A DNA stretch of 64,000 nt, taken from positions 40,044 to 104,043 of the forward strand of contig JAEEOO010000057.1 of assembly GCA_016284315.1 (NCBI GenBank), written 5' to 3'. Of this stretch, positions 1 to 64,000 are shown piece by piece (the stretch's first letter is position 1; each line of letters opens with the position of its first letter). The position numbers and the translations under genes were made by a program. Under the pieces are notes generated by a model, which searched no databases, was not told where the DNA came from, and saw only the letters and a program-made list of their open reading frames with translations. The DNA is from Lachnospiraceae bacterium. Lineage in GTDB: Bacteria > Bacillota > Clostridia > Lachnospirales > Lachnospiraceae.

Positions 1-1
1 G

Positions 2-205
2 GTAGCAGCGGACTGCGAAGGCGGAATGTATATCGCTTTGTTTAACCTTAGCGATGATGATAACGAGATAACCGTTCCCTTAGAGGAACTTGAGATCAAT
101 ATGCCCGTGGCCGCTACGGAGCTTTGGAGCGGACAGACCGGTGACTTTACTGAAAGCATCACGGCTTCTGTACCTGCCCACGGAGCAATGGTATTTTATG
201 TATGA
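2..205 (+). CDS. C-terminal fragment of a glycoside hydrolase, likely the beta-sandwich domain of an alpha-galactosidase-type enzyme (5' end outside window)
   Basis: Open frame from base 2: VAADCEGGMYIALFNLSDDDNEITVPLEEL...ATELWSGQTGDFTESITASVPAHGAMVFYV*; typical GH27/GH36 C-terminal pattern; ATGA overlap with next gene. Confidence 0.6.
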   Translation, partial: VAADCEGGMYIALFNLSDDDNEITVPLEELEINMPVAATELWSGQTGDFTESITASVPAHGAMVFYV

Positions 206-1356
206 AAACATTTGAACTTATAGCACCCTGCCATTTCGGTATGGAATCAGTGCTTAAAAAAGAGATAATCGATCTGGGATATGATATCACGGAAGTACAG
301 GACGGCCGAGTAACCTTCCTGGGAGACTATGATGCCATCTGCAGAGCCAACGTATTCCTTCGCACCGCGGAGAGAGTGCTTGTTAAGATTGGCTCATTCC
401 ATGCAGAGACCTTCGAGGATCTCTTTCAGGGAACAAAAAAGCTCCCTTGGGAAGAGTGGATCTCCGCTGACGGAAAGTTTTGGGTTGCCAAGGCTGCCAG
501 CGTAAAGTCCAAGCTTTTCTCACCATCGGATATTCAGTCTATTATGAAAAAAGCCATGGTAGACAGGCTTAAAGAGGTTTATCACAAGAACTGGTTTGAG
601 GAAAGCGGAGCATCATTTCCTTTGCGAGTATTTCTCTTAAAGGATGAGGTAACCGTTGGCCTTGATACCACCGGTGAATCCCTTCACAAGAGAGGCTATC
701 GTAAGCTTACCGCAAAGGCTCCCATAGCGGAGAACCTTGCTGCGGGACTCATCATGCTGACTCCCTGGCATCACGACAGAATCCTCGTGGATCCCTTCTG
801 CGGAAGCGGAACCATTCCCATCGAGGCAGCCATGATGGCGGCAAATATTGCACCGGGAATGAACAGGAATTTCCTTGCAGAGGAATGGAAGCATCTAATT
901 CAGAAAAAGATGTGGTATGAGACTGTTACCGAAGCAAACGATCTTATAGACAAAAAGGTGGAGACAGACATCCAGGGCTATGACCTTGACGATGAGATGG
1001 TCAAGATCTCCCGTGAAAATGCCCGCCTTGCAGGTGTGGACAAGATGATACATTTCCAGAAGAGAGATGTAGCAGATCTTTCACATCCCAAGAAATATGG
1101 ATTTATAATCACAAACCCTCCTTACGGAGAGCGTATTTCCGATAAGGAAGAACTTCCCGCTCTTTACCGTGTCATCGGTGAAAGATATGCGGCACTTGAT
1201 TCTTGGAGCATGTACCTTATTACTTCATTTGAGAATGCCGAACTTGCCATAGGTCGCAAAGCAGACAAGAATCGTAAGATCTACAACGGTATGATGAAGA
1301 CTTATTTCTATCAGTTTATGGGCCCCAAGCCTCCGAAGCGTAATAGAGATCAGTAA
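202..1356 (+). CDS. THUMP-domain class I SAM-dependent RNA methyltransferase (RlmL/YpsC family)
   Basis: 384 aa; DPFCGSGTIPIEAA and ITNPPYGERI motifs. Confidence 0.9.
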   Translation: MKTFELIAPCHFGMESVLKKEIIDLGYDITEVQDGRVTFLGDYDAICRANVFLRTAERVLVKIGSFHAETFEDLFQGTKKLPWEEWISADGKFWVAKAASVKSKLFSPSDIQSIMKKAMVDRLKEVYHKNWFEESGASFPLRVFLLKDEVTVGLDTTGESLHKRGYRKLTAKAPIAENLAAGLIMLTPWHHDRILVDPFCGSGTIPIEAAMMAANIAPGMNRNFLAEEWKHLIQKKMWYETVTEANDLIDKKVETDIQGYDLDDEMVKISRENARLAGVDKMIHFQKRDVADLSHPKKYGFIITNPPYGERISDKEELPALYRVIGERYAALDSWSMYLITSFENAELAIGRKADKNRKIYNGMMKTYFYQFMGPKPPKRNRDQ

Positions 1357-2495
1357 TGGTAAAATACGGTAATGAGATAAATGAAATAGAAGAAGAATAC
1401 GTGGACCGCACATGGTATAAGCCCATTGCGGAGTTTGCGGTGCTCCTTGTTATTTTGATGGTGGTCCTTGCGGGAGTTACCCTTCGGGCATCAACCAAGT
1501 CCGTTATCATCAGTGAAACCGTCAGGAGCAAACTCTCCGGAAGCATGTTTGAGGAGGATATCGTTACCGACTGGTTTGTAATGAAAACGGTGAATACGGG
1601 AAATGACGGAAAGATTTATGTTCCCCTTCCCATGACCGCCCGTTCCGAGAACATTTCGGTGGAAAACTACTACCAGGACTCCTCGCTCTTTATAAGGGTA
1701 GAGGGAGTTCATTCGGTAAGTTTTGAAACCGCAGAGATAACCGGAGATACAGAGCATCTGCTGACCGCAGCCTTCAGAGAGTATGGCGGCGAGATAAGGA
1801 TCTGTCTTTTAATGGACGGAGTCTGGGATTACAACATTTCCCAGGACAACACCCAGCTTGTGATAACTCCATACAAGGCAAAAGAAAAGTATGAAAAGAC
1901 CGTTCTTTTGGTAGCTGACAAGCCGGATTCCGCAAAGGAGAACAGCAGGATCGATTCCGCTGAGATAACTTCTGAAGTGGCTGACCTGGCAGCAAAAATG
2001 CTTTTAAACGAGCTTGCCACGGCAGAGAAGATCCCCGGAGTTGCAATTATTGCCGGAGTCACCGACAAGAGCGAAAAGAAGGATCCTGCCAGAATATATG
2101 TGGCAGAGTACAGGAGCGACGAAGAAGTTCTTGATTTTATAGACAAGTGCGAAGCAGACATGGTGGTCTTTTTAAAAACCGATGTGAGCCTTAGTCCCGA
2201 TACCTACGGAATGAAGGCAGCCTATAACGGAGAGTATTTTATTCCCGAACTTGATAATGCTGCTTTGGCAGAGATCTTTTTAAGGAATACCGCCATATCA
2301 GCCAGCAACAAGGCCATAGAGATCACAGAGGCGGAAGAAGGCAGTATACTTTACAAGGTTACGATACCGGCTGCTGAGCTAACCATTGGATATGCCAGCA
2401 ACGAAAAGGAAAGCTCCTATCTTAAGAAAGAAAACTATCAGCGCTATATTGCTGAAGGAATAGTAAATGCAGTAAAAGAGGTAACACAGGAATGA
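1356..2495 (+). CDS. Membrane-anchored protein with degenerate N-acetylmuramoyl-L-alanine amidase (Amidase_3)-like C-terminal domain
   Basis: N-terminal TM helix; C-terminus IPAAELTIGYASNEKESSYLKKENYQRYIAEGIVNAV resembles the Amidase_3 end (VPAVLVEVGYLSNPEEE...YQQKIAEGI) but lacks catalytic residues. Confidence 0.6.
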   Translation: MVKYGNEINEIEEEYVDRTWYKPIAEFAVLLVILMVVLAGVTLRASTKSVIISETVRSKLSGSMFEEDIVTDWFVMKTVNTGNDGKIYVPLPMTARSENISVENYYQDSSLFIRVEGVHSVSFETAEITGDTEHLLTAAFREYGGEIRICLLMDGVWDYNISQDNTQLVITPYKAKEKYEKTVLLVADKPDSAKENSRIDSAEITSEVADLAAKMLLNELATAEKIPGVAIIAGVTDKSEKKDPARIYVAEYRSDEEVLDFIDKCEADMVVFLKTDVSLSPDTYGMKAAYNGEYFIPELDNAALAEIFLRNTAISASNKAIEITEAEEGSILYKVTIPAAELTIGYASNEKESSYLKKENYQRYIAEGIVNAVKEVTQE

Positions 2496-3100
2496 GACTT
2501 GTTTTTGCAACCGGAAATCAGGGAAAGATGAGAGAGATCCGCGAGATCATGGAAGATTCCGGATACGAGATCGTTTCCATGAAGGAAGCGGGTGCCTGCC
2601 CTGATATCGAAGAAAACGGAACCACCTTTGAGGAGAATGCTCTTATCAAGGCAAGAGAGGTTTCAAAGCTTCTTCCGGATGATCTTATATTGGCGGACGA
2701 CTCGGGACTTGAAGTTGATGCGTTAAACAAAGAGCCCGGTATTTATTCCGCAAGATATCTTGGCCATGATACACCTTACAGCGTCAAGAACGCTGACATC
2801 ATCAGACGCCTTGAGGGTAAGGTTGGAGCCGAGAGAAGTGCCAGATTCGTATGTGCCATAGCCGCAGTTTTCCCCGACGGAACCGAAAAGGTGGTTCGCG
2901 CTACCATCGAAGGACAGATAGATTTCGAGGAAAAGGGTGAGCATGGTTTTGGATTCGATCCCATCTTTTATGTGCCTGAACTTGGCTGTACTACAGCTGA
3001 AATTCCCGAAACAGAGAAGAACAAGATCAGTCACAGAGGTAAGGCACTGAAACTTATGAGGAGAGAGCTTTTAGAGCATGAAAGTACTGATCGTAAGTGA
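2492..3100 (+). CDS. rdgB: RdgB/HAM1 family non-canonical purine NTP pyrophosphatase
   Basis: LVFATGNQGKMREIREI, ADDSGLEVDALNKEPGIYSARYLG, HGFGFDPIFYVPE motifs; ATGA overlap with upstream gene. Confidence 0.95.
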   Translation: MRLVFATGNQGKMREIREIMEDSGYEIVSMKEAGACPDIEENGTTFEENALIKAREVSKLLPDDLILADDSGLEVDALNKEPGIYSARYLGHDTPYSVKNADIIRRLEGKVGAERSARFVCAIAAVFPDGTEKVVRATIEGQIDFEEKGEHGFGFDPIFYVPELGCTTAEIPETEKNKISHRGKALKLMRRELLEHESTDRK

Positions 3101-3557
3101 TACCCACCGTTATAATGAAAATTATTTTAAAGTGGTAGAAATGCATAAGCCCGACCTGATCGTTCATTGCGGAGACATTGAAGGCAGTGAATATGCCCTT
3201 TCAGAGGGAGCGGGTTGTCCCGTATATATGGTCAGCGGAAACAATGACTTTTTCTCGGAACTCCCCGCAGAACTTGAGTTTTCGGTCGGAAAGTATAAAT
3301 GCATGGCTACCCACGGACACAGATATCGCATATCCACGGGACCTGAAATGCTTTTTGCAGAGGCGAGGGAGAGAGGTTTTGACATAGTTATGTGCGGCCA
3401 CACTCATAAGCCGGAGGTTAGAAGAGAAGGGGATATATATGTAGTTAATCCCGGTTCCCTTTCCTATCCCCGTCAGGACGGAAGAAAACCCTCCTATATC
3501 ATTATGGAGACCGACAGATTTGGTGAAGTTCACTTCACTGTAGCTTATCTTGAATAA
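3078..3557 (+). CDS. YfcE/MJ0936 family metallophosphoesterase
   Basis: ILIVSDTHR-like start, HCGDIEGSE, VSGNNDF, THGHRY, CGHTHKPE, NPGS metallophosphatase motifs; overlaps rdgB by 23 bp. Confidence 0.93.
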   Translation: MKVLIVSDTHRYNENYFKVVEMHKPDLIVHCGDIEGSEYALSEGAGCPVYMVSGNNDFFSELPAELEFSVGKYKCMATHGHRYRISTGPEMLFAEARERGFDIVMCGHTHKPEVRREGDIYVVNPGSLSYPRQDGRKPSYIIMETDRFGEVHFTVAYLE

Positions 3558-3605
3558 GGCTTGAAGCCCGTATGTAACTATTGACAGCAGATTTATGAGG
3601 TTGAA

Positions 3606-5549
3606 ATGAAAAAATATAAGAGATTACCAAAGCTCCTTGCTGAACATCTAAGCAGGATCATAGTAATAATCATGGCAGTAATTCTTATATTGTCTATAAG
3701 CCTTCAGCTTATCAGTTCCTTTAACAAGGTTCGTTCCGATGCTGAAATGACTTTCGCTCAATTGGAAGTTATTTTGGATCGAAACGATGAAGAGATAGAA
3801 CAGATCAAGCAGGATTATTCAGAATCCTGTTTAAGAAATGCCAAGGCCATTGCTTTTGGTCTTAAGGACAAGCCGGATATTATTTCCGACAGGGAAGCGC
3901 TGATCAAGTATGCTGCGCTTATGGGAGTCGATGAGATTCACATCTTCAATACAGACGGTGTTATCGTTTATGGAACCCATAAGGAATACTATGGCTATTC
4001 CTTTGATTCCGGTGAACAGATGAATTTCTTTAAGCCCATGCTTTCTGATAAGAATCTTGGACTTGTTCAGGAAGTACTTCCCAATACCGCAGAAGGAAAA
4101 ATGGTTCAGTATTCCGCTGTTTGGAGCGATGACGGAGAGTTTATCGTTGAGATCGGTATGTATCCCGTTAAGCTCGAAAATCTTATGAAGAAGAACGAGC
4201 TATCCTACATTTTCTCCCAGCTCCTTATCAACGGTAGTGCAAATGTTTATTCCTATGATTCACATTCATGCGAACTCCTTGCCACCACCGATGAGACAGA
4301 AATAGGATCTACCGGCAAGGCTTTCAGCAAGAGCATAAGAGGGGAGTACTTCGGAGACGGCAGAGTCATTGATGAGATAGTAAGAGCCGGCAACGGATTC
4401 TATTATGTATGCTGCAAGAAGATCCATGATGAAGTTATGGTATATGCTTTTCCTGTAAAGAAGATCTTCCTTGATATGGCTGTCAGCATCATGCTCTTCC
4501 TTTTGGGCGAGATAATAATGTCCCTGATACTTGTTCGTTCAGTATCAAGACATATGAAGAAATATGTGGTGGATTCTGCAAACAGTCTTAATGACGGTCT
4601 GAAGAAGATAACCGATGGTGAACTTGAGACCGTAGTCAATGTTCATTCCTGCCAGGAGTTCTTTGAGATAAGCAATCATATCAACTCTATGGTCAAGAGC
4701 CTCCTCGACAATATAGATAAGCTTTCCTACATCCTTGAAAAGAGTGATGTAGCTATCGGTGTTTACGAATACGGAAACAATTCTTCCACTGTACGTTTTA
4801 CCACATATGTTAAGGATGTACTTAAGCTTGACGGAAGTAAGAGTGTTGTTCCGAAAGCCGAATTCATGAGAGCTATCGACAGGTTTAAGATGAGTGCGCT
4901 TGTGGAGTCTCCCGATGTATACGAGGTTAGGGTCCCTGTTGAGAATAATGTGACCAAGATCGTATATATCCATTTCGAGGAGAATGTCAGGGATGATGAT
5001 ACCTTCGGCATTATCACGGATGTAACGAAACAGATCCTCGAGAGAAGACGTATCGAGATGGAGAGAGATATGGACCTTCTCACCGGACTTTATAACAGAC
5101 GCGGTCTTGAAAACAGACTGGAAGCTCTTAGAAACAACGACAAGGTTGTTAAGTACTGCGCTCTTATAATGGTTGATGCGGATTGCCTCAAAGAGACAAA
5201 TGACATGTACGGACATGCCATCGGAGACATGTATCTTAAGAAGATCGCAGACACCATCAGCAGTATCGGAACCAAGGAATCCATCAGTGCAAGACTGGGA
5301 GGAGATGAATATGTTCTTTTCCTCTACGGATATAATTCAGAGGATGCGGTTAAGGAAGATATCAAAACTTTATATGAGAAACAGGATATCCCTGAGGTAG
5401 ATATTGCAGATGAACTGTCCATTCCGGTTAAGTTCTCCGTTGGTTATTGTATCTCAAAGGGATGTTACGATATTGAGGGAATGACTGAGCGCGCTGACGA
5501 AGACATGTATGAGAACAAGCGCTCTAGAAAAGGAGATAATATCAGATAG
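3606..5549 (+). CDS. Membrane sensor diguanylate cyclase (extracytoplasmic sensor + GGDEF)
   Basis: Two TM segments flanking a sensor region; DLLTGLYNRRGLE and ARLGGDEYVLFL GGDEF signatures. Confidence 0.9.
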   Translation: MKKYKRLPKLLAEHLSRIIVIIMAVILILSISLQLISSFNKVRSDAEMTFAQLEVILDRNDEEIEQIKQDYSESCLRNAKAIAFGLKDKPDIISDREALIKYAALMGVDEIHIFNTDGVIVYGTHKEYYGYSFDSGEQMNFFKPMLSDKNLGLVQEVLPNTAEGKMVQYSAVWSDDGEFIVEIGMYPVKLENLMKKNELSYIFSQLLINGSANVYSYDSHSCELLATTDETEIGSTGKAFSKSIRGEYFGDGRVIDEIVRAGNGFYYVCCKKIHDEVMVYAFPVKKIFLDMAVSIMLFLLGEIIMSLILVRSVSRHMKKYVVDSANSLNDGLKKITDGELETVVNVHSCQEFFEISNHINSMVKSLLDNIDKLSYILEKSDVAIGVYEYGNNSSTVRFTTYVKDVLKLDGSKSVVPKAEFMRAIDRFKMSALVESPDVYEVRVPVENNVTKIVYIHFEENVRDDDTFGIITDVTKQILERRRIEMERDMDLLTGLYNRRGLENRLEALRNNDKVVKYCALIMVDADCLKETNDMYGHAIGDMYLKKIADTISSIGTKESISARLGGDEYVLFLYGYNSEDAVKEDIKTLYEKQDIPEVDIADELSIPVKFSVGYCISKGCYDIEGMTERADEDMYENKRSRKGDNIR

Positions 5550-5577
5550 TTTTATTGTCTGATATCGGAGATTTAAA

Positions 5578-6339
5578 TTGAAGAGTTTTAAAAAGATCCT
5601 GCCCACCATTCTTTGGCTGGGGGCAGCAGTTATGTTTTTCCTGTATGCCGTTGTGGTATACAAAGTAGGCAGCGGAACGGGATTCTATGTGGTATGGCTG
5701 GCAGCAGGGGTTTGCTGTATCCTTATGGAAATCTTCAGAAGGATAAAACTTTGGAGCAAACTTCCGACGCCGATAAAGGCCATCGTCCTGGCGGCTTTTT
5801 TCGCAGCTGTCGCATTGTTCATCGTGGTAGAAGCATTTATCATAAGTGGCTTTAACAAAAAGGGAGAGCCCGGTCTTGACGCTGTTATTGTTTTGGGAGC
5901 TCAGGTAAGAAGCACCGGCCCCAGCATCGTTTTAAAGTGCAGACTTGATAAGGCATACACATATTTAACTGAAAATCCCGATACTCTTTGTATCTGCTCC
6001 GGGGGACAGGGCTCAAACGAGCATGCTCCCGAGGCTATTGTTATGAAAGAGTACCTTGTTGACAAGGGAATCTCCGAAGACAGGATCCTTATCGAAGACA
6101 AGTCTAGGAATACCATCGAAAATATTCTATTCAGTTATGAACTCCTTGATGAAGAGAACATGTCCATCGGTATCATAACCAACAATTTCCATGTTTTCAG
6201 AGGATGTGCCATAGCAAGAAAACAGGGAGGGGAGAATATCTATGGAATCTCGGCTCCATCCAATCCACGCTATCTTCCCAATAACATGACCAGGGAATTC
6301 ATCGGCGTCGTAAAGGATACCCTATTGGGAAATATGTAG
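5578..6339 (+). CDS. YdcF/SanA/ElyC-like (DUF218) membrane protein, TTG start
   Basis: VIVLGAQVRSTGPSIVLKCRLDKA...CSGGQGSNE...EDKSRNTIENILFS motifs. Confidence 0.85.
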   Translation: MKSFKKILPTILWLGAAVMFFLYAVVVYKVGSGTGFYVVWLAAGVCCILMEIFRRIKLWSKLPTPIKAIVLAAFFAAVALFIVVEAFIISGFNKKGEPGLDAVIVLGAQVRSTGPSIVLKCRLDKAYTYLTENPDTLCICSGGQGSNEHAPEAIVMKEYLVDKGISEDRILIEDKSRNTIENILFSYELLDEENMSIGIITNNFHVFRGCAIARKQGGENIYGISAPSNPRYLPNNMTREFIGVVKDTLLGNM

Positions 6340-6380
6340 ATCCATATTAAAGATATTGATCTTTTGGAGAAACAATAAGT

Positions 6381-8015
6381 ATGAATTTTGTAAAAGATTA
6401 TTTTGACAGAATGAAAAAGATTCCCGTATGGATGATGGGATGTGTGTTTGTGTGCGCTTATATAGCTCACGGCGCCATGCTGTTTTCGCAGGTCATCGGG
6501 ATCGATACCGAGAATTCAATCCTGGATCATGACGGATATGCTGTTCAAGGAAGGCAGGGAATACTCTGGTTAAGAAGCATTCTTAGAATGTCTGATTTTA
6601 ATCTTTATCTTACGGAAGCCATAACATTTTTCTTACTTATTTTGGCTGCAGTAGTGTTTTATATCTTTTACCATACACTGACAAATAAGGAGAATTATTG
6701 GGATTTTATTCCATTTTCAGTAATGTTTATTGTTTCTCCTTTTTGGACATGTCAGGTTTATTTCCTTAGCCAGAGCGTACCTGTTTTGGTTGCGGTCATC
6801 CTTGCTCCGGTAACTTTTTCTATATTTGAATCTGCGTTTAAAACAAAAAAGCTTATCCCGCTTAAGATCCTTATTGGAGTAGCTCTTTTACAGCTCATTA
6901 TCGGAACCTATCAGGTAAATCTTGTTGTATATACGATGTTTGTATGTACGGTATTTATTCTGACCGAAAGGAATAAAATCGGTGAAGGAAACGGACTTTT
7001 AAAGAGGATCGGTTTTCATGCCCTTTGCGCTGTCCTGGGATTGGCAGTGTATATCGTAATCTCAAAGCTGTTTTATTTACCTGCAGACGGACAGGCTTAT
7101 CTTACAGGCCAGATCATGTATTCAAAGATTTCAGCTAAGGAAGTTTTAGGTAATCTGATCCGTACCGTGGCAAGACCTTTGGGATTTGACATGTACGGTT
7201 ATCTGTACTGGCCCGTCAGCATCGTTACTTTTGTACTGTGCATAGTAGGCAGTGCTAAAAGAAAGATGTTCAAGAAGGAAGTGGGATCCGTTATATTGGT
7301 GGCTGCCCTTGTGGCATTGCCTTTTGTATTTCCATTCTTTTACGGATGCGAAGTATCTCCCAGAATGAGATATGTTTTCCCTATTGCGGAGGCTTCACTA
7401 TTCTTTATCGGATATTCCGAGATCACAAAGCTCTTCAGATATGCGGAGCCGGGAAAGAAGACAAAGGCTGTCAAGGTAGTATCCGGAGTACTTTTCGTCC
7501 TGATCTTTTTCCTTGATACGATGAAGGGCTTTAATTATACAACAAGGCTGAATTACACCAACGATTATATTTACTGGAAGGAAAAGGAAATCGCCACAAC
7601 TCTGAAAAAGGATCTGGACGAGTATTATGTTTCCACCGGCAATTATTGGGATGGCTGGGACAGAATTGTGTTCCTCGGCGCGCCTAATCCTGCTTACAAT
7701 CAGACTTGCTTACCGGGATATGCAGTTATCGGATCTCCCATATTGAATTGGGATATAGATCAGTACCCCCGTACAAGGATCTATAATTTCCTTGAGGTAA
7801 CGGGAAACAGTATCGGAAGTGTTCCATGGGTTTCAGATTATTCCAGATATATTTTAAGTAACCGTTTTGAGGAATTATTCGGAGAAGAAGTGGACGCTAT
7901 GCCTGCATATCCTTGGGATGGATACATTAAAGAGGTCTATGATGAGGAGGCCGGTGCCCGTTACACCGTAGTCAAGCTGGGATACAACTGGAGGGACAGT
8001 CTTCCTAATCAATAG
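6381..8015 (+). CDS. GtrII-like glucosyltransferase-domain polytopic membrane protein
   Basis: Multiple TM helices; N-terminal IGIDTENSILDHDGYAVQGRQGILWL resembles GtrII-type proteins. Confidence 0.7.
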   Translation: MNFVKDYFDRMKKIPVWMMGCVFVCAYIAHGAMLFSQVIGIDTENSILDHDGYAVQGRQGILWLRSILRMSDFNLYLTEAITFFLLILAAVVFYIFYHTLTNKENYWDFIPFSVMFIVSPFWTCQVYFLSQSVPVLVAVILAPVTFSIFESAFKTKKLIPLKILIGVALLQLIIGTYQVNLVVYTMFVCTVFILTERNKIGEGNGLLKRIGFHALCAVLGLAVYIVISKLFYLPADGQAYLTGQIMYSKISAKEVLGNLIRTVARPLGFDMYGYLYWPVSIVTFVLCIVGSAKRKMFKKEVGSVILVAALVALPFVFPFFYGCEVSPRMRYVFPIAEASLFFIGYSEITKLFRYAEPGKKTKAVKVVSGVLFVLIFFLDTMKGFNYTTRLNYTNDYIYWKEKEIATTLKKDLDEYYVSTGNYWDGWDRIVFLGAPNPAYNQTCLPGYAVIGSPILNWDIDQYPRTRIYNFLEVTGNSIGSVPWVSDYSRYILSNRFEELFGEEVDAMPAYPWDGYIKEVYDEEAGARYTVVKLGYNWRDSLPNQ

Positions 8016-8060
8016 TTTATCGTTGACTTTTTTGGCAGAAGATGCCATAATGTCAAAGTT

Positions 8061-8132
8061 CGGGGTGTAGGTCATTGGTAGACTGCCACATTTGGGATGT
8101 GGAGGCAGTGGGTTCGATTCCCGCCACCCCGA
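8061..8132 (+). tRNA. tRNA-Pro(UGG)
   Basis: Cloverleaf: acceptor CGGGGTG/CACCCCG, anticodon stem CCACA-TTTGGGA-TGTGG, T arm GTGGG-TTCGATT-CCCGC. Confidence 0.97.
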
Positions 8133-8141
8133 TTATAGAAC

Positions 8142-8182
8142 ACCGTGAATTTGGGGCATATACCCGATTTCACGGTATTTTT
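8142..8182 (+). terminator. Intrinsic terminator after tRNA-Pro
   Basis: ACCGTGAAT..ATTTCACGGT hairpin followed by ATTTTTAT. Confidence 0.75.
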
Positions 8183-8307
8183 ATGTGATGCGGAAATATA
8201 ATTGTAAACTATTTGTTAACATTTAGTTTCCTCGTTGACCTGGGGGTTACCACCGGGTTTATAAAAGTATAAGAAGTTGATTAAATCATTTTTATGGAGA
8301 TATTATT

Positions 8308-8496
8308 ATGAAATGTACAAAGTGCGGCGTTGAAAATGAAAACGGAATGCGTTTCTGCAAGAAGTGCGGTGAGAAACTTGTTAAGGAATCACGTTCAGAA
8401 TTTGCATCCGATAATAACGAAACATACTCTGAAAGGGAAAAGAGACTTCTCGATCTTTTAAAGGTAAGATTCGGAGCCCCTTTGACAGTTGATTAA
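8308..8496 (+). CDS. Small zinc-ribbon domain protein
   Basis: MKCTKCGVENENGMRFCKKCGEKL two CxxC knuckles; 62 aa. Confidence 0.75.
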   Translation: MKCTKCGVENENGMRFCKKCGEKLVKESRSEFASDNNETYSEREKRLLDLLKVRFGAPLTVD

Positions 8497-8542
8497 GTTT
8501 CAATTATATCCATTGGATATTTTGAATATTTTAAGGTTTTTG

Positions 8543-8584
8543 ATCCCACGTGAAATATTTTGAGATTCACGTGGGATTTTTTTA
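8543..8584 (+). terminator. Intrinsic terminator
   Basis: ATCCCACGTGAA-...-TTCACGTGGGAT followed by TTTTTTT. Confidence 0.85.
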
Positions 8585-8762
8585 TACCGTTTTAGGAATC
8601 AAAGAAAAAAGAATTGTTTAAAATATCCCAATAATAAATATATTTTCGTATTATATTCCCTTGTAAAACCATCGGTTAAAAGTTAAAATAGTCTTGTATG
8701 TGCTTATGGTATATTCTGACATAAGCGGGCTTAATTTAATTGATCACGAGGAGGATTTTCAA

Positions 8763-11159
8763 ATGCAGTACGGACATTTTGACCTTGCCGCAAAAGAGTA
8801 TGTTATCACTCGCCCCGATACACCGGCTCCCTGGTGTAACTATCTTGGTTCACCGGCATATGGTGCAATCATTTCTAACAACGCCGGAGGATACAGTTTC
8901 GTTCAGAGTGGTGCTAACGGACGTATTTCCAGATATCGCTTTAATTCCCAGATGGCTCTTCCCGGACGTTATATTTACATCCGAGACAATGATAATAATG
9001 ATTATTGGTCAGCAACATGGCAGCCTGTAGGCAAGCCCCTCGATCAGTATAAGAATGTATGCCGTCACGGCACAGGCTACACCGTGATCACCACCGATTA
9101 CGCAGGTATCAATTCCGAGACTACATATTATGTACCTCAGGATGCTACTTACGAAGTTTGGAACTGCAAGGTTACCAATACTTCCGACAAGCCCAGAAAG
9201 CTTTCTGTTTACGGATTTATCGAGTTTACCAACGAGAGCAATTACAATCAGGATCAGGTAAACCTTCAGTACACCCTCTTTATCTCAAGAACTTCATTTG
9301 AGGGAAACAAGATCATTGAGCATATCAATGAGAACTCCGGAAAGGACGCTACCGGATCAAACCACAAGGAGCGTTTCTTCGGACTAGCGGGCGCTAAGGT
9401 TGATGCGTATAACGGAAACCTTGACAGCTTTATCGGACCTTACAGAACCTACTCAAATCCTATCGCAGTAGAGAGCGGAAAGTGCGACGGAACTCTTAAC
9501 TACAATGCAAACTGCTGCGGTGCGCTTCAGTCCGATATCGAGCTTGCACCCGGTGAGAGCAAGACCTTTACCTACCTCTTTGGACAGAAGAACAATGCCG
9601 AGGCGGATGAGCTTATTAAGAAGTATGAGAAGGCCGGCACTGTAGAAAAGGAAGTAGAAGAGCTTAAAGCATACTGGCATGCAAAGCTTGAGAACTTCAT
9701 GGTTGAGACTCCTTCAGAAGAGTTCAACAACATGATCAACGTATGGAACGCTTATCAGTGCTTCATCACCTTTACATGGTCAAGAGCTGCATCCCTTATC
9801 TACTGTGGAGAGAGAAACGGATACGGATATCGTGACACCGTACAGGACATCCAGGGTATCATCCACATGGATCCCGAAATGGCACTTGAGAAGATCCGCT
9901 TCATGATCTCTGCTCAGGTTAACAACGGTGCGGGACTTCCTCTCGTAGTATTTGATTTCGTACCCGGAAACTCCGGAACACCCGATGATCCTGAGTGGGT
10001 AAAGATGACCGGACATCCTTCATACCGTGCGGATGATGCACTTTGGCTCTTCCCTACTGTATACAAATACATCGCAGAGAGCGGAAACGTTGCATTCCTC
10101 GATGAGAAGATCCTTTACGCTAACGGCGGTGAGGATACAGTATACGATCACTTAAAGAAGGCTATCGAGTTCTCTATGAACCATATGGGCGACCACAATA
10201 TGCCCGCAGGACTCCACGCTGACTGGAACGACTGCTTAAGAATGGGAGCAAAGGGAGAATCAACCTTCGTTGCATTCCAGCTTTACTACGCTCTTAATAT
10301 GATGCTTGAGATTGCCGGAGATCGTAAGGATACCGAGTACATCAAGTATCTTGAAGATATCAAGTCAAAGCTTGGCGAGACCCTTTCAAAGTGCTGGGAT
10401 GAGGACAGATTCATCCGTGGTATCAGAGACAACGGTGTTATCGTCGGCGCAAAGAAGGATCCCGAGGCAAATATGTGGCTCAACCCTCAGAGCTGGGCTG
10501 TCATCTCCGGATTCGCTTCCGATGAGCAGGCTAAGAAGTCCATGGATTCCGTACATGACATCCTCAATACTCCTTACGGCGTAAAGCTTCTCGAGCCCCC
10601 TTATGTTGACCACTACTTTGACGGTGCGCTTATGCACATCTTCAACCCCGATACAAAGGAAAACGGCGGTATCTTCTCCCAGTCACAGGGATGGCTTATC
10701 CTTGCAGAGTCTCTTATGGGAGACGGTGACAGAGCCTTCGAGTACTTCCTTGAGAGCTCACCCGCTTCTATGAACGACAAGGCTGAAATCCGTGTGATCG
10801 AGCCTTACGTTCACGGACAGTTCGTTGAGTCAAAACGTTCACCTTTCGCCGGACGTGCTCATGTACATTGGCTTACCGGAACCGGCTCAACTGTTATGGT
10901 TGGTTGCGTAGAGGGTATCTGCGGTATGAGACCTACTCCCGAAGGACTTGTTGTTTCTCCTTCAATTCCTCACGAGTGGGACGGCATGAAGATGGAGAAG
11001 AACTTCCGCGGAAGCCACATCTCTATCAAGGTTGAGAACCCTAACCACGTTTCAAGCGGCGTAAAGAGCCTTACTCTTAACGGAGAAGCACTTGACGGCG
11101 ATCTTATCCCCGCTTCCAAGCTTAAGGATAAGAATGAAGTCGTTGTTGTTCTCGGTTAA
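8763..11159 (+). CDS. GH94 family phosphorylase, likely cellobiose phosphorylase
   Basis: MQYGHFDLAAKEYVITRPDTPAPWCNYLGSPAYGAIISNNAGGYSF; GAGLPLVVFDF; HADWNDCLR; start set at 8763 behind GAGGAGG rather than ORF-track 8694. Confidence 0.92.
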   Translation: MQYGHFDLAAKEYVITRPDTPAPWCNYLGSPAYGAIISNNAGGYSFVQSGANGRISRYRFNSQMALPGRYIYIRDNDNNDYWSATWQPVGKPLDQYKNVCRHGTGYTVITTDYAGINSETTYYVPQDATYEVWNCKVTNTSDKPRKLSVYGFIEFTNESNYNQDQVNLQYTLFISRTSFEGNKIIEHINENSGKDATGSNHKERFFGLAGAKVDAYNGNLDSFIGPYRTYSNPIAVESGKCDGTLNYNANCCGALQSDIELAPGESKTFTYLFGQKNNAEADELIKKYEKAGTVEKEVEELKAYWHAKLENFMVETPSEEFNNMINVWNAYQCFITFTWSRAASLIYCGERNGYGYRDTVQDIQGIIHMDPEMALEKIRFMISAQVNNGAGLPLVVFDFVPGNSGTPDDPEWVKMTGHPSYRADDALWLFPTVYKYIAESGNVAFLDEKILYANGGEDTVYDHLKKAIEFSMNHMGDHNMPAGLHADWNDCLRMGAKGESTFVAFQLYYALNMMLEIAGDRKDTEYIKYLEDIKSKLGETLSKCWDEDRFIRGIRDNGVIVGAKKDPEANMWLNPQSWAVISGFASDEQAKKSMDSVHDILNTPYGVKLLEPPYVDHYFDGALMHIFNPDTKENGGIFSQSQGWLILAESLMGDGDRAFEYFLESSPASMNDKAEIRVIEPYVHGQFVESKRSPFAGRAHVHWLTGTGSTVMVGCVEGICGMRPTPEGLVVSPSIPHEWDGMKMEKNFRGSHISIKVENPNHVSSGVKSLTLNGEALDGDLIPASKLKDKNEVVVVLG

Positions 11160-11173
11160 TAATGTAACTGCGC

Positions 11174-11204
11174 AAAGTCCGGAGTATTCCGGACTTTGTT
11201 TTTT
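11174..11204 (+). terminator. Intrinsic terminator after GH94 gene
   Basis: AAAGTCCGGA-GTAT-TCCGGACTTT then GTTTTTT. Confidence 0.9.
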
Positions 11205-11216
11205 AGGAGGTATTTT

Positions 11217-12125
11217 ATGGGGTATACTATTAATGAGGTCCCGGAACGAGTCACGAAAATGCGTGAGGCCTGGGCCGAGAGCGACGCGAAGAGGGACGTG
11301 GGACTGACGGAGCCGGAAGAGATAGAGAAGTTCAGGAATATTTCTTATGGGCCATATGATAAGTGGAATTTGCTTGATGTGTATGTTCCAAAGGATAATC
11401 CTGATGGCAAGCCCTTCCCGACGATACTGAACATCCATGGCGGCGGCTATTTCTACGGCGACAAGGAACTTTACAGATTCTACTGCATGAGGCTGGCAAG
11501 ATTTGGCTTTGCTGTGGTCAATATCAATTACAGACTGTCTCCCGAGTTCAGGTTCCCTTCACCTATCGAGGATGCCATGGCAGTCATGCACTGGATCGGC
11601 AAGAATGCGGCGGAATATAATCTTGATAAGAACAACGTATTTATCGTCGGAGATTCTGCCGGAGCTCAGATTACAAGTCAGTTTTCCTGCGTATTTACCA
11701 ATCCTGAGTATGCCAAGTTATTCGGTCTTAAGGCTCCGGAAGATGTTAAACTGAGAGCCATCGGCCTGGCCTGCGGAATGTATAAATTCCCGGATAAGGG
11801 CAAGGGCGAAGAGATGGATACCATCATGTTGGATTATCTCGGAAGCAAGGATGTCATCGGTGATCCCAGAACTATCCTTCACGAGAATATTACGGATAAG
11901 TATCCCGCCACATATATCTTTACCTGCTACAACGACTTCCTTTTTACCGAATGTAAACCCTATGCGGATTTCCTTGAGTCAAAAGGAGTAGACGTAGGAA
12001 GCAAGATTTACGGAAGTAAAGAAGAAAAAGAGATAGGCCATGTTTTCCATTGTAACCTTCGGTTAGAAGAGGGAGAGAGAGCCAACAAGGCTCAGACCGA
12101 TTTCTTTAAGAAACATATAAAATAA
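11217..12125 (+). CDS. Alpha/beta hydrolase, HSL/acetyl-esterase type
   Basis: NIHGGGYFYG oxyanion-hole motif, VGDSAGAQI nucleophile elbow, late GHVFH; RBS AGGAGG before 11217. Confidence 0.88.
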   Translation: MGYTINEVPERVTKMREAWAESDAKRDVGLTEPEEIEKFRNISYGPYDKWNLLDVYVPKDNPDGKPFPTILNIHGGGYFYGDKELYRFYCMRLARFGFAVVNINYRLSPEFRFPSPIEDAMAVMHWIGKNAAEYNLDKNNVFIVGDSAGAQITSQFSCVFTNPEYAKLFGLKAPEDVKLRAIGLACGMYKFPDKGKGEEMDTIMLDYLGSKDVIGDPRTILHENITDKYPATYIFTCYNDFLFTECKPYADFLESKGVDVGSKIYGSKEEKEIGHVFHCNLRLEEGERANKAQTDFFKKHIK

Positions 12126-12142
12126 TTAATCAGAGGTTTATC

Positions 12143-12916
12143 ATGTCAGACGGAGTTAAACTGAATTTACCGGAAGGCTTTCCTTACGCCTACGAAACAC
12201 ACCTTCATACCAACCAGGCTTCTGCCTGCGCCCACAATACGGGGGCAGAGATGGCAAGGGCTGCAAAGGACGCCGGATATACCGGAATCATAGTAACGGA
12301 TCATTTCTATTACGGAAATACCTGCGTTGACAGGTCTCTTCCTTGGAGCGACTGGGTGGAAGGCTTCTGCAAAGGCTATGAAGATGCAAAGAAGGAAGGC
12401 GACAAGATCGGCCTTCAGGTATTCTTCGGATGGGAGGCCTGCTACAAGGCTACTGAGTTTTTGATAAACGGCTTGTCTAAGCAGTGGCTTCTTGACCATC
12501 CCGAGATTAAGGACTGTACAATAGAAGAGCAGTTTGAACTGGTTCACAAGGACGGCGGAATGGTGGTTCACTGCCATCCCTTCAGAGAGGAATTCTATAT
12601 CCCCGAGATCAGGCTCTTTCCCGATTACTGCGACGCGGTTGAGACGGTAAATGCAACCCATACCTGCATCCTTAGTAAGTCCCATAACAATCCGGAGTTT
12701 GATGTAAAGGCTAAGGCTTATGCAAAGGAGCATAACAAGCCCGAGACCTCCGGCTCCGATATCCATACTGTCAACTTCATTTACGGCGGCCTTGCATTTC
12801 AGAGAAAGCTTGAGGACAGCAAGGACTACTGTAAAGCAATCCTTACCCGCGAACCCGTCGTCCTTTTATCCGGCAATGAAACCGCCGACGGCGCCTCGCC
12901 CTATTATCCATATTGA
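12143..12916 (+). CDS. PHP-domain metal-dependent phosphoesterase-like protein
   Basis: ETHLHTNQASAC, VTDHF, GWEACYK, HCHPFR, GSDIHTVN. Confidence 0.85.
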   Translation: MSDGVKLNLPEGFPYAYETHLHTNQASACAHNTGAEMARAAKDAGYTGIIVTDHFYYGNTCVDRSLPWSDWVEGFCKGYEDAKKEGDKIGLQVFFGWEACYKATEFLINGLSKQWLLDHPEIKDCTIEEQFELVHKDGGMVVHCHPFREEFYIPEIRLFPDYCDAVETVNATHTCILSKSHNNPEFDVKAKAYAKEHNKPETSGSDIHTVNFIYGGLAFQRKLEDSKDYCKAILTREPVVLLSGNETADGASPYYPY

Positions 12917-12933
12917 GTAGATTATAATAAACA

Positions 12934-13076
12934 GCTTGCATTTGTTATGTTCAGCGACGGCACCATGTAGCGCCGCCGGCACTTACTGAGAGCGTAGCTC
13001 GAAGTTAGTACCGCTGCGAAAAGCGCGGTATGAGGCGAGAGCCGTGTGCCGGAACTGAATGTGACAAATAGCAAGC
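12934..13076. repeat. 143-nt imperfect inverted-repeat / multi-hairpin intergenic element
   Basis: Outer arms GCTTGCATTTGTTATGTTCAG and CTGAATGTGACAAATAGCAAGC are near-complementary; inner CGGCAC/GTGCCG, GAGC-GTA-GCTC and ACCGC..GCGGT hairpins. Confidence 0.65.
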
Positions 13077-13100
13077 GTGACTAGTTTATAAAAGTTTAAT

Positions 13101-13145
13101 AATACACGCAAATGCAGTAAATACCGCAGTTACGTGTATTTTTTA
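13101..13145 (+). terminator. Hairpin terminator
   Basis: AATACACG...CGTGTATT followed by TTTTT. Confidence 0.6.
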
Positions 13146-13154
13146 TGCTATTTA

Positions 13155-13181
13155 TTAGCACTCTGCTCAAATGAGTGCTAA
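13155..13181 (+). promoter_or_regulatory. CIRCE element (HrcA operator)
   Basis: TTAGCACTC-TGCTCAAAT-GAGTGCTAA, exact match to consensus TTAGCACTC-N9-GAGTGCTAA. Confidence 0.97.
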
Positions 13182-13188
13182 TTTTCTC

Positions 13189-13217
13189 TTGACTTCTCAT
13201 TTGGGGGTATTTAAAAT
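13189..13217 (+). promoter_or_regulatory. SigA-type promoter of htpG
   Basis: TTGACT-N17-TAAAAT 8 nt downstream of CIRCE. Confidence 0.75.
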
Positions 13218-13293
13218 AGCTCTTGTAGGCAAAAAGTCTATATTTCCTACGTAAGATCATTTTATGAATAATGTAGAAAGAAGGCACTTTTAA

Positions 13294-15366
13294 ATGGCAA
13301 AGAACGGTTCATTATCAATCACAAGCGAGAACATTTTTCCCGTTATTAAAAAGTGGTTATATTCAGACCACGATATTTTCTATCGTGAGCTCGTTTCCAA
13401 CGGCTGCGATGCTATCACAAAATTAAAAAAACTCGATATGATGGGTGAGTACCAGTTACCCGATGGTTACAAGGGAAAGATTCAGGTAATTACAGACCCG
13501 GAGAAGAAGACCCTTACCTTTATCGATAACGGACTCGGTATGACCGAGAGCGAAGTTGACGAATATATCAACCAGATCGCATTCTCAGGTGCTACCGACT
13601 TCATCGCAAAGTACAAGGACAAGAGTAGTGCTGACCAGATCATCGGACATTTCGGACTTGGTTTCTACTCAGCATTCATGGTAGCCGATGAAGTTCACAT
13701 CGACACCCTTTCATATCAGAAGGATGCTAAGCCCGTTCACTGGGAGTGCGACGGCGGAACAGAGTATTCCATGGAGGAGGGCGACTACGATCAGGTAGGT
13801 ACAAAGATCACCCTCTTTATCAACGAAGATTGCCTTGAGTTCTGTAACTACTACAGAGCACAGGAAGTACTTAAGAAGTATTGTTCATTCATGCCCTTCG
13901 AGATCTATCTCTCACAGAAGGACACAAAAGAGACTTCAATAATCAAGCTTGAAGAGAAGCTTGATACTGATACTGTTCTTGAGGAGATCCATCCCAAGAA
14001 GGAAGTTAAGGACGGAAAGGAAGAGCTTGTCGGCGAAGAGAAATTAAAGATCGTTAAGCGTCCTGAGCTCCTTAACGAGACCCAGCCCCTTTGGACAAAG
14101 ACTCCCAGCGAGTGCACCAAGGAAGAATACCTCGATTTCTATCGCAAGGTATTTAAGGACTATAAGGAGCCCCTTTTCTGGATCCACCTTAACATGGACT
14201 ATCCTTTCAACTTAAAGGGTATTCTCTACTTCCCTAAGATCAACATGGAGTACGAGTCCATCGAGGGAACCATTAAGCTTTACAACAACCAGGTATTCGT
14301 TGCGGACAATATCAAGGAGGTTATCCCCGAATTCCTTATGCTCCTTAAGGGTGTTATCGATTGCCCCGATATCCCTCTTAACGTTTCTCGTTCCGCACTT
14401 CAGAACGATGGATTCGTTACTAAGATTTCTGACTACATCAGCAAGAAGGTTGCCGATAAGCTTTCCGGAATGTGCAAGACCGAGAAGGAAGAGTACGACA
14501 AGTACTGGGATGATATCGCTCCCTTTATCAAGTACGGCTGCTTAAAGGATGACAAGTTCTGCGAGAAGATGAACGACTACATCCTCTTCAAGAACCTTGA
14601 CGGAAAGTACTTAACCCTTCCCGAGTGCCTCGAGGTTAAGCCTACCGATACAGACGAGGAAGCAGCAGTAGATGAAAACGGCAACAAGGTAGATGCCGAA
14701 GTAGTAACCGACGGTGAATCTTCTGAAGAGAATGCAGAGGAAGAAGAGAAGAAGGAAAAGACCATCTACTACGTTACCGATGAACAGCAGCAGGGTTCAT
14801 ACATTGCTATGTTCAAGGCAGCTAAGATGGATGCTGTCATCCTTACCCACAATATCGACCAGCCCTTCATCCAGCAGCTTGAGTCAAAGAACGAGGGCGT
14901 TCACTTCCAGCGTATCGATGCAGACGTAAGCGAGGCTATGAAGTCAAAGACCTCCAAGAAGGCTGAGAAGGAATTCGAGGAGCAGGCAAAAGAGATCGGC
15001 GAAGTTATGAAGAAGGCTCTTAAGAAAGAGCAGCTTGCAGTTAAGATCGAGAAGCTTAAGAACAAGAAGGTTGCATCCGTTCTTACTCTTTCAGAGCAGA
15101 CTCGCCGTATGCAGGATATGATGAAGATGTATGCTATTCAGGGCATGCCTATGGGAGATTTCGGTGCTGAAGGCGAGACCCTTGTCCTCAACGCAAATCA
15201 TCCTCTTGTTGAGTATGTTACCGCAAACAAGGATAGCGAGAATGCTTCCACCATCTGCAAACAGCTCTATGATCTTGCAAAGATCCAGCAGGCACCTCTT
15301 ACACCCGAAGAGATGGCAGAGTTCGTTGCAAGAAGCAATGAAATAATGCTTCTTCTTACCAAATAA
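13294..15366 (+). CDS. htpG: Molecular chaperone HtpG (Hsp90)
   Basis: YRELVSNGCDAITKLKKL, FIDNGLGMTESEV, IGHFGLGFYSAFMV, LNVSRSALQND. Confidence 0.97.
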   Translation: MAKNGSLSITSENIFPVIKKWLYSDHDIFYRELVSNGCDAITKLKKLDMMGEYQLPDGYKGKIQVITDPEKKTLTFIDNGLGMTESEVDEYINQIAFSGATDFIAKYKDKSSADQIIGHFGLGFYSAFMVADEVHIDTLSYQKDAKPVHWECDGGTEYSMEEGDYDQVGTKITLFINEDCLEFCNYYRAQEVLKKYCSFMPFEIYLSQKDTKETSIIKLEEKLDTDTVLEEIHPKKEVKDGKEELVGEEKLKIVKRPELLNETQPLWTKTPSECTKEEYLDFYRKVFKDYKEPLFWIHLNMDYPFNLKGILYFPKINMEYESIEGTIKLYNNQVFVADNIKEVIPEFLMLLKGVIDCPDIPLNVSRSALQNDGFVTKISDYISKKVADKLSGMCKTEKEEYDKYWDDIAPFIKYGCLKDDKFCEKMNDYILFKNLDGKYLTLPECLEVKPTDTDEEAAVDENGNKVDAEVVTDGESSEENAEEEEKKEKTIYYVTDEQQQGSYIAMFKAAKMDAVILTHNIDQPFIQQLESKNEGVHFQRIDADVSEAMKSKTSKKAEKEFEEQAKEIGEVMKKALKKEQLAVKIEKLKNKKVASVLTLSEQTRRMQDMMKMYAIQGMPMGDFGAEGETLVLNANHPLVEYVTANKDSENASTICKQLYDLAKIQQAPLTPEEMAEFVARSNEIMLLLTK

Positions 15367-15400
15367 GGTTGAAACAAAAAGCATAAAAAGATAAAATAGT

Positions 15401-15434
15401 CAGAGGATGATTTAATTCATCCTCTGATTTTTTT
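15401..15434 (+). terminator. Intrinsic terminator after htpG
   Basis: CAGAGGATGA-TTTAAT-TCATCCTCTG-ATTTTTTT. Confidence 0.92.
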
Positions 15435-15449
15435 AGGGAGAGAAAATTG

Positions 15450-17393
15450 ATGAAGAAAAAGATTGTTAGCGTAATGCTTGCACTTGTAATGACAGCATCT
15501 GTTGTTGCCGGTTGCGCTTTTAAAGGTGCTACAGGCGGAGCAGAGAATGAGATCGAAGAGAATAATACCGTAGAGACCGGTGATGAAGAGGCTAATAAAG
15601 AAGAGGAAAAAGAGGAGAATATTGCAGAGCCCGAAGAAGTTAAAGTGACGGAGGGCCGTCATATCCTTAAGGCATCTTCTTACGACACAAGTAAGGTCTT
15701 TATTGTTGATGATAACGGTACCAAAGTTGACGAGTTCGATATGGACGAGCTCTGCAAAAAGGACGAGTTCCTTCGCGATGCTTCATATTGTAATCTTATA
15801 GAGTACGCTGATGGTATCGCTTATTCCGCCGTTTCATTCTATGATCAAAGTAGCAGTACATACAAGTATTATATTGTGGCTACAGACGTTAATGCCGGTA
15901 AATCCATCGTAATGCGTGAGCAGGCTGCTGATGAATACATCCAGTCAATCGATGAATACTCCGGACATATCTACATGACTTTTTACGATTATGTTTCATC
16001 CGGAAAGATCTCTTACAGAGAGTATCTTTACACAAAAGCAGAGGGAGAACTGGCATATACTGTAGAAGATGCCCCCTGCATGGATGTTCTTAACATGCTC
16101 AATGATTATTCTTTCGCTTTGAACAGGGATGCTTCTATTGAGTATACGAGATGTGATTGTTTTACCGAGACCTTTGACAAATACGGATATGCTATAGCTA
16201 CAAAGGGTCATAAGATTTACAAGATCGGTGCGGACAAGACCGTTAAGCAGCTCGTTGATTGCGGTGATCATTATGTAAATGTTATCGGATATGACGATGC
16301 TTTCGTAACATATACCAGTTATGAGGATGATGAGAACAAACTATACTGCTACTCTATGGAAGGCGGAGTAACATCTGAGATCCTGGTTGCCGAAGGCGGT
16401 GTATATCTTTTATATTCAGACGGAGGCCTGTATTATTACAAGGACTTAAGCGAAACCTACGGTGTTGTTAATCATCATATCTTTAAGTACGAGCCCGCTT
16501 TTGGAACCAATTCCCTTGTTTACGAGATAGCAAGCGTCCCCGGAATTGACAGCTACAACATCGGTATTCAGGGATTCAGCGTTATCGATGGTCAGGTTTA
16601 TTTCGTAAATCCCATGGAAAAGGCATATAAATGGGTAAGGGTAAACTTTGACGAGAACGGTGCGTCATATACGGACATCTACTGTACCCTCAAGGAACTT
16701 GATAGCTTTAATTACGGCACAGTAAGTTATGTTTCCAACGTATACAACTGCCCCTATTGCGGAACACCTCTCTACAAGGAATATATCGAGTACTTCCAGT
16801 TTGATCCCGAAAAGTTTGAAAATGCCGGCAAGATCAACGAGGTGCTTTTTGAGAGATACAAGGTAAATCCCGATAATGATTATTTTGTTCTTAAAACTGT
16901 TGAAGAGAGTGAGTGTGAATACCACAAGGAAACTCCTGAGTTTTATACCGAGACCAATGATGTTACCTTCTCAAACGTAAAGTTTATCGGAGATAAATAC
17001 GTTGAAGTTACGATGAATGGATATTGGTATGGCGGCGGAGCTCACGGATATCCTGAAATGTATTACCAGCTCTTTGATCTTACAACAGGCGAAGAGAAGA
17101 CTATCAAAGACTTCTATGAAGGTACCGAAGAAGATTTTAAGAATCTTTTGGTGGAGCAGGTCAAGAAAGATTATGAAGCCGGAAAAGAGTATATATATGG
17201 AATGTACACTGATGACATTGAGCAAATCTGCAAAGATGTTTATGACTACACCGGACTTGATACTGTGCTTATTGATTTCATGGAAGACGGAATCTCTGTA
17301 GAGTATTCTCCTTACACCCTTGGCCCCTATGCATCCGGCTTCATCTGTGTTGAAGTAAGCTATCAGGACCTTCTTGGAAGAGACAGCCTGTAA
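15450..17393 (+). CDS. Lipoprotein with RsiV-like/DUF3298 C-terminal domain
   Basis: MKKKIVSVMLALVMTASVVAGC lipobox; C-terminus YGGGAHGYPEMYYQLFDLTTGEEKTIKDFYEG...FKNLLVEQVKK typical of DUF3298. Confidence 0.75.
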   Translation: MKKKIVSVMLALVMTASVVAGCAFKGATGGAENEIEENNTVETGDEEANKEEEKEENIAEPEEVKVTEGRHILKASSYDTSKVFIVDDNGTKVDEFDMDELCKKDEFLRDASYCNLIEYADGIAYSAVSFYDQSSSTYKYYIVATDVNAGKSIVMREQAADEYIQSIDEYSGHIYMTFYDYVSSGKISYREYLYTKAEGELAYTVEDAPCMDVLNMLNDYSFALNRDASIEYTRCDCFTETFDKYGYAIATKGHKIYKIGADKTVKQLVDCGDHYVNVIGYDDAFVTYTSYEDDENKLYCYSMEGGVTSEILVAEGGVYLLYSDGGLYYYKDLSETYGVVNHHIFKYEPAFGTNSLVYEIASVPGIDSYNIGIQGFSVIDGQVYFVNPMEKAYKWVRVNFDENGASYTDIYCTLKELDSFNYGTVSYVSNVYNCPYCGTPLYKEYIEYFQFDPEKFENAGKINEVLFERYKVNPDNDYFVLKTVEESECEYHKETPEFYTETNDVTFSNVKFIGDKYVEVTMNGYWYGGGAHGYPEMYYQLFDLTTGEEKTIKDFYEGTEEDFKNLLVEQVKKDYEAGKEYIYGMYTDDIEQICKDVYDYTGLDTVLIDFMEDGISVEYSPYTLGPYASGFICVEVSYQDLLGRDSL

Positions 17394-17431
17394 AATGTTT
17401 TTTGCAACGCTTTTAGCTAATTAATGATAAT

Positions 17432-17465
17432 AAAAAGGAAGTGGTTTAAATGCCACTTCCTATTT
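17432..17465. terminator. Bidirectional terminator between convergent genes
   Basis: AGGAAGTGG-TTTAAATG-CCACTTCCT flanked by A-rich and T-rich tracts. Confidence 0.7.
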
Positions 17466-17486
17466 GCGTGTCTATGTTAGTTATTA

Positions 17487-17855
17487 TCAGCTTTTCCAGA
17501 GTCCGTGAAGATTGCAGTATTCATAAGCAGCTACAAAACTCTCGCCGTCGGCAAGAAGGAATTCTGCTTTGGGAGCTTCGCCGGGCTTTAAGAATCTTCT
17601 CTGAACGCCGTTTGTAGTCTCAATGGCGATCCACTGAATGTAATGGTTATCGAGCATAGGGTGTTCTACGCTTCCGACTGCAACGCAGACTTTGTTGCCT
17701 TCGCAGGTAACGACAGGAACATGCTTTTCGTGTGCTCCGTCGCTGGTTCCGGGAACAAGCTCTGTCATGGGCTTCCCACAACAGGAAGGATCGCATGACC
17801 CTTTGAAAAGCTCATCTACAATGGTTCCACAGGTATCACACTTAAATATCTTCAT
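17487..17855 (-). CDS. dfx: Desulfoferrodoxin / superoxide reductase
   Basis: CDTCG...SCCGKPM center I; EKHVPVV, EHPM, HYIQWI, YEYCNLHGLW center II ligands. Confidence 0.95.
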   Translation of the reverse strand: MKIFKCDTCGTIVDELFKGSCDPSCCGKPMTELVPGTSDGAHEKHVPVVTCEGNKVCVAVGSVEHPMLDNHYIQWIAIETTNGVQRRFLKPGEAPKAEFLLADGESFVAAYEYCNLHGLWKS

Positions 17856-18136
17856 TTTAAAAGCCTCCTTTTAGCTTATTGATGTTATTATACCAACAAA
17901 ATAATTTTACACTAATCAATAGAATAAAAATATCAGATAATTCTCCAAATATTCCGATTATTTTTGGTAGTTTCAACAATGCTTGGTGAACAAATTGTTA
18001 AATATCTATTAATTGTTTACATAACGCTTACATTAAATTCACTGGGGTGATAAAATAAGGGTGAGATTATGGGGAGGAGAATATTAAGATCTACAAGTAC
18101 TAAAAGCGTTGAAATTCAGTGCAAGGAGGTATGAGT

Positions 18137-18856
18137 ATGGCTATTAATATTCATCCGAAAACAGATTATTCTGTATTATTTAATTCGTCTGCAAAGACTA
18201 ATAATACATCATCCACCGGAAATCTTTCCAATATGCTTGGAGAATATAATACCATAAAGAGTGGTGCGTACGGAAAACTTATGAAAGCATATTTTTCCGA
18301 AGGTGGCTCCGAGCGCATTTCAAAGGTGGCTGATACTACAAAGAATAAGACAATTATCAAGAATGCTGCTTCAGAAGAAGAGAAGAAGTTCAATAAGGTT
18401 TCTTCTACTGCGGATTCTCTTCAGAGATCAGTCGGACAGATTGCTAAGCTTGGTGAAGATGCTACCGAAGAAGAGGTATATAGCGCCGTTAGTTCGTACG
18501 TTAAGGATTACAATAATCTCCTTGACGCATCAACGAATGCGGAATCAACCTCTGTTGATAAGAGAATTAACACTATTCTTAACCAGTCCATAAATAACAG
18601 CAAGAAACTGAACGAGATGGGTATAACCGTTGGCAAGGATGGAAAGCTTTCCCTCGATAAGGAAACCTTGTCAAAGGCTGATAAAGATTCTGTAGTTTCT
18701 GCCTTTGCCGACAGAGGCGGCTATGGCTACAGTGTCAGCGTTTCGGCGGCTATGGCGGCATCAAACGCAAACTATGAAGCAACCCGTACTTCCATGTATA
18801 ACGGACAGGGCGGATACAACACTCAAACAGGTAGTTTGCTTGACAGTTTGATGTAA
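18137..18856 (+). CDS. Hypothetical protein with FliD C-terminal-like segment
   Basis: RINTILNQSINNSKKLNEMGITVGKDGKLSLDKETL resembles the FliD_C pattern (L..iGIT..kDGkLsLDe..l); good RBS AAGGAGG. Confidence 0.5.
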   Translation: MAINIHPKTDYSVLFNSSAKTNNTSSTGNLSNMLGEYNTIKSGAYGKLMKAYFSEGGSERISKVADTTKNKTIIKNAASEEEKKFNKVSSTADSLQRSVGQIAKLGEDATEEEVYSAVSSYVKDYNNLLDASTNAESTSVDKRINTILNQSINNSKKLNEMGITVGKDGKLSLDKETLSKADKDSVVSAFADRGGYGYSVSVSAAMAASNANYEATRTSMYNGQGGYNTQTGSLLDSLM

Positions 18857-18879
18857 TTAGTGTATCATACGTTTTGTTG

Positions 18880-19032
18880 CGCACGGTATACCGATGTGTA
18901 CCGTGCGTTTAAATTTATATAAAAGAATTTATATAAATTTAAACGCCGCTCCGCGAGGATGCGACTCGCGCGGAGATGTAATTTGTCGCCTTGCGACACC
19001 GCGCTCGCGCGTGCATATCGCAAGCGATATGC
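18880..19032. repeat. Cluster of about five consecutive inverted repeats between 18137-gene and tRNA-Leu
   Basis: CGCACGGTA/TACCGTGCG; perfect 18-bp arms CGTTTAAATTTATATAAA-AGAA-TTTATATAAATTTAAACG (18906-18945); CTCCGCGAG/CTCGCGCGGAG; GTCGC-CTT-GCGAC; GCATATCGC-AA-GCGATATGC. Confidence 0.85.
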
Positions 19033-19042
19033 AATTTAATAC

Positions 19043-19126
19043 GCAGGAATGGCGGAATTGGTAGACGCGCACGGTTCAGGTCCGTGTGGGAGCAATCCCT
19101 TGTGAGTTCGAGTCTCATTTCCTGCA
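19043..19126 (+). tRNA. tRNA-Leu(CAG)
   Basis: Acceptor GCAGGAA/TTCCTGC, anticodon loop TTCAGGT, class II variable arm TGGGAGCAATCCCTT. Confidence 0.95.
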
Positions 19127-19128
19127 TT

Positions 19129-19159
19129 AAAAAAAGGATTCTTATGAATCCTTTTTTTA
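19129..19159 (+). terminator. Intrinsic terminator after tRNA-Leu
   Basis: AAAAAAAGGATTC-TTAT-GAATCCTTTTTTT. Confidence 0.85.
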
Positions 19160-19170
19160 ATGCAAGGAAT

Positions 19171-19213
19171 GACCACCTGACTTTGTCCACCGGGGACGGG
19201 GTTAAGTGGTCAA
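19171..19213. repeat. GC-rich intergenic repeat, copy 1 (truncated form)
   Basis: GACCACCTGACTTTGTCCACCGGGGACGGGGTTAAGTGGTC; matches copy 2 at 20051 except for a 19-nt indel. Confidence 0.8.
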
Positions 19214-19347
19214 ATTCTAAACAAATTATTATCTGAATTAAATAATTCTAAAATATACTTTCTACCTATGGAATTCTTTTTAGACCGGTGATAGAATCCT
19301 AACGTCAGTAACACAAAACTAACTAATTCTCAATATAGGTGGAAACA

Positions 19348-20025
19348 ATGAAAAAAATCTTATCTTTATTACTCAAATGCATAACCATTATTGCCGCTTG
19401 TTACGGGACATATCTTTCTATCTTAGGAAAGAATGGATTTATGTCCAACTGGAATGCTCTTTTGTTCTTCACAATCCAGTCTAATCTTTGGATAGCCTGC
19501 TGGTTTATTGTTGAAGGAATTGTGATGTTTAAAAAGGACAAATACGATTCAAGGCTCGTGAATATCTTAAAGCTGATGTTTACGGTAGCCATCTCTCTTA
19601 CAGGTATCGTTTTTGTTGTTGTTCTTGCACCTACATTACCTAATCCTTACACTACAAATAATGTTCTTACCCATGTGGTAGTTCCTTTGTGTGCTGTGCT
19701 TGATCTGTTTGTATGTGCTGACAGGATGAATTTAAGAAAGACAGACTTTTTATTTAGCGTGATCCCTCCCATCTACTATGTAATCTTTTCAGCAATCGGA
19801 TACATTAACCATTGGCACTTTGTCGGAGAACTCAATTATCCCTATTTCTTCTTAAACTGGGGATCGCCCGCCGGAGCTATTGGCTTTACCAAGGATTCTC
19901 CCTGGATGGGACCTGTATGGTGGATCCTTCTTCTTGCATGCGCAGTAGTGTGCATGGGACTTGTTTATACGATGATCGTTAATCTTATCAAGAAACTTTC
20001 AGGACAAAAAAAGAAGAGAGGATGA
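19348..20025 (+). CDS. Pr6Pr-family polytopic membrane protein
   Basis: MKKILSLLLKCITIIAACYGTYLSI...FFTIQSNLWIACWFIVEG...NVLTHVVVPLCAVLDLFV...YPYFFLNW; start at ATG 19348 after AGGTGG. Confidence 0.7.
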   Translation: MKKILSLLLKCITIIAACYGTYLSILGKNGFMSNWNALLFFTIQSNLWIACWFIVEGIVMFKKDKYDSRLVNILKLMFTVAISLTGIVFVVVLAPTLPNPYTTNNVLTHVVVPLCAVLDLFVCADRMNLRKTDFLFSVIPPIYYVIFSAIGYINHWHFVGELNYPYFFLNWGSPAGAIGFTKDSPWMGPVWWILLLACAVVCMGLVYTMIVNLIKKLSGQKKKRG

Positions 20026-20050
20026 TCTACTTATCCTCTCCCTGTAAAAT

Positions 20051-20104
20051 GGCCACCTGACCCCGTCCCCATAGGACATTTTTGTCCACCGGGGACGGAG
20101 TTAT
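20051..20104. repeat. GC-rich palindromic repeat, copy 2, also likely bidirectional terminator
   Basis: ACCCCGTCCCC-ATA-GGACA-TTTT-TGTCC-ACC-GGGGACGGAGT hairpin between convergent genes. Confidence 0.85.
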
Positions 20105-20703
20105 TTTTTTGTAAATTGATCGATAATCGATCCGATGGCCGTAAAGAGATGGGGCTTCAATTCATCTATCGTCACGGGCTGCTCATAAAGTATGGCTGAA
20201 TAAATACTGCTTCCCGTCAATTCTATTATCATGTACATCATAAGCTTCGGATCCGTAATGGTATTTCCGATGTCATCAAGGAACTGCTTTGTTGCTTCCT
20301 TGATTGGCTCTTCCTCCATGACCGCCGGACTTTCCATCATATATCTTGAAAATCCCAGTCCAAGATTTTTAGAGATGAACATAAGGAGCACCTTATCTTT
20401 TGTAAGGGCACTTATGATATCATCCAGAACAAAAAATATCTTCTCACGAATATCGTTTATCCCCTCTTTATGAAGCCTTTCCAGGGCTGATTCAAACAGA
20501 AGAGTAGCCTTGTGAACAAGAAGCTTACTGTTTATATCATACTTATCCTTAAAATAAAGATAAAACGTTCCTTTTGCCACACCCGCCGCTTCCACGATAT
20601 CTGCGATGGAAGTGTTGTTTATTCCTTTTGTTGTAAAAAGATCGAATGCCGTATTCAGCAGCGACTCTCTTTTCTTTTGTTTATTAGTCTCGGCCTTTCC
20701 CAT
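20101..20703 (-). CDS. TetR/AcrR family transcriptional regulator
   Basis: LLNTAFDLFTTKGINNTSIADIVEAAGVAKGTFYLYFKDKYDI; start revised to MGKAETNKQKK. Confidence 0.93.
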   Translation of the reverse strand: MGKAETNKQKKRESLLNTAFDLFTTKGINNTSIADIVEAAGVAKGTFYLYFKDKYDINSKLLVHKATLLFESALERLHKEGINDIREKIFFVLDDIISALTKDKVLLMFISKNLGLGFSRYMMESPAVMEEEPIKEATKQFLDDIGNTITDPKLMMYMIIELTGSSIYSAILYEQPVTIDELKPHLFTAIGSIIDQFTKK

Positions 20704-20781
20704 AAGCAAACCTTTCCGAATCTTTCTAATACTGATTTTTACACATAAAAAATAAAAAATCAATAAACTTTCAAAAAAATA

Positions 20782-20836
20782 TTGACCAATGGTCAGAAAT
20801 TTGATATAACGCTTTTAGAAAAATGAACAACGGTCA
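20782..20836 (+). promoter_or_regulatory. Promoter with two TetR-type operator palindromes
   Basis: TTGACC-N17-TATAAC; TGACCAATGGTCA (20783-20795) and TGAACAACGGTCA (20824-20836). Confidence 0.8.
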
Positions 20837-20850
20837 TTTTTGAGAGGAGA

Positions 20851-22953
20851 ATGAAAATGATTAACTTAGGAAAAAAGATTGTTAAATTCAAAGTTCCGAT
20901 CTTTATCCTGTCACTTCTGCTTCTGATACCCTCGGCACTGGGCTATATGAAGACGAGAGTAAACTACGACATCCTCTATTACCTTCCCAAGGAAATAGAG
21001 ACAATGGTGGGACAGGATATTCTTGTGGACGAATTCGGAACCGGCGCTGTTTCCTTCCTGATTGTTGAAGGAATGGAGGAACAGGATGCGGCGAAGATAA
21101 AAGAAAAGGTTGAGAATGTGGATCATGTAGCTAAGGTCATTTGGTACGATTCCTTCGCAGACCTTTCAATCCCCATGGAGATGTTACCCGACAACCTCTA
21201 CGAAGCCTTCAACAACGGTGACGCCACCATGATGGCAGTTGTCTTTGACGACACCACATCATCCGACGGAACCATGAATGCTATAAAAGATATCAGAAAG
21301 GTTGCCGGTGAGCAGTGCTTCTTAAGCGGTATGAGCGCGGTGGTTTCAGACACCAAGGATCTTTCCGAAAAAGAAACTCCTTTATATGTTCTCATTGCCG
21401 TTGTACTTGCACTTGTGGTTTTGTCACTTACCATGGATTCTTTCCTTGCTCCTGTATTCTTCTTAATAAGCATAGGAATGGCTATCCTTTATAACCTTGG
21501 ATCCAATGTGCTCCTGGGTGAGATATCATACATCACTAAAGCTCTTGCAGCGGTGCTTCAGCTGGGCGTTACCATGGACTATTCAATATTCCTCTGGCAC
21601 AGTTACGAAGAAAACCTTGTAAGATTTGATAACGACAAAGAAAGAGCCATGGCACATGCCATTTCCGGCACCATCACTTCCGTAATAGGAAGCTCAATCA
21701 CAACTGTAGCCGGATTCGTTGCACTTTGCTTCATGAGCTTTACACTTGGCCTGGATCTGGGAATTGTGATGGCCAAGGGCGTTCTCATAGGAGTGCTCTC
21801 CTGCATAACAATTTTGCCTTCAATGATCCTTATCTTTGATAAGGCCATCGGAAAGACAAAGCACAAAGCGCTCCTTCCTGAGATGCCGAAAGTATCTGAG
21901 TTCATCGTTAACCACAATTGGATATTTGCGATACTGTTCGTTGCTCTCTTGATCCCTGCAGTATTCGGATACAAGAACACATCGGTTTATTACAACCTTG
22001 ATACATCCCTTCCTAAAGATCTTCCAAGCGTTGTGGCAAATACAAAGCTTAATGATCTGTTTGAAATGAACAGTACTCACATGGTGCTTTACGATACAGA
22101 CATGCCTCTTGCAGATACCGAGAGCATGATCGAAGAGTTAAAGAATGTTGAGGGAGTTAAAAATGTCCTTGGCCTTGATTCAATCGTAGGCCCCGGCATC
22201 CCCAGAGATTTTCTACCTCAGAAATTAACGGGAGATCTTGAGAGTGATGATTATAAACTGCTTCTTGTAATGAGCGAATACAAAGTCGCAAGCGATGAGG
22301 TAAATGCTCAGTGCAGCAGCATAAGCAAGATCATCAAGTCCTATGACAAGGACGCACTTCTTGTAGGAGAGGCACCTTGTACAAAGGATCTTATCGAGAT
22401 CACAGACAAGGATTTTGCAAAGGTTAGCGAAGTATCCATCGGAGCCATCTTCCTTATCATTGCATTTGTATTTAAGTCAGTGAGCCTTCCTATTATTCTG
22501 GTTGGAGTCATTGAACTTGCGATATTCATTAACATGGGAATCCCGTACTACACCGGAACAGTTCTTCCCTTTGTGGCTTCCATCGTTATCGGAACCATTC
22601 AGCTTGGATCAACTGTTGACTATGCGATCCTCATGACCACCAGATATAAGAAGGAAAGGTCAAGAGGAGCAGACAAAAAAGAGGCAGTCCTCATCGCACA
22701 CAAAGCAAGCATGAGATCCGTAATGGTCAGCGCGCTTAGCTTCTTCGCAGCGACTTTCGGTGTAGGACTTATCAGTAACATCGATATGATCAGTTCCCTC
22801 TGCGCACTTATGGCAAGAGGAGCCCTTATCAGTATGGTCATTGTACTTACCATGCTTCCCACCATGCTGATGATATTTGATAAAGTAATTTGTCATACAT
22901 CAATTGGATTTTTGGGAAAGAGAAATAAGAAATGTAAGGAGGCATTATCATGA
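20851..22953 (+). CDS. MMPL/RND family transporter
   Basis: 700 aa, two homologous halves each with 6 TM; TMDYSIFLWHSYEE and GSTVDYAILMTTRYKKER motifs. Confidence 0.93.
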   Translation: MKMINLGKKIVKFKVPIFILSLLLLIPSALGYMKTRVNYDILYYLPKEIETMVGQDILVDEFGTGAVSFLIVEGMEEQDAAKIKEKVENVDHVAKVIWYDSFADLSIPMEMLPDNLYEAFNNGDATMMAVVFDDTTSSDGTMNAIKDIRKVAGEQCFLSGMSAVVSDTKDLSEKETPLYVLIAVVLALVVLSLTMDSFLAPVFFLISIGMAILYNLGSNVLLGEISYITKALAAVLQLGVTMDYSIFLWHSYEENLVRFDNDKERAMAHAISGTITSVIGSSITTVAGFVALCFMSFTLGLDLGIVMAKGVLIGVLSCITILPSMILIFDKAIGKTKHKALLPEMPKVSEFIVNHNWIFAILFVALLIPAVFGYKNTSVYYNLDTSLPKDLPSVVANTKLNDLFEMNSTHMVLYDTDMPLADTESMIEELKNVEGVKNVLGLDSIVGPGIPRDFLPQKLTGDLESDDYKLLLVMSEYKVASDEVNAQCSSISKIIKSYDKDALLVGEAPCTKDLIEITDKDFAKVSEVSIGAIFLIIAFVFKSVSLPIILVGVIELAIFINMGIPYYTGTVLPFVASIVIGTIQLGSTVDYAILMTTRYKKERSRGADKKEAVLIAHKASMRSVMVSALSFFAATFGVGLISNIDMISSLCALMARGALISMVIVLTMLPTMLMIFDKVICHTSIGFLGKRNKKCKEALS

Positions 22954-25013
22954 AAAAGAAGAAGGCAATAGCCGTTATATTATGTAGCGCAATGATGGCA
23001 ATGAGTTTTTGCTCATGCAGCTTACCCATCGGGGTATCTGATGCTACTACAGTAACAAAAGTTTTAACATCATCAGATGAAGAGATCCTTACCGATGTTG
23101 TCAGCAAGGTGGCAGGTGTAGGATCAAGCGAAGCAGGAAAAGAAGAAACAGTTTACGTTAAGACAGATGCAACCGGAAGCGTTAATTCAGTCATCGTAAG
23201 CGATCACCTTAAGAATGAAGAAAATACAGCACAGCTTGAGGATGAAACTTTTCTTACAGACATCGTTAATGTAAAGGGTAAGGAAACCTACAAGGCTGAC
23301 GGAACCAAGCTTACATGGGACGCAAACGGAAGCGATATCTATTATCAGGGAACCACGGATAAAAAACTTCCCGTCGATGTAAACATCACATACGAGCTCG
23401 ATTCAAAAGAAATCGCTGCAAAAGATCTTGCCGGAAAGAGCGGACATGTAAAGATCACTCTTAGCTATAAGAACAATTCCGCTAACACAGTAAAGATCAG
23501 TGGAAAAGATGAGACCATCTACACTCCTTTCGCTGTTGTCAGTGCTCTTACTCTTGATGAAGAAAGATTCAAGAATATCAAAGTAACCAACGGTGCTGCT
23601 GTGGCAGACGGAAAGAGAAACATCATTGTCGGCATGGCATTCCCCGGACTTGTAGAAAGCCTTAACGGTGGAAAGACTATCGATAATGAACTTCTCGAAA
23701 ACATCGAGGATGAGATCAGCATCCCTGAGAAGGTTGTAATCGAGGCAGATGTAACAGATTTTGAATCCGGAATGATCATCACTTTGGTTACATCCGATAT
23801 TACCCGTGCAATCGGACTTGATTCAATTGACCTTGATTCCAACACATCCGTAAATGATATGAAGGATTCTATGGACAAGTTCAGCAGCGCAGGAAAAGAA
23901 CTTGCAGACGGAACCGGCGCTCTTAAGGATGGAGCTCAGAAACTGGCAGATGGCAGCAACTCTCTGGCAAGCGGAAGTAACAGCCTCTACAATGGAGTTG
24001 TTGAGTACACCAATGGTGCATCACAGCTTGCAGGCGGAATTTCAAAACTTGATTCCGGTGCGGCTTCATTAAGTGAAGGTGCAGCCGCACTGAAAACCGG
24101 TGTTGATACACTTGCGGCTCAGGTCGGAAACATTGCATCAGGAGTCGGTACTGCAGCAAACGCTGCCGGTCAAATTAGTGCAGGAATCGATCAGGTTATC
24201 GCAGCTACTTCGGTTCCCACAGATCCTTCAACTATTGATGTAAGCCAGATTACCGTTACGGGAACAGTAAGCGGAGAGACCGCATCTGCAGCAATGCTTC
24301 AGTATCTGCCTGCAGATAAGCTTCTTGCGGCAGGCTTTACCGAGGAGCAGGTTCAGCTTGTTCAGGGTATGGTAGCCCAGGTATCAGCTCAGGTAATTCC
24401 CGGTATCGTCGATCAGGCAACGGACGCTACTGCTAAGCAGGTAGCGGCCACAGCGGCAGCAAACGGAGCAAATCAGGCAAAGAGTCAGATAAATGCAGCT
24501 CTTACAACCGCAGGTGAAAGCGGTCAAAGCCTTCAGGCCGGAGCTGCAGCCCTTGCAAGCAGTCTTTCAGGCTCATACGCACAACTTTCTTCTGAAGAGT
24601 CGCAGGCAAAGATAAAATCATTAACCGATGGTGCGGCAGCTCTTCAGAATGGAGCTGCTTCTCTTAAAGCAGGAACTGCAGAACTTGCAGGAGGAGCAAA
24701 TAAACTTACTTCAGCATCGGGTACTCTTGTTAACGGATCCAAGGCTTTGGCTGACGGAAGCGCACAGCTTTCAAACGGAGCAAGCGAGCTCCTTAACGGT
24801 ACTGTTAAGCTTAATGACGGTATGATCAAATTCAATGATGAAGGAATCAGCAAGCTGACCAAGGTGTTTGATACGGACATGGACGGTATGAAGGACCGTA
24901 TCAAGGCTATTTCCGATATGGGAAAGGCTTACAACACCTTTGCGGGAGCAGGGGAAGATGAGGACTGCACCGTTAAATTCATCATCGAATCAGAGCAGAT
25001 AAAGAAACTTTAA
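22950..25013 (+). CDS. YhgE/Pip-type heptad-repeat (xxxLxxG) lipoprotein
   Basis: MKKKKAIAVILCSAMMAMSFCSC lipobox; LADGSNSLASGSNSLYNG...LAGGISKLDSGAASLSEGAAALKTG repeats; 4-bp overlap with MMPL gene. Confidence 0.88.
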   Translation: MKKKKAIAVILCSAMMAMSFCSCSLPIGVSDATTVTKVLTSSDEEILTDVVSKVAGVGSSEAGKEETVYVKTDATGSVNSVIVSDHLKNEENTAQLEDETFLTDIVNVKGKETYKADGTKLTWDANGSDIYYQGTTDKKLPVDVNITYELDSKEIAAKDLAGKSGHVKITLSYKNNSANTVKISGKDETIYTPFAVVSALTLDEERFKNIKVTNGAAVADGKRNIIVGMAFPGLVESLNGGKTIDNELLENIEDEISIPEKVVIEADVTDFESGMIITLVTSDITRAIGLDSIDLDSNTSVNDMKDSMDKFSSAGKELADGTGALKDGAQKLADGSNSLASGSNSLYNGVVEYTNGASQLAGGISKLDSGAASLSEGAAALKTGVDTLAAQVGNIASGVGTAANAAGQISAGIDQVIAATSVPTDPSTIDVSQITVTGTVSGETASAAMLQYLPADKLLAAGFTEEQVQLVQGMVAQVSAQVIPGIVDQATDATAKQVAATAAANGANQAKSQINAALTTAGESGQSLQAGAAALASSLSGSYAQLSSEESQAKIKSLTDGAAALQNGAASLKAGTAELAGGANKLTSASGTLVNGSKALADGSAQLSNGASELLNGTVKLNDGMIKFNDEGISKLTKVFDTDMDGMKDRIKAISDMGKAYNTFAGAGEDEDCTVKFIIESEQIKKL

Positions 25014-25076
25014 GGGATTTACCTTCCCCCACTGTGGGATGCGATGCGCAGAACCGGATGAGGGGTGAAAATATAT

Positions 25077-25139
25077 ACGGGCTTGTGGTATTATATCTCA
25101 GAGATAAACATAGGAGATATACCACATGCCCGTTTTTTT
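25077..25139 (+). promoter_or_regulatory. Terminator-like hairpin embedding the SD and start codon of the radical SAM gene
   Basis: ACGGGC-T-TGTGGTA-TTA-TATCTC ... GAGATA-TACCACA-T-GCCCGT then TTTTTTT; SD GGAG and ATG 25126 lie in the 3' arm. Confidence 0.75.
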
Positions 25140-26010
25140 ATCGGAACATTTAAAAAGCATATATGGTGAAAAGGTATACAGACTGTCATTGTCCTCAGGA
25201 TGCACCTGCCCAAACAGGGATGGAAAAGTTTCTTTCGGAGGCTGCAGTTTTTGCTCCGAAGGCGGTTCCGGGGAGTTTGGCGCGGGGCAGGTTAATCCTG
25301 ATCTTGATGCCCAGATGAAAGAGGCAAAGGAAAGGATCCGCCAAAAGACGGACGCAAGGAAATTCATTGCTTACTTTCAGTCCTTTACCAATACTTATGG
25401 CGATATAGACAGATTAAGGAATCTTTATACGAGAGCTGTAAATAAAGAAGACGTTGTGGCTTTATCACTTGGAACAAGGCCTGACTGCATAGATGAAAAG
25501 GTCTGTGATATGATCCGTGACCTTATTAAGATAAAACCTGTCTGGATCGAACTGGGTCTTCAGACAGTCAATGAAAAAACGGCTGAGAACTTTAACAGGG
25601 GTTATAAACTGGAAACCTTTGAGAAAGCATATAAGATGCTAAAAGGAATCGGAGCCGAGGTTATCGTTCACGTCATCTTTAATCTCCCCGGGGAAACAAA
25701 AGAAGATATGCTCAGAACCATCGGTTATCTATCGAACTTGCAGCCTGCTCTTGACGGAATCAAGATACAGATGCTTCAGATATTAAAAGGAACGAAGATG
25801 GCAGAAGAGTATGAAAAAAAGCCATTTCATCTTATGAGCCTTGAAGAATACACTGCTCTTGCCAAAGAGGCTTTGGAGATTTTGCCTGAGGAGACAGTGA
25901 TCCACCGAATTACGGGAGACGGGCCAAAAAAACTTCTCATTGCGCCACTTTGGTGTGCCGATAAGAAACGTGTATTAAACTATATGAAGAAAGAACTCGG
26001 GATGCCGTAA
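25126..26010 (+). CDS. TIGR01212-family radical SAM protein (YtqA-like)
   Basis: SSGCTCPNRDGKVSFGGCSFCSEGGSGEF; YFQSFTNTYG; LSLGTRPDC; ELGLQTVNEKTAENFNRGY. Confidence 0.92.
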   Translation: MPVFLSEHLKSIYGEKVYRLSLSSGCTCPNRDGKVSFGGCSFCSEGGSGEFGAGQVNPDLDAQMKEAKERIRQKTDARKFIAYFQSFTNTYGDIDRLRNLYTRAVNKEDVVALSLGTRPDCIDEKVCDMIRDLIKIKPVWIELGLQTVNEKTAENFNRGYKLETFEKAYKMLKGIGAEVIVHVIFNLPGETKEDMLRTIGYLSNLQPALDGIKIQMLQILKGTKMAEEYEKKPFHLMSLEEYTALAKEALEILPEETVIHRITGDGPKKLLIAPLWCADKKRVLNYMKKELGMP

Positions 26011-26053
26011 TTGAAAATGCACAATACATTGCCATGAGATATGATCACAAAAA

Positions 26054-26086
26054 AAATCCGCCATCGGAATTTCCGGTGGCGGATTT
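26054..26086 (-). terminator. Terminator for minus-strand lipoprotein gene
   Basis: AAATCCGCCA-...-TGGCGGATTT with A tract on plus strand (T tract on minus). Confidence 0.85.
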
Positions 26087-26117
26087 AGCATATTCTGTGG
26101 TCAGATCAGATTTGCTA

Positions 26118-26687
26118 TTATTCTTCTACAACAAGACCTTCGTTGTTGAAAGTGAAGTGGCAAAGCTCTTCACCATCAGCATTAACGTAGGTGTATACGA
26201 AGTTAACGCCTTCGATGCCTGCGCCTGACTCGGTCATCTTTACAGAAGAAACAGTTGCGTTAACAGTTGACTCGGTATTGAACTGCTCGGTGATAGCTGC
26301 TACAGTAGCTTCCTTAGCGTCCTCAGCAACTTCGATGGTGTAGGTGTAGTTGATGGTGTTCTCAACAACAGCGATGTCAAGGCCTTCGTTAGCCTCTGCC
26401 ATCTGGGTTAATGCTGCAAGCTCATCCTCGTGAGCAGCGAAATACTCTTCAAGAGTAGCGGCAGCCTCGGTAGCCTCAACGTTCTCGGTAGCTTCAGTGC
26501 TCTCAGCAACTTCCTCAGCTACAGCCTCAGTCTCTTCTACAACAGCTTCGGTGTTCTCGGTAGCTTCTACAGCTTCTACGGTCTCCTCTGCGTTAACGTC
26601 AACGTTCTCTTCAACGTTCTTTGAGCATCCTGCAAATGCAAGTACAGATGCAATTACAAGTGCTGAAATAGCTAAATTCTTTTTCAT
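26118..26687 (-). CDS. Glu/Ala/Val-rich repeat lipoprotein (DUF4854-like C-terminal domain)
   Basis: MKKNLAISALVIASVLAFAGC lipobox; EAVEATENTEAVVEETEAVAEEVAESTEATENVEATEAA low-complexity linker. Confidence 0.75.
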   Translation of the reverse strand: MKKNLAISALVIASVLAFAGCSKNVEENVDVNAEETVEAVEATENTEAVVEETEAVAEEVAESTEATENVEATEAAATLEEYFAAHEDELAALTQMAEANEGLDIAVVENTINYTYTIEVAEDAKEATVAAITEQFNTESTVNATVSSVKMTESGAGIEGVNFVYTYVNADGEELCHFTFNNEGLVVEE

Positions 26688-26844
26688 CTTTTCATAATCT
26701 CCTATATTTTAGAACTATTTGGTTTTGAAGTTTTGAGATGACCGGCTCAAAACAAAAAACCTTTCCCAAATTATCACTAATCACCAAACAAGTCAAGTAA
26801 AAGTTATACAACTTAACCAAAACTTAAACAATTCTGTTACAAAA

Positions 26845-26860
26845 AACGCTTTAAAGCGTT
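26845..26860. promoter_or_regulatory. 16-bp perfect palindrome, candidate operator site A
   Basis: AACGCTTTAAAGCGTT upstream of TTGACT promoter. Confidence 0.65.
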
Positions 26861-26882
26861 GAAATCACGGGCTCATAATCAT

Positions 26883-26934
26883 TTGACTTTTTTAGGAATA
26901 TTATGTATTATTTGGTTTAGCGCTTTAACGCGTT
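26883..26934 (+). promoter_or_regulatory. Promoter plus candidate operator site B
   Basis: TTGACT-N17-TATTAT (26883-26911) and TTTAGCGCTTTAACGCGTT (26916-26934). Confidence 0.7.
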
Positions 26935-26982
26935 CAAGAGCTGATGGATTTGCCGCATAAAACATATAAGAGGAGAAAAACA

Positions 26983-28617
26983 ATGCCCATTACAGATTTG
27001 CTGGAAAGAAACAGTAAATTATACGGCGACGAGGTTGCTTTGGTTGAGATCAATCCGGAGATCACCGAAGAGCAGCGCGTTACCTGGAAGGAGTATGAAC
27101 TCATTCAGCCCACTTCCCCCTCATATTACAGACGTCAGATCACATGGTCTGTCTTTGATGAAAAGGCAAACCGTGTTGCAAATATGCTTATTGAAATGGG
27201 AATCAAGAAGAATCAGAAGTGTGCGATCCTTCTCATGAACTGCCTTGAGTGGCTTCCCATTTATTTCGGTATCTTAAAAGCCGGTGCGGTAGCCGTTCCT
27301 CTCAATTTCAGATTTGATGCTGAGGAGATTGATTACTGCTTAAAGGCTTCCGATTCCGATGTACTTTTCTACGGTCCCGAATTCATCGGCCGTATTGAAG
27401 ATATCGCAGCAAAGATCAAAAAGAATACACTTCTCTATTTCGTCGGAGATCAGTGTCCTTCATATGCGGAAGATTACTTCCGTCAGGTTTCAAACGCCTC
27501 ATCCTCGGCACCCAGGATCCTTGTTGAAGATACAGACAACGCAGCTATTTACTTTTCCTCAGGAACAACGGGATTCCCCAAGGCGATCCTCCATATCCAC
27601 ACTGCTCTTATGCAGTCTGCAAAGATGGAGGCTATGCATCATGAAACCACTCATGATGACAATTTCCTTTGCATCCCTCCCCTTTATCATACCGGAGCGA
27701 AGATGCACTGGTTCGGTTCACTCTTTACCGGAAGCCGCGCTGTACTCTTAAAGGGACACTCTCCCGAAGCAGTATTTAAGGCTGTTTCCGAAGAGCACTG
27801 TACCATCGTATGGCTTCTTGTACCCTGGGCTCAGGATATCCTTGCTGCCCTTGACGCAGGAAAGCTTAGGATAGAGGATTACAAATTAAGCCAGTGGAGA
27901 CTGATGCACATCGGAGCTCAGCCCATTCCCCCCAGCCTTATTAAGCGCTGGCTTGAATACTTCCCTCACCATAAGTACGACACCAATTACGGACTTTCCG
28001 AGTCCACCGGTCCCGGCTGTGTACACCTTGGAATGGAGAATGTTCACAAGGTTGGAGCCATCGGAAAAGCAGGCTTTGGCTGGAAGACCAAGATTGTTGA
28101 TGAAGAGGGCAAGCCGGTTGAAAAGGGCGAGATCGGAGAGCTTTGCGTTAAAGGCCCCGGCGTCATGGTCGAGTATTACAAGAATCCCGAAGCAACAGCA
28201 GAGATCCTTAAGGACGGCTGGCTCTTTACAGGTGATATGGCAAGAGAAGATGAGGATGGATTTATCTTCCTTGTAGACAGAAAGAAGGATGTTATCATCT
28301 CCGGCGGTGAGAACCTTTATCCCGTTCAGATCGAGAACTTCCTTGTTAAGAATCCCAAGGTACTTGATGCAGCTGTCATCGGACTTCCCGATGCAAGACA
28401 GGGCGAGATCGCTGCGGCCATCATTCAGGTTCGTGAGGGCATGACATTAACAGAAGACGAGATGGAAGAGTTCTGCGTAGACCTTCCCAGATATAAGCGT
28501 CCCAGAAAGTACATCTTTGCCGAGGTACTCCGTAATCCCACCGGCAAGATCGATAAGCCCAGACTCCGCGAAAAGTACTGTGGCGAGAGGCTTGTAGAAA
28601 AGCAGAACATGAGCTAA
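26983..28617 (+). CDS. AMP-dependent acyl-CoA synthetase/ligase
   Basis: IYFSSGTTGFPKAILH, YGLSESTG, GWLFTGDMAREDEDGFIFLVDRKKDVIISGGENLYP, PTGKIDK; start 26983 behind GAGGAG. Confidence 0.92.
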   Translation: MPITDLLERNSKLYGDEVALVEINPEITEEQRVTWKEYELIQPTSPSYYRRQITWSVFDEKANRVANMLIEMGIKKNQKCAILLMNCLEWLPIYFGILKAGAVAVPLNFRFDAEEIDYCLKASDSDVLFYGPEFIGRIEDIAAKIKKNTLLYFVGDQCPSYAEDYFRQVSNASSSAPRILVEDTDNAAIYFSSGTTGFPKAILHIHTALMQSAKMEAMHHETTHDDNFLCIPPLYHTGAKMHWFGSLFTGSRAVLLKGHSPEAVFKAVSEEHCTIVWLLVPWAQDILAALDAGKLRIEDYKLSQWRLMHIGAQPIPPSLIKRWLEYFPHHKYDTNYGLSESTGPGCVHLGMENVHKVGAIGKAGFGWKTKIVDEEGKPVEKGEIGELCVKGPGVMVEYYKNPEATAEILKDGWLFTGDMAREDEDGFIFLVDRKKDVIISGGENLYPVQIENFLVKNPKVLDAAVIGLPDARQGEIAAAIIQVREGMTLTEDEMEEFCVDLPRYKRPRKYIFAEVLRNPTGKIDKPRLREKYCGERLVEKQNMS

Positions 28618-28712
28618 GTAACAAAGTACTTTTCTATATCGAAATACTTTGATATAATATTAACGATTAAATATTTCCGATGGGATTTGCCTGAATCCTT
28701 TGAGAAACAGAA

Positions 28713-30560
28713 ATGAAAAACGGAAAAAAGATCGTTGCACTATGCACGTCAAGAATTTATGACCCGCAAATACAGGGCTATGTGGAAATCCTCAACGAGA
28801 GTCTTAAAAAGCAAGACGCCCGTTTGTGGATTTATGCCATAAATGCGGATATATACTGGAAAGAAGATAATTTACCCGCGGAGACACACGTATTTGATTT
28901 CATCAGATACGATTATGTCGACGTGGTTATTATTATGGACGAAAAGATCAAGAGCCGTGGTATTTCCCGGAAGATCATCAAGGATGCTTCCGGCCACAAT
29001 GTGCCCGTGATCGTTGTTGACGGAAAATATGAAGGTACCGTCAGCATTAATTATGACTATGCCGCCGGCTTTGAACAGATCGTGCGCCATGTTGTGGAAC
29101 ATCATGGTGTTAAGAAACCTCATTACATGGCCGGATTCAAGGACAATAAATTCTCCGAAGAAAGAAAAGAAGTATTTAAAAAAGTCATCGAAGAAAATGG
29201 TATACCTTTTGATGAATCAATGGTAAGCTACGGCGATTTCTGGGCCATCCCCGCAAGAGCTGCAGCTCAGAAGCTTATTGATGAAAAGAGGATTCCGGAA
29301 GCTATCATTTGTGCCAACGATATCATGGCTATAAATGTATGCGATGTCTTTAAGGAAAACGGCTATAAGATCCCCGAAGATGTTATCGTTACAGGATTTG
29401 ACGGATATGACGAAGCGCTCCTGGCAAACCCGGGAGTAACTACTGTAAGCTGTAAGACACAGGGACTTGCAGATACAGTCACCAATGTTATATTTGAATG
29501 CTTCGAAGGAAAGAATAAGGACGAGTACAGTGTTCTTCCTGTTTTGATGGAAAACGAATCCTGCGGATGCGATCATAATGCTTCTGCGGAAGTCATGCTG
29601 ATGCGCAGATTCAACAACAATTTCTACCGCTTCCAGGATGATATCAGGGAGTACCAGGGAATCTCCGTTGCCATGCAGGTAAGTCAGACAAGAGAGCAGA
29701 TGATGATCTGCCTTCACAGCTATTTCACGAGAAATATGTGCTGTATCGTAAATGCTGACTGTTTTGAAAGTGACAGGAACTTCTTCCTTGAGAAAGAGCA
29801 CAGCGACAAGTACCGTATCCTTTACGATCCTTATCATTATTCTGCTTATCCCGATCCTTTTGATCTTGCGGATGTGGTCCCTGAATATGAGAAGCGCGTG
29901 GAAACCGGATATCCCCTTATTTTCAACGCACTTGACTTCATGGGAAAAACCTTTGGTTATGTATGCTATCTTTTTGAGAACTACGACATAATAGATTATT
30001 CCAAGACCACAAGCCTTACCCATACCGTAGACAGCGGCCTTGGCGGATACGTAAATATGCAGTATCAGCATTATCTTATGGGAAGACTTGAAGAGACCTA
30101 TAAGACCGATGCTTTGACAGGTCTCAGCAATAGACTTGCATCCCATGTAGCATTTGAGGAACTAAAGAATGATCCCGAGGCTCAGGGAAAGCCTCTGACA
30201 GTTATCATGTCGGACCTTGACGGACTTAAGAAGATCAACGATTCCCTTGGACACAGCGCAGGAGACAAAGCTATCGCATCTGTTGCGGAAGCCCTTAAAA
30301 ACTCATGCCCGGAGGGTTCCATCTGCGTACGCTTCGGTGGCGACGAGATGCTGGCATTTATCGTGGGAGATTGCGACTGCGAGGAGATCATAAGAAATAT
30401 AAAATCAAAGCTTATCGAGAAGAGCGAAGAGTGCGGAATAAGGATCTCTGCCAGCTGCGGTTATTACATAACGACTCTCGATCAACATACGGACATTGAT
30501 TCGGTCATTAGAAAAGCTGATGAGCGAATGTATGAGAATAAACATAAAGATTCCGAATAG
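28713..30560 (+). CDS. LacI/PBP-type ligand-binding domain fused to GGDEF diguanylate cyclase (no HTH, no obvious TM)
   Basis: N-terminus KIVALCTSRIYDPQIQGYVEIL...AIICANDIMAINVCDVFKENGYKIPEDVIVTGFDGYDEA typical of LacI effector domains; C-terminus DALTGLSNRLA...VRFGGDEMLAFIVG. Confidence 0.9.
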   Translation: MKNGKKIVALCTSRIYDPQIQGYVEILNESLKKQDARLWIYAINADIYWKEDNLPAETHVFDFIRYDYVDVVIIMDEKIKSRGISRKIIKDASGHNVPVIVVDGKYEGTVSINYDYAAGFEQIVRHVVEHHGVKKPHYMAGFKDNKFSEERKEVFKKVIEENGIPFDESMVSYGDFWAIPARAAAQKLIDEKRIPEAIICANDIMAINVCDVFKENGYKIPEDVIVTGFDGYDEALLANPGVTTVSCKTQGLADTVTNVIFECFEGKNKDEYSVLPVLMENESCGCDHNASAEVMLMRRFNNNFYRFQDDIREYQGISVAMQVSQTREQMMICLHSYFTRNMCCIVNADCFESDRNFFLEKEHSDKYRILYDPYHYSAYPDPFDLADVVPEYEKRVETGYPLIFNALDFMGKTFGYVCYLFENYDIIDYSKTTSLTHTVDSGLGGYVNMQYQHYLMGRLEETYKTDALTGLSNRLASHVAFEELKNDPEAQGKPLTVIMSDLDGLKKINDSLGHSAGDKAIASVAEALKNSCPEGSICVRFGGDEMLAFIVGDCDCEEIIRNIKSKLIEKSEECGIRISASCGYYITTLDQHTDIDSVIRKADERMYENKHKDSE

Positions 30561-30600
30561 AAATAAGAGAACAATAACAGAGTTATAACAACAGATATAA

Positions 30601-30636
30601 AAAATCACTCGCTTAAATAAGTGAGTGATTTTTTAT
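30601..30636. terminator. Bidirectional terminator
   Basis: AAAAATCACTCGCTTA-AA-TAAGTGAGTGATTTTTT. Confidence 0.85.
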
Positions 30637-30661
30637 TGGGATCGTTTATGAAATTATATGA

Positions 30662-31471
30662 TCAAACTTTAATGATATTAAGATCTCCGAAGCTTACGGA
30701 GCCGTCGATAACACATTTCACGCCGCCCTCTTCGCCGGGGATTGATGAAGCATTATCGGTGCAGTCACCCATTGAAACGGCTACTTTGTTATTTACGTTC
30801 CATTCTCTGGGAATGTAGAGGTTCATCTCTCCAAATGCAACCTTGGTATGGATAGAAACTTCGCCGCCGGGAACCTGAGCCCTTTCAAAGTAAGCGGAGA
30901 GTTCACCAAACTCGCTGGAAAGATCTGCGGTCTTTAAATTTCTTGAAGTAATGTACTTGGTGCCTGATCCCATCTTGATGGAGTGGTAAATATATTCGTT
31001 ATCGTCGCTAAAATCGGAATTTCCGTTATTCTCGGTGAAATCTACGTTGATGGTGGGACCGTCGTCTTTGAATCCGTCCTTAAAACCCTGCTTAAATTCT
31101 TTTGCACTGCTCTTAAAATGTCTCTTGATCCAGTGTGAAGGAAGGAGTTTTTCAAAGGCAATGGTAAGAAGAAGGGCTACGACAAGAACGATCCAGGGAG
31201 TGATGGCTGTGATGCCAAGGGGTTCGTCAAATATGATGGCCAGTATTGCCAGGGGGAAGAATATTCCCACATAGTTAATGTCTATGATGCTGTGGAATAT
31301 TATAACTACCATAATGACAGCGATGATAAGCTGCCAGATGGCGATCTGTCCGAAGGCTTCGGGAAGTGCGAATACATCCAGCTTCCAAAGGATCAGTGAA
31401 GCGGACAATGCTAATAAAAGTATTGCTGTTAAAATGTTTTTGATTCTGTTTCTCATGTTTTTTCTCCTCAT
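30662..31471 (-). CDS. LiaF-like membrane protein (cell wall-active antibiotic response family)
   Basis: TM-rich N-terminus, beta-rich C-terminus GGEVSIHTKVAFGEMNLYIPREWNVNNKVAVSMGDC. Confidence 0.8.
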   Translation of the reverse strand: MRRKNMRNRIKNILTAILLLALSASLILWKLDVFALPEAFGQIAIWQLIIAVIMVVIIFHSIIDINYVGIFFPLAILAIIFDEPLGITAITPWIVLVVALLLTIAFEKLLPSHWIKRHFKSSAKEFKQGFKDGFKDDGPTINVDFTENNGNSDFSDDNEYIYHSIKMGSGTKYITSRNLKTADLSSEFGELSAYFERAQVPGGEVSIHTKVAFGEMNLYIPREWNVNNKVAVSMGDCTDNASSIPGEEGGVKCVIDGSVSFGDLNIIKV

Positions 31472-31474
31472 ATA

Positions 31475-31930
31475 TTACGGTGCTAAATGCTCTTTAAGAG
31501 CCTTGTAATAATTTCTTGAACAGTAAACGATCTTGTGTGTTCCTGCGAATTCCACTTTGCTTGCTCCCGTCAGGTTCTTGGTTATGGAGTAAACCTTGTG
31601 GGTGTTAAGGATAGTGGATTTTGAAACTCTCATAAAGTAGGGCGGAAGCATTTCTTCCAATTCGTATAGCTTGTACTTTACTTCGAAAACGTCCTTTGCC
31701 GTGTGGGCATGTATAATGCCCTCGTCCGTTTCAAAGAAAAGTATGTTGCTCACGGGGAAGAAGTATTCCGAATCTTCTTTATAGAAGTTCAGCTGACTTT
31801 TTTGGCTGCCGGCTTCTGTGAGTAGCCGTTGGATCTCCAGTACCCGCCCGTCAACTTCGGGACATTTAATTGTTACTTCGCATCCGGTAAGTTCCGGATC
31901 GATCTCAATTTTTACCTTTAAGTTGTTCAT
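31475..31930 (-). CDS. LytTR-family DNA-binding regulator
   Basis: ILFFETDEGIIHAHTAKDVFEVKYKLYELEEMLPPYFMRVSKSTILNTHKVYSI typical LytTR. Confidence 0.9.
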   Translation of the reverse strand: MNNLKVKIEIDPELTGCEVTIKCPEVDGRVLEIQRLLTEAGSQKSQLNFYKEDSEYFFPVSNILFFETDEGIIHAHTAKDVFEVKYKLYELEEMLPPYFMRVSKSTILNTHKVYSITKNLTGASKVEFAGTHKIVYCSRNYYKALKEHLAP

Positions 31931-32074
31931 ACGCTTTCTTTTTCTATATAAATTGTTCGCGAACTTTCTTGATAATCACATTATACACAATGGTTATATA
32001 AAATAAATACTTTTACGGTAAGAGGTAAGGATTTTGAGGTAAGAAGTAAAAATATGATGATACCGCGTAAATAC

Positions 32075-32140
32075 TTGAATAAATGATAATAATTTGCTAT
32101 TATCTTAGTATCTGCGATTTAGCAGTTTAAAGAGCTAAAG
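32075..32140 (+). promoter_or_regulatory. Promoter of ior operon with candidate operator site C
   Basis: TTGAAT-N17-TATTAT (32075-32103); TTTAGCAGTTTAAAGAGCTAAAG (32118-32140). Confidence 0.7.
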
Positions 32141-32190
32141 AATGAATTTTTATTCATTGAAAAATAAGAAGAAAAAGTTCGGAGGTTTTT

Positions 32191-33948
32191 ATGGCAAACA
32201 GTTCAAAACAGCTTATGCTGGGCAATAAGGCCATCGCAAGAGGTCTTTTTGAAGCCGGTGTATGTTTTATCTCCAGTTATCCCGGAACTCCCTCTACGGA
32301 GGTTACCGAGGAAGCGGCTAAATATGACGAGATCTACTGTGAGTGGGCTCCAAATGAGAAGGTGGCTATGGAAGCCGCATTCGGAGCGTGCCTTGCAGGA
32401 AAGCGTTCCTTCTGCGCTCAGAAGCATGTTGGACTTAATGTGGCAGCGGATCCCCTTTACACCATGTCTTATACCGGTGTTAACGCAGGAATGGTAGTTC
32501 TTGTGGCAGACGATCCCGGAATGCACTCATCCCAGAATGAGCAGGACAGCCGTTATCATGCCATCGCATCGAAGGTTCCCATGCTCGAGCCCGCTGATTC
32601 GGAGGAAGCTCTTGAGTTTACAAAAGAGGCCTTTGAGATTTCTGAAAAATATGATACTCCCGTTCTTATCAAGATGTGCACAAGAGTGGCTCATTCTCAG
32701 TCCGTAGTTGAAACCGGAGAGAGAAATGTTCCCTCTAAGACATATGAAAAGGACATCGCTAAATATGTTATGATGCCCGGCAACGCAAAGAAGCGTCATC
32801 CCTTCGTTGAGGAGAGAACCGCTAAATTACGCGAGTATGCCGAGACTGCTCCAATCAATAAAGTATTCATGGGCGGAACAAAGGTAGGTATCATTACATC
32901 ATCCACTTCATATCAGTATGTACGTGAAGTATTTGGAGACAGCGTAAGCGTTCTTAAGCTTGGAATGGTTAATCCTCTTCCCGAGAAGCTCATTAAGGAC
33001 TTCGCCGCAAAGGTTGAGGAACTATATGTAGTCGAGGAACTTGATCCCATTATCGAGAACCATGTAAAGGCTCTGGGACTTAAGGTATCCGGAAAGGATA
33101 TCCTTCCTATCTGTGATGAATTCTCCCAGACCAAGGTTGCAGATGCCTTCGGAAAGGAAACTCCCTGCGGATTAAAGATTGACGACGAGATCCCGGGACG
33201 CCCTCCCGTAATGTGCGCAGGATGCCCTCACAGAGGTCTTTTCTATGTATTAAAGCAGAATAAGTGTACCGTACTCGGAGACATAGGATGCTATACTCTT
33301 GGCGCCGTTCCTCCTCTTTCAACCATCGAGATGACTCTTTGCATGGGCGCATCCATCGGTGCTCTTCACGGATTCAACAAAGTCCTTGGAGGAGAGGCTG
33401 AGAAGCATACCGTTGCCGTTATCGGAGATTCTACCTTTATGCACTCCGGTATGACCGGTCTTGCAAACGTTGCATACAACCAGACCAATTCCACTGTTAT
33501 TATCCTTGATAACTCCATCACCGGTATGACGGGGCACCAGCAGAACCCCACTACCGGCTACAATATCAAGGGAGATCCCGCAGGAAAGATCGATCTTGAA
33601 GCTCTTGTCAGAGCAATGGGTATTGAACATGTAAGAGTTGTTGACCCCTATGATCTTGCGCAGTGCGATAAAGTGATCAAGGAAGAACTTGAAGTAGAAG
33701 CACCATCGGTTATTATTTCAAGACGTCCTTGTGCTCTTCTTAAGTATGTAAAGCACAACGCTCCTCTTAAAGTAGATAAGGATAAGTGCGTTGGATGTAA
33801 GTCCTGCATGAGGATCGGTTGTCCCGCGATCTCAATAAGAGACGGCAAGGCAGTCATTGATGAGACCCTTTGCGTCGGATGTAACGTCTGCACACAGCTT
33901 TGTAAATTGGGAGCGCTCTGCCCCGGATGTGAAGGAGGGGACAAATAA
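32191..33948 (+). CDS. iorA: Indolepyruvate ferredoxin oxidoreductase, alpha subunit
   Basis: GNKAIARGLFEAGVCFISSYPGTPSTE; GDIGCYTLG; GDSTFMHSGMTGLANVAYN; C-terminal CVGCKSCMRIGCP/CVGCNVCTQLCKLGAL clusters. Confidence 0.96.
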   Translation: MANSSKQLMLGNKAIARGLFEAGVCFISSYPGTPSTEVTEEAAKYDEIYCEWAPNEKVAMEAAFGACLAGKRSFCAQKHVGLNVAADPLYTMSYTGVNAGMVVLVADDPGMHSSQNEQDSRYHAIASKVPMLEPADSEEALEFTKEAFEISEKYDTPVLIKMCTRVAHSQSVVETGERNVPSKTYEKDIAKYVMMPGNAKKRHPFVEERTAKLREYAETAPINKVFMGGTKVGIITSSTSYQYVREVFGDSVSVLKLGMVNPLPEKLIKDFAAKVEELYVVEELDPIIENHVKALGLKVSGKDILPICDEFSQTKVADAFGKETPCGLKIDDEIPGRPPVMCAGCPHRGLFYVLKQNKCTVLGDIGCYTLGAVPPLSTIEMTLCMGASIGALHGFNKVLGGEAEKHTVAVIGDSTFMHSGMTGLANVAYNQTNSTVIILDNSITGMTGHQQNPTTGYNIKGDPAGKIDLEALVRAMGIEHVRVVDPYDLAQCDKVIKEELEVEAPSVIISRRPCALLKYVKHNAPLKVDKDKCVGCKSCMRIGCPAISIRDGKAVIDETLCVGCNVCTQLCKLGALCPGCEGGDK

Positions 33949-33949
33949 G

Positions 33950-34522
33950 ATGGAAACAAAGAATATCATGATAGTAGGCGTTGGCGGTCAGGGTTCCTTA
34001 CTTGCCAGCAAGATATTGGGACACCTTTTCCTTTCACAGGGATATGATGTAAAGGTTTCGGAAGTTCACGGAATGAGCCAGCGTGGCGGAAGTGTTGTTA
34101 CTTACGTAAGATACGGTGACAAGGTTTATTCACCTGTCATCGATGAGGGTGAGGCTGATTATATAGTTTCTTTCGAGATCCTTGAGGCAGCAAGATGGCT
34201 TCCTTACCTTAAGAAGGAAGGTCAGATCGTTACCAATACCCAGCAGATCGATCCCATGCCCGTTATCACAGGAGCTGCAAAGTATCCTGAGGATCTTGCT
34301 GATAAGATTAAAAATGCAGGTGCGAAGATCGATGCCATCGACTGTCTTGCGAAAGCAAAAGAGGCAGGAAGCGCTAAGGCTGTAAATATTGTCCTTCTCG
34401 GAAGGCTTTCTCATTACTTTGATATTCCCGAGGAGGCCTGGATGGCTTCACTTGAGGCAAATGTCCCCGCAAAGTTTTTGGAGATGAACAAGAAAGCATT
34501 TGAACTTGGCAAGAACGCATAA
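33950..34522 (+). CDS. iorB: Indolepyruvate ferredoxin oxidoreductase, beta subunit
   Basis: NIMIVGVGGQGSLLASKILG; VSEVHGMSQRGGSVVTYVRYG; start 33950. Confidence 0.96.
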   Translation: METKNIMIVGVGGQGSLLASKILGHLFLSQGYDVKVSEVHGMSQRGGSVVTYVRYGDKVYSPVIDEGEADYIVSFEILEAARWLPYLKKEGQIVTNTQQIDPMPVITGAAKYPEDLADKIKNAGAKIDAIDCLAKAKEAGSAKAVNIVLLGRLSHYFDIPEEAWMASLEANVPAKFLEMNKKAFELGKNA

Positions 34523-34589
34523 ATCAAATGTATAACTAACTTGGTTTAGAGGCATAATATTATTACTTATGAAAGGGGTTTTAGGCACC

Positions 34590-35891
34590 ATGGAAAGGTA
34601 CTATCAGGAAGAAATCGAATGTGCGCCTTATGAAAAGATAAGGCAGATTCAGAGCGAAAGACTGGTTCAGCAGGTCAAGAGAGTATGGGATAATGTTCCC
34701 TACTATCGCAAGAAAATGGAAGAGAAGGGCGTGACCCCCGAGGACATTAAGTCGGTGGACGATCTTCACAAGCTTCCCTTTTTATCAAAATATGACCTTC
34801 GCGAAGCATATCCCTACGGACTTCTTGGTAAGCCCTTGTCAGAGTGCGTACGTATCCACTCCACATCCGGAACCACCGGTAAGCGCGTGGTTGCCTATTA
34901 CACACAGCATGATATAGACCTTTGGGAGGACTGCTGCGCAAGAGCCCTTATGGCAGCAGGCGCCACCAATGAAGACGTGGTTCAGGTCGCATACGGTTAC
35001 GGCCTTTTTACAGGCGGTGCGGGACTTCACGGCGGATCTCATAAAGTTGGATCCCTTACCGTTCCCATCAGCTCAGGTAACACCGATCGTCAGATCATGT
35101 TTGCCATGGATCTTTCGGCAACAATCCTTTGCTGCACTCCCAGCTATGCGGCATATCTTGGTGAGCGAATGAAGGAACTGGGCTACGGTCCCGATGACAT
35201 TCCTCTTAAGGCCGGAATCTTCGGCGCGGAGGCATGGAGCGAAGAGATGAGAAAGAGCATCGAGGAGACCCTCGGTATCAAGGCTTATGATATCTATGGT
35301 CTTACCGAACTTTCCGGTCCCGGCGTTGCCTTTGAATGCTCAGCCCAGAGCGGAATGCATATTAATGAAGACCACTTTATCGCAGAGATCATCGATCCTG
35401 ATACAGAGGAAGTCCTTCCTGAAGGAAGCATCGGTGAGCTTGTGTTCACGGCAGTAGATAAAGAGGCCTTTCCTATGATAAGATATAGGACAAGAGATAT
35501 ATGTAAGCTGACCCGTGAAAAGTGCTCCTGTGGAAGAACCCATGTTAAGATGGCTAAGCCCATGGGAAGAAGCGATGATATGCTCATTATCCGTGGCGTA
35601 AACGTATTCCCCAGCCAGATCGAGACAGTTCTTCTAAACAATGGTTACGCAGCAAACTACCAGATCATCGTAGACCGTGTAAACAATACGGATACCTTCG
35701 ATGTACAGGTTGAGATGACTCCCGAGATGTTTACCGATAACATCGGCGAGATCGAGGCACATCAGAGAAAGCTTTCAGACGATCTCAAGGCAATGCTTGG
35801 TATCAAGGCTAAGGTTTCACTTCTTGCTCCCAAGTCTATCGCACGTAGCGAAGGAAAAGCCGTCAGAGTTGTTGATAAGAGAAAAATATAG
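34590..35891 (+). CDS. paaK: Phenylacetate-CoA ligase
   Basis: RIHSTSGTTGKRVVAYYTQHD; YGLTELSGPG; RSDDMLIIRGVNVFPSQIE; start probably 34590. Confidence 0.94.
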   Translation: MERYYQEEIECAPYEKIRQIQSERLVQQVKRVWDNVPYYRKKMEEKGVTPEDIKSVDDLHKLPFLSKYDLREAYPYGLLGKPLSECVRIHSTSGTTGKRVVAYYTQHDIDLWEDCCARALMAAGATNEDVVQVAYGYGLFTGGAGLHGGSHKVGSLTVPISSGNTDRQIMFAMDLSATILCCTPSYAAYLGERMKELGYGPDDIPLKAGIFGAEAWSEEMRKSIEETLGIKAYDIYGLTELSGPGVAFECSAQSGMHINEDHFIAEIIDPDTEEVLPEGSIGELVFTAVDKEAFPMIRYRTRDICKLTREKCSCGRTHVKMAKPMGRSDDMLIIRGVNVFPSQIETVLLNNGYAANYQIIVDRVNNTDTFDVQVEMTPEMFTDNIGEIEAHQRKLSDDLKAMLGIKAKVSLLAPKSIARSEGKAVRVVDKRKI

Positions 35892-35903
35892 GAGGTAAGG
35901 GTT

Positions 35904-36338
35904 ATGTCAGTTAAACAGATTTCAGTTTTCCTGGAGAATAAGCCCGGATCATTAAAAAAGTTGACCGGCGTTCTCGCAGAGCATAAAATAGATATGAGAG
36001 CAATATCTATGGTCGAGACCAGAGATTTCGGTATTGCCAGGATCGTTGTTGACGATCCCTTCACCGCCGCTAATATCCTTAAGGAAGAGGATTTCATCTC
36101 AAAACTTAATTCAGTGCTTGTAGTTGAGATCCCCGATGAGACCGGCGGACTTGATAAGCTTATCAATATCTTTACCGAAGCAGAAGTAAATATTGAATAT
36201 ATGTATGCCGTATCCGCCCACAGGACCACCAAAAAGGCTTGTATGATCTTCCGTGTTGCAGACACCAAGGCTGCGGAAGCAAGGTTATTGGCAAAAGGCT
36301 TGAAGATTCTTACACAGGATGAGGTAATGGACATTTAA
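35904..36338 (+). CDS. Tandem ACT-domain protein
   Basis: VKQISVFLENKPGSLKKLTGVLAEHKIDMRAIS; VVEIPDETGGLDKLINIFTEAEVNIEYMYA. Confidence 0.93.
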   Translation: MSVKQISVFLENKPGSLKKLTGVLAEHKIDMRAISMVETRDFGIARIVVDDPFTAANILKEEDFISKLNSVLVVEIPDETGGLDKLINIFTEAEVNIEYMYAVSAHRTTKKACMIFRVADTKAAEARLLAKGLKILTQDEVMDI

Positions 36339-36368
36339 CAGATCTACGTTTAAAAATAGGTAATCTGT

Positions 36369-38711
36369 ATGTTTATTAAACAAGGCCCTAATAAAAAGAG
36401 TAAAAAACCATACATACTTAAAGTGCTGTTATATTCTCTTATAATGGCATTTTTCGTATGTGTGGTTTTTATTTATTACAGAAGGCTTTATACCGAAACA
36501 AGACAGAGGGTAATTGACGAAGGAAAGTCTATTGCAGAGGAGTCGGCTTACTACATTGATACCCGTCTTAATGCGGGAGAGACGATCCTTCTCCTTGCGG
36601 CTCATTCCGTCAACAATATGATGGAGAACGGATTCTCCAATGAGGAGATCTATGACTTTTTAGCAAAACAGACAGATTCCATAAGGGAGACACTGGTTAA
36701 GGACAGTACCGGCTTTTACGGATATATTAACGGTGAATTCATGGACGGATCCGGCTGGGTTCCTGAACCGGGTTACGACCCGATGAACAGGCCCTGGTAT
36801 ATTCAGGGGCTGGAAAAAAAGGGTGAGATAGCATATGTGGGCCCGTATCTTGATATGAATACCGGGAACATGATGATCGGTATTGATATTGCTTTAAGCG
36901 ACGGAGTCAGTGTAATGGGTACCGATACGCCCATTATGGATATGCAGCGTAATATCGAAAAACTTGCGGAAGATGAAGATCTATATTCAGATTTCTTGGT
37001 TAATGAGTTGGGGGTGGTCATTGCCCATTCTTTGCCCGAATATATCGGAAGCAACATTTATGATTCCGACAGAGCTCTATTTAAATCCGCAGCAGAGATA
37101 ATAAAGACCAACGGAAGCGGTTATTTCTTCGAAAACAGTGAGGGGCGCCGCCTTGTTTACGTCGTTCCCTTGGACAACGGGTGGAGCTGCGTAACTGTTA
37201 TTGATGCAACCGAGAAATATAATGCTCTTCACAGACCTCTTATATATACCGTGATAGTCCTTATCCTGACCATTGCGATCTATGGTTTTGTCCTCTATCG
37301 CGTTGATAAGAAAAACAGAGAGATTGAGGAATTGTCGGCCAAAGCAAAAGTTGCCGAGGCAGAAAACATGGCAAAGACCGCTTTTCTTTCCAATGTTTCT
37401 CATGAACTTCGTACGCCCTTAAACGCTATCCTCGGAATGAACGAGCTCATTCACAGAAAGACGGAAAAGATCGAGATCCTTTCTTATACCAAAAAGATCA
37501 AGGCATCTTCAGAAAAACTTCTTCACATCATAAACGAGATGCTGGATTTCTCCAAAAAAGAGGTGGGTATCGAGGACTTCTCTTTTGATATCAAGGAGCC
37601 GGAGCCTGAGGAGATCAAGACTGATCCGGCAGAAAACTTTGAGATCAAGTATGAAATGTATCGTGGCGGCTTTACCGCGCCCGATGCAAAGATCCTTGCC
37701 GTTGATGATAACAGCATGAATCTCATAGTATTTGAATCACTTGTTAGGCATACCCTTATGGAGATCGACACTGCCCTCAGCGGAGATGAATGTATAAGGC
37801 TGTCAAGAAAGAAAAAATATGATATTATATATATGGATCATATGATGCCGGGTAAGGATGGCATAGAAACCCTTAAGGAGATAAGAGCGGATAAATACAA
37901 TCCCAATGTTGAGACTCCTGTGGTTTGTATTACAGCCAATGCCGTATCCGGAGTCAGGGACAGTTATATCGAGGCAGGCTTCATTGAGTATCTTACAAAA
38001 CCTGTCAACCCTGATGAACTTGAAGCGACCATAATCAAATACCTTCCGGATGAGCTTTTAAATGAAGCATCGGGAACTTTGCATGAGGAGGACGATAGTG
38101 CCAAGTTCTGCGAAGATCTTAACAAAATGCTTGCAAATGTTCCGGGGGATATGATCGATTCGGAAGCCGGTATCAAGAACAGTGGATCTGTTAAGAGTTA
38201 TATTTCCCTTTTAAAAGTTTTTTACAATACGATCAATGACAAAGTAAGTGAACTTGATTCCTATATTGAAAATGGGGATTATGAGAACTATACCATTAAG
38301 GTACACGCATTAAAAAGTTCGGCAAGGATAATCGGTGCGGCGGGCTTGGGCGAAGAAGCACAGGCTCTTGAAAACGCAGGAAAGAGTGGCGACATCGATT
38401 ATATCAAGGCAAATCACGAGGCCTTTATCGGCGAATACCTTGGATTTGGAGCAATACTCTCCAAAGCCTTTCCCGAGGAGAAAGAAGACGATAAGCGTAA
38501 GCCTGAGGCTGATGCCGAACTGATGGATATCGTATACATGGAGATCAAGTCTGCGGCACAGGATATGAACTGTGGCAGGCTGGAAGAAATATTCAAAAAG
38601 ATGGGAGAATACCGAATCCCCGAAGAGGAGAAAGAAGTATTCTCAAAGATTAAGACAGCATCCGACAATTATGACTATGACAAGATCATAGAATGTTTGA
38701 CGGAGGCTTAA
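36369..38711 (+). CDS. Cache-HisKA-REC-Hpt hybrid protein lacking a HATPase domain
   Basis: Cache-like sensor between 2 TM; FLSNVSHELRTPLNAILGMNEL (H box); REC ILAVDDNSMN...IYMDHMMPGKDG; Hpt HALKSSARIIGA; no N/G1/G2 boxes. Confidence 0.9.
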   Translation: MFIKQGPNKKSKKPYILKVLLYSLIMAFFVCVVFIYYRRLYTETRQRVIDEGKSIAEESAYYIDTRLNAGETILLLAAHSVNNMMENGFSNEEIYDFLAKQTDSIRETLVKDSTGFYGYINGEFMDGSGWVPEPGYDPMNRPWYIQGLEKKGEIAYVGPYLDMNTGNMMIGIDIALSDGVSVMGTDTPIMDMQRNIEKLAEDEDLYSDFLVNELGVVIAHSLPEYIGSNIYDSDRALFKSAAEIIKTNGSGYFFENSEGRRLVYVVPLDNGWSCVTVIDATEKYNALHRPLIYTVIVLILTIAIYGFVLYRVDKKNREIEELSAKAKVAEAENMAKTAFLSNVSHELRTPLNAILGMNELIHRKTEKIEILSYTKKIKASSEKLLHIINEMLDFSKKEVGIEDFSFDIKEPEPEEIKTDPAENFEIKYEMYRGGFTAPDAKILAVDDNSMNLIVFESLVRHTLMEIDTALSGDECIRLSRKKKYDIIYMDHMMPGKDGIETLKEIRADKYNPNVETPVVCITANAVSGVRDSYIEAGFIEYLTKPVNPDELEATIIKYLPDELLNEASGTLHEEDDSAKFCEDLNKMLANVPGDMIDSEAGIKNSGSVKSYISLLKVFYNTINDKVSELDSYIENGDYENYTIKVHALKSSARIIGAAGLGEEAQALENAGKSGDIDYIKANHEAFIGEYLGFGAILSKAFPEEKEDDKRKPEADAELMDIVYMEIKSAAQDMNCGRLEEIFKKMGEYRIPEEEKEVFSKIKTASDNYDYDKIIECLTEA

Positions 38712-38752
38712 TTTGCTTTCCATTTGGAATTGTTCGGAGGCGGTGAACGCGT

Positions 38753-40093
38753 ATGGACTATTGGGTAGTGGCAGTTGATGATGAGGCCATGTGCCTTACC
38801 AATGTAAGACAAATATTGTCATCGGCGGGAATGAAGGTCAGCTGCTTAAGATCGGGACAGGATCTTCTTAAGTTTATTGAGAAGAATACACCTGACCTTA
38901 TACTTCTTGATCTTAATATGCCCGGAATGGACGGTTTTGAGACCTTCCATGCCCTTAGGGAACTGGAAGATCAGGGCATGCACCGTCATATCCCCGTTAT
39001 CTTCCTTACAGGAGATAACAATGCCTACGCCGAGAGACGTGGCCTTAAGGTCGGAGCATCTGACTTTATAAGAAAGCCCTTTAACCAGGATGTTCTTCTT
39101 GGCCGAATAAGGAATGCCATTGAGAACCAGAAGAAGATCGAAAGCCTGACGGAAGAGGCTATGTACGATAAGCTCACAGGCTTCTTGAACAAGGCAAACG
39201 GAAGTAAGAGAATCGCGGATCTCTGTGCTGCAAAGAGCGGAGCAATGCTTGTTCTTGACCTTGATAATTTCAAACTTGTCAACGATCTTTTCGGACATGA
39301 TATGGGCGATAAAGTACTTGAAGCTTTTGCTGAGATCGTAAGGCATAACACAAGGGAAGAAGATGTTATATCAAGGATCGGTGGCGACGAATTCCTTGGA
39401 TTCTTTGAGAATATAGGCGCAGTGGATGCGGTTGAATCTTTGACTAAAAGACTTAATGAATCTTTGTTTGAAAAGTGCAAGGAGCTTATGGGTGAATTCT
39501 TTGATGTCCCCATAGGAATATCCATTGGTGCGGTTTTTGTACCGGATCACGGCAAGGACTTCACAGAGCTTTTCCAAAACGCAGACAACTGTCTTTACAG
39601 GGCAAAACAAAACGGAAAGCACGGATTTGTTATCCATGTTCCGGATAAGATGGAAAGCGTCCCTGAGGATGACCTTACAAGGGAACTCAACAGGGTAACC
39701 CGTCTTGTGGAAGAACGTTGTGCAAGAGGAGCGCTGCTCCTTGGTCAGGAAGCATTTACTTTTAATTACCGTTTTATATTAAGGTTCATGCAAAGATATA
39801 ACGGCTGCGCCAACAGGCTTCTCTTTTCCGTCGAGGAGATAAACAAGGAAGATGACTGTTTGGCTGAGGCGGTTAATGCTTTTGGAAAAATACTTCAGAG
39901 TACGCTCAGAAGAAGCGACATTATTTTTCATAACAAATCGAATCAGTATTACCTGCTTTTACCGGGGCTTGCCGGTGACGACACACATGTTGTTGTGGAA
40001 AGAGTTATGCAAAACTGGGAGAAAACCGAATTTGCGGATCGTGTAAGAATTAAGCATGTCTTTTCTGCTATTACCTTTGAAGAAAAGGAATAA
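38753..40093 (+). CDS. REC-GGDEF (PleD-like) with additional C-terminal degenerate GGDEF-like region
   Basis: VVAVDDEAM...LILLDLNMPGMDG; SRIGGDEFLGFF; C-terminal FGKILQSTLRRSDIIFHNKSNQYYLLLPG. Confidence 0.9.
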   Translation: MDYWVVAVDDEAMCLTNVRQILSSAGMKVSCLRSGQDLLKFIEKNTPDLILLDLNMPGMDGFETFHALRELEDQGMHRHIPVIFLTGDNNAYAERRGLKVGASDFIRKPFNQDVLLGRIRNAIENQKKIESLTEEAMYDKLTGFLNKANGSKRIADLCAAKSGAMLVLDLDNFKLVNDLFGHDMGDKVLEAFAEIVRHNTREEDVISRIGGDEFLGFFENIGAVDAVESLTKRLNESLFEKCKELMGEFFDVPIGISIGAVFVPDHGKDFTELFQNADNCLYRAKQNGKHGFVIHVPDKMESVPEDDLTRELNRVTRLVEERCARGALLLGQEAFTFNYRFILRFMQRYNGCANRLLFSVEEINKEDDCLAEAVNAFGKILQSTLRRSDIIFHNKSNQYYLLLPGLAGDDTHVVVERVMQNWEKTEFADRVRIKHVFSAITFEEKE

Positions 40094-40113
40094 TTGAAAG
40101 GTTACTTGGATTT

Positions 40114-42168
40114 ATGGAACGCTCGAGGAACGAAAAGTTTGTTGTCTTTATAACATCCATAGCAGGACTGGGACTGGCATTGGAAACAGTCCTTATGGAC
40201 TGGGAATGGTGGGCTATTCCACTTATAGCGGCAGGAACCATCGCTCTTTGGATCATGAATCTGAGGGAGAAACCGGATGTTAACACAAGAGTGGTCTGCT
40301 TTTATTTGTATGCAATGCTGACCTTCTTTTTCCACGGAGTCCATGAGACCGGCTTTTTTGATGTGTCCATCGTGGCGACTCTGGGCCTTGTTGTGTATTC
40401 CTTTCTTTACAAAAAATACGTCATTCATCTTTTATTCACCGAGTATTTCCTTATAATGTTCATACAGTTCTACTTTGCTATCACAGCAAAGAATATCGTG
40501 TTTGACACCCTTGCGGTATCAAGGCTTGTGCTTCATGTGGCTATAGTTGTAGTCATTTATTTCTGTTGTCTTCGAAAGATCACAGACAGACTTTCAAAAG
40601 AAAGATCCGAGGAAGAAAAGGATATCCGTCTTGAGAGTTATGAAACGGATATGGAAGATTTCCTTTCAAATATTTCCCATGAATTAAGAACACCCGTAAA
40701 CGTGGTTAACGGTATGTCCGATCTTTTGCTGAAAAGAGACGTGGGTTACGAAGCAGACGCTATTAAAAGGGCAGGTATTAGGCTTGCCAGCCAGATAGAA
40801 GATATTCAGGATTATACCGAATGTAAGAGGGGAAAGATCCTTCTGGAAGAAGAGGATTACATGACCACATCCCTTATCACCGACGTGGTCATGAGTTTCA
40901 GGAGAGGTGAAAACGAAAGGGAACTTGAACTTGTTGTGGACCTTGATCCCAGGGTTCCCGCAATGCTCAGGGGAGATATCAAAAAGATTCGCAAGATCTT
41001 CAGGCACCTTCTTGAGAATGCCCAGAAGTTCACATACAAAGGCGGTATCCTTGTAAGGATGTACTCGGAAAAAACAGATTACGGGGTTAACCTTTGCATA
41101 GAGATAACGGACACCGGAATCGGAATGGACAGAAAGACCATTGAGTCTGTTTCCGAGGGAATGTACCAGGCAAATAAAAAGAGAAATCGTAATTCAGGCG
41201 GAATAGGTCTGGGTCTTTTTATCGTTTACGGATTTGCTCACAGGATGGGTGGCTTTGTAAAGATCGAAAGCAGGAAGAACAGCGGTTCAACCATCAGGGT
41301 AACTCTGCCCCAAAAGGTTGTAAATGATGCCGCTTGTCTTGAAGTAACGGGTGGAGTAAAGGGAGATCTTCTTTTCCATGTAAGATCCAACAAGTATAAA
41401 GTACCTGCTGTAAGAGAATTCTACAGGACCATGGCCGTCAATCTGGCAACCGGTATCCATGCGTCTTTGTATGCTGCTGAGACCATCAGCGATATCGAGA
41501 GACTTCAGAAGAAATTGAACGTTAGATATATATTCATGGGCCAGGAGGAGTACGAGGACAATCCCAAATTCTTTGACGAGGTCAGCAAAGGAAATATCGT
41601 TGTCGGTGTGTCTGCGTTACCCGGATTTAAGCCTAATCCCGGAAGCCGTGTCATGATCATGCCTAAGCCTTTGTACGCATATCCTGTTATCAAGATCCTT
41701 AACGAGGGTCTTGAGGCTAAGAATATCGAGTCACCCGTTACCAATATAAGGCCTGTATTTAGAGGAATCAGGGCTCTTGTTGTTGACGATGAGCCCATGA
41801 ACCTTGTTGTAGCTTCCGGACTCTTCAGGGATTATGAGATGATCGTGGATACTGCGGGAAGCGGAAAAGAAGCAATCCTTAAGTTCCAGGTCAATGATTA
41901 CGACGTTATTTTTATGGATCATATGATGCCCGAAATGGATGGCGTTGAAGCCATGCATATCCTTAAGAAGATGTCGGTTGAACTCCACAAAAAGGCTGTA
42001 GTTGTTGCTCTTACCGCCAATGTTGTTTCCGGAGCAAAGGAAATGTTTATGCAGGAGGGCTTCGACGGATTTATTTCCAAGCCCATTTATATACCGGATT
42101 TTGAGAGAACCATGCTTAAAGTCCTTCCCGGTTTTGTAAATGAACAGGAAGGAGGTAAGGCAGAGTGA
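40114..42168 (+). CDS. Membrane hybrid histidine kinase with pseudo-receiver and C-terminal receiver
   Basis: FLSNISHELRTPVNVVNGM; ITDTGIGM; GGIGLGLFIV; REC ALVVDDEPMN...IFMDHMMPEMDG. Confidence 0.93.
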   Translation: MERSRNEKFVVFITSIAGLGLALETVLMDWEWWAIPLIAAGTIALWIMNLREKPDVNTRVVCFYLYAMLTFFFHGVHETGFFDVSIVATLGLVVYSFLYKKYVIHLLFTEYFLIMFIQFYFAITAKNIVFDTLAVSRLVLHVAIVVVIYFCCLRKITDRLSKERSEEEKDIRLESYETDMEDFLSNISHELRTPVNVVNGMSDLLLKRDVGYEADAIKRAGIRLASQIEDIQDYTECKRGKILLEEEDYMTTSLITDVVMSFRRGENERELELVVDLDPRVPAMLRGDIKKIRKIFRHLLENAQKFTYKGGILVRMYSEKTDYGVNLCIEITDTGIGMDRKTIESVSEGMYQANKKRNRNSGGIGLGLFIVYGFAHRMGGFVKIESRKNSGSTIRVTLPQKVVNDAACLEVTGGVKGDLLFHVRSNKYKVPAVREFYRTMAVNLATGIHASLYAAETISDIERLQKKLNVRYIFMGQEEYEDNPKFFDEVSKGNIVVGVSALPGFKPNPGSRVMIMPKPLYAYPVIKILNEGLEAKNIESPVTNIRPVFRGIRALVVDDEPMNLVVASGLFRDYEMIVDTAGSGKEAILKFQVNDYDVIFMDHMMPEMDGVEAMHILKKMSVELHKKAVVVALTANVVSGAKEMFMQEGFDGFISKPIYIPDFERTMLKVLPGFVNEQEGGKAE

Positions 42169-45100
42169 TCAGAAGATTTTTCAGGCTCATCATCAATATT
42201 GTAAGAGATTATAACAGAGACCTTACCGAGCGTGTATTTGTTGTGTTTACGCTTATTTCCGAAGCCACACTTTTGGCAGCTCTTATCGGGGATATCCTCA
42301 TAGGTGAAAACCTTATTGAGATCATCATCCTGGCCGTCACTGCGGTATGCGTACCTTTTATTACAACGATATGCATTGTTAAAGATAAATTGAAACTGGC
42401 GACAGGCATAATCGTTGTATGCCTTGTGGCTCTTATATTGCCGGGAATATTTATTTTCGGCGGCGGTACTCATGGCGGCGGAGTACTTTGGTTTTTCTTT
42501 GCTTTCATGTATATCGGTCTTGTTTTGTCCGGAAAGTGGAGAACCGTCATGCTGGCGCTTTTACACATCGTTGCCGCTGCATGCTTTACTCTTGAGTTCC
42601 TGCATCCCGAGTTGATCAATGTACATACTCATGAAATGTTTATCATCGACTCCTTTATCTCATTGCTTCTTGTGGGAGTTGTTTGTTTCTTCATGTCCTG
42701 GTTTCAGAGTTATCTGCTGAAGGCAGAGAACGAGCGCGCAAAGAAAGAGACGGAGAGAGCCGAGGAACTTTCACTTTCCCAGAACCGTTTCTTCTCAAGT
42801 ATGAGCCATGAGATCAGGACACCCATTAACTCCATTCTCGGACTTAATGAGCTGATCTTAAGGGATCCCAATGCTACCGAGGAGATAGCAAAGGACGCTT
42901 CAGGTATCCAGGGTGCAGGTAAGATGCTCCTTGCCCTTATCAATGATATCCTTGACTTTTCAAAGATTGAAGCCGGAAGCATGGATATAGTTCCCGTTGA
43001 CTATCGTGTTGGTGATATGATCTCCGAGATCGTCAACATGATCTGGCTTCGTGCCAATGACAAGGGACTTAAGTTTGAGGTAAATATCGATCCTACCGTG
43101 CCTTCCATTCTGTACGGAGACGAGGTCAGGATAAAACAGATCATAATAAACCTTCTTAACAATGCGGTTAAATACACTCAGGAAGGTAGCGTTGAACTCT
43201 ATATCGAGAGAGAAGACACCGATGGCGATGAGGTTATTCTTGGCATTTCGGTCATTGATACCGGAATGGGAATCAAGAAGGAAAACATCCCCCATCTTTT
43301 TGATGCATTTAAGCGTGTTGATGAAGAGAAGAACAGATATATTGAGGGAAGCGGACTTGGCCTCAGTATCGTAAAGCAGCTGGTTGATCTTATGGGCGGA
43401 ACCATAACCGTGAACAGTGTATATGGTGAGGGTACTACTTTTAATGTCCTTATCAGGCAGGGTGTTTCCAATACCGCTGAGATCGGTGAACTTAATATCC
43501 ATAGTTCAAGCACCGGAAACAGAAGCCGTTATGAGGCAGGATTCAAGGCACCTGAGGCAAGGATACTGATCGTAGACGACAACGAGATGAACCTTAAGGT
43601 TGAGGCAAGACTTCTCAAGGATACGGGCATGACCATCGATACCGTTAAGAGTGGCAGGGAAGCCCTTGATATGACTGTAAGGAACAGATATGACGTTATC
43701 CTTATGGACCATCTCATGCCCGAGATGGATGGAATTGAGTGCCTTAAGGCCGTAAGAAATCAGGCGGGTGGTATGAACAGGACCTCACCCATCATCGCCC
43801 TTACTGCAAATGCAGGAAGTGACAGCAGGGAGCTTTACAACCATTCGGGATTTGACGGATATCTGGTTAAGCCCGTTTCCGGTGATGGACTTGAAGAGAC
43901 CCTTATTAAGCATATTTCTTCCGACAAGCTTACTTTGAGCGGAAGAACCGCTAACATGAGAGAGGATATAAAAACATCCGATGGTTATTCCGGAAAGGCT
44001 CAGGTTGTCATTACATCCTCAAGTATGTGCGACCTTCCCGACAGGGTTATCAAGAAGCTTAATATTCCAATCATTCCTTTCCGTGTTCGCACAGAGGAAG
44101 GTATATTTAAAGACGGTCTTCAGATGACATCCCATGAGCTTTTGAGCTATATGGATTCAGGTAAAAAAGCCATTTCATCCCCTCCGGATGAAGAGGCCTT
44201 TACCGAGTTCTTTGCAAGCTCACTTAAAAAGGCTCACAACCTTATCCATATCTCCATTTCCGGCGATATAAGTAAGGAGTACCGCATTGCAACCGAGGCT
44301 GCAAAGTCTTTTGATAATGTTATTGTTATTAACTCCGGATCTTTGTCTTCCGCTACGGGACTGATGGTTCTGGTAGCTCATAAGCTTGCTCAGCAGAACC
44401 TTTCCGTTCCCGAGATAGTTGAGGAACTTGAAAAGGTAAAGAAGAGTGTCCGTTGCAGCTTTGTAATGGATACTACGGAATATATGGAAAAGCATGGCCT
44501 GGTAAGTCATTTTGTAACATGGTTTACCAAGACCTTAAATCTGCACCCCTGCGTTCGTGTAAAGAAGGACCATACCGGTCTCGGAGGAGTGTGGCTGGGC
44601 TCTACTATGCGAGCTTATAAGAGATACATATCCTATGCCCTTCCCTTTAATGTTCCGCCGGATCCCGATGTAGTATTTGTTACATACGCGGATGTTCCGG
44701 TAGAGACCTTGAAGTGGTTCAGGGAAGAAATGCTGAAGGTTTCCCATTTTGAGCATATTATTTATAAACAGGCTTCTGCTGCTATCTCTTCAAACTGCGG
44801 TCCCGGAACCATAGGTATTTTGTATCTGGAGAAATCCGAAAAGTCCTATAACCTCAGTTCCTTTATTGAGGATGAGAAGCTTGAATATGATGTAATGGAA
44901 GAAAATGAGCTCATGGCAGAAGGAATGAGCGAGGCCGACTTTGATTTTGCTGAGGAGGAAGCGGATGTAAATCGTCCCTGGTACTGCAAGATCGGATTTA
45001 TAGATGGTGATGTCGCGATTCGAAACAGCGGATCGGAAGAGTCCTTTAAGACGGTTCTTAAGATTTTCTACGAGTCCATTGAAGAAAAAGCCAATGAACT

Positions 45101-45581
45101 TGAAGAGTTCTTTAATGATGGCGACTGGCAAAACTTTACCATCAAGGTTCATGCACTTAAGAGCTCTGCTAAGCTCATCGGTGCGGTGGATTTCTCTGAG
45201 CGCGCCCTTGAACTTGAAATGGCGGGAAAAGAAGCCAATATTGCTATCATCAGAGATAAGGCAAGGGATTTCCTTTCTGATTACAGGCACTTTGCAGATG
45301 AACTCTCCGTATTATTCGGATGTGAGATCCCTGAAAATGTTATAACAACTAAGGAAAAGCCGGTTGCAGATAAATATATTTTGGAAAGTGTCTACGAAGG
45401 TCTTCGTGAAGCAGCGGAAAACATGAGCTGCGACGGCATAGAGGACATCCTTAAGGAAATAGCGGATTACAGGATCCCGGATGAGGACGAGGTTAAGCTG
45501 AAAGCCATAAAGGAAATGTCGGATCAGTTTGACTATGATGCGATTTTGGAGATCCTTGGTGTGGATCCTACCATTGTGTGA
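42165..45581 (+). CDS. Hybrid histidine kinase: TM-HisKA-HATPase-REC-DegV-Hpt (GTG start, 4-bp overlap with upstream gene)
   Basis: FFSSMSHEIRTPINSIL, DTGMGI, GSGLGLSI, ILIVDDNEMN...ILMDHLMPEMDG; DegV VVITSSSMCDLPDRVIKKLNIPIIPFRVRTEEGIFKDGLQMT...; Hpt HALKSSAKLIGA. Confidence 0.93.
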   Translation: MIRRFFRLIINIVRDYNRDLTERVFVVFTLISEATLLAALIGDILIGENLIEIIILAVTAVCVPFITTICIVKDKLKLATGIIVVCLVALILPGIFIFGGGTHGGGVLWFFFAFMYIGLVLSGKWRTVMLALLHIVAAACFTLEFLHPELINVHTHEMFIIDSFISLLLVGVVCFFMSWFQSYLLKAENERAKKETERAEELSLSQNRFFSSMSHEIRTPINSILGLNELILRDPNATEEIAKDASGIQGAGKMLLALINDILDFSKIEAGSMDIVPVDYRVGDMISEIVNMIWLRANDKGLKFEVNIDPTVPSILYGDEVRIKQIIINLLNNAVKYTQEGSVELYIEREDTDGDEVILGISVIDTGMGIKKENIPHLFDAFKRVDEEKNRYIEGSGLGLSIVKQLVDLMGGTITVNSVYGEGTTFNVLIRQGVSNTAEIGELNIHSSSTGNRSRYEAGFKAPEARILIVDDNEMNLKVEARLLKDTGMTIDTVKSGREALDMTVRNRYDVILMDHLMPEMDGIECLKAVRNQAGGMNRTSPIIALTANAGSDSRELYNHSGFDGYLVKPVSGDGLEETLIKHISSDKLTLSGRTANMREDIKTSDGYSGKAQVVITSSSMCDLPDRVIKKLNIPIIPFRVRTEEGIFKDGLQMTSHELLSYMDSGKKAISSPPDEEAFTEFFASSLKKAHNLIHISISGDISKEYRIATEAAKSFDNVIVINSGSLSSATGLMVLVAHKLAQQNLSVPEIVEELEKVKKSVRCSFVMDTTEYMEKHGLVSHFVTWFTKTLNLHPCVRVKKDHTGLGGVWLGSTMRAYKRYISYALPFNVPPDPDVVFVTYADVPVETLKWFREEMLKVSHFEHIIYKQASAAISSNCGPGTIGILYLEKSEKSYNLSSFIEDEKLEYDVMEENELMAEGMSEADFDFAEEEADVNRPWYCKIGFIDGDVAIRNSGSEESFKTVLKIFYESIEEKANELEEFFNDGDWQNFTIKVHALKSSAKLIGAVDFSERALELEMAGKEANIAIIRDKARDFLSDYRHFADELSVLFGCEIPENVITTKEKPVADKYILESVYEGLREAAENMSCDGIEDILKEIADYRIPDEDEVKLKAIKEMSDQFDYDAILEILGVDPTIV

Positions 45582-45635
45582 TGAATTATATGAAAAATGA
45601 AAGTATAATAATTTGTGACTCGGAGGGTTAGGGAA

Positions 45636-46412
45636 ATGAGTGCTGATAAGAATATTGCTATTGTAATGTTTCAGTACAGCGTCGTTGCGAAAGGAATAGA
45701 GAAAAAGCTTACAGACCTGGGATATCATGTAGATATCATCTCGGACGGCTTTGACAGGATGAAGACCTTTGTATCAAGTATTGGACTTTTCATGTTCTAT
45801 CTTTCCGAGGATATAACAGGAGATTTCAAAAAAACCAGACTTCTTTTTGATATGATGAACACAATCGGTGAAGCCGGGTGTAAAATGATATCCATTGGTG
45901 AGGAGAAATTCAGGTCAAATTATTTTAAGGAAGTTCCTGAAATAAGGAATTATGTATGGCTCAACAGACCTCTTAACTTAGACCAGCTGGGAGCTGTAGT
46001 AGAAGGAGTTTTGAGCGGAGAACTGGTGGGCGGCCACAGCAAGCGTATTCTTATTGTGGATGATGACCCTTCCTATGCAAAGATCGTCAGGGAATGGATC
46101 AAGGATGATTACAGAGTGGATATTGTCAACGCCGGATTACAGGCCATGACATTTCTTCTTAAGAACGGCCAGGACAATCCCGTTGATCTTATTTTGTTGG
46201 ACTACGAAATGCCGGTTTTGGATGGTGCCCAGGTACTTCAGCTTTTAAGGCAGGAGCTGGTCACAAGGAATATTCCGGTTGTCTTTCTTACCGGTAACGG
46301 AACAAAGGAAGCAGTTGCAAAGGTCATGGCTCTTAAGCCCAGCGGTTATATCTTAAAGACCACCGGAAAGGAAGCCCTTCTTGAATATTTGAGAAATAAG
46401 TTAGGAAATTAG
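45636..46412 (+). CDS. Response regulator: N-terminal pseudo-receiver + C-terminal REC, no output domain
   Basis: RILIVDDDPSYAKIV...LILLDYEMPVLDG...VVFLTGN...GYILKT; start revised to MSADKN. Confidence 0.88.
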   Translation: MSADKNIAIVMFQYSVVAKGIEKKLTDLGYHVDIISDGFDRMKTFVSSIGLFMFYLSEDITGDFKKTRLLFDMMNTIGEAGCKMISIGEEKFRSNYFKEVPEIRNYVWLNRPLNLDQLGAVVEGVLSGELVGGHSKRILIVDDDPSYAKIVREWIKDDYRVDIVNAGLQAMTFLLKNGQDNPVDLILLDYEMPVLDGAQVLQLLRQELVTRNIPVVFLTGNGTKEAVAKVMALKPSGYILKTTGKEALLEYLRNKLGN

Positions 46413-46417
46413 TTTTT

Positions 46418-46894
46418 ATGGCAAGGATCATTAATTCAACCCTCGTACATCTTATTAAGGACGGGAAGTATCTCATGCTCCACCGAACCAAGAAAGAGGG
46501 AGATTACAACAAAGATAAATGGATAGGAGTGGGAGGAAAGCTTGAACCGCAGGAATCCCCTGAGGAATGTGCAAAGCGTGAGACCTTGGAGGAAACGGGG
46601 CTCACAATGAATTCTATGGACTATCGCGGTATCGTAACCTTTGTTTACGAGGACATTACCGAGTATATGCATCTTTTTACTTCCGAGGATTTTTCGGGAG
46701 AGATGAAAACCTGCGATGAGGGAGACCTTGAGTGGGTGGAAATCTCAAAGGTATGCGATCTTCCCATTTGGGAAGGGGATAAGATCTTCTTTAAGCTTAT
46801 GGAAGATAAGGAAAAAAACCCTTTCTTTTCTGTTAAACTTGTGTACAATGATGAGGGGGAACTTATCAGCCATGAAGAAAATATTTATAATTGA
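46418..46894 (+). CDS. NUDIX hydrolase, MutT/8-oxo-dGTP diphosphatase type
   Basis: GGKLEPQESPEECAKRETLEETGL Nudix box. Confidence 0.93.
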   Translation: MARIINSTLVHLIKDGKYLMLHRTKKEGDYNKDKWIGVGGKLEPQESPEECAKRETLEETGLTMNSMDYRGIVTFVYEDITEYMHLFTSEDFSGEMKTCDEGDLEWVEISKVCDLPIWEGDKIFFKLMEDKEKNPFFSVKLVYNDEGELISHEENIYN

Positions 46895-47537
46895 AGATGA
46901 ACCGGGAATACGTGATGAGCTGGTGATACTTCTTTCAAGTTCGGGATACGAGGCCCTTTGCCTTGAGGAATTTGAAAATGTATCATCAGCTATATTGTCG
47001 TGTGCTCCCGATATGGTGCTTCTTGATATCAATCTGCCTTTTAAAAACGGTAAAGATGTTTTAAAAGAGCTTAGGCAAAAGTCCGATGTCCCCGTTATCA
47101 TGGTGACAAGCTCCGATGCGGAAAGAGATGAACTTATATCCATCGGTTACGGAGCGGATGACTATATAACAAAGCCATACAATCCTACTTTGCTTTTGCT
47201 GAGGATCGGAAATATCTTTAAGAGGCTTGGTGGGAACTCTGATGAGGTACAGTATAGGGATTTAAAGATAGATTTCAGGCGAAGCGTCATTGTGGACAGG
47301 TGCGGGAATGAGACAGTGCTTTCAAAGAACGAGATGCTGATCCTGTCGTATATGTATCATCATAGAGGCAATATCGTAAGCCGTGATGACCTTATGACGG
47401 ATCTTTGGAACAATAGTGAGTATTTAAACGACAATGCCCTTACGGTGAACATCAGCCGCCTCAGAGGAAAGCTTTCCGAGGCCGGCGTCGGCGACGCCAT
47501 TGAAACCCGCAAAGGACAGGGGTACTTGATGCAGTGA
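46872..47537 (+). CDS. OmpR-family response regulator, BceR-like
   Basis: MKKIFIIEDEPGIRDELVILL...MVLLDINLPFKNG; winged-helix C-terminus; overlaps NUDIX gene by 23 bp. Confidence 0.92.
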   Translation: MKKIFIIEDEPGIRDELVILLSSSGYEALCLEEFENVSSAILSCAPDMVLLDINLPFKNGKDVLKELRQKSDVPVIMVTSSDAERDELISIGYGADDYITKPYNPTLLLLRIGNIFKRLGGNSDEVQYRDLKIDFRRSVIVDRCGNETVLSKNEMLILSYMYHHRGNIVSRDDLMTDLWNNSEYLNDNALTVNISRLRGKLSEAGVGDAIETRKGQGYLMQ

Positions 47538-47539
47538 GA

Positions 47540-47559
47540 TTTGGCACCCGGGTGCCAAA
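47540..47559. repeat. 20-bp perfect palindrome between RR and HK genes
   Basis: TTTGGCACCCGGGTGCCAAA. Confidence 0.95.
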
Positions 47560-47578
47560 CCCCAGATAGGATATACAT

Positions 47579-48634
47579 ATGTCTTTCGGAAAGTATATTA
47601 AAGACAAAATTATAAATATTTTGATAGCCGTACTCCTTCTTGCTGCGGTGGTGGGGATCCTTCTGATCTTTCGCCTTAACCCCGTGGCTTTATGCCTTGT
47701 GGCAGGACTCATGGTGATCGCTTTTGTGGCGTCCTTTTTATATGACTATTTCAGGAAAAAAGGATTCTACGATTCACTTGCCAAAAACGTAGAAAGAATG
47801 GACAAGGCCTATCTTGTCCTCGAGACCTTGCAGGAGCCGGCTTTTTATGAAGGTAAGCTGATTTACGATACCCTTTACGACATAGACAAATCCATGGCTG
47901 ACAATGTGGGTATCTACAAAAAGCAAAGTAAGGAATTCGCGGAATATATCGAGATGTGGATCCATGAGGTAAAGCTACCTTTATCCGCCATCAGCCTTAA
48001 GCTTCATAACCTTGTGAAGCTTAGGAACGAATATACCGATGAATACAAAAAGCTTCTGGCAGAGACTAGGCGCATTGAAGAGTATGTAAATCAGGTTCTT
48101 TATTTTGTGCGCTCAGAGAATGCGGAAAAGGATTATCACATTTCAAGCGTGGCTGTCTCTGATATCATTCATGATGCGGCCATGACCTACCGTGATACGG
48201 TTCGGGATAACGGAATAGAATTTGTTATCGGTAAGGATGAAGCCGGCATCGAGAATCCCGAGAACGTCTTTGTTAATACCGATAGAAAGTGGCTTTTGTT
48301 CATCATGGGCCAGTTTATATCAAACAGTATTAAATACAGGAAAAGTGGAGAAGACTCCTTTATCAGGGTATATGCGGATAAGAAGGATGGCAGCAGGGAC
48401 GTTTTGCTCTGCGTAGAAGATAACGGCCTAGGAATCCCCACTGCGGATCAAACAAGGATATTTGAAAAATCCTTTACAGGGTCAAACGGAAAACTTAGGA
48501 CAGGCTCTACCGGAATGGGGCTTTATATCGTGAAAGAACTCTGCGAAAAACTGGGGCATGAAATAAATGTAGACTCTCGGGAAGGCGAATTTACAAGGCT
48601 TTCGGTAACATTACAAAACTGTAATATTAAGTAA
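47579..48634 (+). CDS. BceS-like intramembrane-sensing histidine kinase
   Basis: Two adjacent TM helices; WIHEVKLPLSAISLKLHNL; VEDNGLGIP; GSTGMGLYIV. Confidence 0.9.
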   Translation: MSFGKYIKDKIINILIAVLLLAAVVGILLIFRLNPVALCLVAGLMVIAFVASFLYDYFRKKGFYDSLAKNVERMDKAYLVLETLQEPAFYEGKLIYDTLYDIDKSMADNVGIYKKQSKEFAEYIEMWIHEVKLPLSAISLKLHNLVKLRNEYTDEYKKLLAETRRIEEYVNQVLYFVRSENAEKDYHISSVAVSDIIHDAAMTYRDTVRDNGIEFVIGKDEAGIENPENVFVNTDRKWLLFIMGQFISNSIKYRKSGEDSFIRVYADKKDGSRDVLLCVEDNGLGIPTADQTRIFEKSFTGSNGKLRTGSTGMGLYIVKELCEKLGHEINVDSREGEFTRLSVTLQNCNIK

Positions 48635-48650
48635 TATTGGAAAAACGACA

Positions 48651-48733
48651 ACCTCTTTTTTATGGTTTATCATCTGTATTGTAAACGGGATCTGCGCAGT
48701 CCCGAAACAAAAGCCATAAGAAAGAGGTAGTTT
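48651..48733 (+). promoter_or_regulatory. Long hairpin leader / attenuator candidate upstream of ABC genes
   Basis: ACCTCTTTTTTATGGTTT ... AAGCCATAAGAAAGAGGT with inner CGGGA-...-TCCCG, followed by TTTTT. Confidence 0.6.
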
Positions 48734-48750
48734 TTAAATCAGGTGAGATT

Positions 48751-49518
48751 ATGAGCGAAATACTTAAGATTGATAACATTGAAAAATATTACGGAAGCAA
48801 GTCTTCTTTGACAAAGGCACTGGACGGTGTTTCATTTAACGTTTACGAAGGCGAATTCGTTGCCATCATGGGAGCCAGCGGAAGCGGTAAGACAACCCTT
48901 CTTAACTGCATCTCAACGATTGACAAGGTTTCATCCGGACACATTACCGTTGACGGAACCGACATTACAAAGCTTAAAGGAAATGCACTTAACAAGTTTA
49001 GGCGTGATGAACTTGGATTCATCTTCCAGGATTTCAACCTTCTTGATACCATGACTGCTTACGAAAACATTGCCCTTGCACTTTCCATTAAGGGAGTTTC
49101 TGCATGGGTCATTGATAAGAAGATCAAGGAGATCGCTGAGTCCCTTGGCATTACAGAGGTTTTGAACAAGTATCCTTATCAGATGTCAGGAGGCCAGAAA
49201 CAGCGTATCGCCGCAGCGAGAGCCATCATTACAGAGCCCAAGCTTGTTCTTGCGGATGAGCCTACCGGAGCTCTTGATTCAAAGTCATCAAAGATGCTTC
49301 TTGAAAGTTTCAAGTATTTGAACGAAGAGATCCCCGCTACCATCCTTATGGTAACCCACGATGCTTTTTCTGCATCCTATGCAAAGCGCGTTATCTTTAT
49401 CAAGGACGGAAAGATCTTTAACGAGATCATCAAGGGAGACAGATCAAGAAAGGAATTCTTTACCGAGATCATCAGCGTTATTTCATTGTTAGGAGGTGAC
49501 GCGGGCGATGCTGTTTAA
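48751..49518 (+). CDS. BceA-like ABC transporter ATP-binding protein
   Basis: GASGSGKTTLLNCI Walker A; MSGGQKQRIAAARAI; LVLADEPTGALD. Confidence 0.95.
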   Translation: MSEILKIDNIEKYYGSKSSLTKALDGVSFNVYEGEFVAIMGASGSGKTTLLNCISTIDKVSSGHITVDGTDITKLKGNALNKFRRDELGFIFQDFNLLDTMTAYENIALALSIKGVSAWVIDKKIKEIAESLGITEVLNKYPYQMSGGQKQRIAAARAIITEPKLVLADEPTGALDSKSSKMLLESFKYLNEEIPATILMVTHDAFSASYAKRVIFIKDGKIFNEIIKGDRSRKEFFTEIISVISLLGGDAGDAV

Positions 49519-51565
49519 GTTAGCTTTTAAAAATATCAGGAAAAGTATAAAGGATTATGCCATTTACTTTTTGACTTTGCTTATCGGCGTTATTATTTTC
49601 TATGTTTTTAACGCCATTGAAACCCAGACTGCAATGATGAATGTTCAGAAGTCAACTTATGACATCATTCAGCTTATGAATTCCTTTCTTAGCGGCGTCA
49701 GCGTCTTTGTTGCAATTGTTCTCGGAGCCTTGATCGTTTACGCCAGCAACTTCCTCATTAAGCGAAGGAACAAGGAGTTTGGCATTTATTTAACCCTTGG
49801 AATGAGCAAGGGAAGAATGTCCGCAATCCTTTTTGTTGAGACTTTACTGGTTGGCGTGATTTCACTGATACTGGGTCTTGGCCTCGGCGTTGTTCTTTCT
49901 CAGTTTATGAGTATTGTTGTATCAAATATTTTCGAGGCGGACATGACGGGATTCAGGTTTGTTTTTTCCATGGCAGCAGCCGTAAAGACCTGCATTTACT
50001 TTGGAATCATGTACCTTGTTTCAATGCTCTTTAACGCTATCAGCATCAGCAGATGCAAGCTTATTGACCTGCTTCATGCCAACAAAAAGAGCGAGAAGTT
50101 AAAGCTTAGAAATCCCATTCTTTGCCTTATTATTTTCATCGCAGCATGGGTGATCCTGGGGGTGTGCTATTATCTCGTAAATGTAAAGATCAATGAGATA
50201 AGCCCAAGAAAAGATATGCCTATTATTATTGTTGCGGGATGCATTGCTACATTCCTTGTTTTCTGGTCGATTTCGGGAAGTATTTTAACTGTTGCAAGGG
50301 CAATGAAAAAGCTTTATTACAGAAAGCTCAACAGCTTTACCTTCAGACAGTTCAGCTCCAAGGCCAACACCATGGTTATATCCATGAGCCTTATTTGCCT
50401 CATGCTCTTTTTGACAATCACCATGCTTGGAAGCTCCATCAGCCTTTCAAGATCGATGAATAAGAATATTAGGGAACTAGCACCCTGCGATGCGATTTTT
50501 GTAAAGCCTTTAGGAATCACAGGATCTCTTTATGGTGGAGATAATCCTTATGCCGATGCCCTTAAGGAAGATGCAAAGAAGCCTATTATACAGTCACTTA
50601 ACGAGGGTGGAGTGGATTGTTCTTTATTTGACGAGACTACAACCGCTTTTTACTACGACTGCCTCGGACTCAACATGGACAAGACCCTTGGGGAGAATTT
50701 AAAGCCTGCTCTTGGAATGTATATGTTTATTGCGCCCGACTCCTTTGAAGGAATCATGACGGAGTCTGATTACAACAAGGTAGCCCACGTTTTCGGAGCT
50801 GAGGAAGTAACCCTTGGTAAGAATGAATACGCCATGGTAGCAAACCTTGAAATTATGATCAAAATCAGAAGTGAGGTAATGGAAAGCGGACGTGAGCTTG
50901 AATATAACGGATTTACATTAAAGCCTGCTTACGACAGATGCCTTGAGGGAAGTGTATTTATGTCTGAGACAAGAAGCAATGAAGGCGTTATCGTTGTTCC
51001 GGATGAGGCTGTTTCAGGGGTAAACAAGACAAAAGAAATCCTTTATGTGGACTATGCTGCCATGAGCAGACAGGAGCTTTTGGACTATGATGAAAAAATA
51101 GTTGAGCAGATGAATTCGATTCATTATATTTCGACCACGACAAGCGTTGACACTAGGGAGGGACTTAAGAGAGATTCCGTAGGTCTCGGAGCTACCCTTA
51201 CCTTCATCAGCCTTTACATCGGAATTGTTTTTCTTATTGCCAGCGCAGCGATTATCTCCCTTAAGGAGGTTTCGGAGAGTACCGACAATATCGAGAGATT
51301 CGCAGTACTCAGACGCATCGGAACCGATGAGCACATGATTGATATGGCGCTCTTTAAGCAGATTGGAATGTTCTTCCTCTTCCCCATAACCGTTGCGGCC
51401 ATTCATTCGGTCTTTGGCCTCAACATGGTTAAGAAGATTTTTGAAAGCTTCGGAATGGGAAGCCTCGGAATTCCTCTTTTGATCACCGCAATCATTATCG
51501 TTGCCGTATACGGAGGCTATTTCCTTCTTACCTACGCAACAGGAAGAAGAATAATAAAAGGATAG
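49508..51565 (+). CDS. BceB-like FtsX-family ABC permease
   Basis: LAFKNIRKSIKDYAIYFLTLLIGVIIFYVFNAIE; large extracytoplasmic domain; about 10 TM. Confidence 0.92.
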   Translation: MLFKLAFKNIRKSIKDYAIYFLTLLIGVIIFYVFNAIETQTAMMNVQKSTYDIIQLMNSFLSGVSVFVAIVLGALIVYASNFLIKRRNKEFGIYLTLGMSKGRMSAILFVETLLVGVISLILGLGLGVVLSQFMSIVVSNIFEADMTGFRFVFSMAAAVKTCIYFGIMYLVSMLFNAISISRCKLIDLLHANKKSEKLKLRNPILCLIIFIAAWVILGVCYYLVNVKINEISPRKDMPIIIVAGCIATFLVFWSISGSILTVARAMKKLYYRKLNSFTFRQFSSKANTMVISMSLICLMLFLTITMLGSSISLSRSMNKNIRELAPCDAIFVKPLGITGSLYGGDNPYADALKEDAKKPIIQSLNEGGVDCSLFDETTTAFYYDCLGLNMDKTLGENLKPALGMYMFIAPDSFEGIMTESDYNKVAHVFGAEEVTLGKNEYAMVANLEIMIKIRSEVMESGRELEYNGFTLKPAYDRCLEGSVFMSETRSNEGVIVVPDEAVSGVNKTKEILYVDYAAMSRQELLDYDEKIVEQMNSIHYISTTTSVDTREGLKRDSVGLGATLTFISLYIGIVFLIASAAIISLKEVSESTDNIERFAVLRRIGTDEHMIDMALFKQIGMFFLFPITVAAIHSVFGLNMVKKIFESFGMGSLGIPLLITAIIIVAVYGGYFLLTYATGRRIIKG

Positions 51566-51597
51566 TTATAATAAAAACAACATGTTTGCACTAACAA

Positions 51598-51630
51598 AAA
51601 TCCCCGCGGCATAGGCTGCGGGGATTCTTG
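51598..51630. terminator. Bidirectional terminator between convergent genes
   Basis: AATCCCCGC-GGCATAGGCT-GCGGGGATT. Confidence 0.85.
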
Positions 51631-51669
51631 CGTAAAGAAGATTATCTATGAAAAGGAGATCTTGACTGC

Positions 51670-53226
51670 TTATTTGCTTTCTTCTGCGTCGTCGGAAAGG
51701 GCTTCGTACTGAGGTACGCTTACCTTTTCGGTGTAGCATGCGAAGGCATCCTCAACAAGAGCCTTGTCGGGCTTCTTGGTAAAGAGAGACACGACGGGCA
51801 CGATGATGAGACCTGCTATCATGCAGAATGCACCGGCGTTGATGGGTGACTGCAAAAGCTTGGGGAAATGTCCGCGGAAGAACATATTCGCAAGCATTAC
51901 GATACTGGAGAAAAGGAAGGAGCACCATACAGATGCCTTTGTTGTCTTTTTCCAGTAGAGGCCGTAGAGGAAAGGAGCAAGGAATGCGCCTGCCAAAGCG
52001 CCCCATGAAACTCCCATGAGCTGAGCGATGAAAGTTACGTTCTGCTTGTACTGAATGATAGCAATGACAACTGAGATTGCGATGAACACAACGATCAGTG
52101 CGCGCATGATGATAAGCTGCTTCTTTTCATCCATCTTTTTGATAACATGTCCCTTTAAAAGGTCAAGGGTAAGGGTTGATGAACTGGTAAGTACAAGTGA
52201 TGAAAGAGTTGACATTGATGCGGAAAGTACAAGTACCACAACGATGGCAATAAGTACATCGGGAAGGTTTCCAAGCATTGTGGGAATGATGGCATCAAAG
52301 CCTTCCTTCGCAACGTCGATCTGACCTGAGATAAGACGTCCGAAGCCGCCGAGGAAATAGCATCCGCCGGCTACGATAAATGCAAATATTGTTGAAATAA
52401 GAGTTCCTCTTGAAATTGATTTCTCACTCTTGATGGCGTAGAACTTCTGAACCATCTGGGGAAGTCCCCAGGTTCCAAGTGAAGTAAGGATAACTACTCC
52501 AAGGAGGTTCAAGGGGTCGGGACCAAAGAAGGAAGCGAAGATTCCGGGAGTGGTTGATACTGTCTCATCAGAAACTCTTGCAAGTTCATCAAGGGATCCG
52601 ATGAACCCACCGTGACCCTTAAGGACTGCAACGATAACAGCAACGATTCCGCCAAGCATGATAAGACCCTGAATGAAGTCATTGATGGCGGTTGCCATGT
52701 ATCCGCCTGCGATAACGTAGATTCCTGTAAGAACGGCCATTACGATAACACAGATGCTGTAGTCGATGTTAAATGCCATACCGAAAAGTCTTGAAAGACC
52801 GTTGTACAAAGATGCGGTATAGGGAATAAGGAAAATGAAGGTTATGACAGAAGCGGCAATCTTTAATGCGGGACTGCCAAATCTAGCCTGGAAAAACTGA
52901 GGCATAGTCGCTGAGTCAAGGTGCTGAGTCATGATGCGGGTACGGCGTCCCAGGATCCTCCAGGCGAGGAATGAACCGATGAGAGCGTTACCGATTCCGA
53001 CCCATGTAGCGGCGATACCGTATTTCCAACCGAACTGGCCGGCATAGCCTACAAAGATAACGGCTGAGAAGTAAGAGGTGCCGTAAGCAAAAGCTGTAAC
53101 CCAGGGACCTACGGAACGTCCTCCAAGGACAAAGCCGTTTACGTCGGTTGCATTTTTTCTGCAGATAAAGCCGATGGTCAGCATAACTGCAAAAAACAGA
53201 ACGAGCATTAAGATCTTGATAACCAT
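51670..53226 (-). CDS. SSS-family sodium:solute symporter
   Basis: Polytopic; NGFVLGGRSVGPWVTAFAYGTSYFSAVIFVGYAGQFGWKYG; start revised to MVIKIL with GGAGG RBS. Confidence 0.92.
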   Translation of the reverse strand: MVIKILMLVLFFAVMLTIGFICRKNATDVNGFVLGGRSVGPWVTAFAYGTSYFSAVIFVGYAGQFGWKYGIAATWVGIGNALIGSFLAWRILGRRTRIMTQHLDSATMPQFFQARFGSPALKIAASVITFIFLIPYTASLYNGLSRLFGMAFNIDYSICVIVMAVLTGIYVIAGGYMATAINDFIQGLIMLGGIVAVIVAVLKGHGGFIGSLDELARVSDETVSTTPGIFASFFGPDPLNLLGVVILTSLGTWGLPQMVQKFYAIKSEKSISRGTLISTIFAFIVAGGCYFLGGFGRLISGQIDVAKEGFDAIIPTMLGNLPDVLIAIVVVLVLSASMSTLSSLVLTSSSTLTLDLLKGHVIKKMDEKKQLIIMRALIVVFIAISVVIAIIQYKQNVTFIAQLMGVSWGALAGAFLAPFLYGLYWKKTTKASVWCSFLFSSIVMLANMFFRGHFPKLLQSPINAGAFCMIAGLIIVPVVSLFTKKPDKALVEDAFACYTEKVSVPQYEALSDDAEESK

Positions 53227-53290
53227 GATGTTCCTCCAAGAATGTTGGTTTAGATGCGCAAACTCAGAGCCGAATACCCTCTGTTTACGC

Positions 53291-53332
53291 TTTAGCACTT
53301 TAAAGCATAACGGTTTAAACCAAAAAAGTCAA
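53291..53332 (-). promoter_or_regulatory. Symporter promoter with candidate operator site D
   Basis: Minus strand TTGACT-N17-TATGCT; site TTTAGCACTTTAAAGCATAA (plus-strand reading 53291-53310) over the -10; adjacent GGTTTAAACC palindrome 53312-53321. Confidence 0.7.
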
Positions 53333-53485
53333 GAAGCGCAGATATCATAATAGTCAACAAGCGGCGAATTGAGCAAAAAAAATAAAAAGTTTTTATTGTT
53401 TAAAAAAAGGAAACAGCTTGTTTCCGTAGAATATTATTAATGTGACTGACCTTTGGAGTATTTTTGCGTGCAAAGGAGATATCAG

Positions 53486-54490
53486 ATGACTATCAGAGAG
53501 AGCCTGGAAAAGAGAGAAAGAGAGTATTTAAGCCCGTTTGCGGCATTATCAGCCGAATCAAAGGGCAGGGACAAAGCGGAGCCTCAATGTGACATCAGAC
53601 CTGTTTACCAAAGAGACAGGGACAGGATCATCCACTGCAAAGCCTTCAGAAGGCTTAAGGATAAAACACAGGTATTTTTGGCACCGGAAGGTGACCACTA
53701 CAGGACAAGACTTACTCACACTCTCGAAGTATCACAGAACGCACGAACAATAGCCAAAGCACTTAGATTAAACGAAGACCTTACGGAAGCCATCGCTCTT
53801 GGCCATGACTTGGGACACACGCCCTTCGGCCATGCAGGAGAAAGAGCTCTTAATCGTATATGCCCCCTCGGATTTGAACATAGCGAACAGAGCGTCAGGA
53901 CTGTGGAAATCCTCGAAAAGGACGGCGCAGGCCTCAATCTTACCTGGGAGACAAGGGACGGTATCAGAAACCACCAGACCAGTGGAATGCCCGCCACTCT
54001 TGAGGGAAAAGTTGTAAGGTTTTCCGATAAGATAGCTTATATCCATCATGATATGGACGATGCGGTAAGAGCAGGTATCCTTACGGAAATGGATGTACCC
54101 GCCGATATCAGAGAGGTCCTTGGATCAACACCCGGCGAAAGACTGGATAAACTGATCCACGATATTATTACCCACAGCATGGACAAGAACGACATTGTCA
54201 TGAGCGACGAAGTCCATGAAGCAATGCAGGGCATCAGGAAGTTCATGTTCGAGAACGTCTATACCAATAAGGTGGCAAAGTCGGAAGAGTCAAAGGCAGA
54301 GGAACTTGTGGAGAGGCTTTACGAATATTTTTGTGACCATCCCGAGAAGCTGCCCAGCCCTTATAAAGAGATAATGAACAGCGGTGAAAGACTCGAGCGC
54401 GTAGCGTGTGACTACGTTGCTTCAATGAGCGACCGCTATGCAATAGATATGTTCAGCGAGATTTATGTTCCCAGGAAGTGGGAGTACTAG
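53486..54490 (+). CDS. dgt: Deoxyguanosinetriphosphate triphosphohydrolase (HD domain)
   Basis: RDRIIHCKAFRRLKDKTQVF; RTRLTHTLEVSQNARTIAKAL; LGHDLGHTPFGHAGE. Confidence 0.95.
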   Translation: MTIRESLEKREREYLSPFAALSAESKGRDKAEPQCDIRPVYQRDRDRIIHCKAFRRLKDKTQVFLAPEGDHYRTRLTHTLEVSQNARTIAKALRLNEDLTEAIALGHDLGHTPFGHAGERALNRICPLGFEHSEQSVRTVEILEKDGAGLNLTWETRDGIRNHQTSGMPATLEGKVVRFSDKIAYIHHDMDDAVRAGILTEMDVPADIREVLGSTPGERLDKLIHDIITHSMDKNDIVMSDEVHEAMQGIRKFMFENVYTNKVAKSEESKAEELVERLYEYFCDHPEKLPSPYKEIMNSGERLERVACDYVASMSDRYAIDMFSEIYVPRKWEY

Positions 54491-54505
54491 TTTAGGGGAG
54501 AAAGA

Positions 54506-56278
54506 ATGTATTACAGCGACGACTTGATCGCGAATGTTCGCTCATCCAGCGACATTGTGGATGTGATCGGCTCCTATATTTCTCTTACGAAAAAAGGTGC
54601 CAATTACGTGGGTGTTTGCCCTTTCCACAATGACCATACGCCGTCTTTTTCAGTCAGCAGGAGCAAGCAGATCTACAAATGCTTTGCCTGCGGCGAGGCC
54701 GGCAACGTGATCACTTTTATAATGAAATATGAGAATATCACCTTCGTCGAAGCGGTAAAAGTCCTTGCTGACAGAGCAGGCATCAAGCTCCCCGAAGTTG
54801 AACTCTCGGATGCGGAAAAAAGAAAAGCAAACAAAAAGTTAAGGCTCCTTGAAGTAAATAAAGAAGCCGCAACTTATTTTTACAGATGCCTTCGTTCGCC
54901 CCACGGTGAAAAGGGCATGAAGTATTTCAGGGACAGAGGACTCTCTGATGAGACCATGCAGAAGTTTGGTCTCGGATTCGCCGGAGTTAACGGCCATGAA
55001 GTTGTTGATTTCCTTCGTTCCAAAGGCTTCTCCGACGAGGAGATAAAGGATTCAGGTATCGCATCCGTTTCCGAAAAGAACGGTATGAGCAGTCCTTTTT
55101 GGAACAGAGTCATGTATCCCATCATGGATGCTAACCATCGGGTAATTGGATTCGGTGGACGTGTTCTCGGAGATGCAAAACCCAAGTATCTCAACTCTCC
55201 GGAGACGGAGATCTTCGATAAGAGAAGAAACCTTTACGGATTTGTTTTTGCAAGGTCATCAAGGGCCGGCAATTTCATTCTTTGCGAAGGCTATATGGAT
55301 GTTATCGCCATGCACCAGGCAGGCTTCAGTCAGGCCGTAGCATCCCTTGGAACCGCCTTTACCCAGGAGCAGGCAAATCTGTTATCGAGATATACAAAAA
55401 AGGTTTATCTGGCTTATGACAGTGACGGCCCCGGCGTTAAAGCAGCGCTTAGAGCCATCGAGATCTTAAAGAGCGCGGATATTTCCGGTCGAGTGATCGA
55501 TATGAGGCCTGCCAAGGACCCTGATGAGTTCATTAAGGCCTATGGAACGGAAGCATTCCAAAAGAGGATAGATGAGGCGGAAAACAGCTTCTATTTCCTT
55601 ATCAGGACGATTCACGACGGATACGATCAATCCGATCCGGAACAGAGGACTTCATTTTACAAGGATATCGCAAGAAAACTTTGCGAAGAATTCAAGGAGC
55701 CTCTTGAAAGAGAGAATTATCTTATCGCAATTTGTGAGCGATACGGTATAAATGCCGACAACATGCGGAATATGGTTACCGATCTTGCGGCAGAGGGAGC
55801 GGGGCTTCCCATTTATCAAAAGCCCAAGACCACAGTGCAGAACAAGGGCAAGGAAGAAGACAGCGGAAAGCTGGCTCAGTCCATGCTCCTGACCTGGCTT
55901 ACGGACGAGCCGGAACTTCTGCCGAAGATCCAAAAATATGTGACCACGGCGGACTTTACCGATGATATGTACCGTAAGGTGGCGGAGAGAGTATTTACCG
56001 ACATTGAAGAGGGAAAACTTGATCCCGCTGCAGTCATCGACCTTTTTGAAGAGGAAGAACAACAGCAGGTGGCAGGTCTTTTCCAGGCAAAGCTTCCCGA
56101 TACCAACACACCGGAGGAGAGAAAGAGAGCCTTTTCCGATATCATCATCAAGGTTAAGGAAAACAGCTACAATCACTTCGCCGAAACAGCTCTTACCGAT
56201 ATGTCAAAGCTGACAGAATCCATAAGGCTGAAGAAGGAACTGGAACAATTAAAACGTACAGGCGTTAGCCTGAGTTAA
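54506..56278 (+). CDS. dnaG: DNA primase
   Basis: [32 protein letters not shown] zinc site; [14 protein letters not shown] Toprim; YDSDGPG. Confidence 0.97.
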
Positions 56279-56304
56279 TAAGACGCAAAGTCAAAGGAGA
56301 AAAA

Positions 56305-57600
56305 ATGGACGAAAACATGATGGCTAAATTTGAAGAGAAGTTAAAGGATCTTCAGATGATTGCTTCCAAGAAAAAGAATGTACTTGAGCAGAAAGAAATT
56401 GATGATGCTTTTGCCGATATGGATCTCGATGAGGAGAGCCGTGATAAACTTGAGGAGTTTTTTGATACCGTAGGTATCGAAGTCCTTTCTACCACTGAGG
56501 AGCCCTCAGAGGAGGATTTAAACTTCGATATGGACATCGATCTTGACGATGATGCGGATCTTGATGATGTTCCCGATGATGACATCATCATGGCTGAGGC
56601 TGAAGAAGTTGACATGGAGAGCATCGACCTCTCTGTTCCCGACGGAATCAGCACCGAAGACCCCGTAAAGATGTACCTCAAGGAAATCGGTAAGGTTCCC
56701 CTTCTTACCGCTGACGAGGAGATCGAGCTTGCAAAGAAGATGGAAGCAGGCGACGAGGCTACCAAGAATATTGAGGAAGCTAAGGCAAAGTACGAAGAGA
56801 TCGAGGACAAGAAGTCCAAGAAGGCTCAGAAGCTTGCTAAAGAGATCGCAGAGATGCAGAAGGACATTGATAACGGTGAGGCTGCAAAGAAACGTCTTGC
56901 AGAGGCTAACCTTCGTCTTGTTGTCAGCATTGCAAAGAGATATGTGGGAAGAGGAATGCTTTTCCTTGACCTTATTCAGGAAGGTAACCTGGGACTTATC
57001 AAGGCTGTTGAGAAGTTCGACTATACCAAAGGTTACAAGTTCTCCACCTATGCTACATGGTGGATCAGACAGGCCATCACCAGAGCCATCGCAGACCAGG
57101 CACGTACCATTCGTATCCCTGTTCACATGGTTGAGACCATCAATAAGCTTATCAGAGTAAGCCGTCAGCTCCTTCAGGAGAAGGGACGTGAGCCCATGCC
57201 CGAAGAGATCGCTGAGGAGATGAATATCCCTGTTGAGAGAGTTAGAGAGATCCTTAAGATCTCCCAGGAGCCCGTATCTTTGGAGACTCCCATCGGTGAG
57301 GAGGAGGATAGCCATCTTGGCGACTTCATCCAGGATGATAACGTACCCGCTCCCGCAGATGCAGCAACCGCTACTCTTTTAAGAGAGCAGTTAAACAAAG
57401 TGCTTGATACTCTTGCAGAGAGAGAGCAGAAGGTTCTCAGATTAAGATTCGGTCTTGATGACGGAAAGGCAAGAACTCTTGAGGAAGTCGGTAAAGAGTT
57501 CAATGTAACCCGTGAGCGTATCAGACAGATCGAAGCAAAGGCTTTAAGAAAGCTTCGTCATCCCAGCCGCAGCAAGCAGCTTAAGGATTACTTAGAGTAA
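56305..57600 (+). CDS. rpoD: RNA polymerase sigma factor RpoD (SigA)
   Basis: [94 protein letters not shown]. Confidence 0.98.
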
Positions 57601-57612
57601 GGGGAATAACCA

Positions 57613-58455
57613 TTGGCAAAGACTTTTACACCCAAGCTTTCACCGAGGCTTGAGGGCATTGTCAGTTTGGTTCCCAAATGCGGTACCGTGGCGGACATCG
57701 GTTGTGACCATGGATATACCTGCATTTCACTGCTTCAGAGAGATAGGGCTTCAAAAGCAATAGCCTGCGACATAAAAGAGGGACCTCTTGAATTTGCCCG
57801 AAAGAATACGGGAAAAGCGGGACTTAATGAAAAAACCGATATTAGACTGGCACCGGGCCTTGAGGGTCTTAAAAAGGGTGAGGCTGATGTAATAGTTATC
57901 GCCGGAATGGGCGCAAGAACCATTGCGGATATCCTTACGGATTCTATGGAGATCGCAAAAGAGGCGGATTATCTTATTCTTCAGCCCCAGAGCGAGATCC
58001 CCGAGATGAGGACCTTCCTTAGGGACAATGGTTTCAATATCCTTCAAAATAAGCTCATGATCGAGGAGGACAAGTATTATTTTGCTATGCTTGTCTCCGC
58101 GAAGAATGAGGGAGATACGGAGAGCGATTATATTGCTCCCAGGCTCCGCAGGATGAGAAACAATCCCGAGCTTATGAAGTTTTCAAAGACTTTGGATGAT
58201 ACCTTCGGACTTGATCTTATTTTTGAAGACAAGAACATGGCATATTATCTTACCCATGTTTTGAATGAGTGGAGAGCTGCTGTTAAGAATCTTTCAGGGG
58301 CAAAGAAGCCGGACTATGAAAAGATGACCGCTCTTCAAAAGAAGATAGAACTTGCCGATCTGGCACTTGAACTGAATACACTTTTATGCGGTATTGATGA
58401 ACGGATCCGTTCTTTTCTTGACAATGAATACATGAAGAGAGCGGAAGAAGAGTAA
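57613..58455 (+). CDS. trmK: tRNA (adenine(22)-N(1))-methyltransferase
   Basis: LSPRLEGIVSLVPKCGTVADIGCDHGYTCI; VIAGMGARTIADIL; LILQPQSEIPEMR; TTG start. Confidence 0.93.
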   Translation: MAKTFTPKLSPRLEGIVSLVPKCGTVADIGCDHGYTCISLLQRDRASKAIACDIKEGPLEFARKNTGKAGLNEKTDIRLAPGLEGLKKGEADVIVIAGMGARTIADILTDSMEIAKEADYLILQPQSEIPEMRTFLRDNGFNILQNKLMIEEDKYYFAMLVSAKNEGDTESDYIAPRLRRMRNNPELMKFSKTLDDTFGLDLIFEDKNMAYYLTHVLNEWRAAVKNLSGAKKPDYEKMTALQKKIELADLALELNTLLCGIDERIRSFLDNEYMKRAEEE

Positions 58456-58476
58456 TATTATTATCGGAGGTGTTTT

Positions 58477-60132
58477 ATGTACAAACTTAAAGTAATGGAC
58501 ACTGAAATAGAAGTTGAAAAGGGTACTACCTGTGAAGATGTGGCAAACATGTTCAAGGACAAGTTTGATGCACCCATCGCCGCCGTTTCCATTAACGGCA
58601 AGATCCGCGAGCTCTTTAAGAGAGTAAACAAGAGTGGAGAAATGAGCTTTTTTACTTTGAAGGATGACGTGGGACACCTGACCTATAAGAGGACCGCAGT
58701 CATGCTTGCCATCAAGGCAATCTTTGATGTATACGGCGAAAAGGCAGCCAATACCTCAAGAGTTGATTTTACCGTTGCAAACGGAACCTTTATTTTTGCA
58801 GGAGACGGCGTTGAGAACAGCGATGCAGGCGCAGCAAAGATAAAGAAGCGCATGCAGGAGCTTGTATCCAACGGTGTTATCATCAGCAAGGCTACATACC
58901 CTCTTGATGAAGCTATGGACCTTTTCGAGCGCCATGGCATGAAGGATAAAAATGAGCTTTTCAGATTCCGCCGCACATCTCAGGTCAATGTTTATGAGAT
59001 CGACGGATATTATGATTATTATTACGGATACATGCTTCCCAACGCTTCATATGTGAAGTATTTTGACTTTATTCAGTATGGCGCCGGATTCATGCTTGTC
59101 CTTCCTTCAAAGAACGAACCCACTGTGGTCAAGCCCTTTGAAGAGAGAAAGATGCTTTACGATACCTTTATGGAGACCGGCAGATGGTGCAAGCAGGTTG
59201 GAATCCAGAATGTGGGCGACCTTAACAGCTGGATCTGCAAGAACCAGATGAACGACCTTATACTTGTTCAGGAGGCTGAGCAAGAGAGAAGGATCGGAGA
59301 GATCGCAAGGGATATCGTAAACCGCGGAGGAGTAAAGTTTGTAATGATCGCAGGTCCTTCTTCTTCGGGAAAGACCAGCTTCTCACACAGACTTTCAATT
59401 CAGCTCCGTACTTTGGGCTTAACACCGCATCCCATTGCAGTTGACGATTATTTCGTTAACCGTGAGCTTACCCCTCTTGATGAGGACGGAAATTACAATT
59501 TTGAGTGTATCGAGGCTATCGACACAAAGAAGTTTAATGAGGATATGACAAAGCTCCTTGCGGGAGAAAGAGTTGAACTTCCCGACTTTAACTTCAAGAT
59601 CGGACGTCGCGAGTACAACGGAAGATATATGCAGCTTGGACCTGATGATGTGCTTGTTATCGAGGGAATCCACGGACTTAATCCCAAGATGAGCTACGCT
59701 CTTCCCGAGGAGAGCAAGTACAAGATCTACATCAGTGCCCTTACTTCCATCAATATTGATGAGCACAACCGCATCCCAACCACTGATGCAAGACTTCTTC
59801 GCAGAATGGTGCGTGATGCAAGAACCCGTGGAGCAGATGCCGCAAGGACCATCAGCATGTGGGGATCTGTGCGTCGTGGTGAAGAGGAGAATATCTTCCC
59901 CTTCCAGGAGCAGGCAGACGCCATGTTCAACTCCGTGCTCATTTACGAACTTGCTTGCCTTAAGCCTTTCGCAGAGCCCCTTCTTTTCCAGATTGAAAAG
60001 GGTTCACCCGAGTATTACGAGGCAAAGAGACTGCTTAAATTCCTGGACTATTTCTTAAGCGTGCCCAGTGAATTCCTTCCCAATAACTCCATCTGCCGTG
60101 AATTCGTCGGCGGAAGCTGCTTCAGGGTATAG
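58477..60132 (+). CDS. TGS-like domain + uridine kinase-type nucleoside kinase
   Basis: IAGPSSSGKTSFSHRLSIQL P-loop; VDDYFVNRELTPLDEDGNYNFECIEAID; IEGIHGLNP. Confidence 0.92.
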   Translation: MYKLKVMDTEIEVEKGTTCEDVANMFKDKFDAPIAAVSINGKIRELFKRVNKSGEMSFFTLKDDVGHLTYKRTAVMLAIKAIFDVYGEKAANTSRVDFTVANGTFIFAGDGVENSDAGAAKIKKRMQELVSNGVIISKATYPLDEAMDLFERHGMKDKNELFRFRRTSQVNVYEIDGYYDYYYGYMLPNASYVKYFDFIQYGAGFMLVLPSKNEPTVVKPFEERKMLYDTFMETGRWCKQVGIQNVGDLNSWICKNQMNDLILVQEAEQERRIGEIARDIVNRGGVKFVMIAGPSSSGKTSFSHRLSIQLRTLGLTPHPIAVDDYFVNRELTPLDEDGNYNFECIEAIDTKKFNEDMTKLLAGERVELPDFNFKIGRREYNGRYMQLGPDDVLVIEGIHGLNPKMSYALPEESKYKIYISALTSINIDEHNRIPTTDARLLRRMVRDARTRGADAARTISMWGSVRRGEEENIFPFQEQADAMFNSVLIYELACLKPFAEPLLFQIEKGSPEYYEAKRLLKFLDYFLSVPSEFLPNNSICREFVGGSCFRV

Positions 60133-60153
60133 AAATTTAGAATATAAATAATT

Positions 60154-60184
60154 AAGCCGGCGGAATATGATTTCCGTCGGCTTT
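60154..60184. terminator. Bidirectional terminator
   Basis: AAGCCGGCGGAA-TATGAT-TTCCGTCGGCTTTT. Confidence 0.85.
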
Positions 60185-60209
60185 TGGCATGTTTGTTAAT
60201 GTGGGATGA

Positions 60210-60662
60210 TCAGAACTTCAGATTCTGTTCAAGTACCGCAGCTTTGCTGGCGAAGAAGGAGAACTCTCCGCTGTCCAATAGATTTCCGTTATCGTCCGTT
60301 ACTCTGATATCGAAAACAAGAATATGCTTTCCGGTCTTAAGTTTTAAACATTCGCAATAGATGTACTCGGTGTTTACCGCAGGAAGCAGGAAATTCAGGT
60401 TGGCGGATACTGTGGTTGCATAGTATCCGTTCATGCTGGCGGTGGCTCCTGCCATAGCGTCAACAAAGGAAAGGAGAGCTCCGCCGTGAATACTTCCGTA
60501 TGTGTTTTCTAGGCGCTTATCACACTTTACACGGGACTTACTGTAGGTGGGGCTGAGCTCTAAGATCTCGAATCCGATGAACTTGTTGTATTCGTTTGAA
60601 TATAGTTCTTTGATCATTTTCTCTCTGATGGCATTTTCTTTTTCTGAGTTTGCTTTACGCAT
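60210..60662 (-). CDS. PaaI-family hotdog thioesterase
   Basis: ENTYGSIHGGALLSFVDAMAGATASMNGYYATTVSANLNFL. Confidence 0.92.
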   Translation of the reverse strand: MRKANSEKENAIREKMIKELYSNEYNKFIGFEILELSPTYSKSRVKCDKRLENTYGSIHGGALLSFVDAMAGATASMNGYYATTVSANLNFLLPAVNTEYIYCECLKLKTGKHILVFDIRVTDDNGNLLDSGEFSFFASKAAVLEQNLKF

Positions 60663-60867
60663 ATATTCACCTCTGTAATTCTTTATTTTGGATTGCTGTT
60701 TGTGTTACGAAAACGACACAATTTATATAATAATACTACTATTCCGTAAAGTCTATTTCAACAACTTGTGTCTAACTATTGCACCGCTTTTGAATATCTG
60801 TGATATAATCAAATTGTCTTTATTTTTTCCACAACTGTTGAAATTTTTATATGGGGGTAATTTTATC

Positions 60868-61764
60868 ATGAATCCCGAAGTGTATCTTTTTGGTCAGGTC
60901 CTTGGCACCCATTCCTTTCTTTTAAAAGATGGTTTTCTTCAGCCCGATGAATATTCTGAAATAGAGGCTCAATATTTTTTGCCCGGAGGCGAAACAGGCA
61001 CAGCTGCAACTGTCCTTGATTCTCTTGGAGCAAATGTATTCTTAAGCGGAACCTGGATCGGAACAGAAGTGGGGCCCATGCTTAAGGAATTTTATAAGAA
61101 CAAAAAGGTCGATCTGTCGGGACTTGAATTTAAGGACAACGATCCCGGAGTAATGGATTATGTTGTTATCCATGGCCTTGCAAGATCACCAATGGGTAGA
61201 TTTCAAACCCTGTTTTCTACAGGAAAAAGATGGTGGAGCGTTCCTAAGGAAGAAGATATAGTAAAATGCAAGGTTGCAGCTATTGACCCTTATTTTGGAG
61301 AAGAATCATTAAAGGCTGCTGAGATCTGCGTTAAGCATGGTATTCCTTACGTAACAATCGATTCAATGCATGATTCTTATCTTCATAAACATGCCGCCAT
61401 CAATGTGGTATCCAAGGAATGTACCGTAAAATACGGGGATATGGAACCTGAGAAGATCATGGAATTCATGCAGAGCGAGGCAGAAGGATTGACCATTATT
61501 ACCCGCGGTGAAAAGGATATGCTGTATGCAAGAACGGGAGGAGAGATCCACCACATGAAGCCCTTTAATGTGGAGGTAAAAAGTACTCTGGGTGCGGGAG
61601 ATACATTCAAAGCAGGATGTACATATGCAGTTCTGCGTGGCATGAAGGATGACGAAATAGTAAGATTTGCAAGTGCTTGTTCGGCTGTAGCCGTGTCTGT
61701 GTTTCCTCTGCCTCTTAACCCGCCCACAATAGAGAAGGTTAAGGAGATAATGGGATCAAAGTAA
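60868..61764 (+). CDS. PfkB-family carbohydrate kinase
   Basis: LPGGETGTAATVLDSLGANV; VKSTLGAGDTFKAGCTYA; start revised to 60868. Confidence 0.9.
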   Translation: MNPEVYLFGQVLGTHSFLLKDGFLQPDEYSEIEAQYFLPGGETGTAATVLDSLGANVFLSGTWIGTEVGPMLKEFYKNKKVDLSGLEFKDNDPGVMDYVVIHGLARSPMGRFQTLFSTGKRWWSVPKEEDIVKCKVAAIDPYFGEESLKAAEICVKHGIPYVTIDSMHDSYLHKHAAINVVSKECTVKYGDMEPEKIMEFMQSEAEGLTIITRGEKDMLYARTGGEIHHMKPFNVEVKSTLGAGDTFKAGCTYAVLRGMKDDEIVRFASACSAVAVSVFPLPLNPPTIEKVKEIMGSK

Positions 61765-61782
61765 GCATGGAGAAGAGAGATA

Positions 61783-63876
61783 ATGAGAAAGATTGGTAGA
61801 TTTAGTTTTGGAATAAAGAACCGATGGTTAGCCGGTGCAATGGTTTTATTGATGATGGTTTCTGTAGTGATCTCTGCATACGGTTTTGGAAGCATGAATG
61901 TTTACGCTGCTGAGCCGGCCACATCGAATGTTTCTGTTAATGCCTGGGGTAATGGCGGACAGATCAGCTTTGATATGTCAGGCTGTTCAGGATACCAGAA
62001 GATCACGGTAGTCGTTGAGTATGACGGTACGCTTAAAGCTGCCTCCGGTTGGGGCTTTGATTCATATACCGTAAACGGTAATACGGTTACCGCCGTGGTA
62101 GATGCAGACGGAGCCAACTCCTGGGGCTTTGACTCCAATGTTGGAATACAGGTCGAGGGTGAAAATATCTCCAAGGCTTCTGTAAAAAGCATAAAAGGTG
62201 AGGGAACCCACACTGCTACGGCAAATAATAATCAGAATAATAACCAGAATCAGAACAACAACCAGAATAATCAAAACAACCAGAATAACGGCCGGAATGG
62301 TCAGAATTCCGAGGCAAAACCGGAGTTCTCATCACCCGCCGTTTCCACCTATGGAACCGTTGGTGATGACTGGCTTACAACCAATGGTTCTAAGATCGTT
62401 GATATGAACGGCAATGAGGTCTGGTTGACAGGTCTTAACTGGTTTGGATACAACACCGGCACAAACCTTTTTGACGGACTTTGGAATGCGGAACTGGAAT
62501 CATCTATAGTTGCCATTGCGGACCATGGCTTTAACCTTATGCGAGTTCCCATGTCTGCGGAACTTTTGCTTGAATGGAAAAAGGGCAACTACCCTACAGC
62601 CAACTACAATCATGCTTACAATGGCAATCTTAATTCACTTAACTCTCTTGAGATCTTTGATTATGTTCTTACTTTATGCGAGGAGAACGGAATCAAGGTC
62701 ATGGTGGATATCCACTCCGCAAATACCGATGCATCCGGCCACAACCATCCCGTATGGTACACTGACAAGATCACCGAGGATCAGTATGTAGAGGCACTTC
62801 AGTGGATCGCAGACAGATATAAGAATTTTGACACCATTGTGGCATATGACCTTAAGAATGAGCCTCACGGAAAGGCAAGTGAGACGCCCCACGCCATCTG
62901 GAATGATTCGAATGATAAGAACAACTGGAAGCGTGTTGCTGAGAAGGCGGGAAATGCCATTCTTGATGTGAACCCTCATGCACTCATAGTTATCGAGGGA
63001 ATCCAGATATATCCTACGGATCCTAAGAAAAACAATTTTGTATCCACCGATGAAGAGGATTATTACAACACCTGGTGGGGCGGAAACCTCATGGCAGTAA
63101 AGGATTATCCCATTGATTTCGGAAGCAAGGAGAGAAATAAGCAGGTTGTTTATTCTCCCCATGATTATGGTCCTCTTGTTTACGAACAGCCCTGGTTTGA
63201 GGGCGGATTTACCTATGATTCCCTATATAAGGAAGTTTGGCATCAATATTGGCTCTATATCGAAGAAGAGAATATTGCGCCCATCCTCGTCGGTGAATGG
63301 GGCGGCTTTATGCAGGGGGACAACTTAAAGTGGATGGAGTATATCAGGGATCTTATCGGAAAGGAAAACCTGCATCATACCTTCTGGTGCTATAATGCAA
63401 ACTCCGGAGATACCGGAGGTCTCGTAAAGGATGATTTCAAGACCTGGGACGAAGAGAAATATGCCCTTGTTAAGCCTGTTTTATGGCAGAACGACAGCGG
63501 CAAGTTTATCAGCCTTGACCATGAGGTAAAGCTTGGAGCAAACGGAATAAGCCTTGGAGAACATGCCGGAAATGCCCCCAAGCCCGTGACAAATCCCGAG
63601 ACTTCTCCGGGCGTTCAGAGCGCAGATGAGGGCGACAAAAACGGCAATGTCATTGATGAAGGAGATGCTTTGAATACGCAATCAGCGTTAGAAAATCCAA
63701 TCGAAGATAATAGTGATATGTCCGATATTGCCCCCGATAAGGATGTTCCATTAGAGAAAAAGACGCCCAATCTCAACTGGGTATTCTTTGTACTTATCGG
63801 CATAGCGGTCTTTGCCACAGCTGGTTGCGCATTTGCCGTTGTTACGGTTTTAAAGAAAAATAAAAGCAGTAAATGA
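61783..63876 (+). CDS. Membrane-anchored GH5 endoglucanase with N-terminal CBM-like domain, Asn/Gln-rich linker and C-terminal TM
   Basis: GLNWFGYNTG; YDLKNEPHG acid/base; ILVGEWGG nucleophile; linker NNQNNNQNQNNNQNNQNNQNN; C-terminal WVFFVLIGIAVFATAGCAFAVVTVLKKNK. Confidence 0.92.
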   Translation: MRKIGRFSFGIKNRWLAGAMVLLMMVSVVISAYGFGSMNVYAAEPATSNVSVNAWGNGGQISFDMSGCSGYQKITVVVEYDGTLKAASGWGFDSYTVNGNTVTAVVDADGANSWGFDSNVGIQVEGENISKASVKSIKGEGTHTATANNNQNNNQNQNNNQNNQNNQNNGRNGQNSEAKPEFSSPAVSTYGTVGDDWLTTNGSKIVDMNGNEVWLTGLNWFGYNTGTNLFDGLWNAELESSIVAIADHGFNLMRVPMSAELLLEWKKGNYPTANYNHAYNGNLNSLNSLEIFDYVLTLCEENGIKVMVDIHSANTDASGHNHPVWYTDKITEDQYVEALQWIADRYKNFDTIVAYDLKNEPHGKASETPHAIWNDSNDKNNWKRVAEKAGNAILDVNPHALIVIEGIQIYPTDPKKNNFVSTDEEDYYNTWWGGNLMAVKDYPIDFGSKERNKQVVYSPHDYGPLVYEQPWFEGGFTYDSLYKEVWHQYWLYIEEENIAPILVGEWGGFMQGDNLKWMEYIRDLIGKENLHHTFWCYNANSGDTGGLVKDDFKTWDEEKYALVKPVLWQNDSGKFISLDHEVKLGANGISLGEHAGNAPKPVTNPETSPGVQSADEGDKNGNVIDEGDALNTQSALENPIEDNSDMSDIAPDKDVPLEKKTPNLNWVFFVLIGIAVFATAGCAFAVVTVLKKNKSSK

Positions 63877-63902
63877 CGCTTCCGGCTATCAACCGTTGGT
63901 TA

Positions 63903-64000
63903 TCAGGTGCTTTTCTTGGGACTGCACCCAAATCGTTTAATGTACGCACGATAGAATGAAGAGTAATCTTTAAAACCACACTTATCAGCTGCCTCACCGG
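63903..64000 (-). CDS. C-terminal fragment of AraC-family regulator (continues beyond window)
   Basis: Minus-strand frame GEAADKCGFKDYSSFYRAYIKRFGCSPKKST*, typical second HTH of AraC. Confidence 0.9.
   Translation of the reverse strand, partial: GEAADKCGFKDYSSFYRAYIKRFGCSPKKST

Follow-up and report, generated by a model that had tools for sequence, protein, structure and literature searches.

DegV proteins are common and are mostly understood just as FakB carriers, and the locus described here poses the question of what a domain of this family does when it is built into a histidine kinase. The locus lies in a stretch of 64,000 nucleotides (the window) from a Lachnospiraceae bacterium (assembly GCA_016284315.1, contig JAEEOO010000057.1, positions 40,044-104,043 of the forward strand). 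The original prediction, made from the letters of the window, was that one uninterrupted frame joins kinase, receiver, DegV and Hpt domains, and that the resulting protein could couple fatty-acid status to a phosphorelay. No paper describing a DegV-kinase fusion was found in the part of the literature that was covered. The component parts are of kinds already known; the new points are that these domains are combined, that the combination is conserved, that Fak residues have been lost from it, and that two kinases share one Hpt as a rule.

Translation of window positions 42165-45581 (+) gives a single GTG-started frame, free of stops throughout. Pfam matches in it, all scoring over their curated cut-offs, follow the order foreseen: HisKA, HATPase_c, Response_reg, DegV, Hpt. 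The protein and its parts are:

42165..45581, + strand: DegV hybrid histidine kinase, TM-HisKA-HATPase-REC-DegV-Hpt-C-terminal module, 1138 aa
42165..42734, + strand: N-terminal membrane region, modelled with about six helices; resembles MASE7 weakly, scoring under the cut-off
42780..42977, + strand: HisKA, aa 206-271, H-box SMSHEIRTP (Pfam)
43116..43454, + strand: HATPase_c, aa 318-430 (Pfam)
43563..43901, + strand: receiver (Response_reg), aa 467-579, phosphoacceptor D515 (Pfam)
44007..44831, + strand: DegV/FakB-fold domain, aa 615-889 (Pfam, fold match, residue alignment)
45054..45239, + strand: Hpt, aa 964-1025, HALKSS phosphohistidine motif (Pfam)
45345..45578, + strand: C-terminal module beyond Hpt, common to the neighbouring Cache protein

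Across 35 homologues the SHEIRTP of the HisKA domain does not vary, and the key N-, G1- and G2-box residues of HATPase_c and the Asp and Lys residues of REC are likewise invariant; the HALK motif is present in 77/77 Hpt-type proteins of a second set. In a full-length model every domain is folded, and low-confidence linkers (aa 595-609 and 905-935) flank the DegV domain; the pTM of this model is 0.42, and the relative placement of the domains is therefore not to be interpreted. The order HisKA-HATPase-REC-Hpt is the same as in BarA, TorS and ArcB, but these kinases have no DegV module and the matches of the DegV kinase fall far under their curated cut-offs.

The DegV domain matches PF02645 with 135.1 bits against a cut-off of 27 (E 3.9e-39, profile positions 3-279 of 280) and exceeds the cut-off of the NCBIfam DegV family TIGR00762 (143.5 vs 99.7 bits); the limits given in the original prediction, 43998-44846, agree with the Pfam match at 44007-44831. 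Searched alone, the segment matches 22 solved DegV/FakB sequences, the best being 2dt8 (9.4e-20). The comparison with FakB structures that had been suggested gave the same answer: an AlphaFold2 model of the segment, built with 38 homologues, has a mean pLDDT of 91.7 and a pTM of 0.89, and in Foldseek it matches 2dt8, 1pzx and 4x9x at E values of about 1e-25 to 1e-24 with TM-scores by target of 0.86-0.88 (2dt8: E 2.1e-25, 0.86); the top fold matches are DegV proteins that bind fatty acids. A search for viral relatives in BFVD gave no match at E <= 0.001. The prediction of a genuine DegV/FakB fold joined covalently to phosphorelay domains is thereby confirmed.

Among 299 genera of the family, the full form of 1115-1160 aa was found in ten genomes (about 10 genera), and in the window's own genus the Hpt form is present in 8/31 genomes. 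A shorter HK-REC-DegV form of 890-920 aa is more widespread, occurring in several dozen genomes as judged by open-frame length; in 40 fetched stretches it reads TM-HK-REC-DegV, with the DegV domain at the C-terminal end. Among the matches listed in a class-wide draw, kinase-sized DegV frames outside the family came from two genomes of one other family. Open frames of roughly 600 aa with DegV matches also occur in other families of the class (G411:C71, G364:C229 and G457:C13). A scan of public genomes gave 80 loci, almost all from rumen Lachnospiraceae, and the cultured isolates Butyrivibrio sp. XPD2002, VCD2006 and NC2007 carry the same architecture. A frameshift or assembly error that fused separate genes, which together with a missing DegV match or fold had been named as a way in which the prediction could fail, is thus of negligible probability, because the architecture recurs in tens of independent genomes, isolates included. 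In a phylogenetic tree the kinase-fused DegVs form one clade separate from the stand-alone DegVs (support 100), and the branch between the two measures 1.18 changes per column.

Whether the fused domain could still work as FakB was judged from residues of known function. In FakB1 of the fatty acid kinase, Thr62, Ser95, Ser171 and His270 form one network with the carboxylate, Arg173 is needed for the Fak kinase reaction, and Arg205 serves in docking on FakA and the membrane (PMC8892158, PMC9136124). The FakB1 residues were placed by the motifs TSQP, LSGTY, GGRIS and AHTGPG, and the Arg205 position was taken as the Arg two places past the end of strand 9 in stand-alone DegVs; the alignment included S. 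aureus FakB2 (4x9x) and not FakB1, and the published neighbouring residues fit the placement by motif. In the window the correspondences are T62 to S671, S95 to S703, R173 to L779, R205 to L811, and H270 to N877. All 89 Hpt-type domains have Ser or Thr at position 62, Ser95, and Asn in place of His270. His270 is lost in 115/116 fused domains (kept in 1/26 of the non-Hpt type) and Arg205 is absent from the same proportion, 115/116, with R in 1/89 Hpt-type and 0/26 non-Hpt domains. Arg173 is absent from 82/89 Hpt-type domains (present in 7/89) and present in 17/26 non-Hpt domains. Among stand-alone or PDB DegVs (n=10), Arg173 is found in 10/10, Arg205 in 7/10 and His270 in 8/10. An NCGPG motif is conserved throughout the fused set. 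A Trp in the window at the FakB1 Trp180 position was considered and dropped, as it is not conserved among relatives.

By these residues the fused domains have lost the Fak interface, while the head-group site is partly constant, and a direct link to FakA-type presentation, which the original prediction mentions as background, is not supported. That the fused DegV is nevertheless a working FakB, delivering fatty acid to FakA so that acyl-phosphate flux is sensed as a by-product, is very improbable. The genome does encode FakA: of its two Dak2 proteins, one has Dak2, FakA_M and FakA_C domains and adjoins a stand-alone DegV, and Arg173 survives in most non-Hpt forms; but the arginine required for FakA docking (PMC9136124) is missing from the fused set save for one domain, Arg173 is Leu in the window, and the five stand-alone DegVs of the genome (the one beside FakA and four others) are available for that role. 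Since FakA and stand-alone DegVs are encoded separately, the fused module is additional to an ordinary Fak system and does not replace it.

The carboxylate site, as read from the alignment, appears conserved but altered, and not decaying, with the hydroxyls kept and the His-to-Asn change uniform. Replacement of His270, a member of the FakB1 carboxylate network, means that the ligand type may differ or that binding may be lost. The second outcome would make the DegV domain a ligand-free scaffold or spacer holding HK2 (the partner kinase described below), the receiver and the Hpt, its lipid binding having gone with the Fak residues. The loss of Arg205, Arg173 and His270 and the long branch that splits fused from stand-alone DegVs speak for such a scaffold, as does the position of the domain, which adjoins the Hpt or occupies the C-terminal slot where an Hpt would be. 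However, the hydroxyls at positions 62 and 95 and the NCGPG motif are conserved in the fused set, which is unexpected in a dead pocket, and the complete FakB fold is retained; we consider the scaffold unlikely, although well within reason. We favor a domain that still binds a ligand: the fused DegV probably lets the cell read internal lipid instead of feeding the fatty acid kinase. The existence of a large kinase-fused DegV branch without the FakA interface suggests a distinct use in lipid sensing.

Immediately upstream of the DegV kinase lies the gene of another hybrid kinase, HK2, and both stand within a group of signalling genes:

36369..38711, + strand: Cache-HisKA-REC-Hpt protein without a HATPase domain
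38753..40093, + strand: REC-GGDEF response regulator with a second, degenerate GGDEF-like part
40114..42168, + strand: HK2, hybrid kinase TM-HisKA-HATPase-REC, without Hpt, overlapping the DegV kinase by 4 nt
45615..46412, + strand: response-regulator-like protein, N-terminal half unassigned, C-terminal REC

The exact 4-nt overlap is seen in 66/103 pairs, the window included. Exactly one partner bears an Hpt in 101/103 HK2/DegV-kinase pairs. In the 95 pairs with a full-length HK2, the Hpt is on the DegV kinase in 74, on HK2 in 21, and never on both, and six more pairs with short HK2 frames conform to the same rule; the pairs are interrelated, so that their count does not equal a count of events. 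Two pairs are apparent exceptions: at L083 the gene is split and the Hpt lies in the frame that follows immediately, and the L118 locus is broken. In a concatenated tree of the kinase pairs the Hpt position switched at least 2 times, one clade being rejected (AU p 1.7e-8); the DegV-only tree does not reject a single clade (p 0.26). The idea that the DegV protein acquired its Hpt just once is thus rejected by the kinase-pair tree, but the second origin is one genome (L074) on a long branch. That genome encodes a free-standing DegV-Hpt protein of 414 aa (L074 7887-9131, -); its gene comes after a lone hybrid kinase, which it overlaps, and a REC-GGDEF gene is next in line, an arrangement not found in 29 congeners. 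The Hpt-to-end stretch of the window protein is 41% identical to that of the neighbouring Cache protein, which makes this neighbour, and not HK2, the probable source of the Hpt, by copying. In HK2 itself, about 150 aa between HATPase and REC (aa ~402-554) have no Pfam match and look by eye like a degenerate receiver. The HATPase-less Cache-HisKA-REC-Hpt protein lies beside the DegV-kinase pair at nine loci (the window, L083, L085, L093, L101, L107, L118, L129 and L130), and relatives of about 930 aa retain HATPase; the short form may depend on a partner for its phosphorylation.

The output of the relay may involve c-di-GMP. The REC-GGDEF protein of the window has, by eye, an intact GGDEF motif and an RxxD I-site. 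REC-GGDEF genes lie near 34/90 Hpt-type loci, and relatives of the small response-regulator-like protein adjoin 65/90 Hpt-type DegV kinases, many loci in both counts ending at contig edges. In the non-Hpt cassettes the first gene is often REC-HD-GYP, REC-GGDEF or REC-GGDEF-REC-HD-GYP. One genome from the genus of the window also has a REC-GGDEF-REC-HD-GYP gene, with both cyclase and phosphodiesterase domains, adjoining the kinase pair (L070 1406-3784). Genomes of this kind commonly contain GGDEF genes; we regard the c-di-GMP link of the kinase pair as suggestive but not as established. Within the window no c-di-GMP riboswitch was found; the same search gave a single tRNA.

Downstream of the Hpt-type loci a Na+/alanine symporter is frequent (59/88), which could point to amino acids instead of lipids, and a DUF6976 protein follows 34/88; both are found at L081 (11016-13509), for example. 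On this ground, and on the uniform His-to-Asn change of the Hpt type, the ligand of the DegV domain might be some metabolite other than a fatty acid, such as an amino acid, with Asn270 reflecting a changed head-group specificity. We consider a ligand of this kind rather improbable: none of the 28 non-Hpt loci has the symporter, nor does the window, and every matched solved DegV relative that names a ligand names fatty acids or lipid. The DUF6976 protein, too, is absent from the 28 non-Hpt loci and from downstream of the window's kinase.

Returning to lipid as the signal, we propose that HK2 and the DegV kinase, which are encoded together, would be halves of one phosphorelay with a single Hpt in common, and that the DegV module, a diverged FakB fold placed between receiver and Hpt, would most likely take up a fatty acid, or a lipid like it, out of the cytosol or the inner leaflet of the membrane. 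The loaded or the empty module would alter REC-to-Hpt transfer or kinase output, and phosphate would pass through the common Hpt to nearby response regulators, whose predicted outputs are often those of diguanylate cyclases (REC-GGDEF, as in the window) or phosphodiesterases (REC-HD-GYP). A lipid-responsive module gating a two-kinase, one-Hpt relay is the explanation that we prefer, with the case for it about evenly balanced. The fuller reading, in which the DegV/FakB-fold domain serves rumen and gut Lachnospiraceae as an integral sensor of intracellular fatty acids, in a conserved two-kinase relay controlling c-di-GMP, is put forward tentatively, as somewhat more doubtful than even. Of the originally suggested coupling between fatty-acid status and phosphorelay, the presence of a DegV fold in a relay protein has held, and the coupling itself, still a proposal, is strengthened by the kinase pairing and the frequent c-di-GMP regulators.

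The closest working parallel is RpfC/RpfG of the Xanthomonas DSF system. RpfC, a five-TM hybrid kinase that contains REC and Hpt, is activated by a fatty acid, and the cognate RpfG is a REC-HD-GYP c-di-GMP phosphodiesterase (PMC5391125). Many non-Hpt cassettes, with HK2 and REC-HD-GYP, have the same layout, whereas the nearby regulator in the window is REC-GGDEF. The DSF-binding sensor of RpfC is an N-terminal stretch of 22 aa, and RpfC has neither a DegV domain nor a second kinase; in the system described here a DegV fold is present on a second kinase, and diguanylate cyclases are frequent as the nearby regulator. The SaeRS two-component system of Staphylococcus aureus is modulated by intracellular free fatty acid (PMC5539427), but it has no fused DegV, and the effect is exerted via the free fatty acid pool that Fak keeps low. 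The fused DegV shares with FakB its fold, its length and the two hydroxyls, T62/S95, at the carboxylate site (PMC8892158), and differs from it in being fused into a kinase, in lacking Arg205 and (in the Hpt type) usually Arg173, and in having Asn for His270.

A lipid sensor might be sensible in this niche, since unsaturated fatty acids are toxic to Butyrivibrio: under them, growth of Butyrivibrio fibrisolvens is delayed until biohydrogenation (PMC2836310). If relatives of this species do have a lipid sensor built in, it would offer a direct clue to the way in which the cells notice fatty-acid stress and, if the proposal is true, DegV proteins would gain a signalling role outside the fatty acid kinase. 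The rule of one Hpt per pair offers a clean, testable case of one phosphotransfer domain serving two hybrid kinases.

Other genes of the window were noted in passing. Upstream, consecutive indolepyruvate ferredoxin oxidoreductase-like, AMP-ligase and double ACT-domain genes occupy 32191-36338, and a GGDEF protein with a periplasmic-binding-protein-like sugar-binding domain lies at 28713-30560. Downstream, at 46716-51565, an OmpR-type regulator, a small SapS-like kinase, an ABC ATPase and an FtsX permease make up a BceRS-BceAB-like module.
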